Positions 1 through 64,000 of a DNA stretch of 64,000 bases are shown piece by piece (position 1 is the stretch's first letter; every line of letters begins with the position of its first letter). The stretch is from Luteibacter sp. Sphag1AF (lineage in GTDB: Bacteria > Pseudomonadota > Gammaproteobacteria > Xanthomonadales > Rhodanobacteraceae): positions 992,001-1,056,000 of the forward strand of contig NZ_JACHYH010000001.1 in assembly GCF_014192715.1 (NCBI RefSeq). Reading direction: 5' to 3'. A program made the translations under genes and the position numbers. The notes below the pieces were generated by a model that made no database searches, was not told the DNA's origin, and worked only from the letters and a program-made list of their open reading frames with translations.

Positions 1-2
1 AT

Positions 3-2465
3 CGCATTCAGGAGGCCATGTCGCCCGATGCCTTGCTGGACGTTCCGTCCATGCTGTTGAGTCGCCAGGCACGGTTGCTGACCACGGCCAGTCAATGGCG
101 CCTGGAAAAGCTTCCCGTGATGCTGCGCGCCAGCTGGCTCGATGCGCTGACCCACTATGCCCGGGATCGGGAAGACACGCAGACCATCCTGGAAGCCAGC
201 GGCTTCAATGATGTGGAGTCACTGGATCAGTTCGCCCGCCGCGAGCTGGCCATCCGGCTTCAGTCCCTGGGCGTCATGGAAGACCCCGCGGACATCAACA
301 TCGAGATCTATGCCACGACGGTCGTGCCGTCCAATGGCTACACGGGTACGGATGTCGAAATCCTGCCAATCATCGAACTGGCACGGCAGAACTTCGGCTT
401 CATCGACCTTCGCGCCATCCAGGCAAAGACGGTGAACGGTCGATTCCTTCTGCAGCTACGACGGGACGATGTGATCGGCATGATCCGCGACCTCGATCTG
501 CGCAATCGCTATCAGCGCTATCTTTCCCAACGCATGAAAACCTCGCCGGAAGGCCAGGTCGCACGTTCAGCCATGAGCCGGTTGCTTCAAAGCCGCATGC
601 GTTTCGAGCTGGAAGATGCGCGCGCTGCCAATTACATCGCGGAAGAAACGCCCGCCTTTCTCGACGATCGCGCGGAGCGCGGCTACCACTGGGTGAAGTC
701 GGTCACAGACGCGCCGAAGATGTCTGACCGTCCGCGTACGGACGGCCATATCGTGACAGCACGACATATTCTGCTCAACGGCATGCGCATGAAGGACGTG
801 CTTTCCATCGGAGCGCAGAACGAGGAAAGCGTGCCGCGCATCGTGCTGTATACGCCAGATGCACCGGATCACCGCCACTTTCGCGAATTCGCGGACAGGC
901 AGACGGCTACACAACAGTTCTTCAACCACCCCGATTTTGCAGATTACCTCCGTGCACGCCTTCCCACGCAGGACGAGGCGATCGACACCACGCAGGCGCG
1001 CTTCGCCGACGAAGTCATCACCAACGACGTCTTTCTTTCGTCCTACGACACGGCACTGGCCCAGCTGGGGCTCGATGCGGAGCGATTGAGCCGTTCGACC
1101 GTTGTTGCCGACCTTGAGAAAGCGCAGTCGTTTGGCGTGCTTGCACTGCGCACCGCCTCAGGTTTTGCCCCGATGCGCGTGAGCCTGGCCGTGGCGGGAG
1201 CTCAGGCCCTGTGGTCGGTGTGGGAAGGCGCGCGCAACGTCGCTCACGGCACGCGGATCGAAGCGGTGGAAGATTTCATCAGCGCGTTCGCCTCAGCCAC
1301 ATCGCTCATGAGCCAGCACTCGTTCAAGCATGCCATCGGCCGTGTGGGGCTGGCCCGGCTTGGGCGTACACGGGCACTGGTGAGTACGCCGTCGCGCCTG
1401 CCCGACACGGAGCGCATCTTCGACGCCCGTTATCTGGCCACGGGCGTGCGCCTGAAAGATGCGCGCGCGGCGGGCCCCGGGATTCTGACGGTGAACGACC
1501 AGTTCTACATCCAGCATGGCGGCGCGCTGTACGGCGCACAGTTTGATCGGGCCAACGGCACCTGGCGATTGCGTAAACCACAGCATGCCGCCAGTGATTA
1601 CGGCGCGCCGGTAATCCGCGATGCCCACGGATACTGGAGCCACAACCGTTCCGTTGGCCTTCTGGGCGGCGGCCGTCGCCCGGACCTCAGCGACAAGGAT
1701 GCCCTGGAGGTCCTTCGGGAATATCGAAGCCTCAGCACCGAGACAGCCGGCCTCTCCGAGGCGTCCATGCAACGGCTGGTACGCAAGCTGAAGAGCGACG
1801 GCCTTCTGGATGCCACCGCCAAGCGGCTGATCTACGACCGCACGCACGACCTGCCCACCAGCGCCACCTTTGCCCGACGCTGGGAGGCTGCCCTGGACGA
1901 GGTGCGCTTCGGCAGCCCCGACCTCACCCCCTCGCCTCCCACTTCACCAGAGAGCAGCAGTTACAAGCTGGTAAAGCTGGAACGCAGTCGCTGGCCTTCC
2001 ACGGTATGGCACTACACGACACCCCGCCGGCTGGACGAATTCAAGGGACACCCGCTGTCGTTGCGCCAGTCGCAACCGAGCGCAGGCGGCCCGGCAGGCG
2101 TGCACGTCATGACGCTTGATCCGACCAGCCCGTCGCGGGACATTGTCACCCTCATGCGTGGCCGGCGGCGCACCTCCAGCTTCTCCGAGAGTCGCGTGGA
2201 CACCATGGCAGGCGCGTATGTGGAGATCGACATGACCCAGTTGCGCAACCGGCAGCGCTTCGATGGCACCTACGAATTCAACCTCTACACGGTGACCAAC
2301 CGTGGCCCGAAGGAGTTCGTCATCCGGGCCACGCAGCCGGCGCCGACGAATGCCTACGCTCCGCTGTCTCCATCCCGAAGCCGGGTGCGGCCGGACGTGG
2401 TCCTGAATGCCAGCGAGTTCAAGCTGGGTTACCGGACCATGACGCCTCCCCAGGCGTCTCCCTGA
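3..2465 (+). CDS. DUF6543-type (dermonecrotic-toxin-like) protein, 5' end cut by window
   Basis: The reading frame is open to the window edge. The first ATG (position 18) has AGGAGG only two bases upstream, too close to serve as its ribosome binding site, so the gene probably starts outside the window. About 820 residues are visible. The N-terminal and central parts have the look of the large DUF6543 (dermonecrotic toxin N-terminal) proteins of Pseudomonas and xanthomonads: helical segments, then an LRNRYQRYL motif and an [17 protein letters not shown] stretch. This is a family impression from motif order, not an alignment. The last 160 residues differ: VWHYTT (His about residue 665 counted from the ATG at 18), then [12 protein letters not shown] and AGAYVEIDM, an order that recalls HYD1-type ADP-ribosyltransferase toxin domains. 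No signal peptide or membrane segment is visible. Function as an effector or toxin is inference; no immunity gene is recognisable downstream, where ubiE follows after 38 bases. Confidence 0.7.
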
Positions 2466-2503
2466 CCTCGCCCATACCCGCCAACCCGAGTAACATCGCG
2501 GGC

Positions 2504-3253
2504 ATGGACAACGAAAAAACCACCCATTTCGGCTTCCGCGACGTTCCCCTGGCTGACAAGCAGAAACTTGTCGGCCAGGTGTTCACGTCCGTCGCGCGCA
2601 ATTACGACCTGATGAACGACTTGATGTCCTTTGGCATCCATCGTCTCTGGAAGCGTCATTTCGTCGCAGTCAGCGGCGTTCGTCGCGGTGATCGTGTGCT
2701 GGACCTGGCCGGCGGTACCGGCGACATCGCCGCACTGCTCAAGCCGGTGGTCGGTACCGAAGGCGAAGTGGTGGTGGGCGATATCAACGCGGCCATGCTT
2801 GGCGTGGGTCGTGATCGCCTCACGGATCGCGGCCTCGTGTCGGGTCTGCGCTGGGCGCAGATGAATGCCGAAGCCCTGCCGTTCCCGGACGCCAGCTTTG
2901 ATGCGGTCACCATCGCCTTCGGCCTGCGCAACGTCACCGACAAGGACAAGGCGCTGGCGGACATGCACCGCATCCTGAAGCCGGGCGGTCGTGCGCTGGT
3001 CCTGGAGTTCTCCAAGGTGACCAGCCCGCTCTTCAGCAAGCTGTACGACGTGCACTCATTCAAGATCCTTCCCAAACTGGGCAGCCTCTTCGCCGGTGAC
3101 GCCGACAGCTACCAGTACCTTGCCGAGTCCATCCGCAAGCATCCGGACCAGGAAACGCTGAAGGGCATGATGCTGAATGCCGGTTTTGGCCATGTGGAAG
3201 TGCGCAACCTCACCAGCGGTGTCGTGGCCATTCACAGGGCCTACAAGCTCTGA
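2504..3253 (+). CDS. ubiE: Ubiquinone/menaquinone C-methyltransferase UbiE
   Basis: A 249-residue class I SAM-dependent methyltransferase, the normal length for UbiE. The SAM-binding motif I is [12 protein letters not shown] (residues 65-76), followed by an acidic loop after VVVGDIN and the UbiE-typical segments [18 protein letters not shown] and [10 protein letters not shown]. It C-methylates the benzoquinol ring in ubiquinone synthesis (and demethylmenaquinol where menaquinone is made). It is the first of three ubiquinone loci in the window, with ubiJ-ubiB near 22-24.5 kb and ubiK near 49.7 kb. The gene is flanked by a toxin-like gene and an aminopeptidase gene and looks monocistronic, ending in a strong hairpin seven bases after the stop. 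Confidence 0.96.
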
Positions 3254-3259
3254 AAGCCC

Positions 3260-3281
3260 GCGCGGCCCACCCGGGCCGCGC
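3260..3281 (+). terminator. GC-rich hairpin after ubiE
   Basis: Perfect 9-bp inverted repeat GCGCGGCCC / GGGCCGCGC with a 4-base loop, starting seven bases after the ubiE stop. There is no T-tract, so it may act with Rho or mainly protect the 3' end. Confidence 0.6.
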
Positions 3282-3355
3282 AACGACGTCCAGCACGGGT
3301 CCGGCTATCCCCGCGATGGCATACTGGGGGCTGTCCTCCCCATCGGATCGAATCG

Positions 3356-5212
3356 ATGCGCCTGTTTCCGCTGCTCGGCCTGACCCTGGCCTTCCCCGTC
3401 GTGGCATTCGCCGCTGACCCGCACAGCTACGCACAGCCCGCCCAGGTGCGTGTCACGCACCTGGACCTGGACCTGAAAGTCGACTTCGCCCAGCGTCAGC
3501 TGGACGGCGGCGCCACGCTCAAGCTCGACTGGAAAGATCCCAAGGCCCAGTCCCTCGTCCTCGATACGCGTGATCTGAAGATCGCCAGCGTTGACGCCGT
3601 GGGCGCTGACGGCAAAACCCAGCCGCTGAAGTTCGCTCTGGCTCCGCGCGACAAGGAACTGGGCAGCAAGCTGACCATCCAGGCGCCGCAGCACCCGGCA
3701 CAGGTACGCATCGTCTACACCACGGTGCCTGAGGCCTCGGGCCTGCAGTGGCTGCCGCCGGAACAGACGGCCGACAAGAAGCTGCCCTTCATGTTCTCGC
3801 AGTCCGAGTCGATTCACGCGCGCTCGTGGGTTCCGCTGCAGGACTCGCCGGCCATCCGTTTCACCTATAACGCGCACGTCACCGCACCGAAGGACGTTCG
3901 CGTCGTGATGAGCGCGCTGAACGACGCAAAGCATCCGCTCAACGGCGACTTCAGCTTCTCGCAGCCGCATCCCATTCCGTCCTACCTCCTGGCCATCGCG
4001 GCCGGTGGCATCGACGTTCGCGAAACCGGCCCGCGCAGCGCGGTGTATGCCGAGCCAAGCGTGGTGGCGAAGGCAGCGCACGAGTTCGAAGACACGGAAA
4101 AGCTGATCACCACCACCGAGAAGCTTTACGGGCCTTACGCATGGGGCCGCTACGACATTCTCGTGCTGCCGCCGTCGTTCCCCTATGGCGGCATGGAAAA
4201 CCCGAACATGACGTTCGCCACGCCGACGGTGCTGGTGGGCGACAAGAGCCTCGTGTCGCTGGTATCGCATGAGCTTGCGCATTCGTGGTCCGGCAACCTG
4301 GTCACCAGTGCTGCCTGGCGCGACATCTGGTTGAACGAAGGTTTCACCACGTACGTGCAGGGGCGCATCACCGAGGCGGTGTACGGCAAGACGCTGGCTG
4401 ACGAAGAAGATCTGCTGTCTGCGCGTGCGTTGCAGAAGTCCATTGGCCAGATGTCGGCCAACTCGCAGAAGCTCACGCCCGACCCGCGTGGCGTCGGTGC
4501 CGACGATTCACTGTCTGCCGTCGCATACGACAAGGGCTCCTGGTTCCTGCGCACGCTGGAACAGCGCTTCGGTCGCGAAACCTTTGACGCTTACCTGCGC
4601 GGCTACTTCGCGCACTTCGCGTTCCAGAGCATCGACACCGACACGATGTTTGCGTACCTGAAGGCCAATCTGCTCGACAAGTACCCGGGCAAGATGAGCG
4701 AAGCCGAAGCACGCCAGTGGATCTGGCAGCCGGGCATTCCGAAGGATGCGCCGTTGCCTCAGTCGGCACGCTTTGACGGCATCGACAAGGAGCGCGCGGA
4801 TTTCCTCGCCGGCAAGCTCGCCGCCGACAAGCTGGACGCGAAAACGTGGAACACCCAGGAATGGATGTTCTTCCTTGATCGCCTGCCGGACGTGACGCCG
4901 CTGGACAAGATCCGGGAAATCGACGCTGCCTGGCATCTGACCGGTACGCCCAATGCCGAGATCGGCATGCGCTGGTACGTGCACGCCATTGCCGCGGGCG
5001 ACAAGGACGTGTGGAACGCTGCCGGTGAGCACATGACCCGCATCGGCCGCCTGTACCTGACCACCCCGGTCTACCGTGCTTTTGCCAGAACGCCGGAAGG
5101 CCTCGCGTTTGCCGAAGGCATCTATGCCAAGGCCAGGTCGGGCTATCACCCCATGACGCAGGAAGCGGTTGAGCGCATTTTCGCGAAGGCAAAGAAGCCG
5201 GCCGCGAAGTAA
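3356..5212 (+). CDS. Secreted M1-family aminopeptidase (LTA4H-like)
   Basis: A 618-residue M1 zinc metallopeptidase. It opens with a Sec signal peptide (charged start, hydrophobic run, cleavage near AFAADP), so it probably acts in the periplasm. The exopeptidase motif YGGMENP lies near residues 276-282. The zinc site is HELAH (His305, Glu306, His309) with the third ligand Glu328 in LNEGF, 19 residues after His309, as expected for gluzincins. After the catalytic domain a helical C-terminal domain resembles the leukotriene-A4-hydrolase C-terminal fold, so the protein is closer to LTA4H-type M1 enzymes than to the ~870-residue PepN. Likely role: trimming N-terminal residues from extracytoplasmic peptides. 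It is one of three probably exported metallopeptidases in the first 21 kb (with M3 and M16 enzymes). The gene ends in a strong terminator. Confidence 0.93.
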   Translation: MRLFPLLGLTLAFPVVAFAADPHSYAQPAQVRVTHLDLDLKVDFAQRQLDGGATLKLDWKDPKAQSLVLDTRDLKIASVDAVGADGKTQPLKFALAPRDKELGSKLTIQAPQHPAQVRIVYTTVPEASGLQWLPPEQTADKKLPFMFSQSESIHARSWVPLQDSPAIRFTYNAHVTAPKDVRVVMSALNDAKHPLNGDFSFSQPHPIPSYLLAIAAGGIDVRETGPRSAVYAEPSVVAKAAHEFEDTEKLITTTEKLYGPYAWGRYDILVLPPSFPYGGMENPNMTFATPTVLVGDKSLVSLVSHELAHSWSGNLVTSAAWRDIWLNEGFTTYVQGRITEAVYGKTLADEEDLLSARALQKSIGQMSANSQKLTPDPRGVGADDSLSAVAYDKGSWFLRTLEQRFGRETFDAYLRGYFAHFAFQSIDTDTMFAYLKANLLDKYPGKMSEAEARQWIWQPGIPKDAPLPQSARFDGIDKERADFLAGKLAADKLDAKTWNTQEWMFFLDRLPDVTPLDKIREIDAAWHLTGTPNAEIGMRWYVHAIAAGDKDVWNAAGEHMTRIGRLYLTTPVYRAFARTPEGLAFAEGIYAKARSGYHPMTQEAVERIFAKAKKPAAK

Positions 5213-5219
5213 ACACGGT

Positions 5220-5248
5220 AAGGGCGGTGCTTGAAAAGCGCCGCCCTT
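5220..5248 (+). terminator. Strong hairpin after the M1 aminopeptidase gene
   Basis: 13-bp stem (one G-T wobble) with a GAA loop: AAGGGCGGTGCTT / AAGCGCCGCCCTT. It starts eight bases after the stop. A short pyrimidine run (CTCCC) follows instead of a T-tract. Confidence 0.7.
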
Positions 5249-5288
5249 CTCCCGCATCTGTCAGGCACATCACACAAGACGCTCAACC

Positions 5289-6293
5289 ATGGCCAAGCCC
5301 AAATCCATCACCGTCGGCAAGACCGACACGCGCCCGCTCTGGAAGCGCCTCCTTTACCGTCGCCTGAAGTTTCTGGCCGTGGTGGCCATCCTGCTTGGCG
5401 TTGGCTTTGGCGGTGTTTACATGTTCGCGCCGCGCCTGCTGATCAAGGCGGACTACGCGCGCATGGCCATGGCCGCGCATCTGGAAAAACACACCGTCCA
5501 GGCCGGCGACACCCAGTGGTCGTATTACGAAGGCGGCGAAGGCCCCACTCTCGTGCTGCTGCATGGTTTTGCAGCGCGCAAGGAGGTCTGGCTGGAATCG
5601 GCCAAAGACCTCACCAATCATTTCCACGTCATCATCCCGGACCTTCCCGGCTGGGGTGAGTCCTCACGCGTCGCTGATGGCAACTACAACATCAACGCGC
5701 AGGCGGATCGCCTTGAGACCTTCTTCAGCACGCTCAACATGAAGGGCTTCGTGCTGGTGGGCCATTCGATGGGCGGCGCCATTGCCGGCGTTTTCGCGGC
5801 GGAACACCCCGATCGTCTCAGCAGCCTCGTGCTGATGGATTCGCTGGGCCTCACGTTCAAGGAAAACGACTTCGCCCGCGAAGCACTGGCGGGCAAGAAC
5901 CCTTTCATCTTTGACGACCGCGCGGGCTTCGAGAAGGCTTCCGAACTTGCGTTCCTGCATCCGCGCAAGATTCCGGGTCGTCTGGAAGATGCGCTGATTA
6001 CCGAGAACCAGGACAACCGCGCCTTCATCGAGCGCACGTTTGCTCAGCTCAATGATAAGTCGCAGTTCCTCGCACTTGATCCGGTGATCGGCAAGCTCAC
6101 CATGCCCGTGCTGGGCGTGTGGTGCCACGACGACAAGATCATCGACGTGTCGGCACTGGATACGCTGCGCAACGGCCTGAAGTCGTCGCCGTCCATCGGC
6201 GCCACGGTACTGAGCGGCTGCAACCATATGCCGATGATGGAACGCCCCACCGAGACCGCGCAGATTCTTACCGGTTTCGCCATCGCTCACTGA
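5289..6293 (+). CDS. Membrane-anchored alpha/beta hydrolase
   Basis: A 334-residue protein. A basic N-terminus is followed by one hydrophobic segment (about residues 27-48), giving a type II membrane anchor with the catalytic domain outside the cytoplasm. The fold is a classic alpha/beta hydrolase: oxyanion HGF near residue 92, nucleophile Ser160 in GHSMGG, an acid in the CHDDKIID segment near residue 280, and a histidine in GCNHMPM near residue 315. The substrate is not evident; lipase/esterase and C-C hydrolase members share this arrangement. The gene stands alone and ends at a hairpin shared with the convergent YgjP-like gene. Confidence 0.85.
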   Translation: MAKPKSITVGKTDTRPLWKRLLYRRLKFLAVVAILLGVGFGGVYMFAPRLLIKADYARMAMAAHLEKHTVQAGDTQWSYYEGGEGPTLVLLHGFAARKEVWLESAKDLTNHFHVIIPDLPGWGESSRVADGNYNINAQADRLETFFSTLNMKGFVLVGHSMGGAIAGVFAAEHPDRLSSLVLMDSLGLTFKENDFAREALAGKNPFIFDDRAGFEKASELAFLHPRKIPGRLEDALITENQDNRAFIERTFAQLNDKSQFLALDPVIGKLTMPVLGVWCHDDKIIDVSALDTLRNGLKSSPSIGATVLSGCNHMPMMERPTETAQILTGFAIAH

Positions 6294-6303
6294 GTGATGA
6301 CTG

Positions 6304-6335
6304 GCCTGTTGCCTGCACATATGCGGGCAACAGGC
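6304..6335. terminator. Bidirectional hairpin between convergent genes
   Basis: Perfect 10-bp inverted repeat GCCTGTTGCC / GGCAACAGGC with a 12-base loop, in the 43-base gap between the plus-strand hydrolase and the minus-strand YgjP-like gene. Confidence 0.7.
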
Positions 6336-6336
6336 T

Positions 6337-7149
6337 TCAGTCGGCGACGTCTGCCACCAGACGGTCCAGCTGTGCTTTCATGCCACTGCCGTTGACCCTC
6401 AGCCAGTCTCGCTGTTCCTTGTAGTCAGGCAGAATGCTGCCCACCCAGTTCCAGAAGCGCGGCGAGTGGTTGCGCACCTTCAGGTGACACAGCTCGTGCA
6501 CCAGCACGTAGCGCAGCGCGGCCGGCGGCGCCAGCGCCAGGGCAAGATCCAGATTGATGCGATCGCGCGTGTCCAGGCTGCCCCAGAGGCTTTTCAGCGG
6601 ACGGATGCGCAACGCCGTCGGTGCCGCGTTGATCAGCGGCACATAGATCGGCAACCAGCGCGACACGTCGCGACGAATCTGCATTTCGAAGAATGTGGCC
6701 AACAGGCCACGTGCGACCATCAGCGCCCGCGTGTGTGGACGCGGCAGCACCAGCGTGAGCCGGTTACCGTGATGTTCCACCTTGGGATAAGCGCCTTCCG
6801 CCCAGTCGAGCTCCACGGCCTCGCCACGCAGCGGGAACGAGGTGTCGTGGCCGACCTTCAGGGGGGGAAGCGGCTCGGCGTCCAGGTTGAACTCACCCAG
6901 CTTGCGCTCCAGCCAGTCCGCGTGATGGCGCAGGAAGGCCGTCATCTGCGCCGTGTGCGTACCGTTGGGATAGGTGAGCCGTGCGCCCTTGGGGGTGACC
7001 GTGAGACGCAGGCGGCGCGCGCGCGGGTGCGCCGACTTCAGCACCCGGATGGTGCCTCCCGTCGGCGTCGCCAGTTCCAGCCATTCGCCTTGTTCGTACG
7101 TCATGCGGCCCGTCTCGTAGTCGTCCCGACGAACATCCCACAACCCCAT
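6337..7149 (-). CDS. YgjP-like (SprT/DUF45) zinc metalloprotease
   Basis: Up to 270 residues. The C-terminal half carries the family signature HELCHLKVRNHSPRFW with an HExxH zinc site, preceded by the conserved SLWGSLDTRDRINLDLAL segment. The N-terminal half is the beta-rich region typical of YgjP/M48-related DUF45 proteins, which are encoded next to diverse partners and have poorly known substrates. There is no signal peptide, so it is cytoplasmic. The start is uncertain: ATG at 7149 gives the full length, while ATG at 7104 would drop 15 residues and begin at MTYEQGEW; neither has a strong ribosome binding site. The gene lies 27 bases downstream of rdgC on the same strand and may be cotranscribed with it. 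Confidence 0.85.
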   Translation of the reverse strand: MGLWDVRRDDYETGRMTYEQGEWLELATPTGGTIRVLKSAHPRARRLRLTVTPKGARLTYPNGTHTAQMTAFLRHHADWLERKLGEFNLDAEPLPPLKVGHDTSFPLRGEAVELDWAEGAYPKVEHHGNRLTLVLPRPHTRALMVARGLLATFFEMQIRRDVSRWLPIYVPLINAAPTALRIRPLKSLWGSLDTRDRINLDLALALAPPAALRYVLVHELCHLKVRNHSPRFWNWVGSILPDYKEQRDWLRVNGSGMKAQLDRLVADVAD

Positions 7150-7176
7150 CTCAGCGACCGCGACACCCGGCGGGGC

Positions 7177-8085
7177 TTATTCCGGACGAGGCAGCTTGAA
7201 CCACTCTTCCAGTTTGCCCAGAAGGCGCTCGAACTCCAGCGCCATCAGGGCGAAATTGGCATCCATTTCCGCGGCCTGCGACTCGTGGCTGTCGCCCTGC
7301 TCGTCCAGCACCACGTCCGTGAACTTGATTTTACGCAGGATCAGGTCTTCGCCGAGCGTGAAAGTGATGCGGTCGTCAAACACCAGACCCAGCTGGAATA
7401 CCTGCTTGCCGTTGCGCAGATGCTCTCGAATCTCATCCGTGTCGAGATCCTGGCGGCGGCAGCGGGCAATGGCGCCCGTGGCGGTCGCGGGGTCGCGCAA
7501 TTCGCACTCATCGCCCAGGGCCAGCCCGGCCGGAAGGTTGCCCGAGGACACCCAGTCGGTCATGAGCACGCGGGGGGATTCCTCCGGCGCCAGCGGCACG
7601 GCGGGGAAGCTGCCCAGGGCCTCGCGGACCTGGGTCAGGGCGTTCTCGGCCGACTTGCGGCTGGAGGTGTCGAGCACCAGCCAGCCATGCTTCTTGTCCG
7701 CGTAAAGCGACATGCGTGAGCTGCGCACGAACGCGCGCGGCAGCAGCTCGTTCATGATGTCGTCTTTCATGCGCTTGCGCTCACGACCGCTGACCTTGCG
7801 GCCCTCTTCGTCAGCAATTTTCTGCACGCGGCGGAAGATCTCGTCGTTGACGACGGCAGCAGGCAGCAGCTTGTCCTCGCCACCCACGGTGATCATCGTG
7901 TTGTGGCTGACATTATGCGTCAGCGCTTCTTCCTGACGGCCCAGCGGCGAGATGAATCCCTTCGTGCCCATCTCAAGCGGGCCTACGGGGCGCAGGCGGT
8001 GCTCGGGAAGCACTTCGTCGAGGCGCTGCAGATCGGTGGCAACAGGGGCAGAAAAACGGAAGAGCGTCAGATTACGAAAAAACAT
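7177..8085 (-). CDS. rdgC: Recombination-associated protein RdgC
   Basis: A 302-residue RdgC, the usual length. The start MFFRNLTLFRF is the family's conserved N-terminus and is preceded by GAACGAGA, so I prefer ATG at 8085 to a TTG seven codons upstream. The conserved MGTKGFISPLG and VLLP-like segments and the C-terminal FALMALEFERLLGKLEEWF are all present. RdgC forms ring-shaped dimers that bind double-stranded DNA and restrain RecA. It lies between the aromatic aminotransferase gene and the YgjP-like gene on the same strand. Confidence 0.95.
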   Translation of the reverse strand: MFFRNLTLFRFSAPVATDLQRLDEVLPEHRLRPVGPLEMGTKGFISPLGRQEEALTHNVSHNTMITVGGEDKLLPAAVVNDEIFRRVQKIADEEGRKVSGRERKRMKDDIMNELLPRAFVRSSRMSLYADKKHGWLVLDTSSRKSAENALTQVREALGSFPAVPLAPEESPRVLMTDWVSSGNLPAGLALGDECELRDPATATGAIARCRRQDLDTDEIREHLRNGKQVFQLGLVFDDRITFTLGEDLILRKIKFTDVVLDEQGDSHESQAAEMDANFALMALEFERLLGKLEEWFKLPRPE

Positions 8086-8120
8086 GCGTGGACGGATCTC
8101 GTTCAAATAGGTGACCGGAA

Positions 8121-8137
8121 CGGGCGCCGTGCGCCCG
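8121..8137 (-). terminator. Possible hairpin between the aminotransferase gene and rdgC
   Basis: 7-bp inverted repeat CGGGCGC / GCGCCCG with a 3-base loop in the 90-base gap. No T-tract; it could equally be a leader structure of rdgC. Confidence 0.35.
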
Positions 8138-8175
8138 CTCGGGAAAGACCTCCCTCAAGGCGGGAGATCGAAGAA

Positions 8176-9375
8176 TCAGCGGCTGACCTGCGCGATGGCT
8201 TCGGCCACGCGATCAAGGTTGCCGTGATTGAGTGCCGCGACACAAATGCGCCCCGTGCTCACGGCGTAGATGCCAAACTCGCTGCGCAGACGCTCCACCT
8301 GCGTGGCCGTGAGGCCCGAGTAGGAGAACATGCCGCGCTGCGCCTCAATGAAGCTGTAGTCGCCCTGCGCGTGGTGAACTGCCAGACGCTCGACCAGACC
8401 ACGGCGCATCGCGCGGATGCGCTCGCGCATTTCACCGAGCTCGGCTTCCCACGTGCTGCGCAGCTCCGCGTGATTGAGCACTGCCGACACCACCGCCGCG
8501 CCGTGCGTGGGCGGGTTGGAATAGTTGGTGCGGATCACGCGCTTGACCTGCGACTGCACACGCACCGCTTCGTCATGGCTCGCCGTCACGATGGACAATG
8601 CGCCAACGCGCTCGCCGTACAGCGAGAACGACTTGGAGAACGAACTTGCCACGAAGAACGGCAAGCCCGACTCAGCGAACAGACGTACCGCCGACGCATC
8701 GGCGTCGATGCCGTCGCCAAAGCCCTGATAAGCGATGTCCAGGAACGGCGTCAGCGAACGCGCCTTGACCGTTGCGATGACCCGCTTCCAGTCCGCGTCG
8801 GTCAGATCGACGCCCGTGGGATTGTGGCAGCACGCGTGCAGCACCACGACCGAACCGGCGGGCAACGCTTCAAGGCCGGAAATCATGCCGTCTACGTTCA
8901 CGCCGTGCGTGGACGCGTCGTAGTACGGGTATTGCACCACCTCGAAACCCGCTGCTTCGAACAGGGCACGATGGTTTTCCCAGCTGGGATCGCTGATGGC
9001 GACCGGCACGCCCGGGTTCAGGCGATACAGGAAATCTGCACCCACGCGCAGCGCACCCGTGCCACCCAGCGCCTGCGCGGTGACGACGCGGCGTTCGGCA
9101 ATCAGCGGCGAGGAAGCGCCGAACAGCAGCTGCTGCACGGCCAGGTCATACAGGGCGATGCCGTCAATGGGCAGATAGCCTCGCGGCAACTGCGCTTTCA
9201 GACGCGCTTCTTCGGCCTGGCGCACGGCGCGCAGCAGAGGCACGTGGCCGTTATCGTCGTAGTAGACGCCCACGCCAAGATTGACTTTATCGGCACGCGA
9301 ATCTGCACCGAAAGCTTCGTTCAGGCCGAGGATCGGATCGCGCGGGGCGAGTTCGACGGAAGAGAAGAGAGTCAT
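8176..9375 (-). CDS. tyrB: Aspartate/aromatic amino acid aminotransferase
   Basis: A 399-residue fold-type I PLP enzyme of the AspC/TyrB subgroup Ia. The sequence opens with the AspC-like FSSVELAPRDPILGLNEAF, has the cofactor-binding CCHNPTGVD segment, and the Schiff-base lysine is Lys248 in SSFSKSFSLYGERVGAL. It transfers amino groups between aromatic amino acids or aspartate and 2-oxoglutarate. Whether tyrosine/phenylalanine or aspartate is the main substrate cannot be read from sequence alone, so the symbol is provisional. It sits 14 bases downstream of ttcA and is probably cotranscribed with it. Confidence 0.88.
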   Translation of the reverse strand: MTLFSSVELAPRDPILGLNEAFGADSRADKVNLGVGVYYDDNGHVPLLRAVRQAEEARLKAQLPRGYLPIDGIALYDLAVQQLLFGASSPLIAERRVVTAQALGGTGALRVGADFLYRLNPGVPVAISDPSWENHRALFEAAGFEVVQYPYYDASTHGVNVDGMISGLEALPAGSVVVLHACCHNPTGVDLTDADWKRVIATVKARSLTPFLDIAYQGFGDGIDADASAVRLFAESGLPFFVASSFSKSFSLYGERVGALSIVTASHDEAVRVQSQVKRVIRTNYSNPPTHGAAVVSAVLNHAELRSTWEAELGEMRERIRAMRRGLVERLAVHHAQGDYSFIEAQRGMFSYSGLTATQVERLRSEFGIYAVSTGRICVAALNHGNLDRVAEAIAQVSR

Positions 9376-9389
9376 GGTCGGTATGCCGG

Positions 9390-10301
9390 TTACGGTTCGG
9401 AAGAAGGTTCGTCGCTGGTGTCACCACCGGCAAGCCACGCATGCGCATCTGCACGGGCAGCGCCCTCGCGGGCTCCCAGCGACGCAAAATCGAACAACTG
9501 GCGATCAACCAGTTGCGACGGTGCGATGTTGCCCATGGCGCGGAAGATGGTCTCACTGCGGCCGGGGTGGGATTTTTCCCAATCCTCAAGCATGCGCTTG
9601 ACGACCTTGCGCTGCATGTTTTCCTGCGACCCGCAAAGGTTGCACGGAATGATGGGGAAGGCACGTGACTGCGCATACGCGGCAATGTCGTCTTCGCGGC
9701 AATACGCAAGGGGGCGTATCACCACGTGGCGTCCATCGTCGGACTGCAATTTCGGAGGCATGGCCTTCAGGCTGCCCTGATAGAACATGTTGAGGAAAAA
9801 CGTACCAAGAATATCGTCGCGGTGATGACCCAGCGCAATCTTGGTGATGCCGTTATCTGCGGCCCACTGGTAAAGCGCGCCGCGCCGCATGCGCGAACAC
9901 AGGCTGCACATCGTCTTGCCCTGCGGAATCACCCGCGTGACGACGCTGTAGGTGTCCTGCTCGATGATGTGGAACGGCACACCGCGCTCGCTGAGATATT
10001 CCGGAAGCACGTGCGCGGGGAAATCAGGCTGCTTCTGGTCGAGATTGACGGCAATCAGCTCGAACCTGACCGGCGCTTTGGCCTGAAGCGACAGCAGCAT
10101 GTCCAGGAGCGTGTAGGAATCCTTGCCGCCGGACAGGCACACCATGATCTTGTCGCCATCTTCGATCATGCCAAAGTCAGCAATGGCCTGGCCGACCTGA
10201 TGGCGCAGCCGCTTGGCCAGCTTGCCGGCCTCGTAGGACTGCTTGCGTTGAATTTCAGGACGGGCGGACATGGGCTCGGAAACAGGAAGAGGGCCCCCCA
10301 T
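9390..10301 (-). CDS. ttcA: tRNA 2-thiocytidine(32) synthetase TtcA
   Basis: About 303 residues. The PP-loop ATP-pyrophosphatase motif SGGKDS is at residues 57-62, with two CxxC pairs (CSLC near residue 132 and CNLC near 222) that hold the iron-sulfur cluster; the GHHRDD and CGSQEN segments are typical of TtcA. It thiolates cytidine 32 of certain tRNAs, an anticodon-loop modification. The start is uncertain: an ATG 30 bases downstream (10271, beginning MSARPEIQ) is equally plausible, and neither has a clear ribosome binding site. It is transcribed divergently from the DUF465 gene and leads a probable ttcA-tyrB unit. Confidence 0.93.
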
Positions 10302-10372
10302 TGTAGCCGCTGCCGAAGCCCCCGCCCGGCGAGGTACACTCAGGATCTTCTCCAGCCGCGCCGGCCATTGCC

Positions 10373-10579
10373 ATGCAGGTTCAGGATCCAGCCCAGCTCG
10401 CTCAACGCCTTGCGGAATTGAAGGTGGAACACCGCGACCTCGATTCGGCCATCGACCAGCTGGCCGCCAGCATTGGTCGGGATGAGCTTCAGCTCACGCG
10501 CCTCAAAAAACGCAAATTGCTGCTCAAAGACACGATCGCCCGGATCGAAAGCCGGCTGATCCCCGATCTGGATGCCTGA
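10373..10579 (+). CDS. DUF465/YdcH-family small coiled-coil protein
   Basis: A 68-residue, almost wholly helical protein. The pattern [13 protein letters not shown] followed by [17 protein letters not shown] matches the YdcH/DUF465 family, in which a short helical hairpin ends in the LKKRKLxLKD motif. SlyX, which is similar in size and also coiled-coil, lacks that motif. The biochemical role is unknown. The stop codon is immediately followed by the ATG of the acetyltransferase gene, so the two are certainly cotranscribed and probably translationally coupled. Confidence 0.8.
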
Positions 10580-11167
10580 ATGACGCCTTCCGAACCCCTG
10601 GAAAATGCCCACGCCGTTCTGGAGCCGCTGACCCGGGCCCACATCCAGGAGCTGGAAAACGCCGCCGCCGACGGCGAACTGTGGAATCTGTGGTTCACCT
10701 CCGTCCCCTTTCCCGGCGGCATGAGCGATTACGTGGACAAGGCGCTCAGGGGCCAGGACGAGGGCCTGATGCGCCCTTTCGCCATCCGCGAAAAGACCAC
10801 CGGCCAGATTGCGGGCACCACGCGCTACTACGACATCGTGCCGGATCCGGCCCGGGCGGCCATCGGCTACACCTGGTACGCGAAGCGCTGGCAGAAAAGC
10901 CATCTCAATACCGCCTGCAAGCATCTCTTGCTGGCCAACGCCTTTGAAAACCTTGGCCTGGTCGCCGTCGAATTCCACACGGACGCTTACAACTTCGACT
11001 CCCAGCGCGCCATCGAGCGCCTGGGCGCGAAACGCGAGGGCACGCTGCGTGCCCACAAAAGGCGCCCGGACGGCAGCCTGCGCGACACGGTCTGCTTCAG
11101 CATCCTGGCCACCGAATGGACCGACGTGAATCGCTGGCTGCAACTGCGCCTGTCGCGCCTGACCTGA
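10580..11167 (+). CDS. GNAT N-acetyltransferase (RimJ/RimL type)
   Basis: A 195-residue single-domain GNAT protein. It begins with the LEPLTRAHIQEL pattern common to RimJ/RimL-like acetyltransferases, has the beta-strand AIGYTWYAKRWQKSHLNTACK where acetyl-CoA is bound, and ends with the typical NFDSQRAIERLGAKREGTLR segment seen in enzymes acting on N-termini or on antibiotics. The target is unknown. The start directly abuts the stop of the DUF465 gene. The 3' end shares a hairpin with the convergent efflux operon. Confidence 0.85.
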   Translation: MTPSEPLENAHAVLEPLTRAHIQELENAAADGELWNLWFTSVPFPGGMSDYVDKALRGQDEGLMRPFAIREKTTGQIAGTTRYYDIVPDPARAAIGYTWYAKRWQKSHLNTACKHLLLANAFENLGLVAVEFHTDAYNFDSQRAIERLGAKREGTLRAHKRRPDGSLRDTVCFSILATEWTDVNRWLQLRLSRLT

Positions 11168-11183
11168 CGCCCCTCAGGGCGTC
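11166..11183. terminator. Bidirectional hairpin overlapping two stop codons
   Basis: Perfect 7-bp inverted repeat GACGCCC / GGGCGTC with a CTCA loop, spanning the ends of the acetyltransferase gene and the convergent aaeA-like gene, which are only six bases apart. Confidence 0.55.
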
Positions 11184-12190
11184 GTGGTGGGGTCGCCGCT
11201 GGGGTGCACCACCAGGGTCGCGGTCATGCCGGCAGCCAGCACCACGCCCTTGGGAAGGTGCTCGGGGTCGATCTTCACGCGCACCGGCACCCGCTGCGCC
11301 AGACGCACCCAGTTGAACGTGGGATTCACATCTGCCAGCAGGTCCGAGCCGGTGGGATTGTCGGCATCGGTAATGCCGCGCGCGATGCTCTCCACGGTGC
11401 CCTTCAGATGCACGCCGCCGCTCATCAGGCGAATGTCCACCGGATCGCCCACGCGCAGGCTGGGGAGCTTGGTTTCTTCGAAATAGCCGTAGATCCAGTA
11501 CGAATGACTGTCGATCAGCGCCAGTCGTGCCGTGCCCGCGTTGGCGTAATCACCCACGCGTACGTCCAGGTTGGTGACATAGCCGTCCACGGGCGCACGC
11601 ACCTGCGTGCGATCCAGATTCAGTTGTGCTGCGGCCACTTCGACCTGAGCCTGCGCCACAGCTGCCAGCGCCTGTTCCTGCGAGGCGCTGGCCTGCTTCT
11701 GACTGGCCTGAGCCTGCTGCCAGCCAGCACGAGCCGCGTTGGCCACCGCAACGGCGTTGGCCTTGTCTTCGGCGGAAATCACGTTGTTGATGAGTTTCTG
11801 ACGGCGCTCGGCCTGCGCTTCGTACATCTCGAAGTTGGTACGGCTCTGCGCGATGCCGGCGGTGGCTGCATTGATGGTGGCGCCAGCCGCACGCGCGGCG
11901 GCTTCCGCTGCGTTGAGGTTGGCCTGTGCCTGAGCGACGGCATTCTGGTAGCGCGCTGGATCTACCACGAAGAGCAGGTCGCCCTTTTTCACCGCCTGGT
12001 TGTCGACCACCCGCACTTCGGTCACCAGCCCGGCGACGTCCGGTGCGATGCGCACCACTTCCGCGCGCACGCGACCGTCCCGCGTCCATGGCGAGTACAT
12101 GTAGTGCTTCCAGAGCGCATGACCGATGAGTGCCGCGACGATGACAACCACCGCGGTAACGGCAAAACGGATGAGGGTCGGGAGTTTCAT
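11174..12190 (-). CDS. AaeA-like membrane fusion protein (HlyD family)
   Basis: A 338-residue periplasmic adaptor. One N-terminal membrane anchor (about residues 8-27) is followed by the family motif YSPWTRDGRVRAEVVRIAPDVAG, the first half of the lipoyl domain. An alanine- and glutamine-rich alpha-helical hairpin spans about residues 85-190, and the second lipoyl half APVDGYVTNLDVRVGDY follows. This layout matches AaeA/EmrA-type adaptors that work with FUSC or MFS pumps. It is the last gene of the marR-aaeB-aaeX-aaeA-like operon, nine bases after the DUF1656 gene. By analogy with Escherichia coli AaeAB, the system probably exports aromatic carboxylic acids such as hydroxybenzoates; the substrate is inferred. 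Confidence 0.9.
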   Translation of the reverse strand: MKLPTLIRFAVTAVVVIVAALIGHALWKHYMYSPWTRDGRVRAEVVRIAPDVAGLVTEVRVVDNQAVKKGDLLFVVDPARYQNAVAQAQANLNAAEAAARAAGATINAATAGIAQSRTNFEMYEAQAERRQKLINNVISAEDKANAVAVANAARAGWQQAQASQKQASASQEQALAAVAQAQVEVAAAQLNLDRTQVRAPVDGYVTNLDVRVGDYANAGTARLALIDSHSYWIYGYFEETKLPSLRVGDPVDIRLMSGGVHLKGTVESIARGITDADNPTGSDLLADVNPTFNWVRLAQRVPVRVKIDPEHLPKGVVLAAGMTATLVVHPSGDPTTTP

Positions 12191-12199
12191 GGGATGGAC

Positions 12200-12397
12200 T
12201 CAGAACAGGGTGAAGGCGATGGCGCCAAAGACGCACACAAACAGCGCAAGACGGAAAAGCGGCGGATGCCACACAAGCCGGTACAGACCGTAGCGGCCAG
12301 CCAGCCAGTCCAGGAGCCACAGGATGGCCAGGGTCAGGACGAACAGCACGAGAATGCCGGGGACCAGTGCGTCACCGAGCGCGATTTCACGGGGCAT
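12200..12397 (-). CDS. DUF1656 (AaeX-like) small membrane protein
   Basis: A 65-residue protein with two hydrophobic segments (about residues 10-30 and 45-63), the layout of DUF1656/AaeX proteins, which are almost always encoded between the FUSC transporter and the adaptor in this kind of operon. Its start overlaps the 3' end of the FUSC gene by 11 bases, implying translational coupling. Its molecular role is unknown in the family; assembly or stabilisation of the pump is a reasonable guess. Confidence 0.85.
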   Translation of the reverse strand: MPREIALGDALVPGILVLFVLTLAILWLLDWLAGRYGLYRLVWHPPLFRLALFVCVFGAIAFTLF

Positions 12398-14513
12398 TGG
12401 ACACCTCCCTCGAAAGTGGAGCCGTGGGCATGTACGCGGCCAGGACCGATTCGCCGTCCAGCAGCGCCATGCGGATCAGATGAAGATGTTCAAGCAGGAA
12501 TTGTGAGGATTCCTGCTCGCTGGCCGCGGCAATGGCCGTGGCGGTGGCGTCGCGCGCCAGAAGATATTTCGCAGCATCGGGAGACTCGTAGAAACGAGCC
12601 AGCGCAGCGATGGCCGTGGTGACGTAGCTGCGCACCTCGGGTGACGCCTCTCCACGGGCGAGGTCATGGCGCAGCGCGATCAGCGCGCGGCCGGTTTCAT
12701 GCACCGCCAGCGCCCAGGCCAGCAACGTACGCGAGTCCGCGCTACCCGGCTCCGTGTGCGACACCACCTGGCTGACCAGATCGTGGTTCACGCTTTCAAA
12801 GCGATGGCGCAGACCCGGGAGCGGCGCTTCGGCAGCAAGCGCCACTTGGCCGCGCAGTCGCGCGAGTTGACGGGTACGCAGCCAGCGGCTGCCGATGATG
12901 GTCGGCACAAAAACAAAGGCGATGGCCGCGGCGCTCAGACCGACGATCTGCGCGATGGCATCATTGATGAAGTGCACCGGGTCGTAAACCATCGGATTCT
13001 TCAGGGCCAGGATGTACGCAAAACCCATGGAATAACCGAGGCCCACGCTGCCCCACGTGCTGCTCATCATCATGGCTAGCCCGATCATGAGGAAGGGCGC
13101 GATGCCCATCACCATCAACGGATAGCCATCCACCTGGGTGAGCACGAAGAACACGCAGATGAACCCCATCACCATGCCGACGAGATATCCGATGGTGACA
13201 ACGCCGGTGACGCGCGTGGGATTGGGTGCCGCGGCAAACAGGCCTGCGAAGATCGTCGCCAGCAGCATCGCGCTGGACCCCATGGGCCACGCGCTCAGTA
13301 TCCAGAAAGTACCCAGCGCCAGCATGGTCAGCGTGGTGCGGAACGTGGCCAGCAACGCGCCTGCATAATCATTGCCACGCGCAAAGCGTACGCGCTCGGC
13401 GGAGGCAGCCGTGATGCGCGGCGCCTGTAGCGTGGCCGCACTGTCCACATACGCGTACAGCTCATCAGAGAAGCGACGCAGAAGCGCGGCGCCCGTGTCG
13501 AAGTCGCGCACGTCCTGCGGATCGCTGAGACGAGAGCGCAGCCTGCTGCTGTCAGCCGCCATGATGCGGCGGGCGTCAATCAGTCGCGGCAACAGCACCC
13601 GAGCAGCGGCGCCGGCCTCAATGGGGGCATCCAGCGCCACACTCAGCGGGGTGTAGAGCTCGATCAACGCTTCACTGGTGGCGTCACGGCGCGCGCGCTT
13701 CAGGCGATTCACCAGATGATGCAGCGACTGGAAACTGGTGGACGCCGCCATGAAGCGCTGGTTGAACTCCTGCAGATGACCGCTGCGTGCACGCGCTTCA
13801 GCGTCTTCAAAGATCACGGAACTGCGCAGATCTTCCAGCGTGACGGCCGCACGCACGAAGCGAAGGTGGGCGCGCTCGATGGTGCCGCGCGGCTGCGAAC
13901 CGGAGGTGGCCGCGCGCACGAATTCCACGAAGTGGGCGAACTGCTCGCGGGCAGTGCGACGAAGCACATCACGCATGCGGCTGGGAAACACCACGTCGTT
14001 AACGACGCCACTGACCAGCAAACCGAGCAGCACTTCGCTGATGCGCGACGTCGCGGAATCAAACACGCCGGGCGGATTGTCGATCACCGGAATGGCAATG
14101 ATGGCTGCCGTATAGCCGCCCAGAACAAACGCATACGACTTGAAGTTGCGGTACAGCGTGGCGCCACCGGAACAGATGCCGAGCCAGAGCGACAACGCAA
14201 CCAAAAACATGTCCCGCTGCTGCGGGAAGGCCGCAACGATGATGAACGCCACCACGGCGCCACCCAGCGTGCCGATGGCACGATAAAAGCTCTTCGCCAG
14301 CACCATGCCGGACTGACGGTTGGCCACGATGATCGTGGTGAGCATCGCGGTAGCCGGTGCCGGCAGCGACAGGCGCATCGCAATCCAGCCGGTCAGGAAA
14401 AAGGCCAGCATGGTCTTGAAGACAAACAGCCATACCGACGCCTGCTCACGCAGCGTGTCGACGACGATCTGGCGCGTCGCCGGGGCCTGATTTTCGATGT
14501 CGACGGTGGACAT
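12387..14513 (-). CDS. FUSC-family aromatic acid exporter (AaeB-like)
   Basis: A 708-residue inner membrane protein with the duplicated FUSC architecture: an N-terminal block of membrane helices (about residues 30-180), a long cytoplasmic helical region, a second membrane block (about residues 375-520) and a C-terminal cytoplasmic tail. This is the layout of AaeB and related fusaric-acid-resistance pumps. It lies 15 bases downstream of marR and overlaps the DUF1656 gene. With the adaptor it should form a proton-driven exporter; an outer membrane channel gene is not present locally, so it may borrow a TolC-like protein. Confidence 0.9.
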   Translation of the reverse strand: MSTVDIENQAPATRQIVVDTLREQASVWLFVFKTMLAFFLTGWIAMRLSLPAPATAMLTTIIVANRQSGMVLAKSFYRAIGTLGGAVVAFIIVAAFPQQRDMFLVALSLWLGICSGGATLYRNFKSYAFVLGGYTAAIIAIPVIDNPPGVFDSATSRISEVLLGLLVSGVVNDVVFPSRMRDVLRRTAREQFAHFVEFVRAATSGSQPRGTIERAHLRFVRAAVTLEDLRSSVIFEDAEARARSGHLQEFNQRFMAASTSFQSLHHLVNRLKRARRDATSEALIELYTPLSVALDAPIEAGAAARVLLPRLIDARRIMAADSSRLRSRLSDPQDVRDFDTGAALLRRFSDELYAYVDSAATLQAPRITAASAERVRFARGNDYAGALLATFRTTLTMLALGTFWILSAWPMGSSAMLLATIFAGLFAAAPNPTRVTGVVTIGYLVGMVMGFICVFFVLTQVDGYPLMVMGIAPFLMIGLAMMMSSTWGSVGLGYSMGFAYILALKNPMVYDPVHFINDAIAQIVGLSAAAIAFVFVPTIIGSRWLRTRQLARLRGQVALAAEAPLPGLRHRFESVNHDLVSQVVSHTEPGSADSRTLLAWALAVHETGRALIALRHDLARGEASPEVRSYVTTAIAALARFYESPDAAKYLLARDATATAIAAASEQESSQFLLEHLHLIRMALLDGESVLAAYMPTAPLSREVSNAP

Positions 14514-14528
14514 GACGGTCGCCGGCTA

Positions 14529-15020
14529 TCAGGCCGGGAAGCCCTCCACCATTTTCTTCAGCAGACGCTCCAGATCGGCCTGCTCGGTGCTGTCGAGGTG
14601 ACCGGTCTGTCGCTTCAACAAAGCCGTGATATCGGGAAGGAAGCTCTCGATCAGCGCAATGGCGGCCGGAGTCAACGTCAACGTGACCTTGCGGCGGTCG
14701 CCGTCGCTGCCAGTGCGTGCAATCAGCCCCTTCTGGCACAGCTCGTTGGTCAGCCGGGTGACGTTGGCCGATTTCTCCCCCGCCGCCTCAGTCAGCTGGG
14801 ACGGATTCATGGCGGTGTCCGGCGTGCCGTACATCATCATCAGGATGTTGTACTCAGGATGGTTGAGCCCGTAGGGGCGCAGCATCGCATTGGCTTCGTC
14901 GTGAATCTGTTTGTACAGATGCTTGACCAGACGCACGAGCGCCGCCGGCTGACGCGGAAAGGCGGGGTATTTGCCCAGGGTGACATCCAGGCGTTGTTCG
15001 GTCGGGGCAAAACTGGCCAT
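14529..15020 (-). CDS. MarR-family transcriptional regulator of the efflux operon
   Basis: A 163-residue winged-helix regulator. The recognition region includes SQLTEAAGEKSANVTRLTNE, followed by the wing RTGSDGDRRKVTLTLT with the conserved DxRxxxxxLT pattern of MarR proteins. The gene is first in the operon, 15 bases before the FUSC transporter gene, an order seen in many self-controlled emr/aae-like operons. A palindrome placed within its own promoter spacer (15055-15074) is the probable operator, so the protein likely represses the whole operon until an aromatic ligand binds. Confidence 0.9.
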   Translation of the reverse strand: MASFAPTEQRLDVTLGKYPAFPRQPAALVRLVKHLYKQIHDEANAMLRPYGLNHPEYNILMMMYGTPDTAMNPSQLTEAAGEKSANVTRLTNELCQKGLIARTGSDGDRRKVTLTLTPAAIALIESFLPDITALLKRQTGHLDSTEQADLERLLKKMVEGFPA

Positions 15021-15049
15021 GGGACGGTGTCCGGATGAATTACACGACC

Positions 15050-15077
15050 AGTATATAGTTCAGTTCTGAATTATCAA
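15050..15077 (-). promoter_or_regulatory. Promoter with embedded MarR-type operator
   Basis: On the minus strand, TTGATA (15072-15077) and TATACT (15050-15055) are separated by 16 bases, a good sigma-70 promoter about 30 bases upstream of the marR start. The spacer holds a perfect inverted repeat TTCAG-TT-CTGAA (15059-15070) that extends to ATAGTTCAGTTCTGAATTAT (15055-15074) with one mismatched pair. This is the size and symmetry of MarR operators. A bound dimer would cover both promoter elements. Confidence 0.75.
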
Positions 15078-15115
15078 TATATGGATAACTTTCAAGCCCG
15101 CCATGACTTTATATC

Positions 15116-16966
15116 TTATTGTTTTTCCTCAATTTGCCGATAGAGAGCCGCAAGTTCTTTCGTCTTGGCGCGGATCACGGCGACGTCGGCGTCCACGAAA
15201 TCCACCGGTTTCACCGGCTTGCCGTAGAACCGGGCCAGCACATTCTCGGGTGGCGCATCGAAGCCGCCAGCCAGCAGACGGTCGTAGCGGGAAGCGAATT
15301 CCTTCGGGTCGCGTACCGCGCTGTCGAACAGGCTGGTGGCCAGCAGCCCCGCGTAGAGGTAATTCACCAGGTATAGCGGGTCCTGGTACATCAGCCGCTT
15401 GGTCATCCACACATGAGCCAGCTGCGGATCGCGGTCGGGCCAGATTTCAAAGCGGCGTGTTGTGGCGAGGGTCAGTGCGTCCAGATCGGCGGCGTTGCTG
15501 ATCTTGCCGGCGACCACGCCGTCGTAGATGGACTGCTCCAGTTCGCCCTCTTCCGCCGAGCCGTAAATCTCGAAAGTCATCTCTTCGAGCTGGGTTTCCA
15601 GATAGAACGCGCGCAGCGCAGGATCGCGGGTGGACTGATAGAGGTCTTCGTAGAACAGCATCTCGTTGAGGATGGCGAAACCTTCGTGCATCCAGGAAGG
15701 GCCGTGATTGAAGAATGGCGACACGCCGTGATCGTTCATCCATTGCGAGTGAATGGCGTGGCCACCCTCGTGGGCTACAACACTGGTGTTACGCACGCTT
15801 CCACTATAGGTCGACACGAACAGACCGGACGGCACGCCGGGTGCAGCAATGGAAAAGTTGTCGCTGACGCGATTGCCGACATTTTTGGCCAGATCCGTGC
15901 GGTGCGCCGTCGGATCAAGCAGCGACGCGAAGCTCGCCACGTAGGACGGGCCCAGGGGACGCAGCGCATGAAGGATGGATGTGCGCATGGTGTCGTAGGT
16001 GAACTTCGGCGGCGTAGCGCCGTGAGGCAAGTCCATATCCCACGAGTGCGCCTGCGCCACGCCCATCATCTTCGCGGCGTGCGATGCGCGAAGGCGCTGG
16101 TAGTCCTGCCATGCGTCGGCGCGTGCTTCGAGAGCGTGCGTCGCAGCATCTACGTCAGCGCGATTGAAGCGTCGGCCGAAATAGGCAGCAGAGGGTGCAT
16201 CCGGAAAATGACGCAGCCGCGCAGACTGATCGTTCAACCGCACCACGCCCAGAAGCAGGCTGGCGTAAATATCACCCTGTCGCGCATAGGCGTCCCAGCG
16301 GCCCGTCCATGCCTTTTCGCGAACGGCCCGGTCGGGATCAGCAGCCAGCGCGTCGGCGTCCTTTCCAATGTCCCTCTCGCCTGCCGCCGTGGTGATCTTT
16401 CCGAATTGGGCGCTGCGCCGGGTCTTCTGATACGTGCTCCACAGGGCGTCTGATGCCGTGTCTCCAACCTCATCGAGCACCTTTTGTTCGGCCGCTGGAA
16501 GCTCATGTGGCAAACCGCGGACAGCGCGATCCAGCAGGTATGCGTACCCCCTGAGTGCCGGCTCGCGCTGTGCGGCGGCATCAAATCCGGGCTTGCCAAG
16601 TGCGCGCAGCCAAGCGAGCACCTTGTCGACCAGTTGGCTCTGGGCGCTGCTGACCGACGACAGCGCGTCGGCGGTGGCGTGGTCGTCGATGTCCAGTGCA
16701 GAGCGCAGGTGCAGCCAGGCGACATGGCGCTGCGAGGCAGCCAGAAGCGATTCCACCCCGTGCAGTGCATCAAGCAGTTCGCGCGGCGAAGGCGCCTGTG
16801 GCATGGCCTCACCCGTCATCTTCGCGATGAGCGCGGCACGATCCGTGGCTTCAGCAGCCGGGCTGGCGAAGTACGCCGTCTGGTCGATGTGCACGTCTTG
16901 CGCGATGGCCGTGGTCATGGCGGCCGCAAGCGCGCCAGCCAACGCGAGTTTCCCGATCAAACGCAT
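15116..16966 (-). CDS. Secreted M3-family oligopeptidase (PepF-like)
   Basis: A 616-residue protein with a Sec signal peptide (cleavage near AIAQDVH). The zinc site is HEGGH (His399, Glu400, His403) within VVAHEGGHAIHSQW, with the third ligand expected in the downstream helix containing LNEMLF. The fold region, including VGNRVSDNFSIAA and DGVVAGKISNAADL, fits oligoendopeptidase F / M3B enzymes, which cut short peptides inside a deep channel. Export is unusual because most PepF proteins are cytoplasmic; the signal peptide suggests digestion of peptides in the periplasm. The gene is transcribed alone, upstream of and on the same strand as the marR operon. Confidence 0.88.
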   Translation of the reverse strand: MRLIGKLALAGALAAAMTTAIAQDVHIDQTAYFASPAAEATDRAALIAKMTGEAMPQAPSPRELLDALHGVESLLAASQRHVAWLHLRSALDIDDHATADALSSVSSAQSQLVDKVLAWLRALGKPGFDAAAQREPALRGYAYLLDRAVRGLPHELPAAEQKVLDEVGDTASDALWSTYQKTRRSAQFGKITTAAGERDIGKDADALAADPDRAVREKAWTGRWDAYARQGDIYASLLLGVVRLNDQSARLRHFPDAPSAAYFGRRFNRADVDAATHALEARADAWQDYQRLRASHAAKMMGVAQAHSWDMDLPHGATPPKFTYDTMRTSILHALRPLGPSYVASFASLLDPTAHRTDLAKNVGNRVSDNFSIAAPGVPSGLFVSTYSGSVRNTSVVAHEGGHAIHSQWMNDHGVSPFFNHGPSWMHEGFAILNEMLFYEDLYQSTRDPALRAFYLETQLEEMTFEIYGSAEEGELEQSIYDGVVAGKISNAADLDALTLATTRRFEIWPDRDPQLAHVWMTKRLMYQDPLYLVNYLYAGLLATSLFDSAVRDPKEFASRYDRLLAGGFDAPPENVLARFYGKPVKPVDFVDADVAVIRAKTKELAALYRQIEEKQ

Positions 16967-17050
16967 ATGCGCCGCTCCCTGTGGATAGCGCTCTATGCTG
17001 CGCGATCTGCACGCGCGAGGCTTTGCACCGGTTAGCGTGTTTGCGTCCGT

Positions 17051-17812
17051 CTAGCGCGACGATGCCCGGAATTGCGACGGCGAACATCCCATCACGGCGC
17101 GGAACGAGCGCGAAAATTGCGCCGCCCCGGTGAATCCACAGCCCAGTGCAATATCCAGCACCGACTGACGCGTCTCGCGCAGCAGGCGCGCGGCGCTCTC
17201 CACGCGAAGCTGGCGCACGTATTCACCCATAGGCACGCCATATGCCGCGCGGAATGCGCGGGACACGTGGACCGGGTGCCGCCCGGCCACCGCAGCCCAT
17301 GCTTCCTGCGACAGCGCAGCGGAAGGATCTTCGTGCAGCACGTCGCGCAACCGGCGCAACCACACAGGCGGTTCACGGCGGGCCTCGCGTCGCGCCCGGG
17401 CCCATGTGGCAATGAGTTCCAGCGCGATGCCCTGCGCCGCCATCTGCGAGAAGGGATCGGCCAGTTCGAGTTCGGTGGCCAGACGATGGCCCAGGGCCAG
17501 CAAAGGGCGGGAGCCTCGCACGAAGGGTGCATCGGCAAGGCGCACGCCGCCCTCTGACAACACGTCTTGCAGGCTGTCGTCCGGGGCGAACAGCACCTTG
17601 CGCGCACCGTCGTCACCGAAGCTCTGCTGATGCGTGGTCAATTCCGGGCAATACAGAAGATCACCGGCACGGTGCTCGTGCGTACGGGAACGGATGCGCT
17701 CTTCGTAGCTTCCTTCCAGGACCAGACAAAGCCACGCCTCATCGTGCTCGTGCGCATCCATGATGGAACGCGGCGCGTAGCCCGACACATGCAATTGACT
17801 GATTCCGCCCAT
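17051..17812 (-). CDS. AraC-family transcriptional regulator
   Basis: About 253 residues from ATG at 17812. A TTG seven codons upstream is the only longer start and is less likely. The N-terminal cupin-like region has HEHDEAWLCLVLEGSYEER and RAGDLLYCPELTTHQ, the pattern of ligand-sensing AraC domains. The C-terminal double helix-turn-helix includes SVLDIALGCGFTGAAQFSRS and ends with GCSPSQFR, the family's second recognition motif. The effector and targets are not apparent. The gene lies between the secreted M3 peptidase gene and a lipoprotein gene, all on the minus strand, each with its own spacing, so it may be expressed alone. Confidence 0.88.
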   Translation of the reverse strand: MGGISQLHVSGYAPRSIMDAHEHDEAWLCLVLEGSYEERIRSRTHEHRAGDLLYCPELTTHQQSFGDDGARKVLFAPDDSLQDVLSEGGVRLADAPFVRGSRPLLALGHRLATELELADPFSQMAAQGIALELIATWARARREARREPPVWLRRLRDVLHEDPSAALSQEAWAAVAGRHPVHVSRAFRAAYGVPMGEYVRQLRVESAARLLRETRQSVLDIALGCGFTGAAQFSRSFRAVMGCSPSQFRASSR

Positions 17813-17838
17813 CGTCCGCCCCCGCCGACACAATACGT

Positions 17839-17860
17839 CTCCGGGGCCTGAACCCCGGAG
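17839..17860 (-). terminator. Hairpin after the lipoprotein gene
   Basis: Perfect 8-bp stem CTCCGGGG / CCCCGGAG with a 6-base loop, 28 bases past the lipoprotein gene stop and just upstream of the AraC start. There is no T-tract. Confidence 0.5.
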
Positions 17861-17887
17861 CTGACCGGGTGCCAGACTACACCCGAC

Positions 17888-18301
17888 TCAGTTCTTGAGC
17901 GGAACGGTCTCGAAACCACCCTGCGGTGCAGCGCCCGACGGCGGCGGGGTCGGTGCAGGAGCGTTGCTGCGACCCGGAGCCGGGCCACGGGCACCACAGG
18001 TATACGCGCCCCAGGGCTGCGAGCCTTCGGAGGGTTCGGACAGCGGCTTGATGGTGTCGGCGTGCATCTTGGCCGCTTCGTTGCGGGCCAGCACTTCCAG
18101 CTCGTCGCGCACCTTGAGGTCGTTGCGGTCCACCGGACCCACGCGATTCATGACCTGAACGGTGACCTTGCCCAATTCCTGGCAACTGGAAACATCGCCA
18201 TTCCATGCGGTGCGAACGCTCCTGGCGTCATCGTCGAGCTTGATGCCCCACGTGCAGGCGGACAGGACAACGGGAACGAAAAGGACGAGGATCTTGCGCA
18301 T
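17888..18301 (-). CDS. DUF4156-like lipoprotein
   Basis: A 137-residue protein from ATG at 18301, chosen because GGAG lies seven bases upstream and it gives a clean lipoprotein signal with lipobox LSAC at residues 13-16. The mature part has the DUF4156 pattern: a conserved cysteine in SCQELGKV, then NEAAKMHADTI and a C-terminal GAYTC that could pair with it in a disulfide. A proline- and alanine-rich low-complexity tail follows. Family members are outer membrane or periplasmic lipoproteins of unknown role. The gene follows the M16 peptidase gene but is separated from it by a strong hairpin. Confidence 0.75.
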   Translation of the reverse strand: MRKILVLFVPVVLSACTWGIKLDDDARSVRTAWNGDVSSCQELGKVTVQVMNRVGPVDRNDLKVRDELEVLARNEAAKMHADTIKPLSEPSEGSQPWGAYTCGARGPAPGRSNAPAPTPPPSGAAPQGGFETVPLKN

Positions 18302-18340
18302 GTAAGGCTCCATGAACGTGCGGACGCCGCTATCGTAGCC

Positions 18341-18371
18341 GATGGCGCGGCCCCATGAGGGCCGCGCCATC
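18341..18371 (-). terminator. Very strong hairpin after the M16 peptidase gene
   Basis: Perfect 13-bp stem GATGGCGCGGCCC / GGGCCGCGCCATC with a 5-base loop, seven bases after the M16 gene stop. There is no T-tract beyond it. Confidence 0.7.
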
Positions 18372-18378
18372 GTGTCCG

Positions 18379-21216
18379 TTAATGCACGGGCTTCCCGTCA
18401 GCGTCGATGATCTGCACGTCACCCAGCTTCAACGCACGTACAGGGGCTTCGATCTTGCGCAGGTCACCCACGATCACCCAGGTCAACGCACTGGGGGAAA
18501 CCACGCCGGCCAGTGCCGATTGCGCGCTCTTCTGGTGCACGGCTTCAATCTGCGGCACAAGGGTCTGCACGTAGTCATCCGGGCGGCCGTACACGACGAT
18601 GCCACCCATCGAGGAAAGCACTTCGCTGATAGTCTCGTAGCTGCCGGGCAAGGCGCGAACGCTTTGCGCACGCACCTTGCTGATTTCATCCTCGGTGAGC
18701 GGACGATTGCCTACAACGCCCTGCACTTCCTTGAGAATTTCTGCCGCCGAATCGGCAGTCTTGTCGGTCTGCACCGGTGCGTAGAGCAGCATCGGACGCT
18801 GACCCTTCGCGTCGATCAGGAAGCTGTTGGCGCCATACGCCCAACGTTTTTCCTCACGAAGATTCATGTTCAGCCGCGACGTGAACGAACCACCGAACGC
18901 ATCATTGGCAAGACCCAGCGCCAGCGCATCCTTCGCTTCGGTGGAGGGCGCCAGGAAGCCGGCCAGAATCAGGGACTGCTGGGCATCCGTGCGGTTGATG
19001 AGAAACACACGCGGCTTCGGCTGTACGGCTACCTTGCCGATGTTGCGTGCCGGGATGGGCGAAGCGGGTGCCTTCCAGTCACCGAAGGCCGCTTCCAGTT
19101 CCGGCAGGATCTGCGCGAGCGTCGTATCGCCCGCGACCAGAATGCGGGCGTTGTCGGGACGCAGGATATCGGTCTGGAACGCCTTCAGATCTGCCACCGT
19201 GAGCGAGCGGATGGCCTCTTCGTTGCCCGATCCGGTGAGCGGAATGCCATACGCATGATCTTTGCCATAAAGCAGCGGCGGCAGCGCACGGAGGGCGAGC
19301 GTCGTAGGCTCGGTTTTTTCCTGGGCAATGCCCGCCACCCACAGCCGGCGAACGCGTTCGATGTCGTCAGCCTTGAAGGCCGGGTGGCGGACCACGTCGG
19401 CAAACAGCTGGAGCGACGGCTTGAAGTCCGCATTCAACGCGTTGAGGCCGGCCGAGCAGGTATCCAGCGAGCAATACGCGCTGATAATCGCGCCCAGGCG
19501 CTCTTTCTGGCGGGTGATTTCCACCGAGTCGAGACTGGTGGTGCTTTCGTTCATCATCGCGGCAGTGAAGCTCGCGGTGCCGGGTTTGCGGCCCTCATCT
19601 GCCGCATAACCCCCATCGAACAGCAGCTTGATCTGGGTGACCGGCACGGTGTGACGCTCTGCCAGCACAACTTCGATACCGTTCTTCAGCTTGCCGCGCT
19701 GTAGCGCCGGGAAGGTCAGCGACGGGAACGAATCGACGGTAGGCAGGCCCTTCGAGCGATCCACCTGGCTCGGCGTCACCGTGTAGGCCTGAGCCGCCGG
19801 ACGAATCGGCGCGGGCCTGTCCGGTGCCACACCAAGACCCTTGACCGCCTTGTCTTCTGCGACCGGATCAAAACCCTCACTGGCCGGCAGAATCGTCAGC
19901 GTGTAATCACCCTTCGTCAGCCATTTGCGCGAAGCCGCCAGTACCGTCGCGATGGTGGCATCGTCAGAGCGCTGAATATCCTTCTTGTAGGCGGACGGAT
20001 CATTCCGGTACACCTGACCGCTGGCGAGCAACGACGCCTTGTCGCCCACCTTCTCCAACCCGCGCACGAAACCTGCACGGTTGGTCACCTTCGCGCGCTC
20101 CAGCTCGTCGGCCGTCGGGCCATCGGCAAGGAAGCGCTTCCATTCTTCAGCGACAACTGCCTCGACCTTCTTTGGATCCACACCTTCCTTGACGTCCACC
20201 GTCAGATCGAACTGACCGGCCAGGGCGTAGGGAGCAATGCTGACCGACACGTCGTCAGCCAGCTGGTCCTGGTAGACCAAACGCTGATACAGGCGTGAGG
20301 TCTTGCCGCCACCCAGCACGGTGGAGGCCAGATCAAGCTGCACGCTGTCGTCCGTTCCTGCACCGGGGATGACCCACGTGCGCTCGATACGCGTTTGCGC
20401 GACCTGATCGTGCTGAACACCCCGGGTTGAGGTGGTCAGCGGGGTGGTCCACGGCTGCTGGCGGGGCACCGGCGGCCCCGACGGGATGTCGCCGAAGTAC
20501 TTTTCGACCTTGGCGCGCGCCTGGGCCACCGTGATGTCGCCCGCGAGCACCAGTGTGGTGTTGGCCGCGCCGTAGTAGTCGTGGAACCAGCCCTTCACGT
20601 CAGCCAGCGAGGCGGCGTCCAGGTCCGCCATCGAGCCGATCACCGTGTGGTGGTACGGGTGATTCGCAGGGAAGGTGTTGAGCAGGATGTTCTCGACCGT
20701 GCGGCCATACGGCACGTTTTCGCGCTGGCGCTTTTCGTTCTGGACAACGCCGCGCTGAGTATCCAGTTCCTTCTGGCCGATGGCGCCGAGCAGATGGCCC
20801 ATGCGATCCGATTCCATCCACAACGCCATGTCCAGCGCCGTGGTCGGCACCGTTTCAAAGTAGTTCGTGCGGTCGTAGGACGTGGTGCCGTTCAAGTCGG
20901 TAGCGCCCGCCAGCTCGAATGGCTGGAAGAACGTGCCCTTGTGGTTCTCCGAGCCGGAAAACATCAGGTGTTCAAACAGGTGAGCGAAGCCTGTCTTGCC
21001 CTTCGGCTCGTCGGCCGAGCCCACGTGATACCAGACGCTGACGGCGACCACGGGCGCCTTGTGGTCCTCATGCACCACTACCGTCAATCCGTTGGGGAGG
21101 GTGAAGCGCGAGAAAGGGATGTCGGGAACGACCTGCGCGGACGGAGCCGCCCACGCCACGGACAAGCCAGTGAAGGCCACGAGACTCGCGGCAAGCAACA
21201 CGATGGTTTTTTTCAT
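18379..21216 (-). CDS. Secreted M16-family (insulinase/pitrilysin) zinc protease
   Basis: A 945-residue protein with a signal peptide (hydrophobic run, cleavage near AWAAPS). The inverted zinc motif HLFEH is at residues 79-83 (His79, Glu82, His83), and Glu161 in NEKRQRE is the expected third ligand. A second, catalytically silent M16 half follows (from about residue 520), so a single chain carries both halves of the clamshell. Export to the periplasm and the two-domain layout match bacterial pitrilysin-like enzymes that degrade medium-length peptides. Its 3' end has a 13-bp terminator hairpin. It is the third exported metallopeptidase in this part of the window. Confidence 0.93.
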   Translation of the reverse strand: MKKTIVLLAASLVAFTGLSVAWAAPSAQVVPDIPFSRFTLPNGLTVVVHEDHKAPVVAVSVWYHVGSADEPKGKTGFAHLFEHLMFSGSENHKGTFFQPFELAGATDLNGTTSYDRTNYFETVPTTALDMALWMESDRMGHLLGAIGQKELDTQRGVVQNEKRQRENVPYGRTVENILLNTFPANHPYHHTVIGSMADLDAASLADVKGWFHDYYGAANTTLVLAGDITVAQARAKVEKYFGDIPSGPPVPRQQPWTTPLTTSTRGVQHDQVAQTRIERTWVIPGAGTDDSVQLDLASTVLGGGKTSRLYQRLVYQDQLADDVSVSIAPYALAGQFDLTVDVKEGVDPKKVEAVVAEEWKRFLADGPTADELERAKVTNRAGFVRGLEKVGDKASLLASGQVYRNDPSAYKKDIQRSDDATIATVLAASRKWLTKGDYTLTILPASEGFDPVAEDKAVKGLGVAPDRPAPIRPAAQAYTVTPSQVDRSKGLPTVDSFPSLTFPALQRGKLKNGIEVVLAERHTVPVTQIKLLFDGGYAADEGRKPGTASFTAAMMNESTTSLDSVEITRQKERLGAIISAYCSLDTCSAGLNALNADFKPSLQLFADVVRHPAFKADDIERVRRLWVAGIAQEKTEPTTLALRALPPLLYGKDHAYGIPLTGSGNEEAIRSLTVADLKAFQTDILRPDNARILVAGDTTLAQILPELEAAFGDWKAPASPIPARNIGKVAVQPKPRVFLINRTDAQQSLILAGFLAPSTEAKDALALGLANDAFGGSFTSRLNMNLREEKRWAYGANSFLIDAKGQRPMLLYAPVQTDKTADSAAEILKEVQGVVGNRPLTEDEISKVRAQSVRALPGSYETISEVLSSMGGIVVYGRPDDYVQTLVPQIEAVHQKSAQSALAGVVSPSALTWVIVGDLRKIEAPVRALKLGDVQIIDADGKPVH

Positions 21217-21472
21217 GCGGGTTTCCTTACCGGCCCTGATGGCGGCACTCCCCTGAGGCTAGCCCGCCTCACTCACACGAAGCAATTGCCCATGGGCAGA
21301 AAGCGGCAAGTGTCCGGGTGACCGCGTCCGGTGTCCGCGGACGCCGCACCAACGGGGCATCACCTGACAAACATCATGTAAATCAGCTTATTGCAGTGCG
21401 TGGTTTTGTGGCATGGCGTTTGCCTTACTAGCCCTGTCGGAACCGACAACCTCACTTTCTGGAGATACGGAT

Positions 21473-21682
21473 ATGGTCATGAAATACGAACTGCTGATGC
21501 TTCGCGGCCTGCTTGTCGCCTCGCTGCTGGTTTGCGGGCTGATCCTCGGCAACATGCTGGTTTCGCCCTACACCGCCATTCAGCTTGCCAGCCATGGCAG
21601 CACCGGTGCCGCGGTCGGTTTCGCCAAGGGTGGCTGCGCCGTACTTCCCGATGGCGTCATCTGCCCGCGGGTACGCTCATAA
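21473..21682 (+). CDS. Small single-pass membrane protein, unknown
   Basis: A 69-residue protein starting at ATG 21473, where GGAG lies eight bases upstream; a longer frame from 21413 lacks a binding site. After MKYELL there is one hydrophobic segment (about residues 9-29), then a short tail ending GGCAVLPDGVICPRVRS, with two cysteines that could form a disulfide outside the membrane. I do not recognise the family. It ends eight bases before trmL and may share its transcript. The 256-base gap upstream, to the divergent M16 gene, holds a TGTCGG-AA-CCGACA inverted repeat (21435-21448) but no convincing promoter. Confidence 0.6.
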   Translation: MVMKYELLMLRGLLVASLLVCGLILGNMLVSPYTAIQLASHGSTGAAVGFAKGGCAVLPDGVICPRVRS

Positions 21683-21689
21683 TGCGGGG

Positions 21690-22157
21690 ATGCTCAACGT
21701 CATCCTCTTCCGTCCCGAAATTCCGCCCAACACGGGCAATGTCATTCGCCTGTGCGCCAATACCGGCGCAGCGCTGCATCTGATACGACCACTCGGTTTC
21801 GAGCTGGATGATGCGCGCCTGCGCCGTGCCGGCCTCGATTACCACGAGTACGCCACACTGGCCGTACACGACGACCTGGATACCTGCCTCGCCGCGCTGG
21901 ACCAGCCACGGGTGTTTGCCTTCTCCACGCGAGGCCGCGTCGGCCTCACCAATGCCCGGTTCGTTCGCGGTGACGCCCTGCTCTTCGGCTGCGAGACCGC
22001 AGGCCTGCCCGATGCTGTACTGGACGCGCTGCCGGAAGATCAGCGCCTGAGGCTCCCCATGCGTCCGGGCAGCCGCAGCCTGAACCTGTCCAACACTGTC
22101 GCTATCGCCGTCTTTGAAGCCTGGCGGCAATTCGGCTTTGAAGGTGCGGCGTCCTGA
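21690..22157 (+). CDS. trmL: tRNA (cytidine(34)-2'-O)-methyltransferase TrmL
   Basis: A 155-residue SPOUT methyltransferase, the normal TrmL length. It begins MLNVILFRPEIPPNTGNVIR, a hallmark N-terminus. The knotted C-terminal region has LLFGCETAGLPD and MRPGSRSLNLSNTVAIAVFEAWRQ, which bind SAM and the tRNA. TrmL 2'-O-methylates the wobble nucleotide of two leucine tRNAs. I start at ATG 21690; an in-frame extension 35 codons upstream overlaps the small membrane protein gene and has no family support. It is followed 37 bases later by ubiJ. Confidence 0.95.
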   Translation: MLNVILFRPEIPPNTGNVIRLCANTGAALHLIRPLGFELDDARLRRAGLDYHEYATLAVHDDLDTCLAALDQPRVFAFSTRGRVGLTNARFVRGDALLFGCETAGLPDAVLDALPEDQRLRLPMRPGSRSLNLSNTVAIAVFEAWRQFGFEGAAS

Positions 22158-22194
22158 CGACCATGAAAACGGGCGCCCACGCTACAATCGGGCG

Positions 22195-22866
22195 ATGACT
22201 CCTTCACGCCCCACGGCCGATGCCGGCCCCTCGCGGTTTCTACCCCGACCGCTGCGCGTCCTGGCCGGGCGCGCGCTCGAATCGGTACTGAACCGCGCCG
22301 TCGATCTTGACGTCGAAACCCGCCAGCGCCTCGACGCGCTGGACGGCCGCAGCATCCAGATTCATCTGCGAGGCCCCGAACTCGCGCTCCGCATCAGCGT
22401 GGAGAAAGGCCGTCTGCGCGTGGGCCCGGCTGAAGAAGATGGCAGCAACTTGCGCGTCGCCGCGTCGCCAGGAAGCCTTCTGGCCATGGCACTGCGCCGG
22501 GACGATGACGGCGTGGCCCCCGGCTCCGTGGACATTGCCGGTGACGCCGAACTGGCCCGTCGTCTGGAACGACTGGCTCGTCAGTACGCGCCGGACGTGG
22601 AAGAGGCTTTTTCGCAACGCTTTGGCGATGTGATCGGCGTGCCGCTGGCCCGCGCTCTTCGTGAAGCGCTCGCCCACGCACGCACGACGGCCACTCACCT
22701 GACCGAAGACGGCGCCGACTGGTTGCGCGACGAAGGCCGCGTTGCCGTGGCCCCCGGTGAAATGGACGGCTACCTCGACGGCGTGGACGCCGCCCGCGAA
22801 CGCACCGAACGCCTCGAAGCGCGCCTCGCGCGCCTGGAACGTACTCTCAAGGGACATCGCGCATGA
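22195..22866 (+). CDS. ubiJ: Ubiquinone biosynthesis accessory factor UbiJ
   Basis: A 223-residue protein with an SCP2-type lipid-binding domain (about residues 20-125; [12 protein letters not shown] near the start) and a charged helical C-terminal part, the layout of UbiJ. UbiJ is part of the soluble ubiquinone-synthesis complex, where the SCP2 domain holds polyprenylated intermediates with UbiK as partner. The start at 22195 ([10 protein letters not shown]) is preferred to a longer frame that runs back into trmL. Its stop overlaps the ubiB start by four bases (ATGA), which argues for coupled translation. The normal ubiE-ubiJ-ubiB order is broken here because ubiE lies 19 kb away. Confidence 0.9.
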
Positions 22867-24512
22867 CGCCTCTGCGCCTGGCGCCGCGCCTTCTGCGCGT
22901 CGCTGCCATTCTTCTGCGCTACCAGTTGGACGACCTGGTCGACGGTGCACACCTGTTCCGCCCGCTGAAAATTGTGCGGGTATTCCTGCCCAAGCCAACG
23001 GCCGAGGTGCGCACCATGCCGCGCGGCGCCCGCCTGCGCTTGGCACTGAACGAGTTGGGGCCCATTTTCGTGAAGGCCGGCCAGGTTCTGTCCACGCGAC
23101 GCGACCTTGTGCCCGCCGACGTCGCGGACGAGCTTGCCCTGTTGCAGGACCAGGTTCCGCCCTTTCCGGGTGCCGAAGCGCGCGCCATTGTGGAAAGTCA
23201 GCTGCGCGCACCGGTAAGCACGCTGTTCGCGCAGTTCGACGAGAACGCCCTGGCCTCCGCCTCCATCGCGCAAGTACATGCAGCCACGCTGCATGACGGG
23301 CGCGACGTCGTGGTCAAGGTGCTTCGCCCCGGCATCGACCAGCGCATCGCCCGTGATGTGGATCTGCTGCATGCGCTGGGCACGCTCGCTCAACGCTGGC
23401 ATCCCAATGCCGACAAGATTCGCCCGATGGATGTCGTGGCGGAAGTGGAAAAAATGCTGGCTAACGAGCTGGATCTCCAGCGCGAAGGCGCCAGCGCCAG
23501 CCTGCTGCGACGCAATTTCGCCAGCGGCGTCGACTTGTATGTGCCGGAAATCTTCTGGGACTACAGCACCGAACGCGTGCTCACACTGGAGCGCGTCTAT
23601 GGTGTCAGCGCCGATGACGTCACGGCCATCGAAGCCGCAGGCATTGATCGCAAACGGCTGGCCGCGAAGGGCGTGCGGCTCTTCTACGAACAGGTATTCC
23701 GCGACAACTTCTTCCACGCCGACGCCCACCCGGGCAACATCTGGGTGGATGTCAGGCGCGTGGATGAGCCGCGCTTCATCGCGCTGGACTTCGGCATCAT
23801 GGGATCGCTTCCCGAGGCCGATCAGTACTGGCTGGCAGAGAATTTCATTGCGCTGTTCGAGCGCGACTACGCACGCATCGCCCAATTGCACGTCGCTGCC
23901 GGGTGGATGCCCGGTACCGTGCGCATCGACGAGCTGGAAGCTGCTGTACGCACAGTCTGCGAACCCTACTTCACGCGACCGCTGGCACAGATTTCGATTG
24001 CCGAGCTGGTCGTCAAACTGTTCCAGACAGCGCGCCGCTTCCAGCTCACGCTGCAGCCGCAGCTGATCCTGCTGCAGAAAACCCTTCTGAACATCGAAGG
24101 CGTCGGCCGCATGCTCGACCCGGAAATCGACATCTGGGCCGTGGCGCATCCGGTACTGAAGCGAATTCTCCGCGAACGCTACAGCCCCCGCGCCACACTG
24201 CGCGAGTTCCGTCGCCGCGCACCGGAATGGATTCAGATGGCGCCACAGGTACCCGAGCTGGTTCGCGATGCCCTGCGTCGCGTGGGTAGCGGTGAGTTCC
24301 GCCAGGTGGCTGATCCGGCAGCGCTTGCGCTCGCCCGCGACGATGCCCGGCGCACCCGCCGCCTGCTGGCCTGCTCGATGCTGGGCAGCGCGCTGCTTGT
24401 ATGTGCCGTTCTGTTTGCCACATTGTTGCCCCATGGCCACTGGCCGGCAGGGCTGACGGCCGCAGCGGGCGCCCTGGCGTTTCTCGCTGGCTGGCCGCGC
24501 AGCGCGCGCTGA
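22863..24512 (+). CDS. ubiB: Ubiquinone biosynthesis protein UbiB (atypical kinase)
   Basis: A 549-residue UbiB/ADCK-family protein. The family-specific KxGQ motif is in [16 protein letters not shown]; further on are the ExD-type [11 protein letters not shown], the catalytic-loop-like [12 protein letters not shown] and the metal-binding LDFGIMG. Two C-terminal hydrophobic segments anchor it in the membrane. UbiB is an unorthodox ATPase/kinase needed for ubiquinone, probably for delivering membrane-bound intermediates to the enzymes. It overlaps ubiJ by four bases and is followed seven bases later by the pseudouridine synthase gene. Confidence 0.96.
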
Positions 24513-24519
24513 ACTGTCG

Positions 24520-25242
24520 ATGCTGGAAATTCTCTATCAGGACGACGACATCGTCGCCGTCAACAAACCGGCCAACCTTGCCGTGCACCGGTCGAAGTTC
24601 GTGGGTCCCGACGATGCGTTTCTCGTCGACATGGTCCGCGAACAGGTCGACGGACGCGTGCATCTGGCCCATCGGCTGGACCGCGCCACGTCAGGTGTCC
24701 TGCTGATTGCACGATCGCCAGAAGTAGCGGCTGCGCTCGGTGAGCAGTTCATGGGGCGCACGGTACGCAAGCGCTATCTGGCAGTGGCACGCGGCTGGCC
24801 AGATCCCGGTGAAGGGGTCATCGACTACGCGCTGCCTGGATCGCGCGACACAGGCCCACGACGCGAAGCGAGCACCGACTACCGCACGCTGGCCACCACC
24901 GAAGTGGAAATTGCGCTGGGCCGGTATGAGCGCCAGCGCTACAGCCTCGTGCTGGCTGAGCCGCGCACGGGACGCTTCCGCCAGATTCGCAAGCACTTCG
25001 CCCACATACACCATCCGTTGATTGGCGACAGCCAGCACGGTCGCGGCGACCACAATCGCCTGTTCAAACAGCATTTCTCGTCGCACCGGCTGTTGCTCCA
25101 TGCGCTGCGCCTGGACATCCTGCATCCCGTCTCCGGCCAGCCGCTGGCCATCGAGGCCGGTCTGGATGACACCTGGAATCGCCTGCTGGACCGCTTTACC
25201 TGGAGTGACGCGCTTACATCTGCATTGACTGACGACTGCTAG
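24520..25242 (+). CDS. truC: RluA-family pseudouridine synthase (TruC-like)
   Basis: A 240-residue single-domain pseudouridine synthase without an S4 domain. The catalytic Asp54 lies in HRLDRATSGVLL, and the second motif RTGRFRQIRKHFAHIHHPLIGD is characteristic of TruC, which modifies uridine 65 of tRNAs, rather than of the longer RluC/RluD. The short length and the start MLEILYQDDDIVAVNKP agree. It follows ubiB by seven bases and precedes arfB by 13, so it is probably part of the same transcript. Confidence 0.85.
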   Translation: MLEILYQDDDIVAVNKPANLAVHRSKFVGPDDAFLVDMVREQVDGRVHLAHRLDRATSGVLLIARSPEVAAALGEQFMGRTVRKRYLAVARGWPDPGEGVIDYALPGSRDTGPRREASTDYRTLATTEVEIALGRYERQRYSLVLAEPRTGRFRQIRKHFAHIHHPLIGDSQHGRGDHNRLFKQHFSSHRLLLHALRLDILHPVSGQPLAIEAGLDDTWNRLLDRFTWSDALTSALTDDC

Positions 25243-25255
25243 AATCGTCGCCATC

Positions 25256-25678
25256 ATGCTAGTCGTCACGACATCCATCGCCATTCCCGAGAACGAGCTG
25301 GTCGAGCGCTTCCTGCGTGCCGACGGCCCGGGTGGCCAGCATGTCAATCGCACGGAAAGCGCTGTGGAGCTGCGTTTCGACGTTGCCTCCTCACCGTCGC
25401 TGTCCGATGCAGTTCGCGAACGCCTGCTGGCACGCCGCGACCGACGCATGACCGACGCGGGCATTCTTGTCATCCAGGCGCGCCGGTTCCGGGATCAGGG
25501 CCGCAATCGCGAAGATGCCCGCGACCGTCTCGTCGACATCATCCGCGAAGCCACCGTCGTGGCTCGCAAGCGCGTGGCGACCAAACCTACCCGCGCATCG
25601 AAGGAACGGCGGCTCGTGGGCAAACAGAAGCGCGGCACCATCAAGAGCAATCGCAGCAAAGACTGGGGACGTGAGTGA
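25256..25678 (+). CDS. arfB: Alternative ribosome-rescue factor B (ArfB/YaeJ)
   Basis: A 140-residue peptidyl-tRNA hydrolase with the catalytic GGQ motif at residues 26-28 in DGPGGQHVNRTESAVELRF, as in class I release factors. The C-terminal tail is rich in lysine and arginine (KQKRGTIKSNRSKDWGRE), the part of ArfB that enters the empty mRNA channel of a stalled ribosome. It releases nascent chains from non-stop ribosomes. Its stop codon overlaps the GTG start of the acyltransferase gene by four bases. Confidence 0.93.
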   Translation: MLVVTTSIAIPENELVERFLRADGPGGQHVNRTESAVELRFDVASSPSLSDAVRERLLARRDRRMTDAGILVIQARRFRDQGRNREDARDRLVDIIREATVVARKRVATKPTRASKERRLVGKQKRGTIKSNRSKDWGRE

Positions 25679-26262
25679 GCGCGCTGCCTGACGCACCCCC
25701 ACCGCTTGCCCCCTCGCTGCCGCCCTCGCTCTGGATGCGGCTTTGCCGCTGGGTCATCGAGCGAAGCGGCTGGCGCCTTGCCGGCGAATTGCCCAACGTG
25801 CCCAAGCTCGTGGCAATCGGCGCTCCGCATTCCTCGTATTGGGATGGAGTGTGGGGATTGATGATGAAATCCGGTGTCGGCATCGACATCGGTGTGATGA
25901 TCAAGCGCGAAGTATTGAACGGCCCATTCGGCCCCATCGTGCGCCGCCTGGGCATGGTGCCCATTGATCGCAAAGCCGCCACCGACGTGGTGGGTCAGAT
26001 GATCGAGCGGTTCCATCAGCAGGACCGCATGTGGCTGGGTATTGCCCCGGAAGGCACCCGCAAGCGCGTGACCACATGGAAGTCAGGCTTCCTGCGCATC
26101 GCCCGCGGCGCAGGCGTGCCCATCCTGCCAATTTTCTTCGACTATCCCAGCAAGACATTCACCCTGGGCGCCCTGTTCCATCCCACAGGCAATGACGAAG
26201 CCGACATGGCGGCCATAAGGTCAATGTACGCGCCGTATCGCGGAAAACACCGCGGCGCGTAA
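25675..26262 (+). CDS. PlsC-like lysophospholipid acyltransferase
   Basis: A 195-residue protein of the LPLAT superfamily, starting at GTG 25675, which overlaps the arfB stop. Motif I is HSSYWD (His52, Asp57; HX4D), motif II-like NGPFGPIVRRLGMVPIDR follows, and motif III is APEGTRKR (Glu126-Arg129). It is shorter than typical PlsC and has no clear long membrane anchor. It probably acylates a lysophospholipid or another lipid acceptor at the membrane surface; the exact acceptor is unknown. It ends a run of seven closely spaced plus-strand genes from the small membrane protein onward. Confidence 0.85.
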   Translation: MSALPDAPPPLAPSLPPSLWMRLCRWVIERSGWRLAGELPNVPKLVAIGAPHSSYWDGVWGLMMKSGVGIDIGVMIKREVLNGPFGPIVRRLGMVPIDRKAATDVVGQMIERFHQQDRMWLGIAPEGTRKRVTTWKSGFLRIARGAGVPILPIFFDYPSKTFTLGALFHPTGNDEADMAAIRSMYAPYRGKHRGA

Positions 26263-26293
26263 CTTACACGTAGAGGCGCCATCCGCCTGCGTC

Positions 26294-26764
26294 TCATGCG
26301 AATACGTCAATGCGCGGCTGCAACCGGAGCAAATCAATAACCTCCTTCAGCTGCGTGGTCGCGCGGGAAGCGCACGCATATTCCCTGGCCGTCTCGGGCC
26401 CATATCGCGAAAAATCCTTGCTCCAGAAGCGAGCCGCCTCAGCCATGAATGCCACCGCGTCAATGGGCTCGTTGCCATCGGCGGGAAGGACAAAGAACGT
26501 TCCCGAGGATCGACTGGACAGATGGCCTTCGTCGAAGAGGCGCCCCATCACCTGTGCGAGATCTTTGGGACGAATATGATGAAGGTCCACGGCCTTCAAA
26601 TATTCCCGCGTTGACTCGGGCATACCCGCAAGCGCCTTTCTCGCTGGTGCGAACTCCAGAGGATTGTCGACGTAACCACGCAGGCTTGGTTCGATCGCAA
26701 GGTACTTCTTGCCGTACGAGTCATAAGAAGGACGGTGAATCGGTGGCACATCCATGCGGCGCAT
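26294..26764 (-). CDS. Hypothetical protein, start uncertain, possibly 5'-truncated
   Basis: From the first usable ATG (26764) the protein has 156 residues. It is mostly helical, with YDSYGKKYLAIEPSLRGYVD and a C-terminal SRATTQLKEVIDLLRLQPRI. I do not recognise it. The same frame stays protein-like for another 60 or so codons upstream (for example NPIAILDGDHTRQWIRLRV and CAAFSGWKEARDVPEWPDNS) with no in-frame ATG, GTG or TTG before it reaches the divergent secreted-protein gene. The ATG at 26764 has only AGG directly next to it as a binding site. Either the gene lost its 5' end or translation begins at an unusual codon. Base composition here is lower in G+C than in neighbours, suggesting acquired DNA. 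Confidence 0.45.
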   Translation of the reverse strand: MRRMDVPPIHRPSYDSYGKKYLAIEPSLRGYVDNPLEFAPARKALAGMPESTREYLKAVDLHHIRPKDLAQVMGRLFDEGHLSSRSSGTFFVLPADGNEPIDAVAFMAEAARFWSKDFSRYGPETAREYACASRATTQLKEVIDLLRLQPRIDVFA

Positions 26765-26995
26765 CCTGCGAAGAGAGTTGTCTGGCCACTCTGGTACATC
26801 GCGAGCCTCCTTCCACCCGGAAAACGCCGCGCAGCGCTGCCCGCTTTCCGGCCTGTCATGACCGCCAATTTCTGACGCGTGGGCATCCTGAAAGAGAACA
26901 CGTAAGCGAATCCATTGACGCGTGTGATCCCCATCCAGGATGGCAATCGGATTGTCTATGTTTATGCGGCGCGATAAAGCGCACCAGGAGATGTG

Positions 26996-27439
26996 ATGGT
27001 GATGACTCACTCGAGATTTTTGATTGGCTTTCTGACTTCCGCCTTCGTGATGAGCGCGATCGCACAAGATCAGACCACCCCTGACACCAGAAGCCCTCGT
27101 AGCGTCGAGGTCAACCATTCGATCGCAGAACGCGGCTGCCCGTTTCGGATACATAACGGCAGAGCCACCGGCAAGCTGGGTAACCGGGAAGAAATGGAGT
27201 CGTATCGCTGGAGCACGAGTTGCGAGGGATTCGTCAATGTACGCGTCACCGGTAGTGCCGTGCATTTCCGGCTTCAGGAACTGAGCGGCAACAACTGGCG
27301 GACGATCGCGGACAGCCAGGCTACGGGCACAAATACGTACCTGCCGATGGTAGGGGCAGGTACGTATCGAATTGTCACCTACAACTCGTGGACGCGATCT
27401 GTAGATTTTGAAGTCGCCTATAGTCACGGCATAGGCTGA
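26996..27439 (+). CDS. Small secreted protein, unknown
   Basis: A 147-residue protein. AGGAG at 26986-26990 serves the cluster of starts GTG-ATG-GTG-ATG; I use ATG 26996. A signal peptide (hydrophobic run ending AFVMSAIAQ) is followed by a mature part of about 120 residues with two cysteines (GCPFRI and TSCEGF) that could pair. The rest is beta-rich, with NGRATGKLGNREEMESYRW and GAGTYRIVTYNSWTRSVDFEVAY, which looks like a small beta-sandwich such as the C-terminal prepeptidase type. I do not recognise a family. It lies in the lower-G+C patch, divergent from the preceding hypothetical gene, and ends at a pair of hairpins before the LysR gene. Confidence 0.65.
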   Translation: MVMTHSRFLIGFLTSAFVMSAIAQDQTTPDTRSPRSVEVNHSIAERGCPFRIHNGRATGKLGNREEMESYRWSTSCEGFVNVRVTGSAVHFRLQELSGNNWRTIADSQATGTNTYLPMVGAGTYRIVTYNSWTRSVDFEVAYSHGIG

Positions 27440-27488
27440 TAGCGAATACAAAATCTATCGCGGTGCTAGTATCGACACGGGTGTCACT

Positions 27489-27516
27489 GCGGGTGTGCGA
27501 CAACGCGCGCACCCGC
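27489..27516. terminator. Hairpin between convergent genes
   Basis: 11-bp stem GCGGGTGTGCG / CGCGCACCCGC with one wobble pair and a 6-base loop, about 50 bases after the secreted-protein gene. A second hairpin lies at 27529-27548. Confidence 0.6.
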
Positions 27517-27528
27517 AACACGCGGCAC

Positions 27529-27548
27529 GAAGCGCACTATTGCGCTTC
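27529..27548 (-). terminator. Hairpin overlapping the LysR gene stop
   Basis: Perfect 8-bp stem GAAGCGCA / TGCGCTTC with a CTAT loop. It reaches two bases into the stop codon of the LysR gene on the minus strand. Confidence 0.5.
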
Positions 27549-28629
27549 AACGCTCCGAATGCCCCGACTCATCGTAATCGCGGTGCGTCAGCAGGCCCGG
27601 CTTGATGAGATCAATGAATGCCCGTGCTTCGGGACTCAGAAATTTTCCCTTGCGCATCACCACGCCGTAGCTGCGTTGAGGAAAGTACTGGCGCATGTTG
27701 CGCACCACGAGGCGCTCGCGGTCGGCGGGCGTGATGCAGATGCCGGTGACGATGGAAATGCCCAGCCCCATCGCGACGTACTGCTTGATGACGTCCCAGC
27801 CGCCTACCTCGATGGCAACGGTATAAGGCACCTGGCGTTGCTGGAACACCATGTCCACCAGGCGATAGGTCGTCAGTCGCTGGGGCGGAAGAATCAGACC
27901 GTAGGGTGAAAGGTCTTCCAGGCGTAGCCCGGCCCGTTCCGCCAGCGGATGATCCGGCGGCATGATGAGCATCGGGTCGTATTGCTGGAAGGGCGCCCAC
28001 GCAATGTCATTGGGCACATCAATCATGGATCCCACAGCGATATCAGCTTCGTCGGCCCGCAATAGCGCCAGCCCGTCCTTGCCGGTGACGTTGGCCAACT
28101 GGAGTTGTACGTCCGGGTAGCGTTCGCGGTAGGCCTTCACCAGTTCTGGCAGCAGGTACTGGATGGTGGATGAGCCGGCGGCAATGGTGAGTCGGCCGGT
28201 CTGGGCACCCCTGGCTTTCGCGTGGAACTCCTTATCCAGGTTTTCCCAGCCTTCGACGAGCGGGCGTGCCATGTCGTAGAGCGTCTCGCCCGCATCCGTC
28301 AGTGTGATGCGGCGACGGGTGCGCTCAAGCAAGGGCATGCCCAGTTCGCGCTCAAGCGCTTTCAACTGGAGGCTGATGGAGGGCTGGGACAGATACAGCG
28401 CCTCCGCCGCCCGGGTAAGCGTGCCAAGCCGCACGGTATAGACGAACGCCCGCAACTGCTTGAGCCGGTTTCCCTTGTAGTAGAAGCGCTCGATGCTTTC
28501 GGGGGGCGAGCCCTCCCGCCGCGTGGCGATACGGGGCTGCGCGGAGCGTGCGGGGCGCGTCGATGCGGGAGTATTCAGCTTACGAACCACAGGAAATTCC
28601 CAGGCCAAACAGTGAAATACATCCATCAT
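27547..28629 (-). CDS. LysR-family regulator, probably of the glyoxylate shunt
   Basis: Up to 360 residues. The winged helix-turn-helix is at about residues 55-115 (QLRAFVYTVRLGTLTRAAEA then LSQPSISLQLKALERELG), followed by a periplasmic-binding-like ligand domain. The N-terminal 50 residues before FYYKGNRL are low in family support, so a shorter protein is possible, although no good internal start is visible. The gene is divergent from aceB with a 94-base gap, which makes control of aceB-aceA by this protein likely. A perfect TTAACT-T-AGTTAA palindrome covers the proposed start codon, fitting autoregulation. The coinducer cannot be read from sequence. Confidence 0.85.
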   Translation of the reverse strand: MMDVFHCLAWEFPVVRKLNTPASTRPARSAQPRIATRREGSPPESIERFYYKGNRLKQLRAFVYTVRLGTLTRAAEALYLSQPSISLQLKALERELGMPLLERTRRRITLTDAGETLYDMARPLVEGWENLDKEFHAKARGAQTGRLTIAAGSSTIQYLLPELVKAYRERYPDVQLQLANVTGKDGLALLRADEADIAVGSMIDVPNDIAWAPFQQYDPMLIMPPDHPLAERAGLRLEDLSPYGLILPPQRLTTYRLVDMVFQQRQVPYTVAIEVGGWDVIKQYVAMGLGISIVTGICITPADRERLVVRNMRQYFPQRSYGVVMRKGKFLSPEARAFIDLIKPGLLTHRDYDESGHSER

Positions 28630-28671
28630 TAACTTAGTTAATTAAACCAATTGAAACATTTGCTTTGTCAA
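28629..28671. promoter_or_regulatory. Divergent LysR/aceB control region
   Basis: The gap is AT-rich compared with surroundings. It contains a perfect inverted repeat TTAACT-T-AGTTAA (28629-28641), a LysR-type half-site arrangement. On the minus strand it also has TTGACA (28666-28671) and TTTAAT (28641-28646) with a rather long 19-base spacer. The palindrome would overlap the start site of the LysR transcript. A plus-strand promoter for aceB is not clear. Confidence 0.5.
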
Positions 28672-28723
28672 CATGGCATGCACAGGCCTAGCTTGCAATC
28701 CAGGACTTCCCGGAGAGCAGCTC

Positions 28724-30325
28724 ATGGCCGTACCCAGAGATCTGATTGACCCGACGGCAGGCATCGTCGTCCGCCCGACCGGCCGCGACACCTACGCGGA
28801 CATCCTGAGCCCCGCCGCCCTGGCCTTCATTGGTGCGCTCCACCGCCGCTTCGACACGCGTCGCCGACAGCTCCTGAGCGAGCGCGAGGCGCGCCAGGCG
28901 GCGTGGGACAGCGGTGCCCTTCCGGATTTCCGGGCCGACACCGTGGATATCCGCGAAGGCCAGTGGAAGGTGGCACCCATCCCCGAGGCCTTGCAGGACC
29001 GTCGCGTGGAAATCACCGGGCCGGTCGAGCGCAAGATGATCATCAATGCGCTGAACTCGGGCGCGCGTGTATTCATGGCCGACTTCGAGGACTCCAGCGC
29101 GCCGACCTGGACCAATCAGCTGGATGGGCAGCGGAATCTGCGCGACGCCGTTGACGGGTCCATTGAGTACACCAGTCCGGAGGGGAAGACCTACCGCGTC
29201 GGCGTTGATCCGGCCGTACTCGTGGTCCGCCCGCGTGGCTGGCATCTCCCCGAGCGCCACGTATCGGTCGATGGCGAGACGCTGGCCGGTGCCCTGCTGG
29301 ACTTCGGACTTTTCGCGTTTCACAACGCCGCGACCCTGCACGCCGACGACCTGGGCCCCTACTTCTACCTGCCCAAGTTGCAGAGCATGGAAGAGGCCGC
29401 GCTGTGGGAAGACGTGATGACGTTCGCCGAGCAGGAGCTCAGCCTCCCCCGCGGCACCATGAAGGCAACGGTGCTGATCGAGACGCTGCCCGCCGTCTTC
29501 CAGATGGACGAAATCCTGCACGCGCTGCGTCGCCGCGTGGTCGGACTGAACTGCGGCCGCTGGGACTACATCTTCTCCTACCTGAAAACCTTCCGCGCGC
29601 ACGCAGACCGCCTGCTTCCGGAACGTGGACAGGTCGTCATGACGGTGCCCTTCCTGAAGGCATATTCCGAGCTTCTGATTCGCACCTGCCATCGACGCGG
29701 CGCTTTTGCGATGGGAGGAATGGCTGCACAGATTCCCATTCGTGGCGACGATGAAGCCAACGAGGCGGCGATGGCCAAAGTTCGCGCCGACAAGCTGCGT
29801 GAAGTCACCGCAGGCCACGACGGCACGTGGGTGGCCCACCCGGCGCTGGTGCCCATCGCCCGCAGTATCTTCGACGAACACATGCCTTCACCCAATCAGC
29901 TTCATGTATTGCGCGAAGACGTCAGTGTGACGCGGGATCAACTGATTGCCCCGGCCATCGGCACCGTGACCCGTGGAGGCTTCGACAACGCGGTGGAAGT
30001 TTGCCTGCGCTACACAGCCGCGTGGCTCGACGGGTTGGGATGCGTACCTATCCATAACCTCATGGAAGACGCGGCGACCGCTGAAATTGCACGCGCACAA
30101 ATCTGGCAGTGGCTGCATCACGGGCCCGTGGAATTCAGCGACCACGCGCAGATCACTGGCGCCCTTTTTGACCAGGCGCTTGCCGCCCACGCCTATCGAC
30201 TGAAGCACAGCAAGCATCCCGGCCATCAGCGCGCGGAACAAGCGGCCTCATTGATTTCCATGCTGACACACGCCGATCAGCTGCGCGATTTCCTCACCCT
30301 GCCCGCCTACGACCAGCTGGCCTGA
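28724..30325 (+). CDS. aceB: Malate synthase A
   Basis: 533 residues from ATG 28724, with GGAG eight bases upstream; an in-frame ATG 17 codons earlier lies in the control region and lacks a binding site. The length is that of malate synthase A rather than the ~720-residue isoform G. Recognisable segments include FMADFEDSSAPTW, the catalytic RPRGWHLPE and the active-site GLNCGRWDYIFSYLKTF. It condenses glyoxylate with acetyl-CoA to give malate. The gene precedes aceA by 27 bases, so the two glyoxylate-shunt enzymes are made together. Confidence 0.96.
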   Translation: MAVPRDLIDPTAGIVVRPTGRDTYADILSPAALAFIGALHRRFDTRRRQLLSEREARQAAWDSGALPDFRADTVDIREGQWKVAPIPEALQDRRVEITGPVERKMIINALNSGARVFMADFEDSSAPTWTNQLDGQRNLRDAVDGSIEYTSPEGKTYRVGVDPAVLVVRPRGWHLPERHVSVDGETLAGALLDFGLFAFHNAATLHADDLGPYFYLPKLQSMEEAALWEDVMTFAEQELSLPRGTMKATVLIETLPAVFQMDEILHALRRRVVGLNCGRWDYIFSYLKTFRAHADRLLPERGQVVMTVPFLKAYSELLIRTCHRRGAFAMGGMAAQIPIRGDDEANEAAMAKVRADKLREVTAGHDGTWVAHPALVPIARSIFDEHMPSPNQLHVLREDVSVTRDQLIAPAIGTVTRGGFDNAVEVCLRYTAAWLDGLGCVPIHNLMEDAATAEIARAQIWQWLHHGPVEFSDHAQITGALFDQALAAHAYRLKHSKHPGHQRAEQAASLISMLTHADQLRDFLTLPAYDQLA

Positions 30326-30352
30326 TACCGACCACTCTGACGGAGATTCATC

Positions 30353-31639
30353 ATGAAGACGCAGACCCCCGAACAGATCACGCTGGACTGGAAGAACAAT
30401 GATCGCTGGAACAATGTACAGCGGCCCTATACCGCAGAGGACGTCGTCCGCCTGCGTGGTACGGTGCAGGTGGAACACTCGCTCGCACGCCGGGGTGCAG
30501 AACGCCTGTGGCATTCGCTGCACGAGCAGCCTTACGTCAACGCACTGGGCGCTCTCACTGGTAATCAGGCCATGCAGCAGGTGAAAGCCGGCCTCCAGGC
30601 GATCTATCTGTCGGGCTGGCAGGTCGCGGCTGACGCGAACACCGCTGGCACAATGTATCCCGACCAGTCGCTGTATCCGGTGGACTCGGTGCCCAACGTG
30701 GTCCGCAAGATCAACAAGACGCTGCTGCGCGCCGATCAGATCCATCATGCCGAAGGCAAGGATGGTGTGGACTGGCTTGTTCCGATTGTGGCGGATGCGG
30801 AAGCCGGCTTCGGTGGTGTCCTCAATGCCTACGAGCTGATGGCCCACATGATCGAGGCCGGTGCGGCGGGCGTGCACTTTGAAGATCAGCTGGCAAGCGC
30901 CAAGAAGTGCGGTCACATGGGCGGCAAGGTGCTGGTCCCCACGCAGGAAGCCGTACAAAAGCTGATCGCCGCACGCCTGGCCGCCGACGTCGCAGGCGTG
31001 CCGACACTCATCGTTGCGCGCACCGACGCGATGGGCGCAGGCCTGGTGACGTCCGATGTGGACGACCATGACAAGCCCTTCCTTACCGGCAAGCGCACGG
31101 TGGAGGGCTTCTACGAAGCCAGGCAGGGCATTGACCAGGCCATCAGCCGCGGCCTGGCCTATGCGCCGTATGCCGACCTCATCTGGTGTGAAACCTCCAC
31201 GCCCGACATGGCACAGGCCCGTCAGTTCGCGCAGGCAATTCGCAGCAAGTATCCCGGCAAGATGCTGGCTTACAACTGTTCGCCGAGCTTCAACTGGAAG
31301 AAGAATCTCGACGAGAAGACCATTGCCAGTTTCCAGAAGGAACTGGGGGCGATGGGCTACGCCTTCCAGTTCATCACGCTGGCAGGATTCCATGCGCTGA
31401 ACTATTCGATGTTCGAGCTGGCGCGCGGCTACAAGGAACGCCAGATGGCCGCTTACGTGGAACTTCAGGAAGCCGAGTTCGCTGCCGAGAAGTACGGCTA
31501 CACGGCGGCGAAGCATCAGCGCGAAGTAGGCACCGGCTACTTCGACCAGGTGAATCAGGTGATCGCCGGTTCGCTCAGTTCGCTGTCGGCACTCAGTGGT
31601 TCAACCGAAGAAGAACAGTTCCACGCGTCCGCGGCGTAA
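30353..31639 (+). CDS. aceA: Isocitrate lyase
   Basis: A 428-residue isocitrate lyase of the short, E. coli-like type. The signature [11 protein letters not shown] carries the catalytic Cys186; earlier, [20 protein letters not shown] and DAEAGFGG bind the magnesium-isocitrate complex. The C-terminal helix [18 protein letters not shown] segment ([14 protein letters not shown]) is typical. It splits isocitrate into succinate and glyoxylate, the first step of the shunt needed to grow on acetate or fatty acids. It follows aceB closely and ends in a strong bidirectional hairpin. No isocitrate dehydrogenase kinase gene is seen nearby. Confidence 0.97.
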
Positions 31640-31658
31640 CCTCTGCGGCAGCATCACC

Positions 31659-31689
31659 GGCGCGTGCTGAAAGGAATTCAGCGCGCGCC
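31659..31689. terminator. Bidirectional terminator between aceA and the antiporter gene
   Basis: 13-bp stem GGCGCGTGCTGAA / TTCAGCGCGCGCC with one wobble pair and an AGGAA loop. It covers the stop codon of the convergent antiporter gene. Confidence 0.7.
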
Positions 31690-33480
31690 GTCGTTTTCGG
31701 AAGGCGGAACCAGCGCAATCACGGTCCAGGAAGGTCGCGGCTCGAGGTCATGCATGCCGCCTGCGATACGCAGCTGCTGCTTGTCATCCACACCGAACAG
31801 CAGCACCGTTCGAGAACCGTACTGTTCGATGAAGTGCGGCCAGTCGAATGTCTCGGTGAGGCGCGTGGATTTGATGTGCCAGCCCTCATGTAGCAATTCG
31901 CCGAAGCGCGCGTGGGTCATGTCCTCGGCGAAAAGCGCGGGCGCCAGCAGGCTGCCCGCGAGGGATGCCCTGCCGTGGCTTTCTTCCGGCGAGAGATTGC
32001 GCAGGCGATACACTTTGTCCCGGCCAAATGTCTCGCGATAATGCACGCTGACCAGCGAGTTGAGTTCGCGGTGGGTCGACATCGCCAGCAGATGCCCCAC
32101 CCCGGTGAGATCGAGTTTGCGATCCGCTGCCTGCGACGCGGGATTGCCGAAGAAGGTGGTGATGCCATCCATGCGCGCCCGGCGAATGCCGTTCCAGTCG
32201 TCGTCGGCCACCACCACGCGGAAGTCACCTGCCTGTTGCAGCGCGCGGGCGATTTCCAATGCCACTTCATCGGCACCAAAAATCAGTACGCCCCGCGGCT
32301 CCGGCTCAGCCACACCGAGCCAGCGCGCGATGGGGCGGGCGGTAGCGCTTTGAAAAACCACGGTTCCGATAATCAGCAGGAACACCAGCGGCACCAGTCG
32401 ATCGGCTCCGGCCATGCCCGCTTTCTCCAGACGCAGCGCGAACAGCGCCGACACGGATGCCGCGACGATGCCGCGTGGTGCGACCCATGCAATCAGGGCG
32501 CGCTCGCGCCACGTGAGGCCGCTGCCGACGCTCGAAATCACTACGGAAAGGGGGCGGATGAGGAACTGCGCCACGAGGAAAATGGCGATACCGGCAAACA
32601 GGATGCCTGGCGGCAATGGCCAGCCAAGACGCGCGGCCAGCATGATGAACAGCGATGACACCAGCAGCGTGGTGAGGTGTTCCTTGAAGTCCATGATGTC
32701 GTCGACGTGGACGCCACGCATGTTTCCCAGCGCAATGCCCATGATCGTGACGGCGAGCAGGCCGGACTCGTGCGCCACGTAATTGGACACTCCGAACGCA
32801 CCGAGTACAGCAGCGAGCGTGCCGTAGTTCTGCAAATATTCCGGAATGCTCTGACGCCGCAGCAGGCGCCCGAGGACAAATGCCGCGATGGCCCCGACAA
32901 GCACGCCACAGGCGATGGTGCCCAGAAACACCTGTATCGAATGCCCTTCCCGGCGCGACACGATGGCCTCGTAAACCAGCACCGCGAACAGCGCACCAAT
33001 CGGGTCGATGACGATGCCTTCCCAGCGCAGCACGTTGGCGATGCGCGCGTTAGGACGAACCGTTCTGAGCATGGGCGCAATCACCGTCGGGCCGGTGACG
33101 CACGTAAGCGCACCGAACAGCAACGATAACTCCCAACTGAGCCCCGCGATCACGTGGGCGGCGACGGCAAGCAAAAGCAGCGCAAGTACAGCGCCGTAGG
33201 AGACCAGCCCGCGCACCGCATTCCCGATGCCTGACAGCTCGGAGAACCGCAACGTGAGGCTGCCCTCGAAAAGGATGATCGCCACGGCAAGCGACACCAC
33301 CGGGAAGAGCAGATCGCCCATCAGCTTGTCGGGTATCAGCACACCGCTGACGGGCCCCAGGCCAATGCCTGCCACCAGCAGAAAGAGAATGGCCGGAAGA
33401 CGGACGCGCCAGGCAAGCCATTGGCAAGCGAAGCCAACGACAAGCATCAGGATCAGGACCAATCCGGGTTCAAGTCCCAT
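31678..33480 (-). CDS. CPA1-type sodium/proton antiporter with TrkA-N domain
   Basis: A 600-residue protein. About twelve hydrophobic segments fill residues 1-390, with the CPA-type GALTCVTGPTVIAPML and VIDPIGALFAVLVYE motifs that hold the ion-binding aspartates. A cytoplasmic Rossmann-like TrkA-N/RCK domain follows (VLIFGADEVALEIARALQ, about residues 395-500), which in relatives senses NAD(H) or nucleotides and gates transport. It exchanges Na+ or K+ for protons; the ion is not readable from sequence. It is preceded by an unusual hairpin- and G-rich region (33503-33635) that may control it. Confidence 0.88.
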   Translation of the reverse strand: MGLEPGLVLILMLVVGFACQWLAWRVRLPAILFLLVAGIGLGPVSGVLIPDKLMGDLLFPVVSLAVAIILFEGSLTLRFSELSGIGNAVRGLVSYGAVLALLLLAVAAHVIAGLSWELSLLFGALTCVTGPTVIAPMLRTVRPNARIANVLRWEGIVIDPIGALFAVLVYEAIVSRREGHSIQVFLGTIACGVLVGAIAAFVLGRLLRRQSIPEYLQNYGTLAAVLGAFGVSNYVAHESGLLAVTIMGIALGNMRGVHVDDIMDFKEHLTTLLVSSLFIMLAARLGWPLPPGILFAGIAIFLVAQFLIRPLSVVISSVGSGLTWRERALIAWVAPRGIVAASVSALFALRLEKAGMAGADRLVPLVFLLIIGTVVFQSATARPIARWLGVAEPEPRGVLIFGADEVALEIARALQQAGDFRVVVADDDWNGIRRARMDGITTFFGNPASQAADRKLDLTGVGHLLAMSTHRELNSLVSVHYRETFGRDKVYRLRNLSPEESHGRASLAGSLLAPALFAEDMTHARFGELLHEGWHIKSTRLTETFDWPHFIEQYGSRTVLLFGVDDKQQLRIAGGMHDLEPRPSWTVIALVPPSENDGAR

Positions 33481-33502
33481 GCGGCATTTCCCTGTCAGGT
33501 GT

Positions 33503-33635
33503 GTCGGCCGGGCCGACGCAAAGGGAAAGATAGTAGGCAGGCGGCCGTGAAGAAAGGCCGAGCCCCGGTATCGAAGCGGGGGAGGGAGGGGATCCGATAC
33601 CGGGGCGGGCGGGGCAGTACATTAAAGAACTGCCC
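33503..33635 (-). other. Highly structured, G-quadruplex-prone leader of the antiporter gene
   Basis: The 247-base gap upstream of the antiporter gene is packed with inverted repeats: GTCGGCC-G-GGCCGAC (33503-33517), CCCCGGTATCG / CGATACCGGGG (33563-33573 with 33595-33605), and GGGCAGT / ACTGCCC (33612-33618 with 33629-33635). Between and inside the second pair are six G-runs on the plus strand (33578-33582, 33584-33586, 33588-33591, 33602-33605, 33607-33609, 33611-33614). It may hold the terminator of the upstream regulator gene, a regulatory leader or both. I recognise no known riboswitch. Confidence 0.5.
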
Positions 33636-33727
33636 GGTACAGATTATCCGCGCGCCCTGGCTATTCGTCAACTACCAAGTACAGAAATAGAGCCTGCGCT
33701 ATGGGAGCACCCACCAGAAGCGTGAGG

Positions 33728-34921
33728 CTATTCGCCCTTTTCCGTCGGCAGTTCCCGGACAGCCGGGCGGCCCCTGCCCAACCGCTTGTACAGCGTGGTG
33801 CGTGAGATGCCGAGCTGGCGAGCCGTCAACGCAACATTGCCGCCATTGGCCTCAAGCGCGTGGGTAACTGCATCCCTCACCTGCTCGCGCAGCGGCGGCG
33901 CCGTCAGCACCCCGGGCTCGTGCTCACGCACGCTGTCGGTGCGCCCTCCGGTCAAAGCCGGGCGCCACCGCAGGCTGTTGCGACGGTCGGTCGACGCAAG
34001 CGGGCCACGAATTACGTGAGTGAACACGTGCGAGCGGTCAGGCAACGGCAAACGTCCGGGGATGCTTGCCGACTGAAGCAGCCGACGCCGCTGGGCAGGA
34101 GACGCGTGCGGGAAGAGGGATGCCAGCGTCACGCCTTCAACACTTCCTGTCGGGGCCAGACCCAGCAAACGGCGACCGATGCTGTTGGCCGCACGCAGGC
34201 GCCCTCCTTCGCTGATGGCGATCAGGCCCTGTAGTGGCGTGTTGAGCCAGCGCATGTCGTGCTGAATGGCCACGAGGTAACAACCATGCAGCCGGGCAAA
34301 CATCGCGTTCTCGATGGCAAAGGCAGCCTGGCGGAAATAGCCGCCCAGAAGATCCATGTCGCGCTCGCCGACGCCCGTGATATCCAGCGCGCCGGCCACC
34401 TCGCCATCCACGTCACGAAATGGTGTGGACAGGCAGAAGATGGATTCGAATTCAGTAAGGTAATGCTGACTGCCTAGCACCGTGACCGTCGCGCCTTCGG
34501 CCAGTGCGCATGCCGGCGCCGTGGTTCCGACATCCGCCTCCAGAAGCCGGCATCCATTACGGATGGCGCGCAGACCGGCAGGCACCGAAACACCACTGTG
34601 GCGCGCATGCACGATCACACCACGCGGATTGACACAGAAAATGGTCCATTCAGGGCCGCCGAAGCTACCCCAAAGCTGCTCCACTTCATCGCGAACGCTC
34701 TGCATGAAGTAGCGCTCACCCTCGAAAATTTCCGCATCAACGCTGCGCGACGCGTAGCCAAACACCGGGGAATCCGAAGGCCGCACGCCCGCTGAGCGTG
34801 AGCGCTCCCATGATCTGCGCACGGGCTCGGGAAGAAGCTGGGCGGGCAAGGAATCACCTTCCGCAAAGCGCTGACGCGCCGTTGTCAGATCAGGCTGTTT
34901 CGACTGAAAGGAGTTTCCCAT
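33728..34921 (-). CDS. AcoR-like GAF/Fis regulator lacking the sigma-54 AAA+ domain
   Basis: 397 residues from ATG 34921; a GTG 20 codons earlier lies beyond the terminator hairpin at 34949-34978 and is rejected. The N-terminus has the AcoR-type LLPEPVRRSWERSRSAGVRPS, followed by a GAF-like sensor domain (about residues 60-215, with VGTTAPACALAEGATVTVLG). A PAS-like stretch (GLIAISEGGRLRAANSIGRR) comes next. The C-terminus is a Fis-type helix-turn-helix, NGGNVALTARQLGISRTTLY. The central AAA+ domain (GExGTGKE and GAFTGA motifs) that AcoR uses to activate sigma-54 is missing, so it cannot act as a classical enhancer-binding protein. It is downstream of the alcohol/aldehyde dehydrogenase genes and probably controls them. 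Confidence 0.82.
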   Translation of the reverse strand: MGNSFQSKQPDLTTARQRFAEGDSLPAQLLPEPVRRSWERSRSAGVRPSDSPVFGYASRSVDAEIFEGERYFMQSVRDEVEQLWGSFGGPEWTIFCVNPRGVIVHARHSGVSVPAGLRAIRNGCRLLEADVGTTAPACALAEGATVTVLGSQHYLTEFESIFCLSTPFRDVDGEVAGALDITGVGERDMDLLGGYFRQAAFAIENAMFARLHGCYLVAIQHDMRWLNTPLQGLIAISEGGRLRAANSIGRRLLGLAPTGSVEGVTLASLFPHASPAQRRRLLQSASIPGRLPLPDRSHVFTHVIRGPLASTDRRNSLRWRPALTGGRTDSVREHEPGVLTAPPLREQVRDAVTHALEANGGNVALTARQLGISRTTLYKRLGRGRPAVRELPTEKGE

Positions 34922-34948
34922 CGTTCGCGTCACCGCAGGCAGCAAGTC

Positions 34949-34978
34949 AGGGACAGCGCCGGACCCGGCGCCGTCCCT
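34949..34978 (-). terminator. Strong hairpin after the alcohol dehydrogenase gene
   Basis: 14-bp stem AGGGACAGCGCCGG / CCGGCGCCGTCCCT with one mismatch and a 2-base loop. It lies 42 bases past the dehydrogenase stop and separates it from the AcoR-like regulator gene. Confidence 0.7.
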
Positions 34979-35020
34979 CACAAGAATACACCCGCGCAGA
35001 AAACCCCTCCGCCAGCGATC

Positions 35021-36145
35021 TCAGCCGATCTTCAGAATGGGCTTCAGCGTCACGCCACGCGTGCTGTCTTCGGCGGCCTGATTGATCTCGGACAGCGGAT
35101 AGAACTTCACCAGCCGGTCAAACGGGAACTTTCCCTGCTGATACAGAGCGACCAATTGCGGGATGAATATCTGCGGCACGCTGTCACCCTCCACGATGCC
35201 GCGAATGCTCTTGCCACCCAACAGAAGATTATTGACGTCGAACTCGGCCTTCGTGCCCAGTGGCGGCGCACCGACAACCCCCATGACGCCCAGGCCGCCC
35301 AGCGCTTCGATGCCCACCGCAAGCACGTCCGGGCGCCCCGTCGATTCAAGGGCGAAATCCACACCGCCTCCCGTGATCTCACGAATGACCTCCAGCGGAT
35401 CAACCTCACGACTATTGATCGTGTGCGTCGCACCCAGCGAGATGGCAAGTTCCAGCCGTGAAGGCACAACGTCTACGGCGATGATCGTCGTCGCGCCCAC
35501 AGCGCGCGCCGCCATCACGGCACTGAGGCCCACGGCCCCTGCGCCGAAGCTGGCAAAGCTGCTTCCGGCGCGCACCTTCATCGAATTCATCACCGCACCG
35601 GCACCGGTCTGAATGCCACAGCCCAACGGACCAAGCAGTTCGAGCGGCGCATCGGTGGGAACCTTGATCGCGTTGTTCTGCCGGCTGATCGCATAGGTGG
35701 CGAAAGACGACTGCGCGAAGAAGTGGTCGTGCAACGCATGGCCATCCGGGTCCTGGATGGCGGTATCGCCATGCAGGTCGGCGCCGCTGAAATTGAGGCC
35801 AAAGAAATCGCGGCAATATGCGCCATGCCCACCGCTGCATGGGTTGCAGTGACCACACGCGCCGTAGGTCAGCACGACGTGATCGCCCACGGCCAGTGTG
35901 GTTACACCGGGACCGACCGCCTCGACCACACCCGAGCCTTCATGACCAAGCACGGCCGGAAGCGGCACGGGATAGTACTGATCGCGCACGATCAGATCGG
36001 TGTGGCAAAGCCCTGTTGCTACGACACGAACAAGCACTTCATCGTCTTTCGGGGCACGGATGCGCGCCTTCTCGATGGTGAACGGAGCGCCTTTGGAGCG
36101 GACGACGGCAACCGTGATGTCGCGCAATGCCTGAGAAGCTGTCAT
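35021..36145 (-). CDS. Zinc-dependent alcohol dehydrogenase (aryl/benzyl alcohol type)
   Basis: 374 residues from ATG 36145, which has a perfect AGGAGG (36152-36157) six bases upstream; the longer frame to 36211 is not needed. It is a medium-chain dehydrogenase: catalytic zinc ligands Cys47 (GLCHTD) and His68 (GHEGSGVVE), structural zinc cysteines at 97, 100, 103 and 111 (CGHCNPC then C), and a Rossmann GAGAVGLSAVMAA. The closest type by eye is NAD-dependent aryl-alcohol (XylB-like) dehydrogenase. With the aldehyde dehydrogenase encoded 17 bases upstream it would oxidise aromatic alcohols to acids. Cofactor and substrate are inferred. Confidence 0.88.
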   Translation of the reverse strand: MTASQALRDITVAVVRSKGAPFTIEKARIRAPKDDEVLVRVVATGLCHTDLIVRDQYYPVPLPAVLGHEGSGVVEAVGPGVTTLAVGDHVVLTYGACGHCNPCSGGHGAYCRDFFGLNFSGADLHGDTAIQDPDGHALHDHFFAQSSFATYAISRQNNAIKVPTDAPLELLGPLGCGIQTGAGAVMNSMKVRAGSSFASFGAGAVGLSAVMAARAVGATTIIAVDVVPSRLELAISLGATHTINSREVDPLEVIREITGGGVDFALESTGRPDVLAVGIEALGGLGVMGVVGAPPLGTKAEFDVNNLLLGGKSIRGIVEGDSVPQIFIPQLVALYQQGKFPFDRLVKFYPLSEINQAAEDSTRGVTLKPILKIG

Positions 36146-36162
36146 GGGTTTCCTCCTAATGT

Positions 36163-37638
36163 TCAGATCGGGTACGCGGGTGCGTCGCTCTTGATGGTCA
36201 GCCACTGCCACTGGGTGAATTCTTCCCCGTTGGCCGGGCCACCGATGCTCGTTCCGTTACCCGATGCGCCCACGCCGCCGAACGGGTTGATGACTTCATC
36301 GTTAACGGTCTGATCGTTGATATGCAGCAAGCCGGTACGCAACCGCTCGCCCAGCTTCAACGCACGCCCCACATCGCGCGACATCACACCCATCGACAGG
36401 CCGTACTCGGTATCGTTGGCAAGCTCCACCGCTTCTTCGTCAGTGTCGAATGGCACCAACACCGCCACGGGTGCAAAGATCTCTTCGTGGAACGCCGGGT
36501 TTTCCCGCGTCACGCCGCTCAGCACCGTGGGCTCGAAGAAAAGCTCGCTGTAGTTGCCACCCGTTTCGACCGTGGCACCTGCGGCTTTCGCTGCCGCAAC
36601 CACGCGGGCAGCATGGTCACGCTGTGCGGCGTTGATGAGCGGCCCGATGGCGACGTCACCCCTGGCAGGGTCGCCCACGACCAGACTGCCTGCCTTTGCG
36701 ACCAACGCCGCAAGGAAGCGGTCGTAAATGCCACGCTGCACAAGCACCCTGCCCGTCGCCATGCATATCTGCCCCTGATGCAGGTAAACACCCCAGGCCG
36801 TATTGGCGATCGCCAGGTCGAGGTCGGCGTCGTCCAGAATGATGAGCGAGTTCTTGCCGCCCAGTTCCAGCGATACTTTCTTGAGATTGCGGCTCGCCGC
36901 TTCACCCACCTTCCGTCCAGCTGCCGTGGAACCGGTGAACTGGATCATGGCCACTTCAGGTGCACTGGTCAGTGCCGCACCCGCCGCGCCGTCACCCGGC
37001 AGGACATGAAGCACACCCTCGGGCAACCCAGCCAGTTCAAACAGCCGGGCGATGACGAAACCCCCGCAGATGGACGTGCGCGGATCGGGTTTCAACACCA
37101 CCGCGTTGCCCAGGGCCAACGCAGGCGCAACCGCGCGGATGGCGAGGTACAGCGGGAAATTGAAGGGTGAGATTACGCCCACCACACCCAGCGGGCGTCG
37201 ACGCGCGAGACTGATGCGTCCTGCGTTGGACGGAAGCACCTCGCCTACGCTTCTGGACGGCAGGGCCGACGCTTCATGCAGCACCTTGATGGATACTGCC
37301 ACTTCAAACTGCGCCTTCAGGCGGGTAGAGCCGCTTTCGCGCACAAGCCATTCGACCATCTCTGCTTGATGCGCCTCGGCGAAGGATGCCGCGCGGCGCA
37401 ACGTGGCACTCCGCTCATCATAAGCAAGCGCTGCCCATGCGATCTGCGCCACGGACGCGGTACGGGCAGACTGGTTGACCTGGCTGGCATCAGCCATGCC
37501 GATCTTTGCGAGGATCTCACCGGTGGCGGGCTCTACGACGTCAGCAGCGCCGAGGGCGCCCTTCGTCCATTGGCCTGTAAACAACTTGCCGTCGAGCACG
37601 TCTGGCGGCAAGAGGGAGGTGCGGTGCGTGGTGTCCAT
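36163..37638 (-). CDS. Aldehyde dehydrogenase (benzaldehyde/vanillin dehydrogenase type)
   Basis: A 491-residue NAD(P)-dependent aldehyde dehydrogenase. The catalytic Cys292 is in GQICMATGRV, and the general base Glu258 is in SLELGGKN; FTGSTAAGRKV binds the cofactor and SPFNFPLYLAIRAVAPALA is the N-terminal signature. The start MDTTHRTSLLPPDVLDGKL and the ICMATGR form fit the XylC/Vdh group acting on aromatic aldehydes. It is followed by the zinc alcohol dehydrogenase gene and preceded by an AraC gene on the same strand, a layout like aromatic alcohol degradation or detoxification modules. Confidence 0.9.
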   Translation of the reverse strand: MDTTHRTSLLPPDVLDGKLFTGQWTKGALGAADVVEPATGEILAKIGMADASQVNQSARTASVAQIAWAALAYDERSATLRRAASFAEAHQAEMVEWLVRESGSTRLKAQFEVAVSIKVLHEASALPSRSVGEVLPSNAGRISLARRRPLGVVGVISPFNFPLYLAIRAVAPALALGNAVVLKPDPRTSICGGFVIARLFELAGLPEGVLHVLPGDGAAGAALTSAPEVAMIQFTGSTAAGRKVGEAASRNLKKVSLELGGKNSLIILDDADLDLAIANTAWGVYLHQGQICMATGRVLVQRGIYDRFLAALVAKAGSLVVGDPARGDVAIGPLINAAQRDHAARVVAAAKAAGATVETGGNYSELFFEPTVLSGVTRENPAFHEEIFAPVAVLVPFDTDEEAVELANDTEYGLSMGVMSRDVGRALKLGERLRTGLLHINDQTVNDEVINPFGGVGASGNGTSIGGPANGEEFTQWQWLTIKSDAPAYPI

Positions 37639-37753
37639 GGAGCCCTCTCACGATGTGTTGTCGCCCTATTGGGAGCGCATGGGCACGGATTGGGTATTGG
37701 ACCTTTGACAACGCCCGCTTCGGCCTTGTGGCATCCCGGGTGTAGCACGCGGG

Positions 37754-37772
37754 GTGTTCAGGTTCTGAACAC
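37754..37772 (-). terminator. Palindrome between the AraC and aldehyde dehydrogenase genes
   Basis: Perfect inverted repeat GTGTTCAG-GTT-CTGAACAC, eight bases past the AraC gene stop and 116 bases before the aldehyde dehydrogenase start. It could be a terminator hairpin or an operator; the sequence does not decide. Confidence 0.45.
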
Positions 37773-37780
37773 ACGGCGCC

Positions 37781-38860
37781 TCAGAGGGTGAGCCATTCCA
37801 GCTTCATGGCACCGAATTCTGCCGGCGCCATGCCATAGGCGCGGCGGAAGGCGCGGGTGAAATCGGAGGCATAGCGAAAGCCCAGACGCGAGGCGATCTG
37901 CGCAATGGGAACGGGCGCCGTCTGCGCCAGCTCGTCTGCCGCCTGACGCAAACGCGAATTGCGGATGTACGCGTGCAGGCCGCCCTCGTGCTCGAACATG
38001 CGATAGAGCGTCGGGCGGGCAAGAGGGAACATGCTGAGCACGTTATCCGGCGTCAGATCACGGCGATGAAGGTTCCCATGGATGTAGTGCTTGATGCGCC
38101 CGAGCATCGCATCGCGTGCCGCCGCCCTCACCTGGCCGCTGGCGCGTGCCTGCTTGCCGAATGCCGCAAGAATCAGCCCGGCACAGGTGCGCAGTGCCCG
38201 TTCGGCTTCAGCGGGCGCCATGCCTGGAAGCTCGTCACACAGGTCAAGCAACGACTGCCGCAACAGCATCGTCAGCGGGGACGTGTAACCAAGCACCTGC
38301 CCGTGAATCGACTCAGCCTCGGGAATGGCTGCATTCACCACGCTGCGCGGAAAGAAGAATGCAAGAACGCGCGCACGGGTCGGGCGCTTCATCAGCATCG
38401 GCTGACTCATGTCCAGCGCGAGAATACCCGGCACGTACTGGGTCGACTTGCGCTGATGGGACGACAGGGTCTGGGTATCGGCAATGCCTTCCACGGCCAC
38501 ATGAAAACAGAAGTCCGTCATGTTGTCGGTGGAAATCCGCGCGAGGGTGCGTTCCTGCGATACAGGGTCGGTTCGGCTGTCCAGATAGATCAGGCCATCC
38601 AGCACAAATGTCTCGATCTGCCCGTCGAAACCGCGCTTCACATGGGCACGGGAGATCGGCACGTCGAGGATGCGACCGACGTAATCGCTCCACGCCAGCA
38701 TCTGCAAATCCACCCGCTCATTGGCCACGGAAAACTGCTCACGGATGAGCGTGGACCCTGCGTCGCCGGAAGCCATGCGCGTGTGCCTCAGGTAACGGGC
38801 AGACATGGCCTGAAGAACGGCCTCGGAGTACGCCCGGATGGGGGGAGTGGGTTGCCCCAT
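37781..38860 (-). CDS. AraC-family regulator (XylS/FeaR-like layout)
   Basis: A 359-residue protein. The N-terminal half is a long ligand domain of the AraC-binding type (for example TLSSHQRKSTQYVPGILALD). The C-terminal DNA-binding region has a first helix-turn-helix LTPDNVLSMFPLARPTLYRM and a second, PIAQIASRLGFRYASDFTRA followed by YGMAPAEF. Long AraC proteins of this build often govern aromatic amine or aromatic acid pathways. Its position just upstream of the aldehyde and alcohol dehydrogenase genes, same strand, suggests it activates them. Confidence 0.87.
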   Translation of the reverse strand: MGQPTPPIRAYSEAVLQAMSARYLRHTRMASGDAGSTLIREQFSVANERVDLQMLAWSDYVGRILDVPISRAHVKRGFDGQIETFVLDGLIYLDSRTDPVSQERTLARISTDNMTDFCFHVAVEGIADTQTLSSHQRKSTQYVPGILALDMSQPMLMKRPTRARVLAFFFPRSVVNAAIPEAESIHGQVLGYTSPLTMLLRQSLLDLCDELPGMAPAEAERALRTCAGLILAAFGKQARASGQVRAAARDAMLGRIKHYIHGNLHRRDLTPDNVLSMFPLARPTLYRMFEHEGGLHAYIRNSRLRQAADELAQTAPVPIAQIASRLGFRYASDFTRAFRRAYGMAPAEFGAMKLEWLTL

Positions 38861-38886
38861 ATGCGTTTGCTGACGTGGTGAAACGG

Positions 38887-38917
38887 TGTGGGAGCGGATC
38901 GCCCTGAAAGGGCGATG
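38887..38917. repeat. REP-like palindromic element (GTGGGAGC head)
   Basis: The tetranucleotide-headed sequence TGTGGGAGCGG is followed by the stem-loop ATCGCCCT-GAA-AGGGCGAT (38898-38916). This is the format of the GTAG/GTGG-type REP sequences scattered in Pseudomonas and xanthomonad genomes and mobilised by RAYT transposases. It lies between the AraC gene and the 1208-residue protein gene. I see no second copy and no RAYT gene in this window. Confidence 0.6.
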
Positions 38918-39102
38918 CTATCTCAGATCAGTATGCAAATTCAGCCTCGTTGTGAGGGTGCCAGGGCGCCCTCTTAACCGTGCGTCTCACTTTTGTTCTG
39001 GCGGAAGCCGGGGCCCTCCTCCTTGCCATATGCTCGCGCGGACTGAGGCCCCGGATGCGTTTACCCGGGGAACAGAACGTCATTCAAACAGGGGAAGTCA
39101 GC

Positions 39103-42100
39103 ATGAGCGTCGCATGGCAGTCACGGCCGAAAGAATCCCACCTTCTGCACTTCAGCCTGCCGAAGGTCGAGGAATCGCACGAGCTCACACTGAACGTGTG
39201 CCTGCAACGCTTCCCGCTGAAGCCGCATACCGAAGCGACGCGACTCGCGGCGCGCGCAAAACATGGCTTTCTGCGCCACGCCACGAATGATGACCTGACC
39301 CACTACATCGAAGTGGAACTGCCCGGAGACGCGGTTGCGCTGATGGAGGTGACCCGGGTCGTTCTGGTCAATGGCCTGCCCGCCGAAAAGACCGTGCATC
39401 TGGGCATCCACCTTCCCAGAAGTGGTCTGCGCAATGCGGTGCAGACCATTCGTGAGCAACCCGGCACGGAGATGGAAAGCCATCCGAAACTCATCCGGCT
39501 GGCGAAGCTGCTGGCGAATGACGCGCACGTCGATGACGCAGAGCCGGAGGATCTCGCTCTGTGGCAGACGCCTTACGAGTGCGCCGCCTCGCTGCTTTTC
39601 CAGCATCCGGACATCATCTATCTCGATGCCAAGAACGGCACCGACGACAAGCCCGGCTACATCATGGAGCGCTGCATCCGCAAAGCATTGATGCGGACGG
39701 GCGAGCTGATCGAAATCATCAGCATGCTGGGGGATGACTGGGTGGATACCCAGGTCGCGAAGGGTCCGGACGACAAACCGCTGGTGGACGCAGCGGGCAA
39801 CCCGGTCTACACGCGCGTGCTGCATCCCGAAGTGCAAGCCGCGCTGCGTGCCCCGCTCGCCTATGCAATCAAGCTCATCAAGAGCGACAACGTTCTGCGC
39901 GATGTGAAGTGGAGCTTGCAGTACGGCACCACCACCGATACCTATGGCGCTTCTGCCGACGATGGCCTCGCCCCGCATCAGGCGCTCCTGGCCAGCGATA
40001 GCAGCGCGGTGGCCGCCGGTCCCTATAAGTGGTCGCTGGCCAATCGCACGCCGGGCTCCGGCCTGTCGGTCAATCCGTCGCTGGAATTCAAGCCTGCCAC
40101 TCAGCAGAAGGTCTTCAACACGACGGACATCTGGCTGAACTCCGAGCCAGGAAAGGCCGCGCTTAGCCCCGAAGCAGTGAAGGAACTTCTGGCTGGCGGC
40201 ATGTTTGTTTCGTTGTGCACGCCGGAGCATCCCAGCGGCATATTGCGTGCGCAACTTCTGCCCAGGGGCCCGGTTGTCGACGGCAAGGAAGTGGAATTCG
40301 ATGCCGTATTCAGCGGCGATGCCGCCGTGCCTCCGGTATCCAGCAAGGCCAGCGCGACAGGGCGGTTCAAGCTCAACGACCTGCGCACGGCGCTCACCTT
40401 CAGCATTGCGGCCAGGGAACTGGGCCCCTCGCCCACGGGCATGCTGGGTATCGGCATTCCTGGCCAGCGCGATAAAGACGTTCGCCCGTTTCCAATTGCA
40501 GATGACAGCGCGTATGGCACGCTGACGCTCACCTGCACGAACGAATGGCTTCGCCACCTTTCTGCATGCGTGCGCTATCTGGATGAAAGCGGAAAAGTCA
40601 TCACTCCCACGAACTGGTCCGAGAAGATTCCCAGCGGCCTGCGCTCGCTGTTTCAACAGGACGACAACACAAAGTTCCTGGACCTGGTGCCGCCGGTACG
40701 CACGGTATTTGCCATTCCTGTACCGCCTGATCCGACGCGGATTTCCATTCCGGTTCCAGCAGACGCGCGGTCGGTGCAGATCTATTTCGGGGGTCTGGGA
40801 AGCGGCGGCAGCTATGACGGTGCAGTGTGTCCGGTCGGCTTCGCGCTGACGGTAGTGATGGAGATGGCCGTCCCCATGATACTTCTGGTGGCCGGCACGG
40901 CGGTGACCAACTCCAAGACCGTGGTTGAACTTGTGGCCAATACGGAAGTCCTGTTCGCCGTGTGCACCGTCGCGGCCTTCCTGGTGGCGGGAGGCTCTGC
41001 GGCATATATCGGCACGTCACAGGACCCGATGATCGCGGTGAAAAATTGCGCGATTACGCTGGGACCGATGCTGCTGTCGCCCGCGACTGCACTTGGCCAA
41101 TATCTGCTGAAGGAATACGCCGCCGGCATGGCCGCGCGCGCGGTTCCCTTCCTCAACGTGCTGACCACCGTGGTCAGCGGTGCCGTCACGGCGGCCCAGC
41201 TGGCGCAGACCAGTATCGAAGTCGCATCATCGCCATGGGTGTTCAACGCCGAGATTACCCGAGCGATTGACCTGGATGTGACGCTTGTTCCGGATCACAA
41301 CTTCCATCGTTTCCCGGACGTTGCCACCAGCTACTCGGTAGCCGTGGTGTACGACAAGGGCGCCACATTGCCCAAGCAGGAATTCCAGCTGCGCAACGGG
41401 CCGCCGTGGAGCAAACCGATCAAGGTGATGTTCAAGGACATTCCGGCAGGCGGACGCCTGAAGGTCTACGTGTTCTTCTACGCGGCCAACGGCTGGCAGG
41501 CGGGCCAGGGCGAATCGGGCTGGATCGACGCGCGCGGCACAAAGGATGCCACCCTCGTCATCAATGGCCTGGAGATCACCACCAACGAAGTGCCGTTGAC
41601 GAAAGACTCGGTCTACACGCACGCATCGAAAATCGCTTACGACCAGGCCCGTGGCGGACACTACTGGCATGCTGTGAAGGTGTCCCCGGATGCCACCTCG
41701 GCCACTGCGCCAACGGACCCGAAAAAGTCCATTCAGCGGCTGATGTCGATCACCACCGCGCAACGTCCGGCCATGATGGCTTATGCGTGGCAGGCCACGG
41801 GGCTCAACGTTCCCCTGGATGACGCGTCCGCGACGCCAGTCAATCAGTCGATGTATACGCTGCAGAATCTGTCGACACTGGAAGATCCCGATAGCGCCTA
41901 TGCCACGCCGGCCGTCGGCTTCAACAGTCCTCCGGGCGTGTTCTATGACGTTGCCAGCCCGCAGAACGGCACCGGCCGCAACTTCTTCGCCGACTCCACG
42001 CGCGGCGACTTCGACGCCGTACGAAACCCCGCCGGTGGCATGCACATCCGCCGCGTTGCGCTGACTTACCGGGGCCAGCCACCCGCATTCAAGACACGAA

Positions 42101-42729
42101 GCAATGAAAGCTGGGGGCGCTTCCCGATGGCGATGGATCGCTACATCCTGCATCCGCAGGGTGCGGTAATCGGTATCAACTACTCCACGCACAAGATCTA
42201 CATCCTGCAATTGCCGACCGCCCATACCACTGATGACAAGGCACCGCTGGCGACAATGGCATCGGGCGAAGGGCTTCGCGAGGGAATGCTCAGCGGGCCG
42301 CGTGCCATTGCCACCGGCCTGGATGGTCGCGTGCTGATTCTGGAGAGCGGCAACAATCGCATTCAGGCATTCGATCTTCAGGGAAAGCCTGTCGCGTATT
42401 TCAAGGATGCGAAAAGCGGTCAGAAGACATCGATCATGGCGCTCAGGGATTCGGAGAACTCAACGTATCTGGACCTAGCCGTCGAGGCCAAGGGGTATCT
42501 GTACGTACTGCGCTGCCGGAGCCCGGTCAGGCCGGAGAACTACATGGTTGACCTCTATCAGCCCGATGGCACGTTCCTGACGTCCACACCGAGGGTGACG
42601 GCGGACAAGATCACGGTTGATCTTTTGCGCAACATGTTCTCGCTGAACTACGAGGTCATCTACGGCAAGGACGGGCGTCCGGAGCCTTCCGTCAGTCTGT
42701 GGATTCCCCCCGCGCCTTCTGCCAGTTGA
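39103..42729 (+). CDS. Large CHRD/NHL-like protein with internal hydrophobic segments, unknown
   Basis: 1208 residues from ATG 39103, with GGGGAAG 6-12 bases upstream; a longer frame to 38980 lacks support. There is no signal peptide. From about residue 350 a CHRD-like stretch appears (PSGILRAQLLPRG, then a beta-rich ATGRFKLNDLRTALTFS). Around residues 580-715 there are several hydrophobic, glycine/alanine-rich segments (AVPMILLVAGTAV, VLFAVCTVAAFLVAGGSAA, LTTVVSGAVTAAQLA) that could insert into a membrane. The C-terminal 170 residues look like beta-propeller NHL repeats (SGPRAIATGLDGRVLILESG). I know no family with this combination. The stop overlaps the start of the pentapeptide-repeat gene by one base (TGATG), so the two are coupled. 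Base composition is somewhat less G+C-rich than the core genes. Confidence 0.75.
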   Translation: MSVAWQSRPKESHLLHFSLPKVEESHELTLNVCLQRFPLKPHTEATRLAARAKHGFLRHATNDDLTHYIEVELPGDAVALMEVTRVVLVNGLPAEKTVHLGIHLPRSGLRNAVQTIREQPGTEMESHPKLIRLAKLLANDAHVDDAEPEDLALWQTPYECAASLLFQHPDIIYLDAKNGTDDKPGYIMERCIRKALMRTGELIEIISMLGDDWVDTQVAKGPDDKPLVDAAGNPVYTRVLHPEVQAALRAPLAYAIKLIKSDNVLRDVKWSLQYGTTTDTYGASADDGLAPHQALLASDSSAVAAGPYKWSLANRTPGSGLSVNPSLEFKPATQQKVFNTTDIWLNSEPGKAALSPEAVKELLAGGMFVSLCTPEHPSGILRAQLLPRGPVVDGKEVEFDAVFSGDAAVPPVSSKASATGRFKLNDLRTALTFSIAARELGPSPTGMLGIGIPGQRDKDVRPFPIADDSAYGTLTLTCTNEWLRHLSACVRYLDESGKVITPTNWSEKIPSGLRSLFQQDDNTKFLDLVPPVRTVFAIPVPPDPTRISIPVPADARSVQIYFGGLGSGGSYDGAVCPVGFALTVVMEMAVPMILLVAGTAVTNSKTVVELVANTEVLFAVCTVAAFLVAGGSAAYIGTSQDPMIAVKNCAITLGPMLLSPATALGQYLLKEYAAGMAARAVPFLNVLTTVVSGAVTAAQLAQTSIEVASSPWVFNAEITRAIDLDVTLVPDHNFHRFPDVATSYSVAVVYDKGATLPKQEFQLRNGPPWSKPIKVMFKDIPAGGRLKVYVFFYAANGWQAGQGESGWIDARGTKDATLVINGLEITTNEVPLTKDSVYTHASKIAYDQARGGHYWHAVKVSPDATSATAPTDPKKSIQRLMSITTAQRPAMMAYAWQATGLNVPLDDASATPVNQSMYTLQNLSTLEDPDSAYATPAVGFNSPPGVFYDVASPQNGTGRNFFADSTRGDFDAVRNPAGGMHIRRVALTYRGQPPAFKTRSNESWGRFPMAMDRYILHPQGAVIGINYSTHKIYILQLPTAHTTDDKAPLATMASGEGLREGMLSGPRAIATGLDGRVLILESGNNRIQAFDLQGKPVAYFKDAKSGQKTSIMALRDSENSTYLDLAVEAKGYLYVLRCRSPVRPENYMVDLYQPDGTFLTSTPRVTADKITVDLLRNMFSLNYEVIYGKDGRPEPSVSLWIPPAPSAS

Positions 42730-45065
42730 TGGAAACATCTGTGCACAAATCGCTCGACAAACACATCGGCTCCGGAGGCGGGGCCGATTTCGACCTGCTC
42801 TTTCGCGGCAAGTACAGGCTGTCGATGGAGGTCGCACCCCATCGCTACTTTCTTGCCGGAAAGAACAACAGTGCGGAAGTGGCACTGACCACCAACGCGA
42901 CCGAAGCGATGCTGTTCGCCCTGTATGACTTACGCTTTCCGGATGGAACAAAAAACGTCGTCGTACTCCAGGCGATGCCTGGAAATCTGACGCTGCCCAT
43001 GTCTGGTGGCTTTGTCGTCATCATGGGAGATAGCGACGCCGTAAGCGGCATGAATATGTTCGACTATCACCAGGCCACGCAATTCATCACCGAACCGCGT
43101 GGGCCGGGCGAACTTCGACTGATGCATCGGCGCCGCAACCGCCGCCTTACCGTACGCGCGACGGGAGGCAGCCCCACGTTCTGGCTAGCTCCTCAGAATC
43201 AGTTCGACGATGCACCATGGCGACTGGACGCCGTGCAGGAGTGGCGCGACGGCCCCATGGACAATGCCGACCTGAGTTATGTCCTCGGGCTGCGTCACAG
43301 GATTCATTCGGGGCAGTCGTTCAAGGGAACGAAGCTTGATTACGCAAGCTTCACGTCAGCCTTCCTGGGGAATGCCAGGTTCAACGGCGCCAGCTGCGTG
43401 GGAACGGCATTCAACAATGCCGACCTGGCCGGTGCGGACTTCACGGGCGCCAACCTCACCGATGCCATTTTCAGCGGCGTTGACGCACGGGGTGCGAAAT
43501 TTCCCGGTGCGAAGTTCTCTGCAAAGAGTTTTGATCGCACCTACGCGATGTTCGATACCCGCTTCGAGAAAGCCGTGCTCACCAAGGCTGTTCTTGATGG
43601 ATGCAGTCTTGGCAAGGTCTGTTTCACGGGAGCCACGCTCGACGAAGCGAGCTTCAAGAAAGCCGATCTTCTCCATGCAGACTTCACGGACGCAAGCGCT
43701 GCGCGCGTCGCATTCGATGAGGCCAATGCCGCCGGAGCCCTTTTCAAGAACGCCAACCTGACCGGAGCCACGTTCCGCAAAACCAGAATCGGTGGCAGCA
43801 CATTCAAGGCGAGCACGCTTACCGACGCGTCATTTGAAAATGCCTCGCTCGACCTGCCGGCCGGCTCGCCGCTCGTGGATTTCACGAGCGCAACGCTGTA
43901 CCACATCGATTTCAGTGGTTGCGATCTGCGAATGGCAACGATTGTCGGACGTCCTGCATTTCACAGAAGCGACGCACCCTCACCGGATAGCTCAACGAAC
44001 TATGCCAGATTCAAAAGCGCCCAGGTGCCCCTGGCCGTCATCGGCGAGACGAACTGGCGCATGCTCGACCTGACCGGTGCAACGATTCATGGGTCGCTGA
44101 AAACACTCAGGAATTTCCAGGGGCATTACGCCATCCTTCCTGACAACTATAGTTTTGCGGACGGCATCGACCTGACCGGAGCGAAATTCGTGGGTGCACG
44201 GTTGCGCGGCGCACGACTGAGCGGTGCGAAAGCAACCGCTGTGTCGGGCAAGCCCGAAACCTTCCCTGACTTCACGGGAGCAGATCTGACCAGTGCGAAG
44301 ATGGCCAGCTGCGTCATCTGGCGCACTATCTTCACGAACGCCATCATGCATGGCGTAAATCTGTCGGGCTCGGAACTGTCCTACGCCATGTTCAATGGGG
44401 CGCGTCTTGATTCGAAGCCCGGTGAGCGCGCGGGGGCATCGCTGGTTGCGGACTTGAGCCAGGCCAGACTGACTGAAACCAACTTCAAGGGCGCCTACCT
44501 CAATGGATCTCCGGATTCACTGGGTGCGAACCTCAGTCTCGTACGTTTCAGCGGGACGATGGCGGACGCCACGCTTACACGAGCCGTGTTCACGGGAGCC
44601 TATCTGGCCGCTGTGGATTTCAGCGGGGCAAAGTTGAAGTCGATGGCAGGGGTGAACTTTGCCGGGACCTGTCTGGTCAACTGCAACTTCAAGGGCGTTT
44701 CGCTGCAGCAGGCGATACTTACCGGCGCCTGCCTGCTGGGTGCTGACTTCACCGATGCGGATCTGGGCAGCGCAAAGATGGCGAGCGCGCTCATCGCCGG
44801 TGATGAAATGGTGCAAGACGAGAATACGCTCGCCATCGAGGGTTTCACGGTGCCCATATCGCTGGCTTACCAGCGCACCATCATCGTGGAGAGCATGACG
44901 GACGACGCAACAACCTGCCCCAACCGAGACAACGGTCCCTGTGCGGAAGCCTCATTGCGCAGAGTGCGCGGGCCGCAGGTATGGCAATACAAGGCCAAGA
45001 GTACGATGACTGAACATGGCAACCCGACTACATCGCCCGAAACAGATGCACATGCGCTCGACTGA
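42729..45065 (+). CDS. Large pentapeptide-repeat protein, unknown
   Basis: 778 residues from ATG 42729, which overlaps the previous stop (TGATG). A longer frame beginning ten codons upstream is within that gene. The first 190 residues form a beta-rich domain (YRLSMEVAPHRYFLAGKNN, then FVVIMGDSD and GELRLMHRRRNRRLTVRATG). Residues about 200-700 are a long series of pentapeptide repeats of the A(D/N)LxG/F type (NADLAGADFTGANLTDAIF, KLDYASFTSAFLGNARFNGA), which fold as a quadrilateral beta-helix. A short tail with two cysteines ends the protein. No signal peptide or membrane segment is seen. Pentapeptide proteins can mimic DNA or act as scaffolds or effectors; the role here is unknown. Its last 38 bases overlap the convergent LytTR gene. 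Confidence 0.85.
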   Translation: METSVHKSLDKHIGSGGGADFDLLFRGKYRLSMEVAPHRYFLAGKNNSAEVALTTNATEAMLFALYDLRFPDGTKNVVVLQAMPGNLTLPMSGGFVVIMGDSDAVSGMNMFDYHQATQFITEPRGPGELRLMHRRRNRRLTVRATGGSPTFWLAPQNQFDDAPWRLDAVQEWRDGPMDNADLSYVLGLRHRIHSGQSFKGTKLDYASFTSAFLGNARFNGASCVGTAFNNADLAGADFTGANLTDAIFSGVDARGAKFPGAKFSAKSFDRTYAMFDTRFEKAVLTKAVLDGCSLGKVCFTGATLDEASFKKADLLHADFTDASAARVAFDEANAAGALFKNANLTGATFRKTRIGGSTFKASTLTDASFENASLDLPAGSPLVDFTSATLYHIDFSGCDLRMATIVGRPAFHRSDAPSPDSSTNYARFKSAQVPLAVIGETNWRMLDLTGATIHGSLKTLRNFQGHYAILPDNYSFADGIDLTGAKFVGARLRGARLSGAKATAVSGKPETFPDFTGADLTSAKMASCVIWRTIFTNAIMHGVNLSGSELSYAMFNGARLDSKPGERAGASLVADLSQARLTETNFKGAYLNGSPDSLGANLSLVRFSGTMADATLTRAVFTGAYLAAVDFSGAKLKSMAGVNFAGTCLVNCNFKGVSLQQAILTGACLLGADFTDADLGSAKMASALIAGDEMVQDENTLAIEGFTVPISLAYQRTIIVESMTDDATTCPNRDNGPCAEASLRRVRGPQVWQYKAKSTMTEHGNPTTSPETDAHALD

Positions 45066-45819
45066 CCGGCAAGATTTCCTGCCTGCTGCGCAAATGAATC
45101 TCGGCCGTTTCGTTTCCAGCGCGAACAACGTGTGACACCGCGTGCACATTGACGAGCACCGAGCGATGCACTTGCAGGAATCGCGTGGGATCGAGCTTCG
45201 CGGCAAGTTCCTTCAGCGACATAGTCAGAATGGCCTCGCGCGGATGGCCCGCATCATCGTGCCAGGCCACGCGCGTGTATCGGGCGTCTGAACGAAGATA
45301 GTCGATGGATTCCACCGGAATCATCTTCAACGTCTGGCCAATCTGCGCGCTCAGCCACTTCAGTGGTGCTTCGGCAGGGCGCGTGGCAGCGTCCAGGCGG
45401 ACGCTCAATTGACGCAACTGTTCGGCCATGTCGACGGTCACCGAGGTTGAGCCAAGCCGGGCCTTCACGCGCGCGACGGTGTCGATCAGCCGGGACAATT
45501 CCACCGGCTTCACCAGATAGTCGAGCACGGCGTGCGCGAACGCCTGCACAGCATAGTCGTCGTAGGCAGTAACGAACACGACATGCGAGCGCCCCTGAAC
45601 AGCCTGTGCCACATCGATGCCCGACAGGCCCGGCATCCGGATATCCAGAAAACAGACGTCCGGATGATGCAGGTCAAAGAGGCGTATCGCGTCCTTGCCA
45701 TTGCGCGCTTCTGCCACGATGCGCAGATCGGGCCATGCCACGCCGAGCTGACGAATCAGCGCTTCACGAAGCAGCGGCTCGTCGTCTGCCACCAGCGCGG
45801 TGGGCCTCGTATTTGTCAT
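45028..45819 (-). CDS. LytTR-family response regulator
   Basis: 263 residues from ATG 45819, where GGGAGGT stands four bases upstream; longer frames are rejected. An N-terminal receiver domain has the acidic pocket ADDE near residue 12 and the phosphoacceptor Asp59 in VCFLDIRMPG, with Lys in VKPVELS near residue 108. The C-terminal LytTR DNA-binding domain has the LRSDARYTRV and RFLQVHRSVLVNVHAV signatures. Such regulators usually bind paired direct repeats. It overlaps its cognate histidine kinase gene by four bases and is the last gene of the DUF2306-kinase-regulator unit. Its 3' end overlaps the pentapeptide-repeat gene tail to tail. Confidence 0.92.
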   Translation of the reverse strand: MTNTRPTALVADDEPLLREALIRQLGVAWPDLRIVAEARNGKDAIRLFDLHHPDVCFLDIRMPGLSGIDVAQAVQGRSHVVFVTAYDDYAVQAFAHAVLDYLVKPVELSRLIDTVARVKARLGSTSVTVDMAEQLRQLSVRLDAATRPAEAPLKWLSAQIGQTLKMIPVESIDYLRSDARYTRVAWHDDAGHPREAILTMSLKELAAKLDPTRFLQVHRSVLVNVHAVSHVVRAGNETAEIHLRSRQEILPVSRAHVHLFRAM

Positions 45820-46874
45820 GTCACCTCCCGTACGGGCACGAACACTTCGGCGCGCATGCCACGTGGCTGAAGGGGCTCCATGCGCAATTGGGCCTCGTTC
45901 CCGAACTCGAGAAAGAGCCGGTCCCGCAACGTGTTCAATCCGGTCCCCAGGCCCGGCGAAGCCGTCGCGACCTGCGCCCCCGTGTCGTCCACCCGCAGAC
46001 ACCATCGCCCCGCATCAGATCGCGCGGTGACTGTGATCCGGCCACCTTCTTCGTTGGGATCAATGCCGTGCTTCACTGCATTTTCCACCAGCGTGAGCAA
46101 GGTCAGGCCCGGACAGCATGGCGTAGCCGTATCGCCCTCGGCATCCACGCTATACGTAAGTCGATCAGGCATGCGCATGTGCATGAGCGCCAGATAGGCG
46201 CGGACCAGAGCAAGCTCGTCGGCCAGAGGAACCAAAGGGGTGTGCAGGCGCGGCACAGCCGCACGCAGATAGGCAACAAGGTTGCGCATTACCTCCGCCG
46301 ATTTTGGCGAACCTGAGTCGATAAGCGCCTGGATGTTGGCCAGCGTATTGAAAAGGAAGTGCGGTGCAACCTGACGTTGCATGAGTTGCAGCTTCGCATC
46401 AGCCGCCACACGGTCAAGCTGAGTACGCTGAAGGTCGAGTTCCAGAGCCTGATAGCGCGCCAGCGCGTCTTTCTGCCTCACCAGTGCCGTCAACGCGATC
46501 CACGGAGCGACCAGTACGCCACCGACACTCAGAGTCCAGAAGCCGCTCATACGGTCGCCATCGTGCCAGAACGGCGGCGCTCCCGACTTTGTCGACGCGA
46601 TATAGATAATCAGAGCCACCAGCGGGATGATGATTGCCACACCCACCACCTGAAGCACCCAGCGCGCGATCCAGGATGGAAGGCGACGCGGCCAGCGCTC
46701 GAACGCGGCGAACACCAGCAACGCAGAAAAGCCCAGTGCAAACACCCGTACGACTGCCTGCATCCAGTGATCCCAACTTAGCGACACAAGAGCACCGAAA
46801 ACGGCGCACAGGGCTGCCACTGTCAGCAGACGCCGGATGCTCAGCGGCGATGGCAGTGTTTGCGACAACGGCAT
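45816..46874 (-). CDS. LytS/YehU-type sensor histidine kinase
   Basis: 352 residues from ATG 46874, with GAGG five bases upstream. Four hydrophobic segments occupy about residues 15-130, with little periplasmic sequence, so the stimulus is probably in the membrane. The His_kinase domain has the phosphoacceptor His162 in QVAPHFLFNTLANIQ and the ATP-binding ENAVKHGIDP and GLGTGLNTLRDRL motifs, typical of the HPK8 (LytS/AgrC-neighbour) group. It pairs with the LytTR regulator encoded four bases downstream with overlap. A DUF2306 membrane protein gene precedes it by 65 bases and may belong to the same transcript. Confidence 0.92.
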   Translation of the reverse strand: MPLSQTLPSPLSIRRLLTVAALCAVFGALVSLSWDHWMQAVVRVFALGFSALLVFAAFERWPRRLPSWIARWVLQVVGVAIIIPLVALIIYIASTKSGAPPFWHDGDRMSGFWTLSVGGVLVAPWIALTALVRQKDALARYQALELDLQRTQLDRVAADAKLQLMQRQVAPHFLFNTLANIQALIDSGSPKSAEVMRNLVAYLRAAVPRLHTPLVPLADELALVRAYLALMHMRMPDRLTYSVDAEGDTATPCCPGLTLLTLVENAVKHGIDPNEEGGRITVTARSDAGRWCLRVDDTGAQVATASPGLGTGLNTLRDRLFLEFGNEAQLRMEPLQPRGMRAEVFVPVREVT

Positions 46875-46939
46875 GGACGCCTCGGGTGCAGTGAAAGCCA
46901 AGCATAGCCAAAGAACGGGTGGCCGCTCGATGGGCCCGG

Positions 46940-47812
46940 TTAGCCGGCGGTGGGCAGCATGTTGGGCCACCACATGATCGCCGCGGCGGCGGCCGAGCCG
47001 ACAAGCGTGGCCAGACCGCAAACGATCAGCATGCCGGCCGTGGCCCACTGAATGACGGGACGGGTTTCTTTGGTTGCACGTAGCCACGCCTCAAGCACAG
47101 CCAGTGGCAACAGCGTCTGCGCGAAGGCCAGTAGCGTCAGGAAGGGGCCGGTGAACGTCCTGGGATCGAACCCCACCGGCCCCTGATTCACCACCAGCCA
47201 GAGCATCAGCCCCACCCTGAAGAACCACACACCGCTCACTACCAGAAACAATCTCAACGCAGCACGACGATGCGCATCGAAGCGACGGGCGCGGGCGTGT
47301 CGCCATGCCGCTCCGGCAAACGCAATGATCAGAACAGCATTGAAGCTCGTACCCAGATGTTGCGACAGGTCGCCCGCAGCGCCACCGCGAATCCATATCA
47401 GGGAAAGGCCGCCGACACCCATGCCAAGCGCCAGCAACATGTAGATACGCCCATTCCAGCGGTGAAATCCAGGCGCCAGTTGCCGCCATCGCGGCATCAG
47501 CTGAAGAAATCCCCCCAGCATGATGGCTACCGCCATCGCCAGATGCAGACCGAGCACCGCATTGAACACCACGTCGCCCTTGACGTATCCGCGATTCATG
47601 ATTTCGTTCCAGCGCTGCGGCTGCGATGCCAGTTGCGCGCGCCCATAGAAAAGCACCACGTAACTGGCAAACACCAGCTGACTCGCTCCCGCCATGCTCA
47701 CCCACGCCGTGGCAGCGATCCTGAGCACCCGGCTGGCACGAGAGATTCTGGGCCGTGCAGGCCGCGCAGACGCCCCGGCCAATACCGCTGAGGACGAAAA
47801 GATGTCGGACAT
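46940..47812 (-). CDS. DUF2306 membrane protein
   Basis: About 290 residues from ATG 47812 (GGAG 12 bases upstream); an ATG 11 codons earlier lacks a binding site. Seven or eight hydrophobic segments make it a polytopic membrane protein. The conserved blocks KGDVVFNAVLGLHLAMAVAI, FHRWNGRIYMLLAL and LRLFLVVSGVWFFRVGLML match DUF2306, in which conserved histidines recall heme-binding or ferric-reductase-like membrane proteins. The function is unknown. It is the first gene of a unit with the LytS/LytTR-like two-component system, which may sense or regulate it. Confidence 0.8.
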   Translation of the reverse strand: MSDIFSSSAVLAGASARPARPRISRASRVLRIAATAWVSMAGASQLVFASYVVLFYGRAQLASQPQRWNEIMNRGYVKGDVVFNAVLGLHLAMAVAIMLGGFLQLMPRWRQLAPGFHRWNGRIYMLLALGMGVGGLSLIWIRGGAAGDLSQHLGTSFNAVLIIAFAGAAWRHARARRFDAHRRAALRLFLVVSGVWFFRVGLMLWLVVNQGPVGFDPRTFTGPFLTLLAFAQTLLPLAVLEAWLRATKETRPVIQWATAGMLIVCGLATLVGSAAAAAIMWWPNMLPTAG

Positions 47813-47946
47813 GAGCAAACGACTCCGTTGAATGACGGAGCCCATTGTTCAATCAGGTGTCGGTGGGATGTGGCGCGTTCTGTACCAGTAACGCCACAGA
47901 GCGGATGGACGGTGGCGTGGACGGATGAATGGTGATCCGTTGCCGG

Positions 47947-49446
47947 TCAGCCCCGCCTGTACATCAACGCTTCGGCCAGATGATTTTTCTCCACGCACCC
48001 GGTGCCACCCTCGATGTCGGCGATGGTCCGTGCTACGCGCAGCACGCGGTGATAGGCGCGGGCGGAGCAACCCAGTTTTTCCAGCGATTGTTCGAACCAG
48101 CGACGTTCGGTGGGCGGTAGCGCGCAGTCGCGCTCAAGATTGACGACGCTGAGGTTGGCGTTGGGCTGACCTGCGCGAAGCAGGGCTTTTTCTCTTGCGC
48201 GAATGACACGGGCGCGGACGGTGGCGGTGTCGTCATCGCCGGGTCCCGGGGGGGCGCTGAGTGCCGATAACGGCACGCGCGGCACGTCCACGCACATGTC
48301 GATGCGATCCATCAGCGGGCCGGAGATGCGCGAGCGGTAGCGCTGCACCTGGTCCGGGGTACATCGGCAGGATTGGCGACTGTCGTCGGTGTAACCGCAG
48401 GGGCAGGGATTCATCGCCGCGACCAGTTGGAACTCGGCGGGGAATGTGCACTGACGTGCGGCGCGGGAGATGACGATTTCGCCGGACTCCAGCGGCTCGC
48501 GCAGCACTTCCAGCACGTGGCGGCTGAATTCGGGCAGCTCATCAAGAAAGAGGACACCGTTGTGGGCAAGCGAAATTTCGCCTGGCCGCGGCGATGAACC
48601 GCCACCCACCAGCGCAGCGCCTGACGCCGTGTGGTGCGGAGCGCGAAACGGGCGGTGGCGCCAGCGGGAAGGATCAATGACCTCACCACTCAATGAGCGC
48701 AGCGCACAGCTTTCGAGCGCTTCGGTTTCCGTCATCGGCGGCAGAATGCCGGGCAGTCGCTCGGCCAGCATGGTCTTGCCCGTGCCTGGCGGCCCCATCA
48801 GCAACAGGTGATGGCCGCCGGCGGCGGCTATTTCCAGCGCGCGCCGCGCTTGCCACTGCCCGCGGACGTCGCGCATGTCCGGGCCAGCGAACGGCGGGTG
48901 GTCAAGGTCGCATGCCTCCGGCGACGCCAGCTCCCCTACCCCGCGAAGCCACGCACAGACTTCCGCGAGACTGTCAGCCAGGAGGATGTCTGCCGGGCCG
49001 ACCAGGGCGGCTTCGGCGGCGTTGGCCCGGGGAACGACGACCCTGCGACCACGTGCACGGGCACGGAGCAAGGCAGGCAGGATGCCGGGTACCGGACGCA
49101 GGGCGCCGGAGAGCGCCAGCTCACCGAGGAATTCACAGTCATCCAGCCGCTCCCTGGGAACCTGCGAGCCAGCCGCAAGGATGCCCAGCGCAATGGCCAG
49201 GTCGAAGCGACCACCATCTTTGGGCAATTCAGCAGGGGCGAGATTTACGGTGACGCGACGGTTGGGGTATTCAAACGCGGTGTTCTGAATGGCCACGCGG
49301 ACCCGGTCGCGCGCTTCGCGCACCGCGGAGTCGGGCAAACCGACAATGGACGTGCTGGGGAGGCCACCTGACAGGTGAACTTCCACGACCACCTGTGGCG
49401 CGGAAACGCCCTGCTGGGCACGCGACAGAGTGACCGCAAGGCTCAT
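47947..49446 (-). CDS. comM: ComM/YifB Mg-chelatase-like AAA+ helicase
   Basis: A 499-residue protein with the YifB layout: an N-terminal Lon-protease-like fold (residues 1-165), an AAA+ core with Walker A GPPGTGKTM near residue 218 and Walker B GVLFLDELPEF, and a C-terminal domain with the cysteines of ESCALRS and NPCPCGY typical of the magnesium-chelatase subunit group. In naturally competent gammaproteobacteria ComM is a hexameric helicase that drives branch migration during uptake of foreign DNA. The start MSLAVTLSRAQQG is the family's usual N-terminus. Its presence here suggests, but does not prove, natural transformation in this organism. It is transcribed alone, downstream of ubiK on the same strand. 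Confidence 0.94.
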   Translation of the reverse strand: MSLAVTLSRAQQGVSAPQVVVEVHLSGGLPSTSIVGLPDSAVREARDRVRVAIQNTAFEYPNRRVTVNLAPAELPKDGGRFDLAIALGILAAGSQVPRERLDDCEFLGELALSGALRPVPGILPALLRARARGRRVVVPRANAAEAALVGPADILLADSLAEVCAWLRGVGELASPEACDLDHPPFAGPDMRDVRGQWQARRALEIAAAGGHHLLLMGPPGTGKTMLAERLPGILPPMTETEALESCALRSLSGEVIDPSRWRHRPFRAPHHTASGAALVGGGSSPRPGEISLAHNGVLFLDELPEFSRHVLEVLREPLESGEIVISRAARQCTFPAEFQLVAAMNPCPCGYTDDSRQSCRCTPDQVQRYRSRISGPLMDRIDMCVDVPRVPLSALSAPPGPGDDDTATVRARVIRAREKALLRAGQPNANLSVVNLERDCALPPTERRWFEQSLEKLGCSARAYHRVLRVARTIADIEGGTGCVEKNHLAEALMYRRG

Positions 49447-49519
49447 GGGAGCTTCGAGCCTGCCTGACCGAACGTCGATCTGGCTGACATACGCGCTCCT
49501 TGCGTCATTGGATAAATAA

Positions 49520-49564
49520 CCGCCCCCGACCGCTCTCGGGGTGAGGGTGACGAATCGGGGGCGG
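49520..49564 (-). terminator. Intrinsic terminator after ubiK
   Basis: Perfect 10-bp inverted repeat CCGCCCCCGA / TCGGGGGCGG with a 25-base loop. On the minus strand the hairpin is followed directly by TTATTTATCC, the best T-rich tail of any terminator in the window. Confidence 0.75.
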
Positions 49565-49586
49565 CTCCCGGGAGGTGGCGAACAGG

Positions 49587-49841
49587 CTACTGTCCGCGAG
49601 CTGCTGCACCGGCTTCGAGCTCGGCGAGGCGCTTTTCCAGCTGTTCCAGCTTCTCACGTGTCCGAGCCAGTACCTGGCTCTGGACATCGAATTCTTCTCT
49701 GGTTACGAGATCGAGGCGGCGCAAACCTTGCGCCAGAATATCTTTGAAGTTGGCGTGCAGATCCTCACGCGCTTGCGCCAATCCTGGCGGAACCAACGAT
49801 GCCAACCGCTGTGCGAGTTGATCGATACCCTGCACATCCAT
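49587..49841 (-). CDS. ubiK: Ubiquinone biosynthesis accessory factor UbiK (YqiC/BMFP family)
   Basis: 84 residues from ATG 49841; a GTG three codons upstream (49850) is possible. The sequence begins MDVQGIDQLAQRLASLVPP and ends in a charged coiled coil (LARTREKLEQLEKRLAELEA), the layout of UbiK/BMFP proteins that trimerise through the C-terminal helix. UbiK binds UbiJ and supports aerobic ubiquinone synthesis, so it functionally joins the ubiJ-ubiB locus 25 kb away. It is transcribed divergently from the PII gene, and its own terminator lies just downstream. Confidence 0.9.
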   Translation of the reverse strand: MDVQGIDQLAQRLASLVPPGLAQAREDLHANFKDILAQGLRRLDLVTREEFDVQSQVLARTREKLEQLEKRLAELEAGAAARGQ

Positions 49842-49868
49842 CTTGCGCACCCCGATGTCGTAGTGAAA

Positions 49869-49897
49869 ATTCTAGATGAGTCACAGAAAGCTGCCAT
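49869..49897 (-). promoter_or_regulatory. Candidate sigma-70 promoter of ubiK
   Basis: On the minus strand, ATGGCA (49892-49897, 4 of 6 consensus) and TAGAAT (49869-49874, 5 of 6) are 17 bases apart. This places a transcript start about 20 bases before the ubiK ATG. Confidence 0.4.
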
Positions 49898-49922
49898 AGG
49901 CGCTCGCCGCTGTGTAGTGTAG

Positions 49923-50375
<453 letters not shown>

Positions 50376-50378
50376 GCC

Positions 50379-50912
50379 TCAGGCCGCCGAAGCGGCCAGG
50401 CGATGCTGGCGGTGACGCAGCAGCACGCCAGCCAGGTAAGCGATGTAGTAACCAATGTTCAGGCCAATGACCAGCATGGTCAGCGGGCTGTTGCCCGGCG
50501 CCGGGCCGTGGACCTGGGCCGCATGCTCCGCACCGGCAAACACCGGAGCCAGAGCGGCGAAGCGCCAGATGAGGCGACCGATCAACAGCATCGACAGCGC
50601 GCCACCGATCCACGGATTGGGCGTGTAGGTATCGCCCGCTTCATTGCGTCCGAATCTGGTGAACCGCAGCCCCACCAGACCGAGCGCCGCTCCGAGGATG
50701 AGCCCGCCTGCCGCACCCTCGCCCAGACGCACGTCCTGAAGGACGGATGACAGCATGGCGCAGGCAATCATGGAGAAAATGACCAGTCGGGTCGTCATTC
50801 GCCTGACCCGGATGGGCTGCTGGCCGAAGTGGCTGCGCAGGCGCCGGTAGAGCATCAGGACGATCAGCGGGGCAAAAAGAAACGGCGCGTAGGTTCCGAA
50901 ATCGAAATGCAT
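50379..50912 (-). CDS. CcdC-like/DUF1453 membrane protein
   Basis: A 177-residue polytopic membrane protein with about five hydrophobic segments, beginning MHFDFGTYAPFLFAPLIVLM and containing RLRSHFGQQPIRVRRMT and GLRFTRFGRNEAGDTYTPNP. The TYTPNPWIG and GLRFTRF pattern suggests the DUF1453/CcdC-like group; the assignment is by eye. The function is unknown. It is convergent with the PII gene, with only three bases between the stops, and has its own 138-base upstream gap, in which I see no clear promoter. Confidence 0.6.
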   Translation of the reverse strand: MHFDFGTYAPFLFAPLIVLMLYRRLRSHFGQQPIRVRRMTTRLVIFSMIACAMLSSVLQDVRLGEGAAGGLILGAALGLVGLRFTRFGRNEAGDTYTPNPWIGGALSMLLIGRLIWRFAALAPVFAGAEHAAQVHGPAPGNSPLTMLVIGLNIGYYIAYLAGVLLRHRQHRLAASAA

Positions 50913-51050
50913 GATGTGTGCCCCTGACTGGTAAGTGGGTTCACTTTAGCTGGCGGCCCCAGGCCTTCCGACTGTCGGGCGCCATCCATCGCGCGTGACG
51001 GGTGTCATGCCCGCCACAAAGCCAGGGCAGACACCCGCAAGGGAACGCGA

Positions 51051-51785
51051 TTACTTCGCTTTGCCCTGATTGGCCACGGCGGCCATCTTCGCCGCGATCT
51101 CCTCGGCGTTGCCGAGGTAGTAGTGCCTGACCGGCTTCATGTTCTCGTCGAACTCATAGACGAGCGGGATGCCATTGGGGATGTTGAGTTCCGTGATGTC
51201 GTCATCGGAGATGCCATCGAGGAATTTGACCAGGGCACGCATGGAATTGCCGTGGGCCGCCATCAGCACGTTCTGGCCAGACTTGATGGCCGGAGCCAGC
51301 ACTTCGTGCCAGTACGGCAGCACGCGCTCGACGGTGTCCTTGAGGCATTCGGTCAGCGGCACGGCAATGCCCTGGCGCTGGTAGCGCAGATCAGCCGGCT
51401 CGTCGGCTTCGGCCTGGGCCGGCGGCGGAATGTCGTAGCTGCGGCGCCAGACCTTGACCTGATCTTCGCCGTACTGCGCTGCCGTCTCAGCCTTGTTCAG
51501 GCCGGTGAGGCCACCGTAATGACGTTCGTTGAGGCGCCAGTCGGTAACCACCGGAATCCACATCAGGTCCATCACGTCCTGCACGTGCCACAACGTGCGG
51601 ACGGCACGCTTCAGATACGACGTGTGCGCGACGTCGAACGTGTAACCGGCTTCCCTGAGCAGGCGGCCGGCTTCCTTTGCTTCCTCGACGCCCTGCTCGC
51701 TGAGGTCGATATCGGCCCAGCCGCTGAAGCGGTTTTCGAGGTTCCAGGTCGACTGACCGTGGCGGATCATCACGAGTTTGTACAT
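51051..51785 (-). CDS. gpmA: 2,3-bisphosphoglycerate-dependent phosphoglycerate mutase
   Basis: A 244-residue cofactor-dependent phosphoglycerate mutase. The catalytic histidine is His9 in [16 protein letters not shown]; the second histidine is in [17 protein letters not shown], and [18 protein letters not shown] holds the substrate loop. It interconverts 3- and 2-phosphoglycerate in glycolysis and gluconeogenesis. The start [10 protein letters not shown] is the standard N-terminus. It is divergent from the VNG-repeat protein gene. The 143-base gap between them holds no promoter I would defend. Confidence 0.97.
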
Positions 51786-51928
51786 GGCAACGTCAGCTTG
51801 AGGGCTAAAACGGAGATGTTGGAACCTCGGGTGCGGGCCGTCAACTTGGCGCCCCTGCCGAAGGTCACGCTAAACGAAGCGCGGATCTGGCGCATCCTAG
51901 CGTCACATTCAACGCCGCGGAGTCACCC

Positions 51929-52576
51929 ATGCATCGCCAACTGCTGTCCCTTCTGGTCGCCGCTACCCTTTCTGCCTCCGCGTTTGCCGGGGACACCGAC
52001 GTCAGCAAGGTCAATGGCGCTGCGCGCGTCGAGGCCGGCCAGACCGCTGGCGACGTCAGCACGGTCAATGGATCGGTGCAGGTGGAAGCGGGCGCACATG
52101 TGAAAAAGGCCGATACCGTCAACGGTTCCGTGAACCTCGGCGACAGCGCTACGGCCAACGCGCTGGAAACGGTCAATGGCGCCATCTCGATGGGCGCCAA
52201 AGCCCAGGTCGCCACCACCGTGGAAACGGTCAACGGCGGCATTCATCTGAATCAGGGCGCGGACGTGCGCGGCCGCGCGTCCAACGTCAACGGCTCAATC
52301 GTGCTTGAGGCTGCCCACGTGGGTGGTGGCCTGGAGACGGTCAATGGCGATATCGACGTGGGCGCCAACTCGCGCGTCGAGGGCGGCATTCTGGTCAAGA
52401 AGCCCAGCTGGTTCAGCTCGTCCAGCCGCCTGCCGCGCGTGGTGATCGGCCCCAACGCCGTGGTTCAGGGCCCCCTGGAATTCCGCCGCGACGTGGAACT
52501 GCACGTCAGCGACAAGGCCACCATTGGCCCCGTGACGGGCGCCACGCCGGTCAAATTCTCCGGCGCCACGCCGTAA
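51929..52576 (+). CDS. Secreted VNG-repeat beta-helix protein, unknown
   Basis: 215 residues with a Sec signal peptide (cleavage near ASAFAGD). The mature part contains at least seven spaced VNG motifs (KVNGAARVE, TVNGSVQVE, TVNGSVNLG, TVNGAISMG, TVNGGIHLN, NVNGSIVLE, TVNGDIDVG), about 18-21 residues apart. That periodicity points to a right-handed beta-helix or solenoid of the type seen in bactofilin-like and DUF4097 proteins, with one VNG per turn. It ends with a beta-strand region rich in valine and glycine. There is no membrane anchor, so it should be periplasmic or outer-membrane associated. The role is unknown. It converges on hemF with four bases between stops. Confidence 0.7.
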   Translation: MHRQLLSLLVAATLSASAFAGDTDVSKVNGAARVEAGQTAGDVSTVNGSVQVEAGAHVKKADTVNGSVNLGDSATANALETVNGAISMGAKAQVATTVETVNGGIHLNQGADVRGRASNVNGSIVLEAAHVGGGLETVNGDIDVGANSRVEGGILVKKPSWFSSSSRLPRVVIGPNAVVQGPLEFRRDVELHVSDKATIGPVTGATPVKFSGATP

Positions 52577-52580
52577 CGCA

Positions 52581-53519
<939 letters not shown>

Positions 53520-53579
53520 TTAGCAAGGAGGCGACGCGCGTCCCTGCGGCAGGCAGTCGCGGGGGAGCCGGGACCGTTC

Positions 53580-54281
53580 TCAGGAAATGCGCTCGCCCAT
53601 GCGGCGATTGCCAATAAGCGCGGCCCAGCGCAGGCCGATGTCGGTCCACATGATGTAGCCGGCCTCCATCGCTATACGTGCGACGTATCGTCGCGAGAGG
53701 GGCAAACGCGACTCCGCAGCGATGGGCATGGCGTCGAAACCCAGCCTGCGGGCCAGCAGCATGCAGCGGGCAAGATGATAACGACTCGTGATCAGTGCGA
53801 CGGGCGGCAGCGCCCCTTCACCCGTGCGCAGCATGTTGCGCGCGTGGCGCAGGTTTTCCAGCGAATCAATGGAAGCCTCTTCCAGTTCCAGCGGCACGTC
53901 GCCCGGCCAGTCCTGCGTGACCAGCCAGCGCCGCCCCGCCTCGGCCTCGGAGACATGGCCGCTGCTTATGCCGCCCAGCAGCAGCACGCGGCCAGCGCGG
54001 CCCATCCGCGCCGAGAGCAGCCCACGGCGCAGCCTGCCCTGGTAGTCGTGTTCGGGAAGGTCATCCTCCAGCCGCCGGCCGAAGACCAGCAGCACCATGG
54101 CCGAGGGCGGCACAATCGCGCTGCGCGACGCCATGCGCCATACGTGTATCAGATACCCCACGTACACCAGCCCGCCGCTGGCCAGCACGGCCACCAGGGT
54201 GACGAGGCCCGCGTGGAGGATGTCGGTATCGGACAGATATCGCCATACGCCACGGCGGAACGGCTTCAGAAGTCGGGTCAT
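53580..54281 (-). CDS. DUF218/YdcF-like membrane protein
   Basis: 233 residues from ATG 54281; a longer frame runs antisense into the divergent ketosynthase gene and is rejected. One hydrophobic segment (about residues 25-48) is followed by a DUF218 domain with VLLVFGRRLEDDLPEHDYQG and the conserved SRYHLARCMLLARRLGFDAM. DUF218 proteins (ElyC, SanA, YdcF) act at the envelope, ElyC in enterobacterial common antigen and peptidoglycan lipid-carrier homeostasis. The gene is divergent from the pigment cluster, with 129 bases between starts; whether it is part of it is open. Confidence 0.8.
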   Translation of the reverse strand: MTRLLKPFRRGVWRYLSDTDILHAGLVTLVAVLASGGLVYVGYLIHVWRMASRSAIVPPSAMVLLVFGRRLEDDLPEHDYQGRLRRGLLSARMGRAGRVLLLGGISSGHVSEAEAGRRWLVTQDWPGDVPLELEEASIDSLENLRHARNMLRTGEGALPPVALITSRYHLARCMLLARRLGFDAMPIAAESRLPLSRRYVARIAMEAGYIMWTDIGLRWAALIGNRRMGERIS

Positions 54282-54410
54282 CGAAGGGACGGAAGCGGGC
54301 AATAACGAAAGTCTGCGCAGCGGCGACCCGATGCGCAATGCCTGAACGATGGCTGCCTTTTCACACCGCTGTGCTAGGCAAGTGCGAAGGCGCCCGCTAG
54401 GCTCGCCTGC

Positions 54411-55613
54411 ATGCCTCATTCCATGCCTCCTCTTGCCATACGCGCATTTACTGCAACTTCCGCACTCGGCCGCGGTGTTGACGCCCATGCGGCTGCACTT
54501 GCCGCCAGCCAGACCGGCCTGCGCCGCAATGATTTCAGCTCCGCTCCCCTGGATTGCTGGATCGGACGCGTCGACGGACTGGAAAACGAACCGTTGCCCG
54601 ACGACTTCACCTCCTGGGACTGTCGCAACAACCGCCTTGCATGGGCCGGCCTCGCGCAGGACAACTTCATGGATGCCGTGCGCACGGCCCGGGAAACCTA
54701 CGGTGCCTCGCGCGTCGCCGTGCTTCTTGGTACGTCCACCTCCAGCATCGGCGCCACAGAAGAAGGCTATCGTCGCAAGGAAGACGGCCGGCTGCCCCGT
54801 GACATGGCGTTCGCAAACCTGCACACCCCGCATTCGCTGGCTGGCTTCGTGGCGACGGCGATGGAACTGGAAGGCCCCTGCATCACCGTGGCCACGGCGT
54901 GCTCGTCCAGCGCCAAAGTGTTTGCCACGGCAGAACGGTTGATTCGCCTGGGTCTGGTCGACGCGGCTGTCGTAGGGGGCGTGGATACGCTCTGCGACAG
55001 CGTGCTGTTTGGTTTCAACTCGCTTGAGCTGGTGTCGCCCGAACCCTGCCGTCCGTTTGATGCGGCACGCCGGGGCATCTCCATCGGTGAAGCGGCCGGG
55101 TTTGCCCTGCTGGAACGCATCGAGGCCGCGCCCGACGCGCCGCGTTTCGTGGGCTATGGCGAATCAAGCGATGCGCACCACATGTCCACCCCGCATCCGG
55201 AAGGTCTGGGCGCGGAGCTTGCGCTCAACGATGCACTGGCCCGCGCAGGACTTTCCCCCACCGACATCGACTACATCAACCTGCATGGCACGGCCAGCCT
55301 GAAGAACGACGAAGTGGAGGCCGCGCTTGTCACACGACGCTTCCGGGAAAGCACACGTGCCAGCTCGACCAAAGGTTTCACCGGTCACACGCTGGGTGCC
55401 GCCGGCATTCTGGAAGCGGTGATCACGCTGCTGGCGATGCGCGACAGCCAGGTGCCCGCGAACATCCATGCGGACACGCCCGATCCGCAGTGTGGCCCGC
55501 AGATGGCATGGACGCGCGAACAGCGTCCCGTCCGCGTGGCACTGAGCAACTCGTTCGGCTTTGGCGGCAATAACGCCTGCCTCGCCTTCGCTGCCGCGGA
55601 GCGTCTGGCATGA
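54411..55613 (+). CDS. Beta-ketoacyl-ACP synthase of the aryl-polyene cluster
   Basis: A 400-residue KAS I/II-type condensing enzyme. The active-site triad is complete: Cys164 in TACSSSAKVFA, His292 in LHGTASLKNDE and His326 in GFTGHTLGAAG, with Lys321 preceding. The substrate tunnel segment is less conserved than in FabF, which is normal for dedicated polyene synthases. In aryl-polyene and xanthomonadin pathways such a KS extends an aromatic starter on a carrier protein with malonyl-ACP. It is first of a tightly packed plus-strand set, and its stop overlaps the next start by four bases. The ATG at 54423 is an alternative start. Confidence 0.9.
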   Translation: MPHSMPPLAIRAFTATSALGRGVDAHAAALAASQTGLRRNDFSSAPLDCWIGRVDGLENEPLPDDFTSWDCRNNRLAWAGLAQDNFMDAVRTARETYGASRVAVLLGTSTSSIGATEEGYRRKEDGRLPRDMAFANLHTPHSLAGFVATAMELEGPCITVATACSSSAKVFATAERLIRLGLVDAAVVGGVDTLCDSVLFGFNSLELVSPEPCRPFDAARRGISIGEAAGFALLERIEAAPDAPRFVGYGESSDAHHMSTPHPEGLGAELALNDALARAGLSPTDIDYINLHGTASLKNDEVEAALVTRRFRESTRASSTKGFTGHTLGAAGILEAVITLLAMRDSQVPANIHADTPDPQCGPQMAWTREQRPVRVALSNSFGFGGNNACLAFAAAERLA

Positions 55614-56410
55614 GCGCCGCACTGACCCTCTGGGTAAAAGGCATGGGCCTGTGGGCTCCGGGCATCGCTGACTGGTCGCAGTTTTGCGACGTGGTTCGTG
55701 GCAACGCGACGCCTGGCGAAGTGACCCGCCCGCTCGCCGATGCACTGCCGCCGAACGAGCGTCGCCGTGCGCCGGAAAGCGTGTTGCTTGCCGCCGCCGC
55801 CGCAGGACAGGCCGTAACGATGAGCGGACGTTCCGCCGCCGACCTGCCGTGCGTGTTTGTGTCCGGCCACGGCGATCAGACCATCACCGACTACATGTGC
55901 GAAACGCTGGCAACGGCTCCGACGGAGCTGTCCCCCATCCGCTTCCACAATTCCGTGCATAACGCGCCGGCGGGCTACTGGACCATCGCCACGCATTGCC
56001 ACGCAGCGTCGAGCGCTGTGTCGGCCGCTGACTTCAGCTTTGGTGCCGGCCTTCTGGAAGCGGCCACGCTGGCCGTTGCCGATGATCGCGACGTGCTGTT
56101 CGTGGCGTACGACATTGCAGGAACAGGCCTGCTCGGCGAAATGACCCGCTCGACGGGTGCCTTCGCCGCCAGCCTGGTGCTCAGTCCGCATGAGGAGCCC
56201 GGCGCCATCCGCGTAGACGTGTCTCTGGTTGCCGGCAACATCGCGGCAGGACCGGGCGACGTGTCTGTGCTTGCTCCCATCGCTCGCAGCAATCCCTCCG
56301 CCCTGGGACTTCCGCTGATGGAAGCTCTGGCGCGCGGTGCGCCACAGGCCGTGCGGATCGCTGCGGCAGGCAACCTCGACCTGCACGTGGATATGGAGTC
56401 ACTCCGGTGA
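55610..56410 (+). CDS. Ketosynthase-like partner protein (N-terminal KS domain only)
   Basis: A 266-residue protein resembling the N-terminal half of a beta-ketoacyl synthase (the Ketoacyl-synt_2-like group found in aryl-polyene clusters). It has FHNSVHNAPAGYWTIATHCHAASSAVSAADFSF-type spacing (read here in two parts: FHNSVHNAPAGYWTIATHC and HAASSAVSA) but not the TACSSS nucleophile motif of the real KS, nor the later HGTAS and GHxLGAAG histidines. It probably works as a chain-length or docking partner of the upstream KS rather than as a catalyst on its own. It overlaps the KS gene and the following glycosyltransferase gene by four bases each. Confidence 0.8.
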   Translation: MSAALTLWVKGMGLWAPGIADWSQFCDVVRGNATPGEVTRPLADALPPNERRRAPESVLLAAAAAGQAVTMSGRSAADLPCVFVSGHGDQTITDYMCETLATAPTELSPIRFHNSVHNAPAGYWTIATHCHAASSAVSAADFSFGAGLLEAATLAVADDRDVLFVAYDIAGTGLLGEMTRSTGAFAASLVLSPHEEPGAIRVDVSLVAGNIAAGPGDVSVLAPIARSNPSALGLPLMEALARGAPQAVRIAAAGNLDLHVDMESLR

Positions 56411-57165
56411 ACCAGACGACGACGCGAGTATGCATACTGATTCCCTGTCTCAACGAAGAGAAGGCCATACGCGGAGTCGTCGAATCAGCGGTGGCCCTGG
56501 GGCTACCCGTCATCGTGGTGGACGACGGCTCGGACGACCGCACACCGGACATAGTCAGCGAGCTTCCTGTCACCCTGCTTCGTCACGCATCGCGGCAAGG
56601 CAAGGGCGGTGCATTGCGCACCGGCTTTCGCCACGCATTGGCCGAGGGCTATGACGCGGTGCTGACGATGGATGGCGACGGACAGCATCAGGCCTCTGAC
56701 ATCCCGCGCATGCTTGCCGCGTCCGCCCGGCACCCCGGTGCCATCGTGGTGGGCGCCCGCCTGCTCGACCGGGATCAGCAACCCAAGGGGCGGCGTCGCG
56801 CAAACGCGGTGGCTGACTGGGGCATTTCATGCGCGTGCGCCCAGCCCATCGCCGATACGCAGAGCGGACAGCGCCTTTATCCGCGTGCAGCGCTGGCGCT
56901 GGTCGACCTGCCTGTCGAACACTTCGTCTTCGAGGCTGCACTACTGATCAGCGCATCCCGTGAACTGGGCATGGAGGTCGTTTCCGTGCCTATTCCCTCG
57001 CGCTATCAGGGCGAGTTTCGCCTGAGCCACTTCAGCCCCGTTCGCGACGTGACGCGCATCACCGTCTATACCGTGGGCCGTGCATTCCACTACGGTAACG
57101 TCATGGCCAGCTACCGCCGTTCACGCGCCCGCCCCCCCACCATTGTGGATATTCCGCAAACGTAA
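56407..57165 (+). CDS. Family 2 glycosyltransferase of the pigment cluster
   Basis: A 252-residue GT-A fold enzyme. The nucleotide-sugar site has IPCLNEEKAIRGVV and VVDDGSDDRTPDI; the metal-binding acidic motif is TMDGDGQHQASDI. Its size and lack of long hydrophobic tail fit DPM1/polyprenol-phosphate-type glycosyltransferases. Xanthomonadin-type clusters contain such a GT2, probably placing a sugar on the pigment or its lipid head group. It overlaps the preceding gene by four bases and precedes the antiporter gene by 15. Confidence 0.88.
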   Translation: MNQTTTRVCILIPCLNEEKAIRGVVESAVALGLPVIVVDDGSDDRTPDIVSELPVTLLRHASRQGKGGALRTGFRHALAEGYDAVLTMDGDGQHQASDIPRMLAASARHPGAIVVGARLLDRDQQPKGRRRANAVADWGISCACAQPIADTQSGQRLYPRAALALVDLPVEHFVFEAALLISASRELGMEVVSVPIPSRYQGEFRLSHFSPVRDVTRITVYTVGRAFHYGNVMASYRRSRARPPTIVDIPQT

Positions 57166-57180
57166 TCATCGGAGAAGGCC

Positions 57181-58446
57181 ATGGGCGCTGCCCTGTTGCT
57201 CGTGCAGTTGGTGGTCATCCTGCTTACGGCGCGGGCGCTTGCCTGGGTGCTTCGATGGTTCGGCCAGCCGCCGGTCATCGGCGAAATGATCGCGGGCCTG
57301 GCATTGGGGCCTCTCGTGTTCGGAGCCATTGCGCCGGATACCCAGGCCGCACTGTTCACCAAAGCCAGCCTGCCGGCCCTGCAAAGCCTCAGCACCCTGG
57401 GGCTCGTGCTCTTCATGTTCGTGGTGGGGGCCGAACTGCGCATGCCTGGTGGCGCGAGGCGTCAGCTTGGGCATGCCACGCGCGTCGGCGTGCTGGCAGT
57501 CGCCCTGCCCATGCTGCTGGGCGTCGCCGCCGCCCCCGCCCTCTACCCGCGTTTTGCACCGGAGGGCGTGGCGTTCTGGCCGTTCGCCCTGTTTCTTGCC
57601 ACCGCCGTCGCCATCACCGCATTGCCCGTGATGGCGCGCATCCTCAAAGAACGTCAGCTCACGCAAAGCGAACCGGGACGGCTTGCGCTGGCCTCGGCCG
57701 CCGTGGCCGACGCACTGGCCTGGGTGGCTCTGGCCATGGTCGTCGCGCTGATCTCGGCGCATGGCAACTGGGTTCCGTTCTGGCAGACGCTTGGCGGCAT
57801 GCTCGGCCTGGCGGCCCTGTGCTTCGGGCTGTTCCGTCCTCTCCTGACCCGCATGCTGGCCCGCCATGCAGCCGACGGTCGGCCGCATGGCGGCACGTTG
57901 GTCGTGTTGCTCGTGGGTGCGCTGGCCTGTGCTGCCGCCACCGAATGGCTGAACCTGCACGCCGTATTTGGCGCCTTCCTGTTTGGCGCATGCCTGCCCC
58001 GCGATGACCGCCTGCTCGCCACGCTCACCGAGCGCATCGAACATGTGGCCGTGCTGTTGCTGCTTCCTGTCTTCTTCGCCCTGGCAGGCCTCAACACCAG
58101 CCGGGACGCCTTTGCCGGCGGGGCAGGCCTCGCCCTGCTCCTGATCCTGCTGGTGGCCATCGCCGGGAAGGTACTCGGCGGCATGGCCGGCGCCCGTTGG
58201 GCCGGGCAAAGCTGGCGGGATTCCTTCGCCATCGGTTCACTGATGAATGCACGGGGGCTGATGGAATTGATCGTGATCCGCGTCGGCCTGGATGCTGGCG
58301 TCATCGGCCAGGAAATGTTCACTATGCTGCTGGTCATGGCCATCGTCACCACGGTGATGACCACGCCAATGCTTATGTGGTTCATGAAGCGTCGTCCCAC
58401 GGAAGCGCAGGCCACACGCCGACAGGAACGCATAGCGGGATCTTGA
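57181..58446 (+). CDS. CPA2-type cation/proton antiporter (Kef-like) in the pigment cluster
   Basis: A 421-residue membrane protein with about twelve hydrophobic segments, including GLALGPLVFGAIAPD and AITALPVMARILKE (the CPA-type motif with conserved acidic residue just after, VADALAWVALAMV). Unlike the CPA1 protein at 31.7 kb it has no TrkA-N domain. It is placed in the middle of the aryl-polyene genes on the same strand, 15 bases after the glycosyltransferase gene and 52 bases before the halogenase gene. Whether it serves pigment export, ion balance or is a passenger is unknown. Confidence 0.85.
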   Translation: MGAALLLVQLVVILLTARALAWVLRWFGQPPVIGEMIAGLALGPLVFGAIAPDTQAALFTKASLPALQSLSTLGLVLFMFVVGAELRMPGGARRQLGHATRVGVLAVALPMLLGVAAAPALYPRFAPEGVAFWPFALFLATAVAITALPVMARILKERQLTQSEPGRLALASAAVADALAWVALAMVVALISAHGNWVPFWQTLGGMLGLAALCFGLFRPLLTRMLARHAADGRPHGGTLVVLLVGALACAAATEWLNLHAVFGAFLFGACLPRDDRLLATLTERIEHVAVLLLLPVFFALAGLNTSRDAFAGGAGLALLLILLVAIAGKVLGGMAGARWAGQSWRDSFAIGSLMNARGLMELIVIRVGLDAGVIGQEMFTMLLVMAIVTTVMTTPMLMWFMKRRPTEAQATRRQERIAGS

Positions 58447-58498
58447 TGTTTCACAGACATGTTCCGTGCGTGAATGGCGGATCAAAACGGGGATCTGC

Positions 58499-60112
58499 AT
58501 GAACGAACCAATGGCTACGTCTGTCCGGCACGACATCGTGATTCTTGGCGGCGGCCTCGCCGGGCTTACCCTCGCCATGCAGCTGAGGGCTCAGCACCCG
58601 GAGCTGGACATCGTGGTCCTGGAGCGGCGCGAGCATCCCCTGCCCGTGGCAGCACACAAGGTCGGCGAGTCCACGGTGGAAATCGCCGCGCATTACTTCG
58701 CACACACGTTGGGGCTACGCGAGCACCTTGAAAAAGATCACATCCGCAAGTTCGGTTTCCGGTTCTTCTTCTCCGAAGGCCGCAACGATCTGGGCGATGT
58801 GACCGAACTGGGCGTCAGTCAGGTGCTTCCCACACCCAGCTATCAGCTTGACCGCGGCATCCTCGAAAACTTTCTCGGCGAAGAGGCGCTTCGGCGCGGC
58901 ATCGACTTCCGCGATGGTGCCAACGTGAAGGCGTTCGACATCGGTCACGGTGACGACGAACACACAGTGCGCTACACCGACGCGCAGGGAGCGACCCATC
59001 ACCTGTCCTGCCGCTGGCTTCTGGACGCATCCGGCCGCACGGCCTTCATCCGGCGCAAGCTGGACCTGACCCGCGACAACGGCCATCACGCCAACGCTGT
59101 GTGGTTCCGCATCAACGACCGCCTCGAAATCGACGGCTGGTGCGACGACACCGTATGGAAAAGCCGCTGCACGCCGCCGGAACGCTGGCGCTCCACCAAT
59201 CACCTTTGTGGCCCCGGCTACTGGCTGTGGCTCATTCCGCTGTCCTCGGGCGCTCACTCGGTGGGCATCGTGGCCGATGCGCAGATGCACCCCATCGAAA
59301 CAATGCGCGACTTCGACAAGGCGATGGAATGGATGAAGATCCACCAGCCGGTGGTCTATCGGGAAATCGACAAGCGCCGCGACAAGCTGCTGGATTTCGC
59401 CTTCTTCCGGCACTTCTCGTACGGATGCTCGCGAATGTACTCCGCCGACCGCTGGGCACTGACCGGTGAGGCCGGCGCATTCCTCGACCCTTTCTATTCG
59501 CCCGGAAGCGATTTCATCGCCATCTCCAACACGTATATCTGCATGCTGGTCGACCTGGACCTGCGCGGCGAACCGCTGGCTCCGTATGCACGCATCTACG
59601 AGCGGCTGTTCATGTCGTTCTACGAAAACACGCTGCAAATGTACCGGCACCAGTACCCGCTGTTTGGCGATGCCGAGGTGCTTCCCATCAAGGTCATCTG
59701 GGATTACGCCTATTACTGGGGCGTCCTTTGCCAGCTGGTGTTCCAGAAGCGACTGGGCGACACCGCGCTGATCGCCAGCCTGGCGCCCGAGCTGGAAGTG
59801 GCGAAGGTGCTCAACGAAGACATGCAGGCGTTCTTCCGTCGCTGGCACGGCGTATCGCGCGGGCGCAATCCGAAGGCCATGCTCGATCAGCGCGAACTGG
59901 CCTGGTTCTCGGAAATGAATCGCACGCTGCACGATGTGCTGGATGATGGCGCGTTGATGGCACGCCTGCGCGACAACGTGGAACTGCTCCGCTCACTTGC
60001 AGCCACGATTGTGGAACGCGCCGCAGCGCACGAACCCACATTGCTTGACGGCGCATCGCACTTGGTCACACCCGCCGCCGAACGCACCGACCTCTTTGCA
60101 GAAGTGGCGTGA
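58499..60112 (+). CDS. FAD-dependent halogenase-like enzyme of the aryl-polyene cluster
   Basis: 537 residues from ATG 58499; a longer frame from 58466 is less likely. It has the flavin-binding GGGLAGLTLAMQLR (residues 17-30), the halogenase motif WLWLIP at 242-247 (the WxWxIP pattern), a GESTV segment at 56-60, and Lys84 in HIRKFGFRFFF, where flavin-dependent halogenases carry the lysine that forms a haloamine. The C-terminal GEAGAFLDPFYSPGSDFIA follows the family. Xanthomonadins are brominated, and this gene is the likely reason. A non-halogenating oxygenase of the same fold is the alternative. It converges on the dehydratase gene with three bases between stops. Confidence 0.85.
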   Translation: MNEPMATSVRHDIVILGGGLAGLTLAMQLRAQHPELDIVVLERREHPLPVAAHKVGESTVEIAAHYFAHTLGLREHLEKDHIRKFGFRFFFSEGRNDLGDVTELGVSQVLPTPSYQLDRGILENFLGEEALRRGIDFRDGANVKAFDIGHGDDEHTVRYTDAQGATHHLSCRWLLDASGRTAFIRRKLDLTRDNGHHANAVWFRINDRLEIDGWCDDTVWKSRCTPPERWRSTNHLCGPGYWLWLIPLSSGAHSVGIVADAQMHPIETMRDFDKAMEWMKIHQPVVYREIDKRRDKLLDFAFFRHFSYGCSRMYSADRWALTGEAGAFLDPFYSPGSDFIAISNTYICMLVDLDLRGEPLAPYARIYERLFMSFYENTLQMYRHQYPLFGDAEVLPIKVIWDYAYYWGVLCQLVFQKRLGDTALIASLAPELEVAKVLNEDMQAFFRRWHGVSRGRNPKAMLDQRELAWFSEMNRTLHDVLDDGALMARLRDNVELLRSLAATIVERAAAHEPTLLDGASHLVTPAAERTDLFAEVA

Positions 60113-60115
60113 TCG

Positions 60116-60544
60116 TCAGGGATGAATGACAGCAGCCCGGCCGCTGGCGAGCAGCACGCCAGCGTGTTCGATGCGGAAGGTGTACTGCGCACCTGACGTG
60201 TCGGCGTAAAGACATTCCGCATGAATGTCCAGCGGGCCAGTCAGCGCATCGACATATTCCACGGTCAGTTCCACACCACGAAGGCTTACCAGCATGCCGG
60301 GACGCGCGGCGCCCTCGCCGGCCGCGCGTGCGCGCAGCGCGCCATGTACCGCCGTGGCCTGTGCGCCGTACTCAGCAAGATGCACCGCATGGAGGCCACC
60401 GCTGCCGCGCAGCGGATGCGTGGGCGATGTGTGGTTGGTGCTTTGCCCGTGGATCACGCGCTCATCCCAAGACAGCACCGTGTCCACCAGGCACATGTCA
60501 GCGGCATGCGGGATCAGGTCGATCCAGTCAGTCTTGTCGAGCAT
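60116..60544 (-). CDS. Hotdog-fold dehydratase (ApeP-like), pigment cluster
   Basis: 142 residues from ATG 60544; a longer frame starting at 60586 adds a stretch with no family match. The small protein looks like the ApeP-type 3-hydroxyacyl-ACP dehydratases: IPHAADMCLVDTVLSWDE near the N-terminus and GAQATAVHGALRAR in the helix of the hotdog fold. It would remove water from the 3-hydroxyacyl intermediates to make the polyene double bonds. The start overlaps the 3' end of the MMPL exporter gene by 17 bases, so the two are cotranscribed. Confidence 0.75.
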   Translation of the reverse strand: MLDKTDWIDLIPHAADMCLVDTVLSWDERVIHGQSTNHTSPTHPLRGSGGLHAVHLAEYGAQATAVHGALRARAAGEGAARPGMLVSLRGVELTVEYVDALTGPLDIHAECLYADTSGAQYTFRIEHAGVLLASGRAAVIHP

Positions 60545-62846
60545 GGGGAGCCATGAGAATGGACAGGCAGAAATGGAATGCGACACCGAGACTCACGGTG
60601 AGCCCGATGGCGCGCAATACCGGTATGGATGACCAGCCGAGCATGCCGAACACCAACAGTGCAGACACCACACAAACGACCGTGGCGTGCAGCGTGCGCC
60701 TCTGTTCGGCAGGGTCGCCCGTGTCGCGCTCGAAGAACAGCGCGTAGTGCAAGCCAAGGCCGGCGGCAAGAATCAGCGCCACCAGATGAAACAGTGACAG
60801 CGGAATACCTGCCACGCGCTCCACCGCAAGCACGAGGAACGTAGCCAGCGTCATCGGTGCCAGCACGTGCCAGGCACGACGCACACTGCGAAGCGCCAGC
60901 GTGATCGTTACCAGAAGCAGCGCCGTGGCAGCCAGCAGCGCATGAAGGATGCGCGTGCGGTATTCCGCCACCAGTGACTCGGACGCCTCTTTCAGGTCAA
61001 GCAAACGCAACTGACCACCAAACTGCGGCGCCAGCGCCGAAATGGCCTCGGGGTCACGCACGCCACTCAACGTGGCAAGTCCGACCCAATGGTCGCCACG
61101 CTTCACCAGCATAGCGGCCAGTCGCTGACCCAGTGCGGATTGGGCAAACAGCTCCGGGGTCAGCAGCGGCGCAGTGCGTGCTGCCTCCACGTCGTGTACG
61201 AAGGGCGCGAACAGATCCTTGCGAAAAGGCATGCCGGACAGAGCAGCGGTCAGTGCCGCGTCCAGTGTCGCCTGATCGGGCAGTTTTGCCTGACGCGCAC
61301 GCTGCACGGCTTCGCTGGGCAGATAGGTCGACGGAAGCTCAAACGCGTCCAGCGCTTTGGAAGACACAAGCGCCTGCATGCGCGGCTGAACGGACTGCGA
61401 TAACGCAATGACATCGTCAGCCGTCTTGCCCTGCATCACCAGCAGGTAGCGCACATCCGGCGCACCCAGTTCGCCGCGCAGACGCGCATCCGTCATCAGC
61501 AGGTCGCGAGGCAGCGGCGTCAACGCGGAGAGGTCGTTCTGCCAGAACGGACCCGGCGCGAACACAAGCATGCCCACTGCAACCAGCGCGATGGGAATGG
61601 GCAACCAGCGAGGACGCGGAAGGTTGTCCAGCCACCGACGGAACGCGCCCAGACCGGGCGTACTTTCCACGTCGCGCACAGTGTCCGGCAGCAGATAGGG
61701 CAACGCGTAACGCGTGGTGAGGCCCGCGGCAAGCAAGCCGGTAATGGTGAACACGGCCAACTGCTTCAGCCCACCCACGCCGGATGCATAAAACGCAAGG
61801 TACGCGATACAGGCCGACGCGATGGCCGTGAGCAACAATGGCCACAGACCACGCACGCTTTCAACAGCCGACTCACCCGCACGACGATGACTCAGCAGCC
61901 GGATGGGATATTCCTGCGCAACACCCAGCAGCGTGAAGCCGAACGCCAACGTGATGCCATGCACCTGCGGGAAGGCCAGCGTCATCACTGCAATGCCTGC
62001 CAGGCCACCACTGACCACCGGCAACGCGCCCAGCAACAGACTGCGCACGCTGCGATAGGCCAGCAGCAACAGGATGATGAAGCCCATGGTGGAAATGCGT
62101 CCGATCCAATCCGCTTCTTCACGGGTCTGCGCATTGACCAGCACGCTGAAGTAGCCGGGGCCACTCAACGTCAGGTGCGCTCCCGCGCTGCCCGGCAACG
62201 CAGCGAATGCGCTGCGAAGGTGGTCGATGGCAACGCCCTGTGCTTCAGGATCAAAACCGGCAGCGCGCGTCTGCACGAGCATCAGCGCTTCGTGGCGGGA
62301 CGAGAACCACACACCGTCACGCACCTCGGGTGAACGTACGGGCGTCCAGAGCTCTGCAAGCTTCAGCACTTCCAGCGTGGGGTCACGCGGCAACAGGCCT
62401 TTGAGCAAGGTACCGGCAGGCGAACTCAGATCGTCCAGACGCTGTTGCAACTGGTCGGACAGATAGTCCTCGTCCAGCGCCTGCGTATCCAGCGTGGGCG
62501 AAAGCAGATACCGGTAAGGCAACAGCCTGTCATCGAGCACGCCCATGTCGAAGTCGCCATTCACCACCTGGGTGAACTGGCTGTCATTCACGAGACTGGT
62601 GCGCAACGACCGGCTCAACTGCGCCAGCTGCTCCACAGGCAAACCGTCAATGGCAACAAGCAGCAATCGCGAGCCGGGACCCTCGCCCACCTGCTCCATC
62701 AGCAGTGTCTGGTCAGGCGTAGTGGGAGCCGGCATGAAGCTGCGCAGGTCCGTGCTGATGACCAGGCGCTGCGAGATCAACAGACCCAGCGCCGCAAGCA
62801 CCAGCAACCAGCCAAGCAGCAAGGCGAAACGTGCGCCGCCCCGCAT
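60528..62846 (-). CDS. MMPL/RND-type lipid exporter, pigment cluster
   Basis: A 772-residue membrane protein with a twofold MMPL layout: TM1, a large periplasmic loop, five membrane segments (GRISTMGFIILLLLAYRSVR and onward), then a second copy of the same with VLRAIGLTVSLGVAFHFCLS at the end. It lacks the long cytoplasmic tail of MmpL3 and has the size of the exporters found in aryl-polyene clusters, which are thought to carry the finished pigment to the outer membrane. It overlaps the dehydratase gene downstream and follows the LolA-like gene by 14 bases. Confidence 0.9.
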   Translation of the reverse strand: MRGGARFALLLGWLLVLAALGLLISQRLVISTDLRSFMPAPTTPDQTLLMEQVGEGPGSRLLLVAIDGLPVEQLAQLSRSLRTSLVNDSQFTQVVNGDFDMGVLDDRLLPYRYLLSPTLDTQALDEDYLSDQLQQRLDDLSSPAGTLLKGLLPRDPTLEVLKLAELWTPVRSPEVRDGVWFSSRHEALMLVQTRAAGFDPEAQGVAIDHLRSAFAALPGSAGAHLTLSGPGYFSVLVNAQTREEADWIGRISTMGFIILLLLAYRSVRSLLLGALPVVSGGLAGIAVMTLAFPQVHGITLAFGFTLLGVAQEYPIRLLSHRRAGESAVESVRGLWPLLLTAIASACIAYLAFYASGVGGLKQLAVFTITGLLAAGLTTRYALPYLLPDTVRDVESTPGLGAFRRWLDNLPRPRWLPIPIALVAVGMLVFAPGPFWQNDLSALTPLPRDLLMTDARLRGELGAPDVRYLLVMQGKTADDVIALSQSVQPRMQALVSSKALDAFELPSTYLPSEAVQRARQAKLPDQATLDAALTAALSGMPFRKDLFAPFVHDVEAARTAPLLTPELFAQSALGQRLAAMLVKRGDHWVGLATLSGVRDPEAISALAPQFGGQLRLLDLKEASESLVAEYRTRILHALLAATALLLVTITLALRSVRRAWHVLAPMTLATFLVLAVERVAGIPLSLFHLVALILAAGLGLHYALFFERDTGDPAEQRRTLHATVVCVVSALLVFGMLGWSSIPVLRAIGLTVSLGVAFHFCLSILMAPHARQD

Positions 62847-62860
62847 TCAGCAAGCCACCG

Positions 62861-63502
62861 TCACGGCGTACCGCCGCAGAGCGCAGCAATGGCATCACGC
62901 GTGGGGGCATCCGGCATCTTCGTGGCCAGGTCGCCCAGCAGATCCATGGTCACATCACCGTCGGGCTCTTCCATGCGCATGCAGCGCGCCTCGGTACCGG
63001 CACCATCGACGCGGATGGACGCAATCTGTTTGGCCACGCGCGGATCGCGCGGCTTGAGCGTCAACGTCCACTGCGAACCCGCATGGGCCACGGTGACATC
63101 GAACGAATCGGCCAGACGGGACGGGTCACCACCCAGCAGAGCAACGAAGCTGTCGAGCAGCACCTTGAGCTGGGGCGCGCGTTCCAGTGAAAAACTGCGC
63201 GGCTTCCTGCCCTCGCGTTGCTGAGTCACCTGGCCATCGGCGATGGTTGCCGTCTCTTTGGTGGGCAGGTCCACACGACGTTCCAGACGATCACCGCCCA
63301 GCCACGACAGCTCGCCGGATACAACCAGCGGCTTGTCCAGCACGCGCATGAAGCGCGCTTCGGCAAACGGCGTGCGCGCGGGCGCGGGGCGCTTCAGCGT
63401 GGCAATCAGCGTGTGCGCGTCATCAGCCTGAGGCGTCTGCGCGATGACCGAGGTGAGCGGCGTCAGAGCCAGGATCAGCGCCAGTGTCTTGCCAGAAGTC
63501 AT
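62861..63502 (-). CDS. LolA-like outer membrane lipid carrier, pigment cluster
   Basis: A 213-residue protein with a Sec signal peptide (cleavage near SVIAQTP) and a LolA/LolB-like mature part (ARFMRVLDKPLVVSGELSWL and TVAHAGSQWTLTLKPRDPRV, forming the open beta-barrel halves). In aryl-polyene clusters a LolA-like periplasmic carrier works with the MMPL exporter to move the lipid-linked pigment. Its start overlaps the 3' end of the acyltransferase gene by 80 bases. The signal peptide argues for this start in spite of the unusual overlap. Confidence 0.85.
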   Translation of the reverse strand: MTSGKTLALILALTPLTSVIAQTPQADDAHTLIATLKRPAPARTPFAEARFMRVLDKPLVVSGELSWLGGDRLERRVDLPTKETATIADGQVTQQREGRKPRSFSLERAPQLKVLLDSFVALLGGDPSRLADSFDVTVAHAGSQWTLTLKPRDPRVAKQIASIRVDGAGTEARCMRMEEPDGDVTMDLLGDLATKMPDAPTRDAIAALCGGTP

Positions 63503-64000
63503 AGAAGTTGAACCAGTTGTAGGGGGCCAGGCGCGCGTAATGTTCTAAACGCTGAGCGTACCGGGTAATGATGTCGTCCAGTGCCTGCTGACGACTCTGC
63601 CGGGGGATGTCCACGCGATCACTCAGCGACTCGAAGACCAGCCGGTAGCGGTTGCCGCCCTCATACAGGCCCATGCACAGCACCACGGGCACCTGCAACG
63701 CGGATGCGACGAGCCAGGGGCCCACGGGAAACGGTGCGGGAGAGCCCAGCAGCGGCGCATGCCGGAGCGCTTCGTGAGCGCGGCCACGATCCGCCAGCAG
63801 TGCGACCATGCCGCCGGCCTGGGTGGCCTCAGCCATGGCCAGCGTAATGGAGGTGCCGTCCAGCGACGCATCAATCACGCGCTCACCCACATCCGGCGCG
63901 AGGGCTTCCAGAAGCATGGTCAGTGCGGGCGTCTTCTGTTTGTCGAGCACCACGCGCAGGGGAACGTCCGGCCGGCGCGCGCCCAGCGCACGCAGCGCTT
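63423..64000 (-). CDS. LPLAT acyltransferase of the pigment cluster, partial
   Basis: The gene enters from beyond the window end on the minus strand; about 192 residues of its C-terminal part are visible. The frame is open to the edge and continues upstream. The sequence (for example PVVLCMGLYEGGNRYRLVFE and YARLAPYNWFNFYDFWQ) is that of HtrB/LpxL-like lysophospholipid acyltransferases, which in aryl-polyene clusters are proposed to acylate the pigment's lipid anchor. The N-terminal HX4D active site is outside the window. The last 80 bases overlap the LolA-like gene, in the other frame. Confidence 0.8.
   Translation of the reverse strand, partial: ALRALGARRPDVPLRVVLDKQKTPALTMLLEALAPDVGERVIDASLDGTSITLAMAEATQAGGMVALLADRGRAHEALRHAPLLGSPAPFPVGPWLVASALQVPVVLCMGLYEGGNRYRLVFESLSDRVDIPRQSRQQALDDIITRYAQRLEHYARLAPYNWFNFYDFWQDTGADPGSDAAHLGHRADASG

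Follow-up and report, generated by a model that had tools for sequence, protein, structure and literature searches.

A large NHL-like propeller protein and a pentapeptide-repeat protein encoded as a recurrent gene pair in Luteibacter and distant bacteria

The described proteins closest to the gene pair reported here each resemble one part of it. NHL-repeat propeller proteins (TRIM71, TRIM2, Brat and Thin; PF01436) are like the C-terminal part of the first protein, A, in sequence and fold, but the likeness is limited to the last quarter of A, the remainder being without a relative of this kind. CHRD domain proteins (PF07452) resemble a segment of A in Luteibacter sp. Sphag1AF and in Dyella flagellata, whereas in eight of the ten A proteins scanned the domain does not rise above the cut-off. 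The pentapeptide-repeat proteins (PF00805), including HetL, Qnr, MfpA and PipB2, have the same repeat and fold as the solenoid of the second protein, B. Unlike them, B is much longer, carries an N-terminal part of its own and a TTCP...GPC...W motif, and in the family set of genomes (E<=1e-40) is found only where A is. Proteins of the BPI/LBP/CETP type and bacterial TULIP proteins (DUF4403, P47, OrfX2) form no part of A or B; one genome (G387) does have a BPI-type gene between the two, which the other loci read do not. The folds are already known; we found no named system having A-B as a member or variant, and no new mechanism is claimed. Among the matches listed for the open-licence papers searched there was no description of such a pair, and one annotated record names A a 'hypothetical protein' and B a 'pentapeptide repeat-containing protein'.

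The window analyzed is a 64,000-nucleotide stretch of the Luteibacter sp. Sphag1AF genome. On its forward strand, gene A (39103..42729) codes for a propeller protein of 1208 aa with a hydrophobic middle, as defined by its ORF and by full-length relatives, and gene B (42729..45065) is an ORF for a pentapeptide-repeat protein of 778 aa. The stop of A and the start of B share one base, in TGATG, just as the original prediction had it. Overlaps of 1 or 4 bases were found at nine of the 11 A-B junctions measured (L086-L089 left out), the remaining two being spaced by 12 and 44 bases. An alternative upstream GTG start of A (38980), which would give a signal-like N-terminus, was rejected as it falls inside a conserved 22-bp element described below and the starts of the relatives agree with 39103.

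Genome sets of differing breadth were surveyed. The window's genus (a set of 23) has full-length A in the window's own genome alone, with a short propeller-type match in G867. In the window's family, 17 of 233 genomes match A, 13 at full length. When B is searched by profile at E<=1e-40, which we set so as to exclude ordinary pentapeptide proteins, the hits are the identical set of 13. Short matches to the propeller region were left out of the A counts, both here (four of 17) and in the samples of the order (three of nine) and the phylum (22 of 27). Six of the 299 genomes sampled from the order thus encode a full-length A, the window's own included; in the other five a second ORF overlaps the end of A and aligns with B. 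The phylum sample of 398 genomes gave five long matches (G000, G625, G588, G387, and G463), and A is encoded in two (G588 and G735) of the 119 genomes of the G588 family. A profile scan of genome contigs yielded 10 loci, from Dyella (5), Tahibacter (2), Rhodanobacter, a Duganella MAG, and Mucilaginibacter sp. X4EP1. The plasmid records held one A match, on a megaplasmid of Xenorhabdus bovienii CS03.

We read 21 A loci, the window's and 20 fetched ones, and in 20 of them a B-like gene lies near A on the same strand. The lone A locus without one is L061 (G463), where the contig ends inside A. Pentapeptide genes are common and the window's genome has a second locus with them, which could make A and B chance neighbours. 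The identical 13-genome sets among 233 and the same pairing in two phyla argue otherwise, and we give this explanation next to no weight; chance adjacency was rejected on the set identity together with the 20 of 21 loci. The other pentapeptide ORFs of the window's genome (G000 contig C5, 43001-63000; L023) lie in what we take, by eye, to be a locus resembling type VI secretion.

The two proteins also share sequence. A module of about 73 residues is present in both A and B of a distant clade (L057, L058, L059, L060, and L084), the seed copies scoring by construction; no compact-form row has it at E<=0.1. In a cross-test, a profile built from five A copies and run on the 19 B rows picks those five loci (E 6e-17 to 8e-4), and one built from six B copies and run on the 21 A rows picks them again (8e-15 to 6e-7). 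At E 0.05 none of the shuffled controls was picked (0 of 380 and 0 of 420 sequences). A module common to A and B is what one would expect if a single selective regime acts on both proteins.

The tree of A, with 21 rows, and that of B, with 19, have most clades in common. Found in both are the window's clade, a clade of Duganella, Tahibacter soli and Dyella-Rhodanobacter, the G948-G949 pair, and a Xenorhabdus-type trio. The trees conflict on Mucilaginibacter, which A puts with the compact clade (99) and B, weakly, with the distant clade (57), and on where G948-G949 belongs (support of 94 for A and 47 for B). A further conflict, well supported on either side and involving long branches, concerns the order in which two genomes join the Xenorhabdus type: G387 ahead of G735 for A (99), G735 ahead of G387 for B (97). 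As the trees come from quick searches, their agreement counts as support, not proof. Dyella falls in two separate clades, as does Tahibacter; the module has therefore been transferred, or duplicated and lost, as one unit. The Mucilaginibacter sp. X4EP1 locus (L029) is from the Bacteroidota; the A-B pair is present with an A that is 38% identical, and a cross-phylum transfer is likely.

The original prediction proposed a functionally coupled, undescribed pair, and the survey upholds it. A and B occur together rather than mostly apart: the 13 family genomes (of 233) that have one have the other, and 20 of the 21 loci have B close to A. The trees largely agree, and a module is shared; no well-described family with an unrelated role emerged to speak against the pair. 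That A and B are partners is, in our judgement, very probable. The role first suggested for them, a surface, membrane-active or toxin/scaffold complex, is conjectural.

Three parts can be told apart in B, all encoded on the forward strand. The first 190 residues (42729..43298) are probably beta-rich, the structure model being of low confidence there. The pentapeptide solenoid (43311..44798; residues ~195-690), also proposed from the start, is well founded: the Pfam pentapeptide repeats are above the cut-off (2.9e-58), and the model (pLDDT 68.0, pTM 0.61) places the solenoid at about residues 195-690, with the first 190 residues unreliably modelled. Foldseek matches of the model include HetL, NP275-NP276, and Qnr. 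The third part is the C-terminal TTCP...GPC...W motif (44910..44984; residues ~728-752), recognized by alignment. Its Cys, Pro, and Trp are invariant in 11 compact-clade B proteins and changed in the B of G387.

Pentapeptide resistance proteins occur in natural-product clusters. The fold of B would suit a topoisomerase-protection protein of the Qnr, McbG or AlbG type, giving self-resistance to a polyketide, with A unrelated. Equivalog scores are far from such an assignment, as B reaches 83 bits against a cut-off of 240 for Qnr and 53 against 360 for MfpA in NCBIfam. B is also three to four times longer, is not an acidic protein (its 778 aa carry a net charge of -3), and accompanies A even where no polyketide synthase (PKS) gene is seen. 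Topoisomerase protection is therefore highly improbable. No NCBIfam model is above its cut-off for either of the window's proteins, and PADLOC-DB (2023) gave 0 families at E<=1 for them. An anti-phage defence system was rejected on the lack of a PADLOC match for the two. Phage origin was likewise rejected, there being no match to phage records, no relative on viral contigs, and no PHROGs family for three A proteins.

In A, also encoded on the forward strand, a CHRD-like part (40084..40491; residues ~328-463) is defined by Pfam at residues 328-385, its far edge being set by analogy with the relative in L027. CHRD scores 34.1 bits in the window's A against a gathering score of 24.1 (5.6e-8) and so is above the Pfam cut-off there and in the D. 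flagellata protein; among the ten A proteins scanned it is below the cut-off in one and unlisted in seven. CHRD, a title feature of the original prediction, is consequently not a defining one. The C-terminal beta-propeller (41872..42693; residues ~924-1197) rests on sequence and fold matches. The Pfam NHL repeat (PF01436) reaches 13.1 bits against a gathering score of 20, below the cut-off, and we therefore term A NHL-like rather than an NHL protein. The best PDB sequence matches of A are the NHL propellers of Thin and TRIM71, at residues ~1050-1160. The structure model of A, built from 11 sequences, is of modest quality (pLDDT 60.8, pTM 0.44). It runs from an N-terminal mixed part through CHRD-like strands, a helical block, and a beta-rich part to the C-terminal propeller, which matches NHL domains in the structure search; the NHL-like propeller predicted at the outset is thus retained. 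The VIA fold search of A listed propeller matches alone, with the other parts of A barely covered. No family besides CHRD reaches its cut-off for A in Pfam (10 A proteins), NCBIfam (five) or PHROGs (three), and by these profile searches most of A's length has no named family.

The hydrophobic helical part of A (40834..41196; residues 578-698) is delimited by hydrophobicity, the model, and alignments. The helical block of the model (model residues 566-699, the protein residue being the model number plus 10) coincides with the hydrophobicity peaks. Glu 587, within the first hydrophobic segment, is invariant in six aligned A proteins, making plain transmembrane helices doubtful. Read by eye, 20 of 21 A proteins have no signal peptide, the window's included. 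The A of G463 (L061, 1-3279, reverse strand) starts with the twin-arginine sequence RRQFNK, followed by a hydrophobic run and a lipobox-like LSSC, again as read by eye. It is the only exported-looking A among the 21 seen.

The compact form, with A directly followed by B, is found in 15 of 21 loci (the window, L018-L022, L027, L029, L031, L033, L035, and L086-L089). A and B are separated by other genes in four loci, and B precedes A in one (G735), so the two are not always direct neighbours in that order. Two glycine-rich ORFs separate A and B in L057 and L060, which are near-identical loci, and three do so in L058. One of the two in L057 has a sub-threshold collagen match (2.5e-4) and the other, longer, has no Pfam match. 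By blast, the glycine-rich, collagen-like proteins of L057, L058, L060, and L084 group together. L084 (G735) starts with B, followed by two A-type genes in tandem (7266-14308, forward strand) and a glycine-rich ORF; the second A is shorter, an open frame of 878 aa that matches A from about profile position 446 onward. In L086 (G858; 5887-8068, reverse strand), B is split across two reading frames, presumably by damage or sequencing error.

In L059 (G387), a gene of the BPI/LBP/CETP type (TULIP) lies between A and B (7525-9312, reverse strand). LBP_BPI_CETP_C (1.5e-7) is its sole Pfam match, and such a gene was seen in one locus only. Together with the hydrophobic block in the middle of A, which comes without a signal, and a scattered occurrence that extends to a megaplasmid of the insect pathogen Xenorhabdus, this gene could point to a membrane-active, toxin-like or effector complex. 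Such a complex would act against insect, protist, fungal or bacterial cells, with the block of A entering the membrane and B as a scaffold. TULIP-type P47 and OrfX2 proteins are known from botulinum toxin clusters (PMC6791001, PMC7020563). With the one BPI-type gene, we count this in favour of a toxin-like complex. Against it, Pfam finds no toxin or catalytic domain in ten A and four B proteins, and the window's two proteins lack a PADLOC match. The named carriers of A-B apart from Xenorhabdus are presumably environmental bacteria, which we also count against it. Overall, we regard a toxin-like complex as unlikely, though deserving some weight.

PKS ORFs follow the pair in four enterobacterial-type loci (L057, L058, L060, and L084/L085), with genes for an acyl-CoA dehydrogenase and a phosphopantetheinyl transferase near L084. 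In Dyella subtropica (L021), B is followed downstream on its own strand, past some other ORFs, by an AMP-binding/DIP2-like gene and a large PKS-like ORF (L103). The PKS-like ORFs of L058, L101, and L103 were named by eye, those of L058 and of the L021 end also by blast grouping. No ORF groups with PKS genes in the other 16 of 21 loci, the window's included, with ~7-24 kb of each read. PKS genes are common in Xenorhabdus, so part of the PKS link may be mere neighbourhood, and the near-identity of L057 and L060 also weighs against it.

PKS-type genes thus adjoin five of 21 loci. With the 20 A proteins that have no signal peptide by eye, and with the glycine-rich partner genes, this would suit a coat or scaffold in the cytoplasm, serving either a synthase or an inclusion made of lipid or polyketide. 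The Tat-lipoprotein-like start of G463's A and the 16 loci with no PKS beside the pair count against such a scaffold, and the conserved C-terminal cysteines of B would suit an exported protein. On balance a cytoplasmic scaffold seems rather doubtful.

We tentatively favour a reading in which A and B are obligate partners in one assembly, encoded as a mobile, regulated module, that acts outside the cytoplasm and handles a lipid-like ligand; taken whole, this statement is somewhat short of an even chance. In the window's clade the module would comprise an AraC gene, the 22-bp element, and A-B. The folds suggest that the rigid pentapeptide rod of B and the propeller of A bind each other, and the helical hydrophobic block in the middle of A may face a membrane or the lipid-like ligand. 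One member, G463 with its Tat-lipoprotein-like A, hints at action outside the cytoplasm. Accessory genes of some lineages, for glycine-rich proteins and the BPI-type lipid-binding protein, may adapt the assembly. Most likely the assembly would carry, store or present a lipid or lipid-polyketide, either on the cell surface or beyond it. We infer a lipid-like ligand from the genomic company of the pair (the BPI-type gene, PKS, and an AMP-ligase-like gene), and these lipid-binding and polyketide links suggest the first place to look for function. Standing against the favoured reading are the 20 of 21 A proteins with no signal peptide by eye and the 16 of 21 loci without PKS grouping. So do the invariant Glu 587, the well-supported disagreement of the two trees over G387 and G735, the restriction of the BPI-type gene to one locus, and the modest model of A. 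A bolder version, which we think possible but improbable, has A-B as the core of an unrecognised, modular, horizontally spread machine for handling lipids or polyketides. The propeller protein would insert its helical block into lipid, the pentapeptide rod would organize it, interchangeable glycine-rich or TULIP accessories would set the cargo, and in the window's clade it would have its own AraC switch. A family of 1,200 residues, mostly without a named family, in two phyla and with a specific partner would represent a cellular machine missed by annotation. Being compact, present in culturable strains with names, and equipped with a candidate regulator and operator, the pair lends itself to direct tests of function.

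The AraC-type regulator is encoded next to A and divergently from it (37781..38860, reverse strand). Four loci of the window's clade have this arrangement: besides the window's own, L027, L086, and L087 carry AraC genes divergent to A that share 61-68% identity with the window's, and none was found in the other 17 fetched loci. At E<=1e-60 only one of the 23 genus genomes, the window's own, has the window's AraC gene. For the aldehyde dehydrogenase encoded beyond AraC, the next best match is 42% identical and lies in the one other genus genome with a match at E<=1e-100. The stretch holding the two genes (36163-38860, reverse strand) is without a close match in the other 22 genus genomes, and by sequence the region looks species-specific. 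A search of 38800-45300 gave no sigma-70-like site. Alignment of the four intergenic regions between AraC and A is poor save for a stretch by the ribosome-binding site of A and a 22-bp block, CTTAACCGTGCGTCTCACTTTT (38973..38994, forward strand). By construction all four regions contain the pattern; elsewhere in the 4.18-Mb genome it has zero sites with at most two mismatches and one with three. We consider this element a candidate operator or promoter element.
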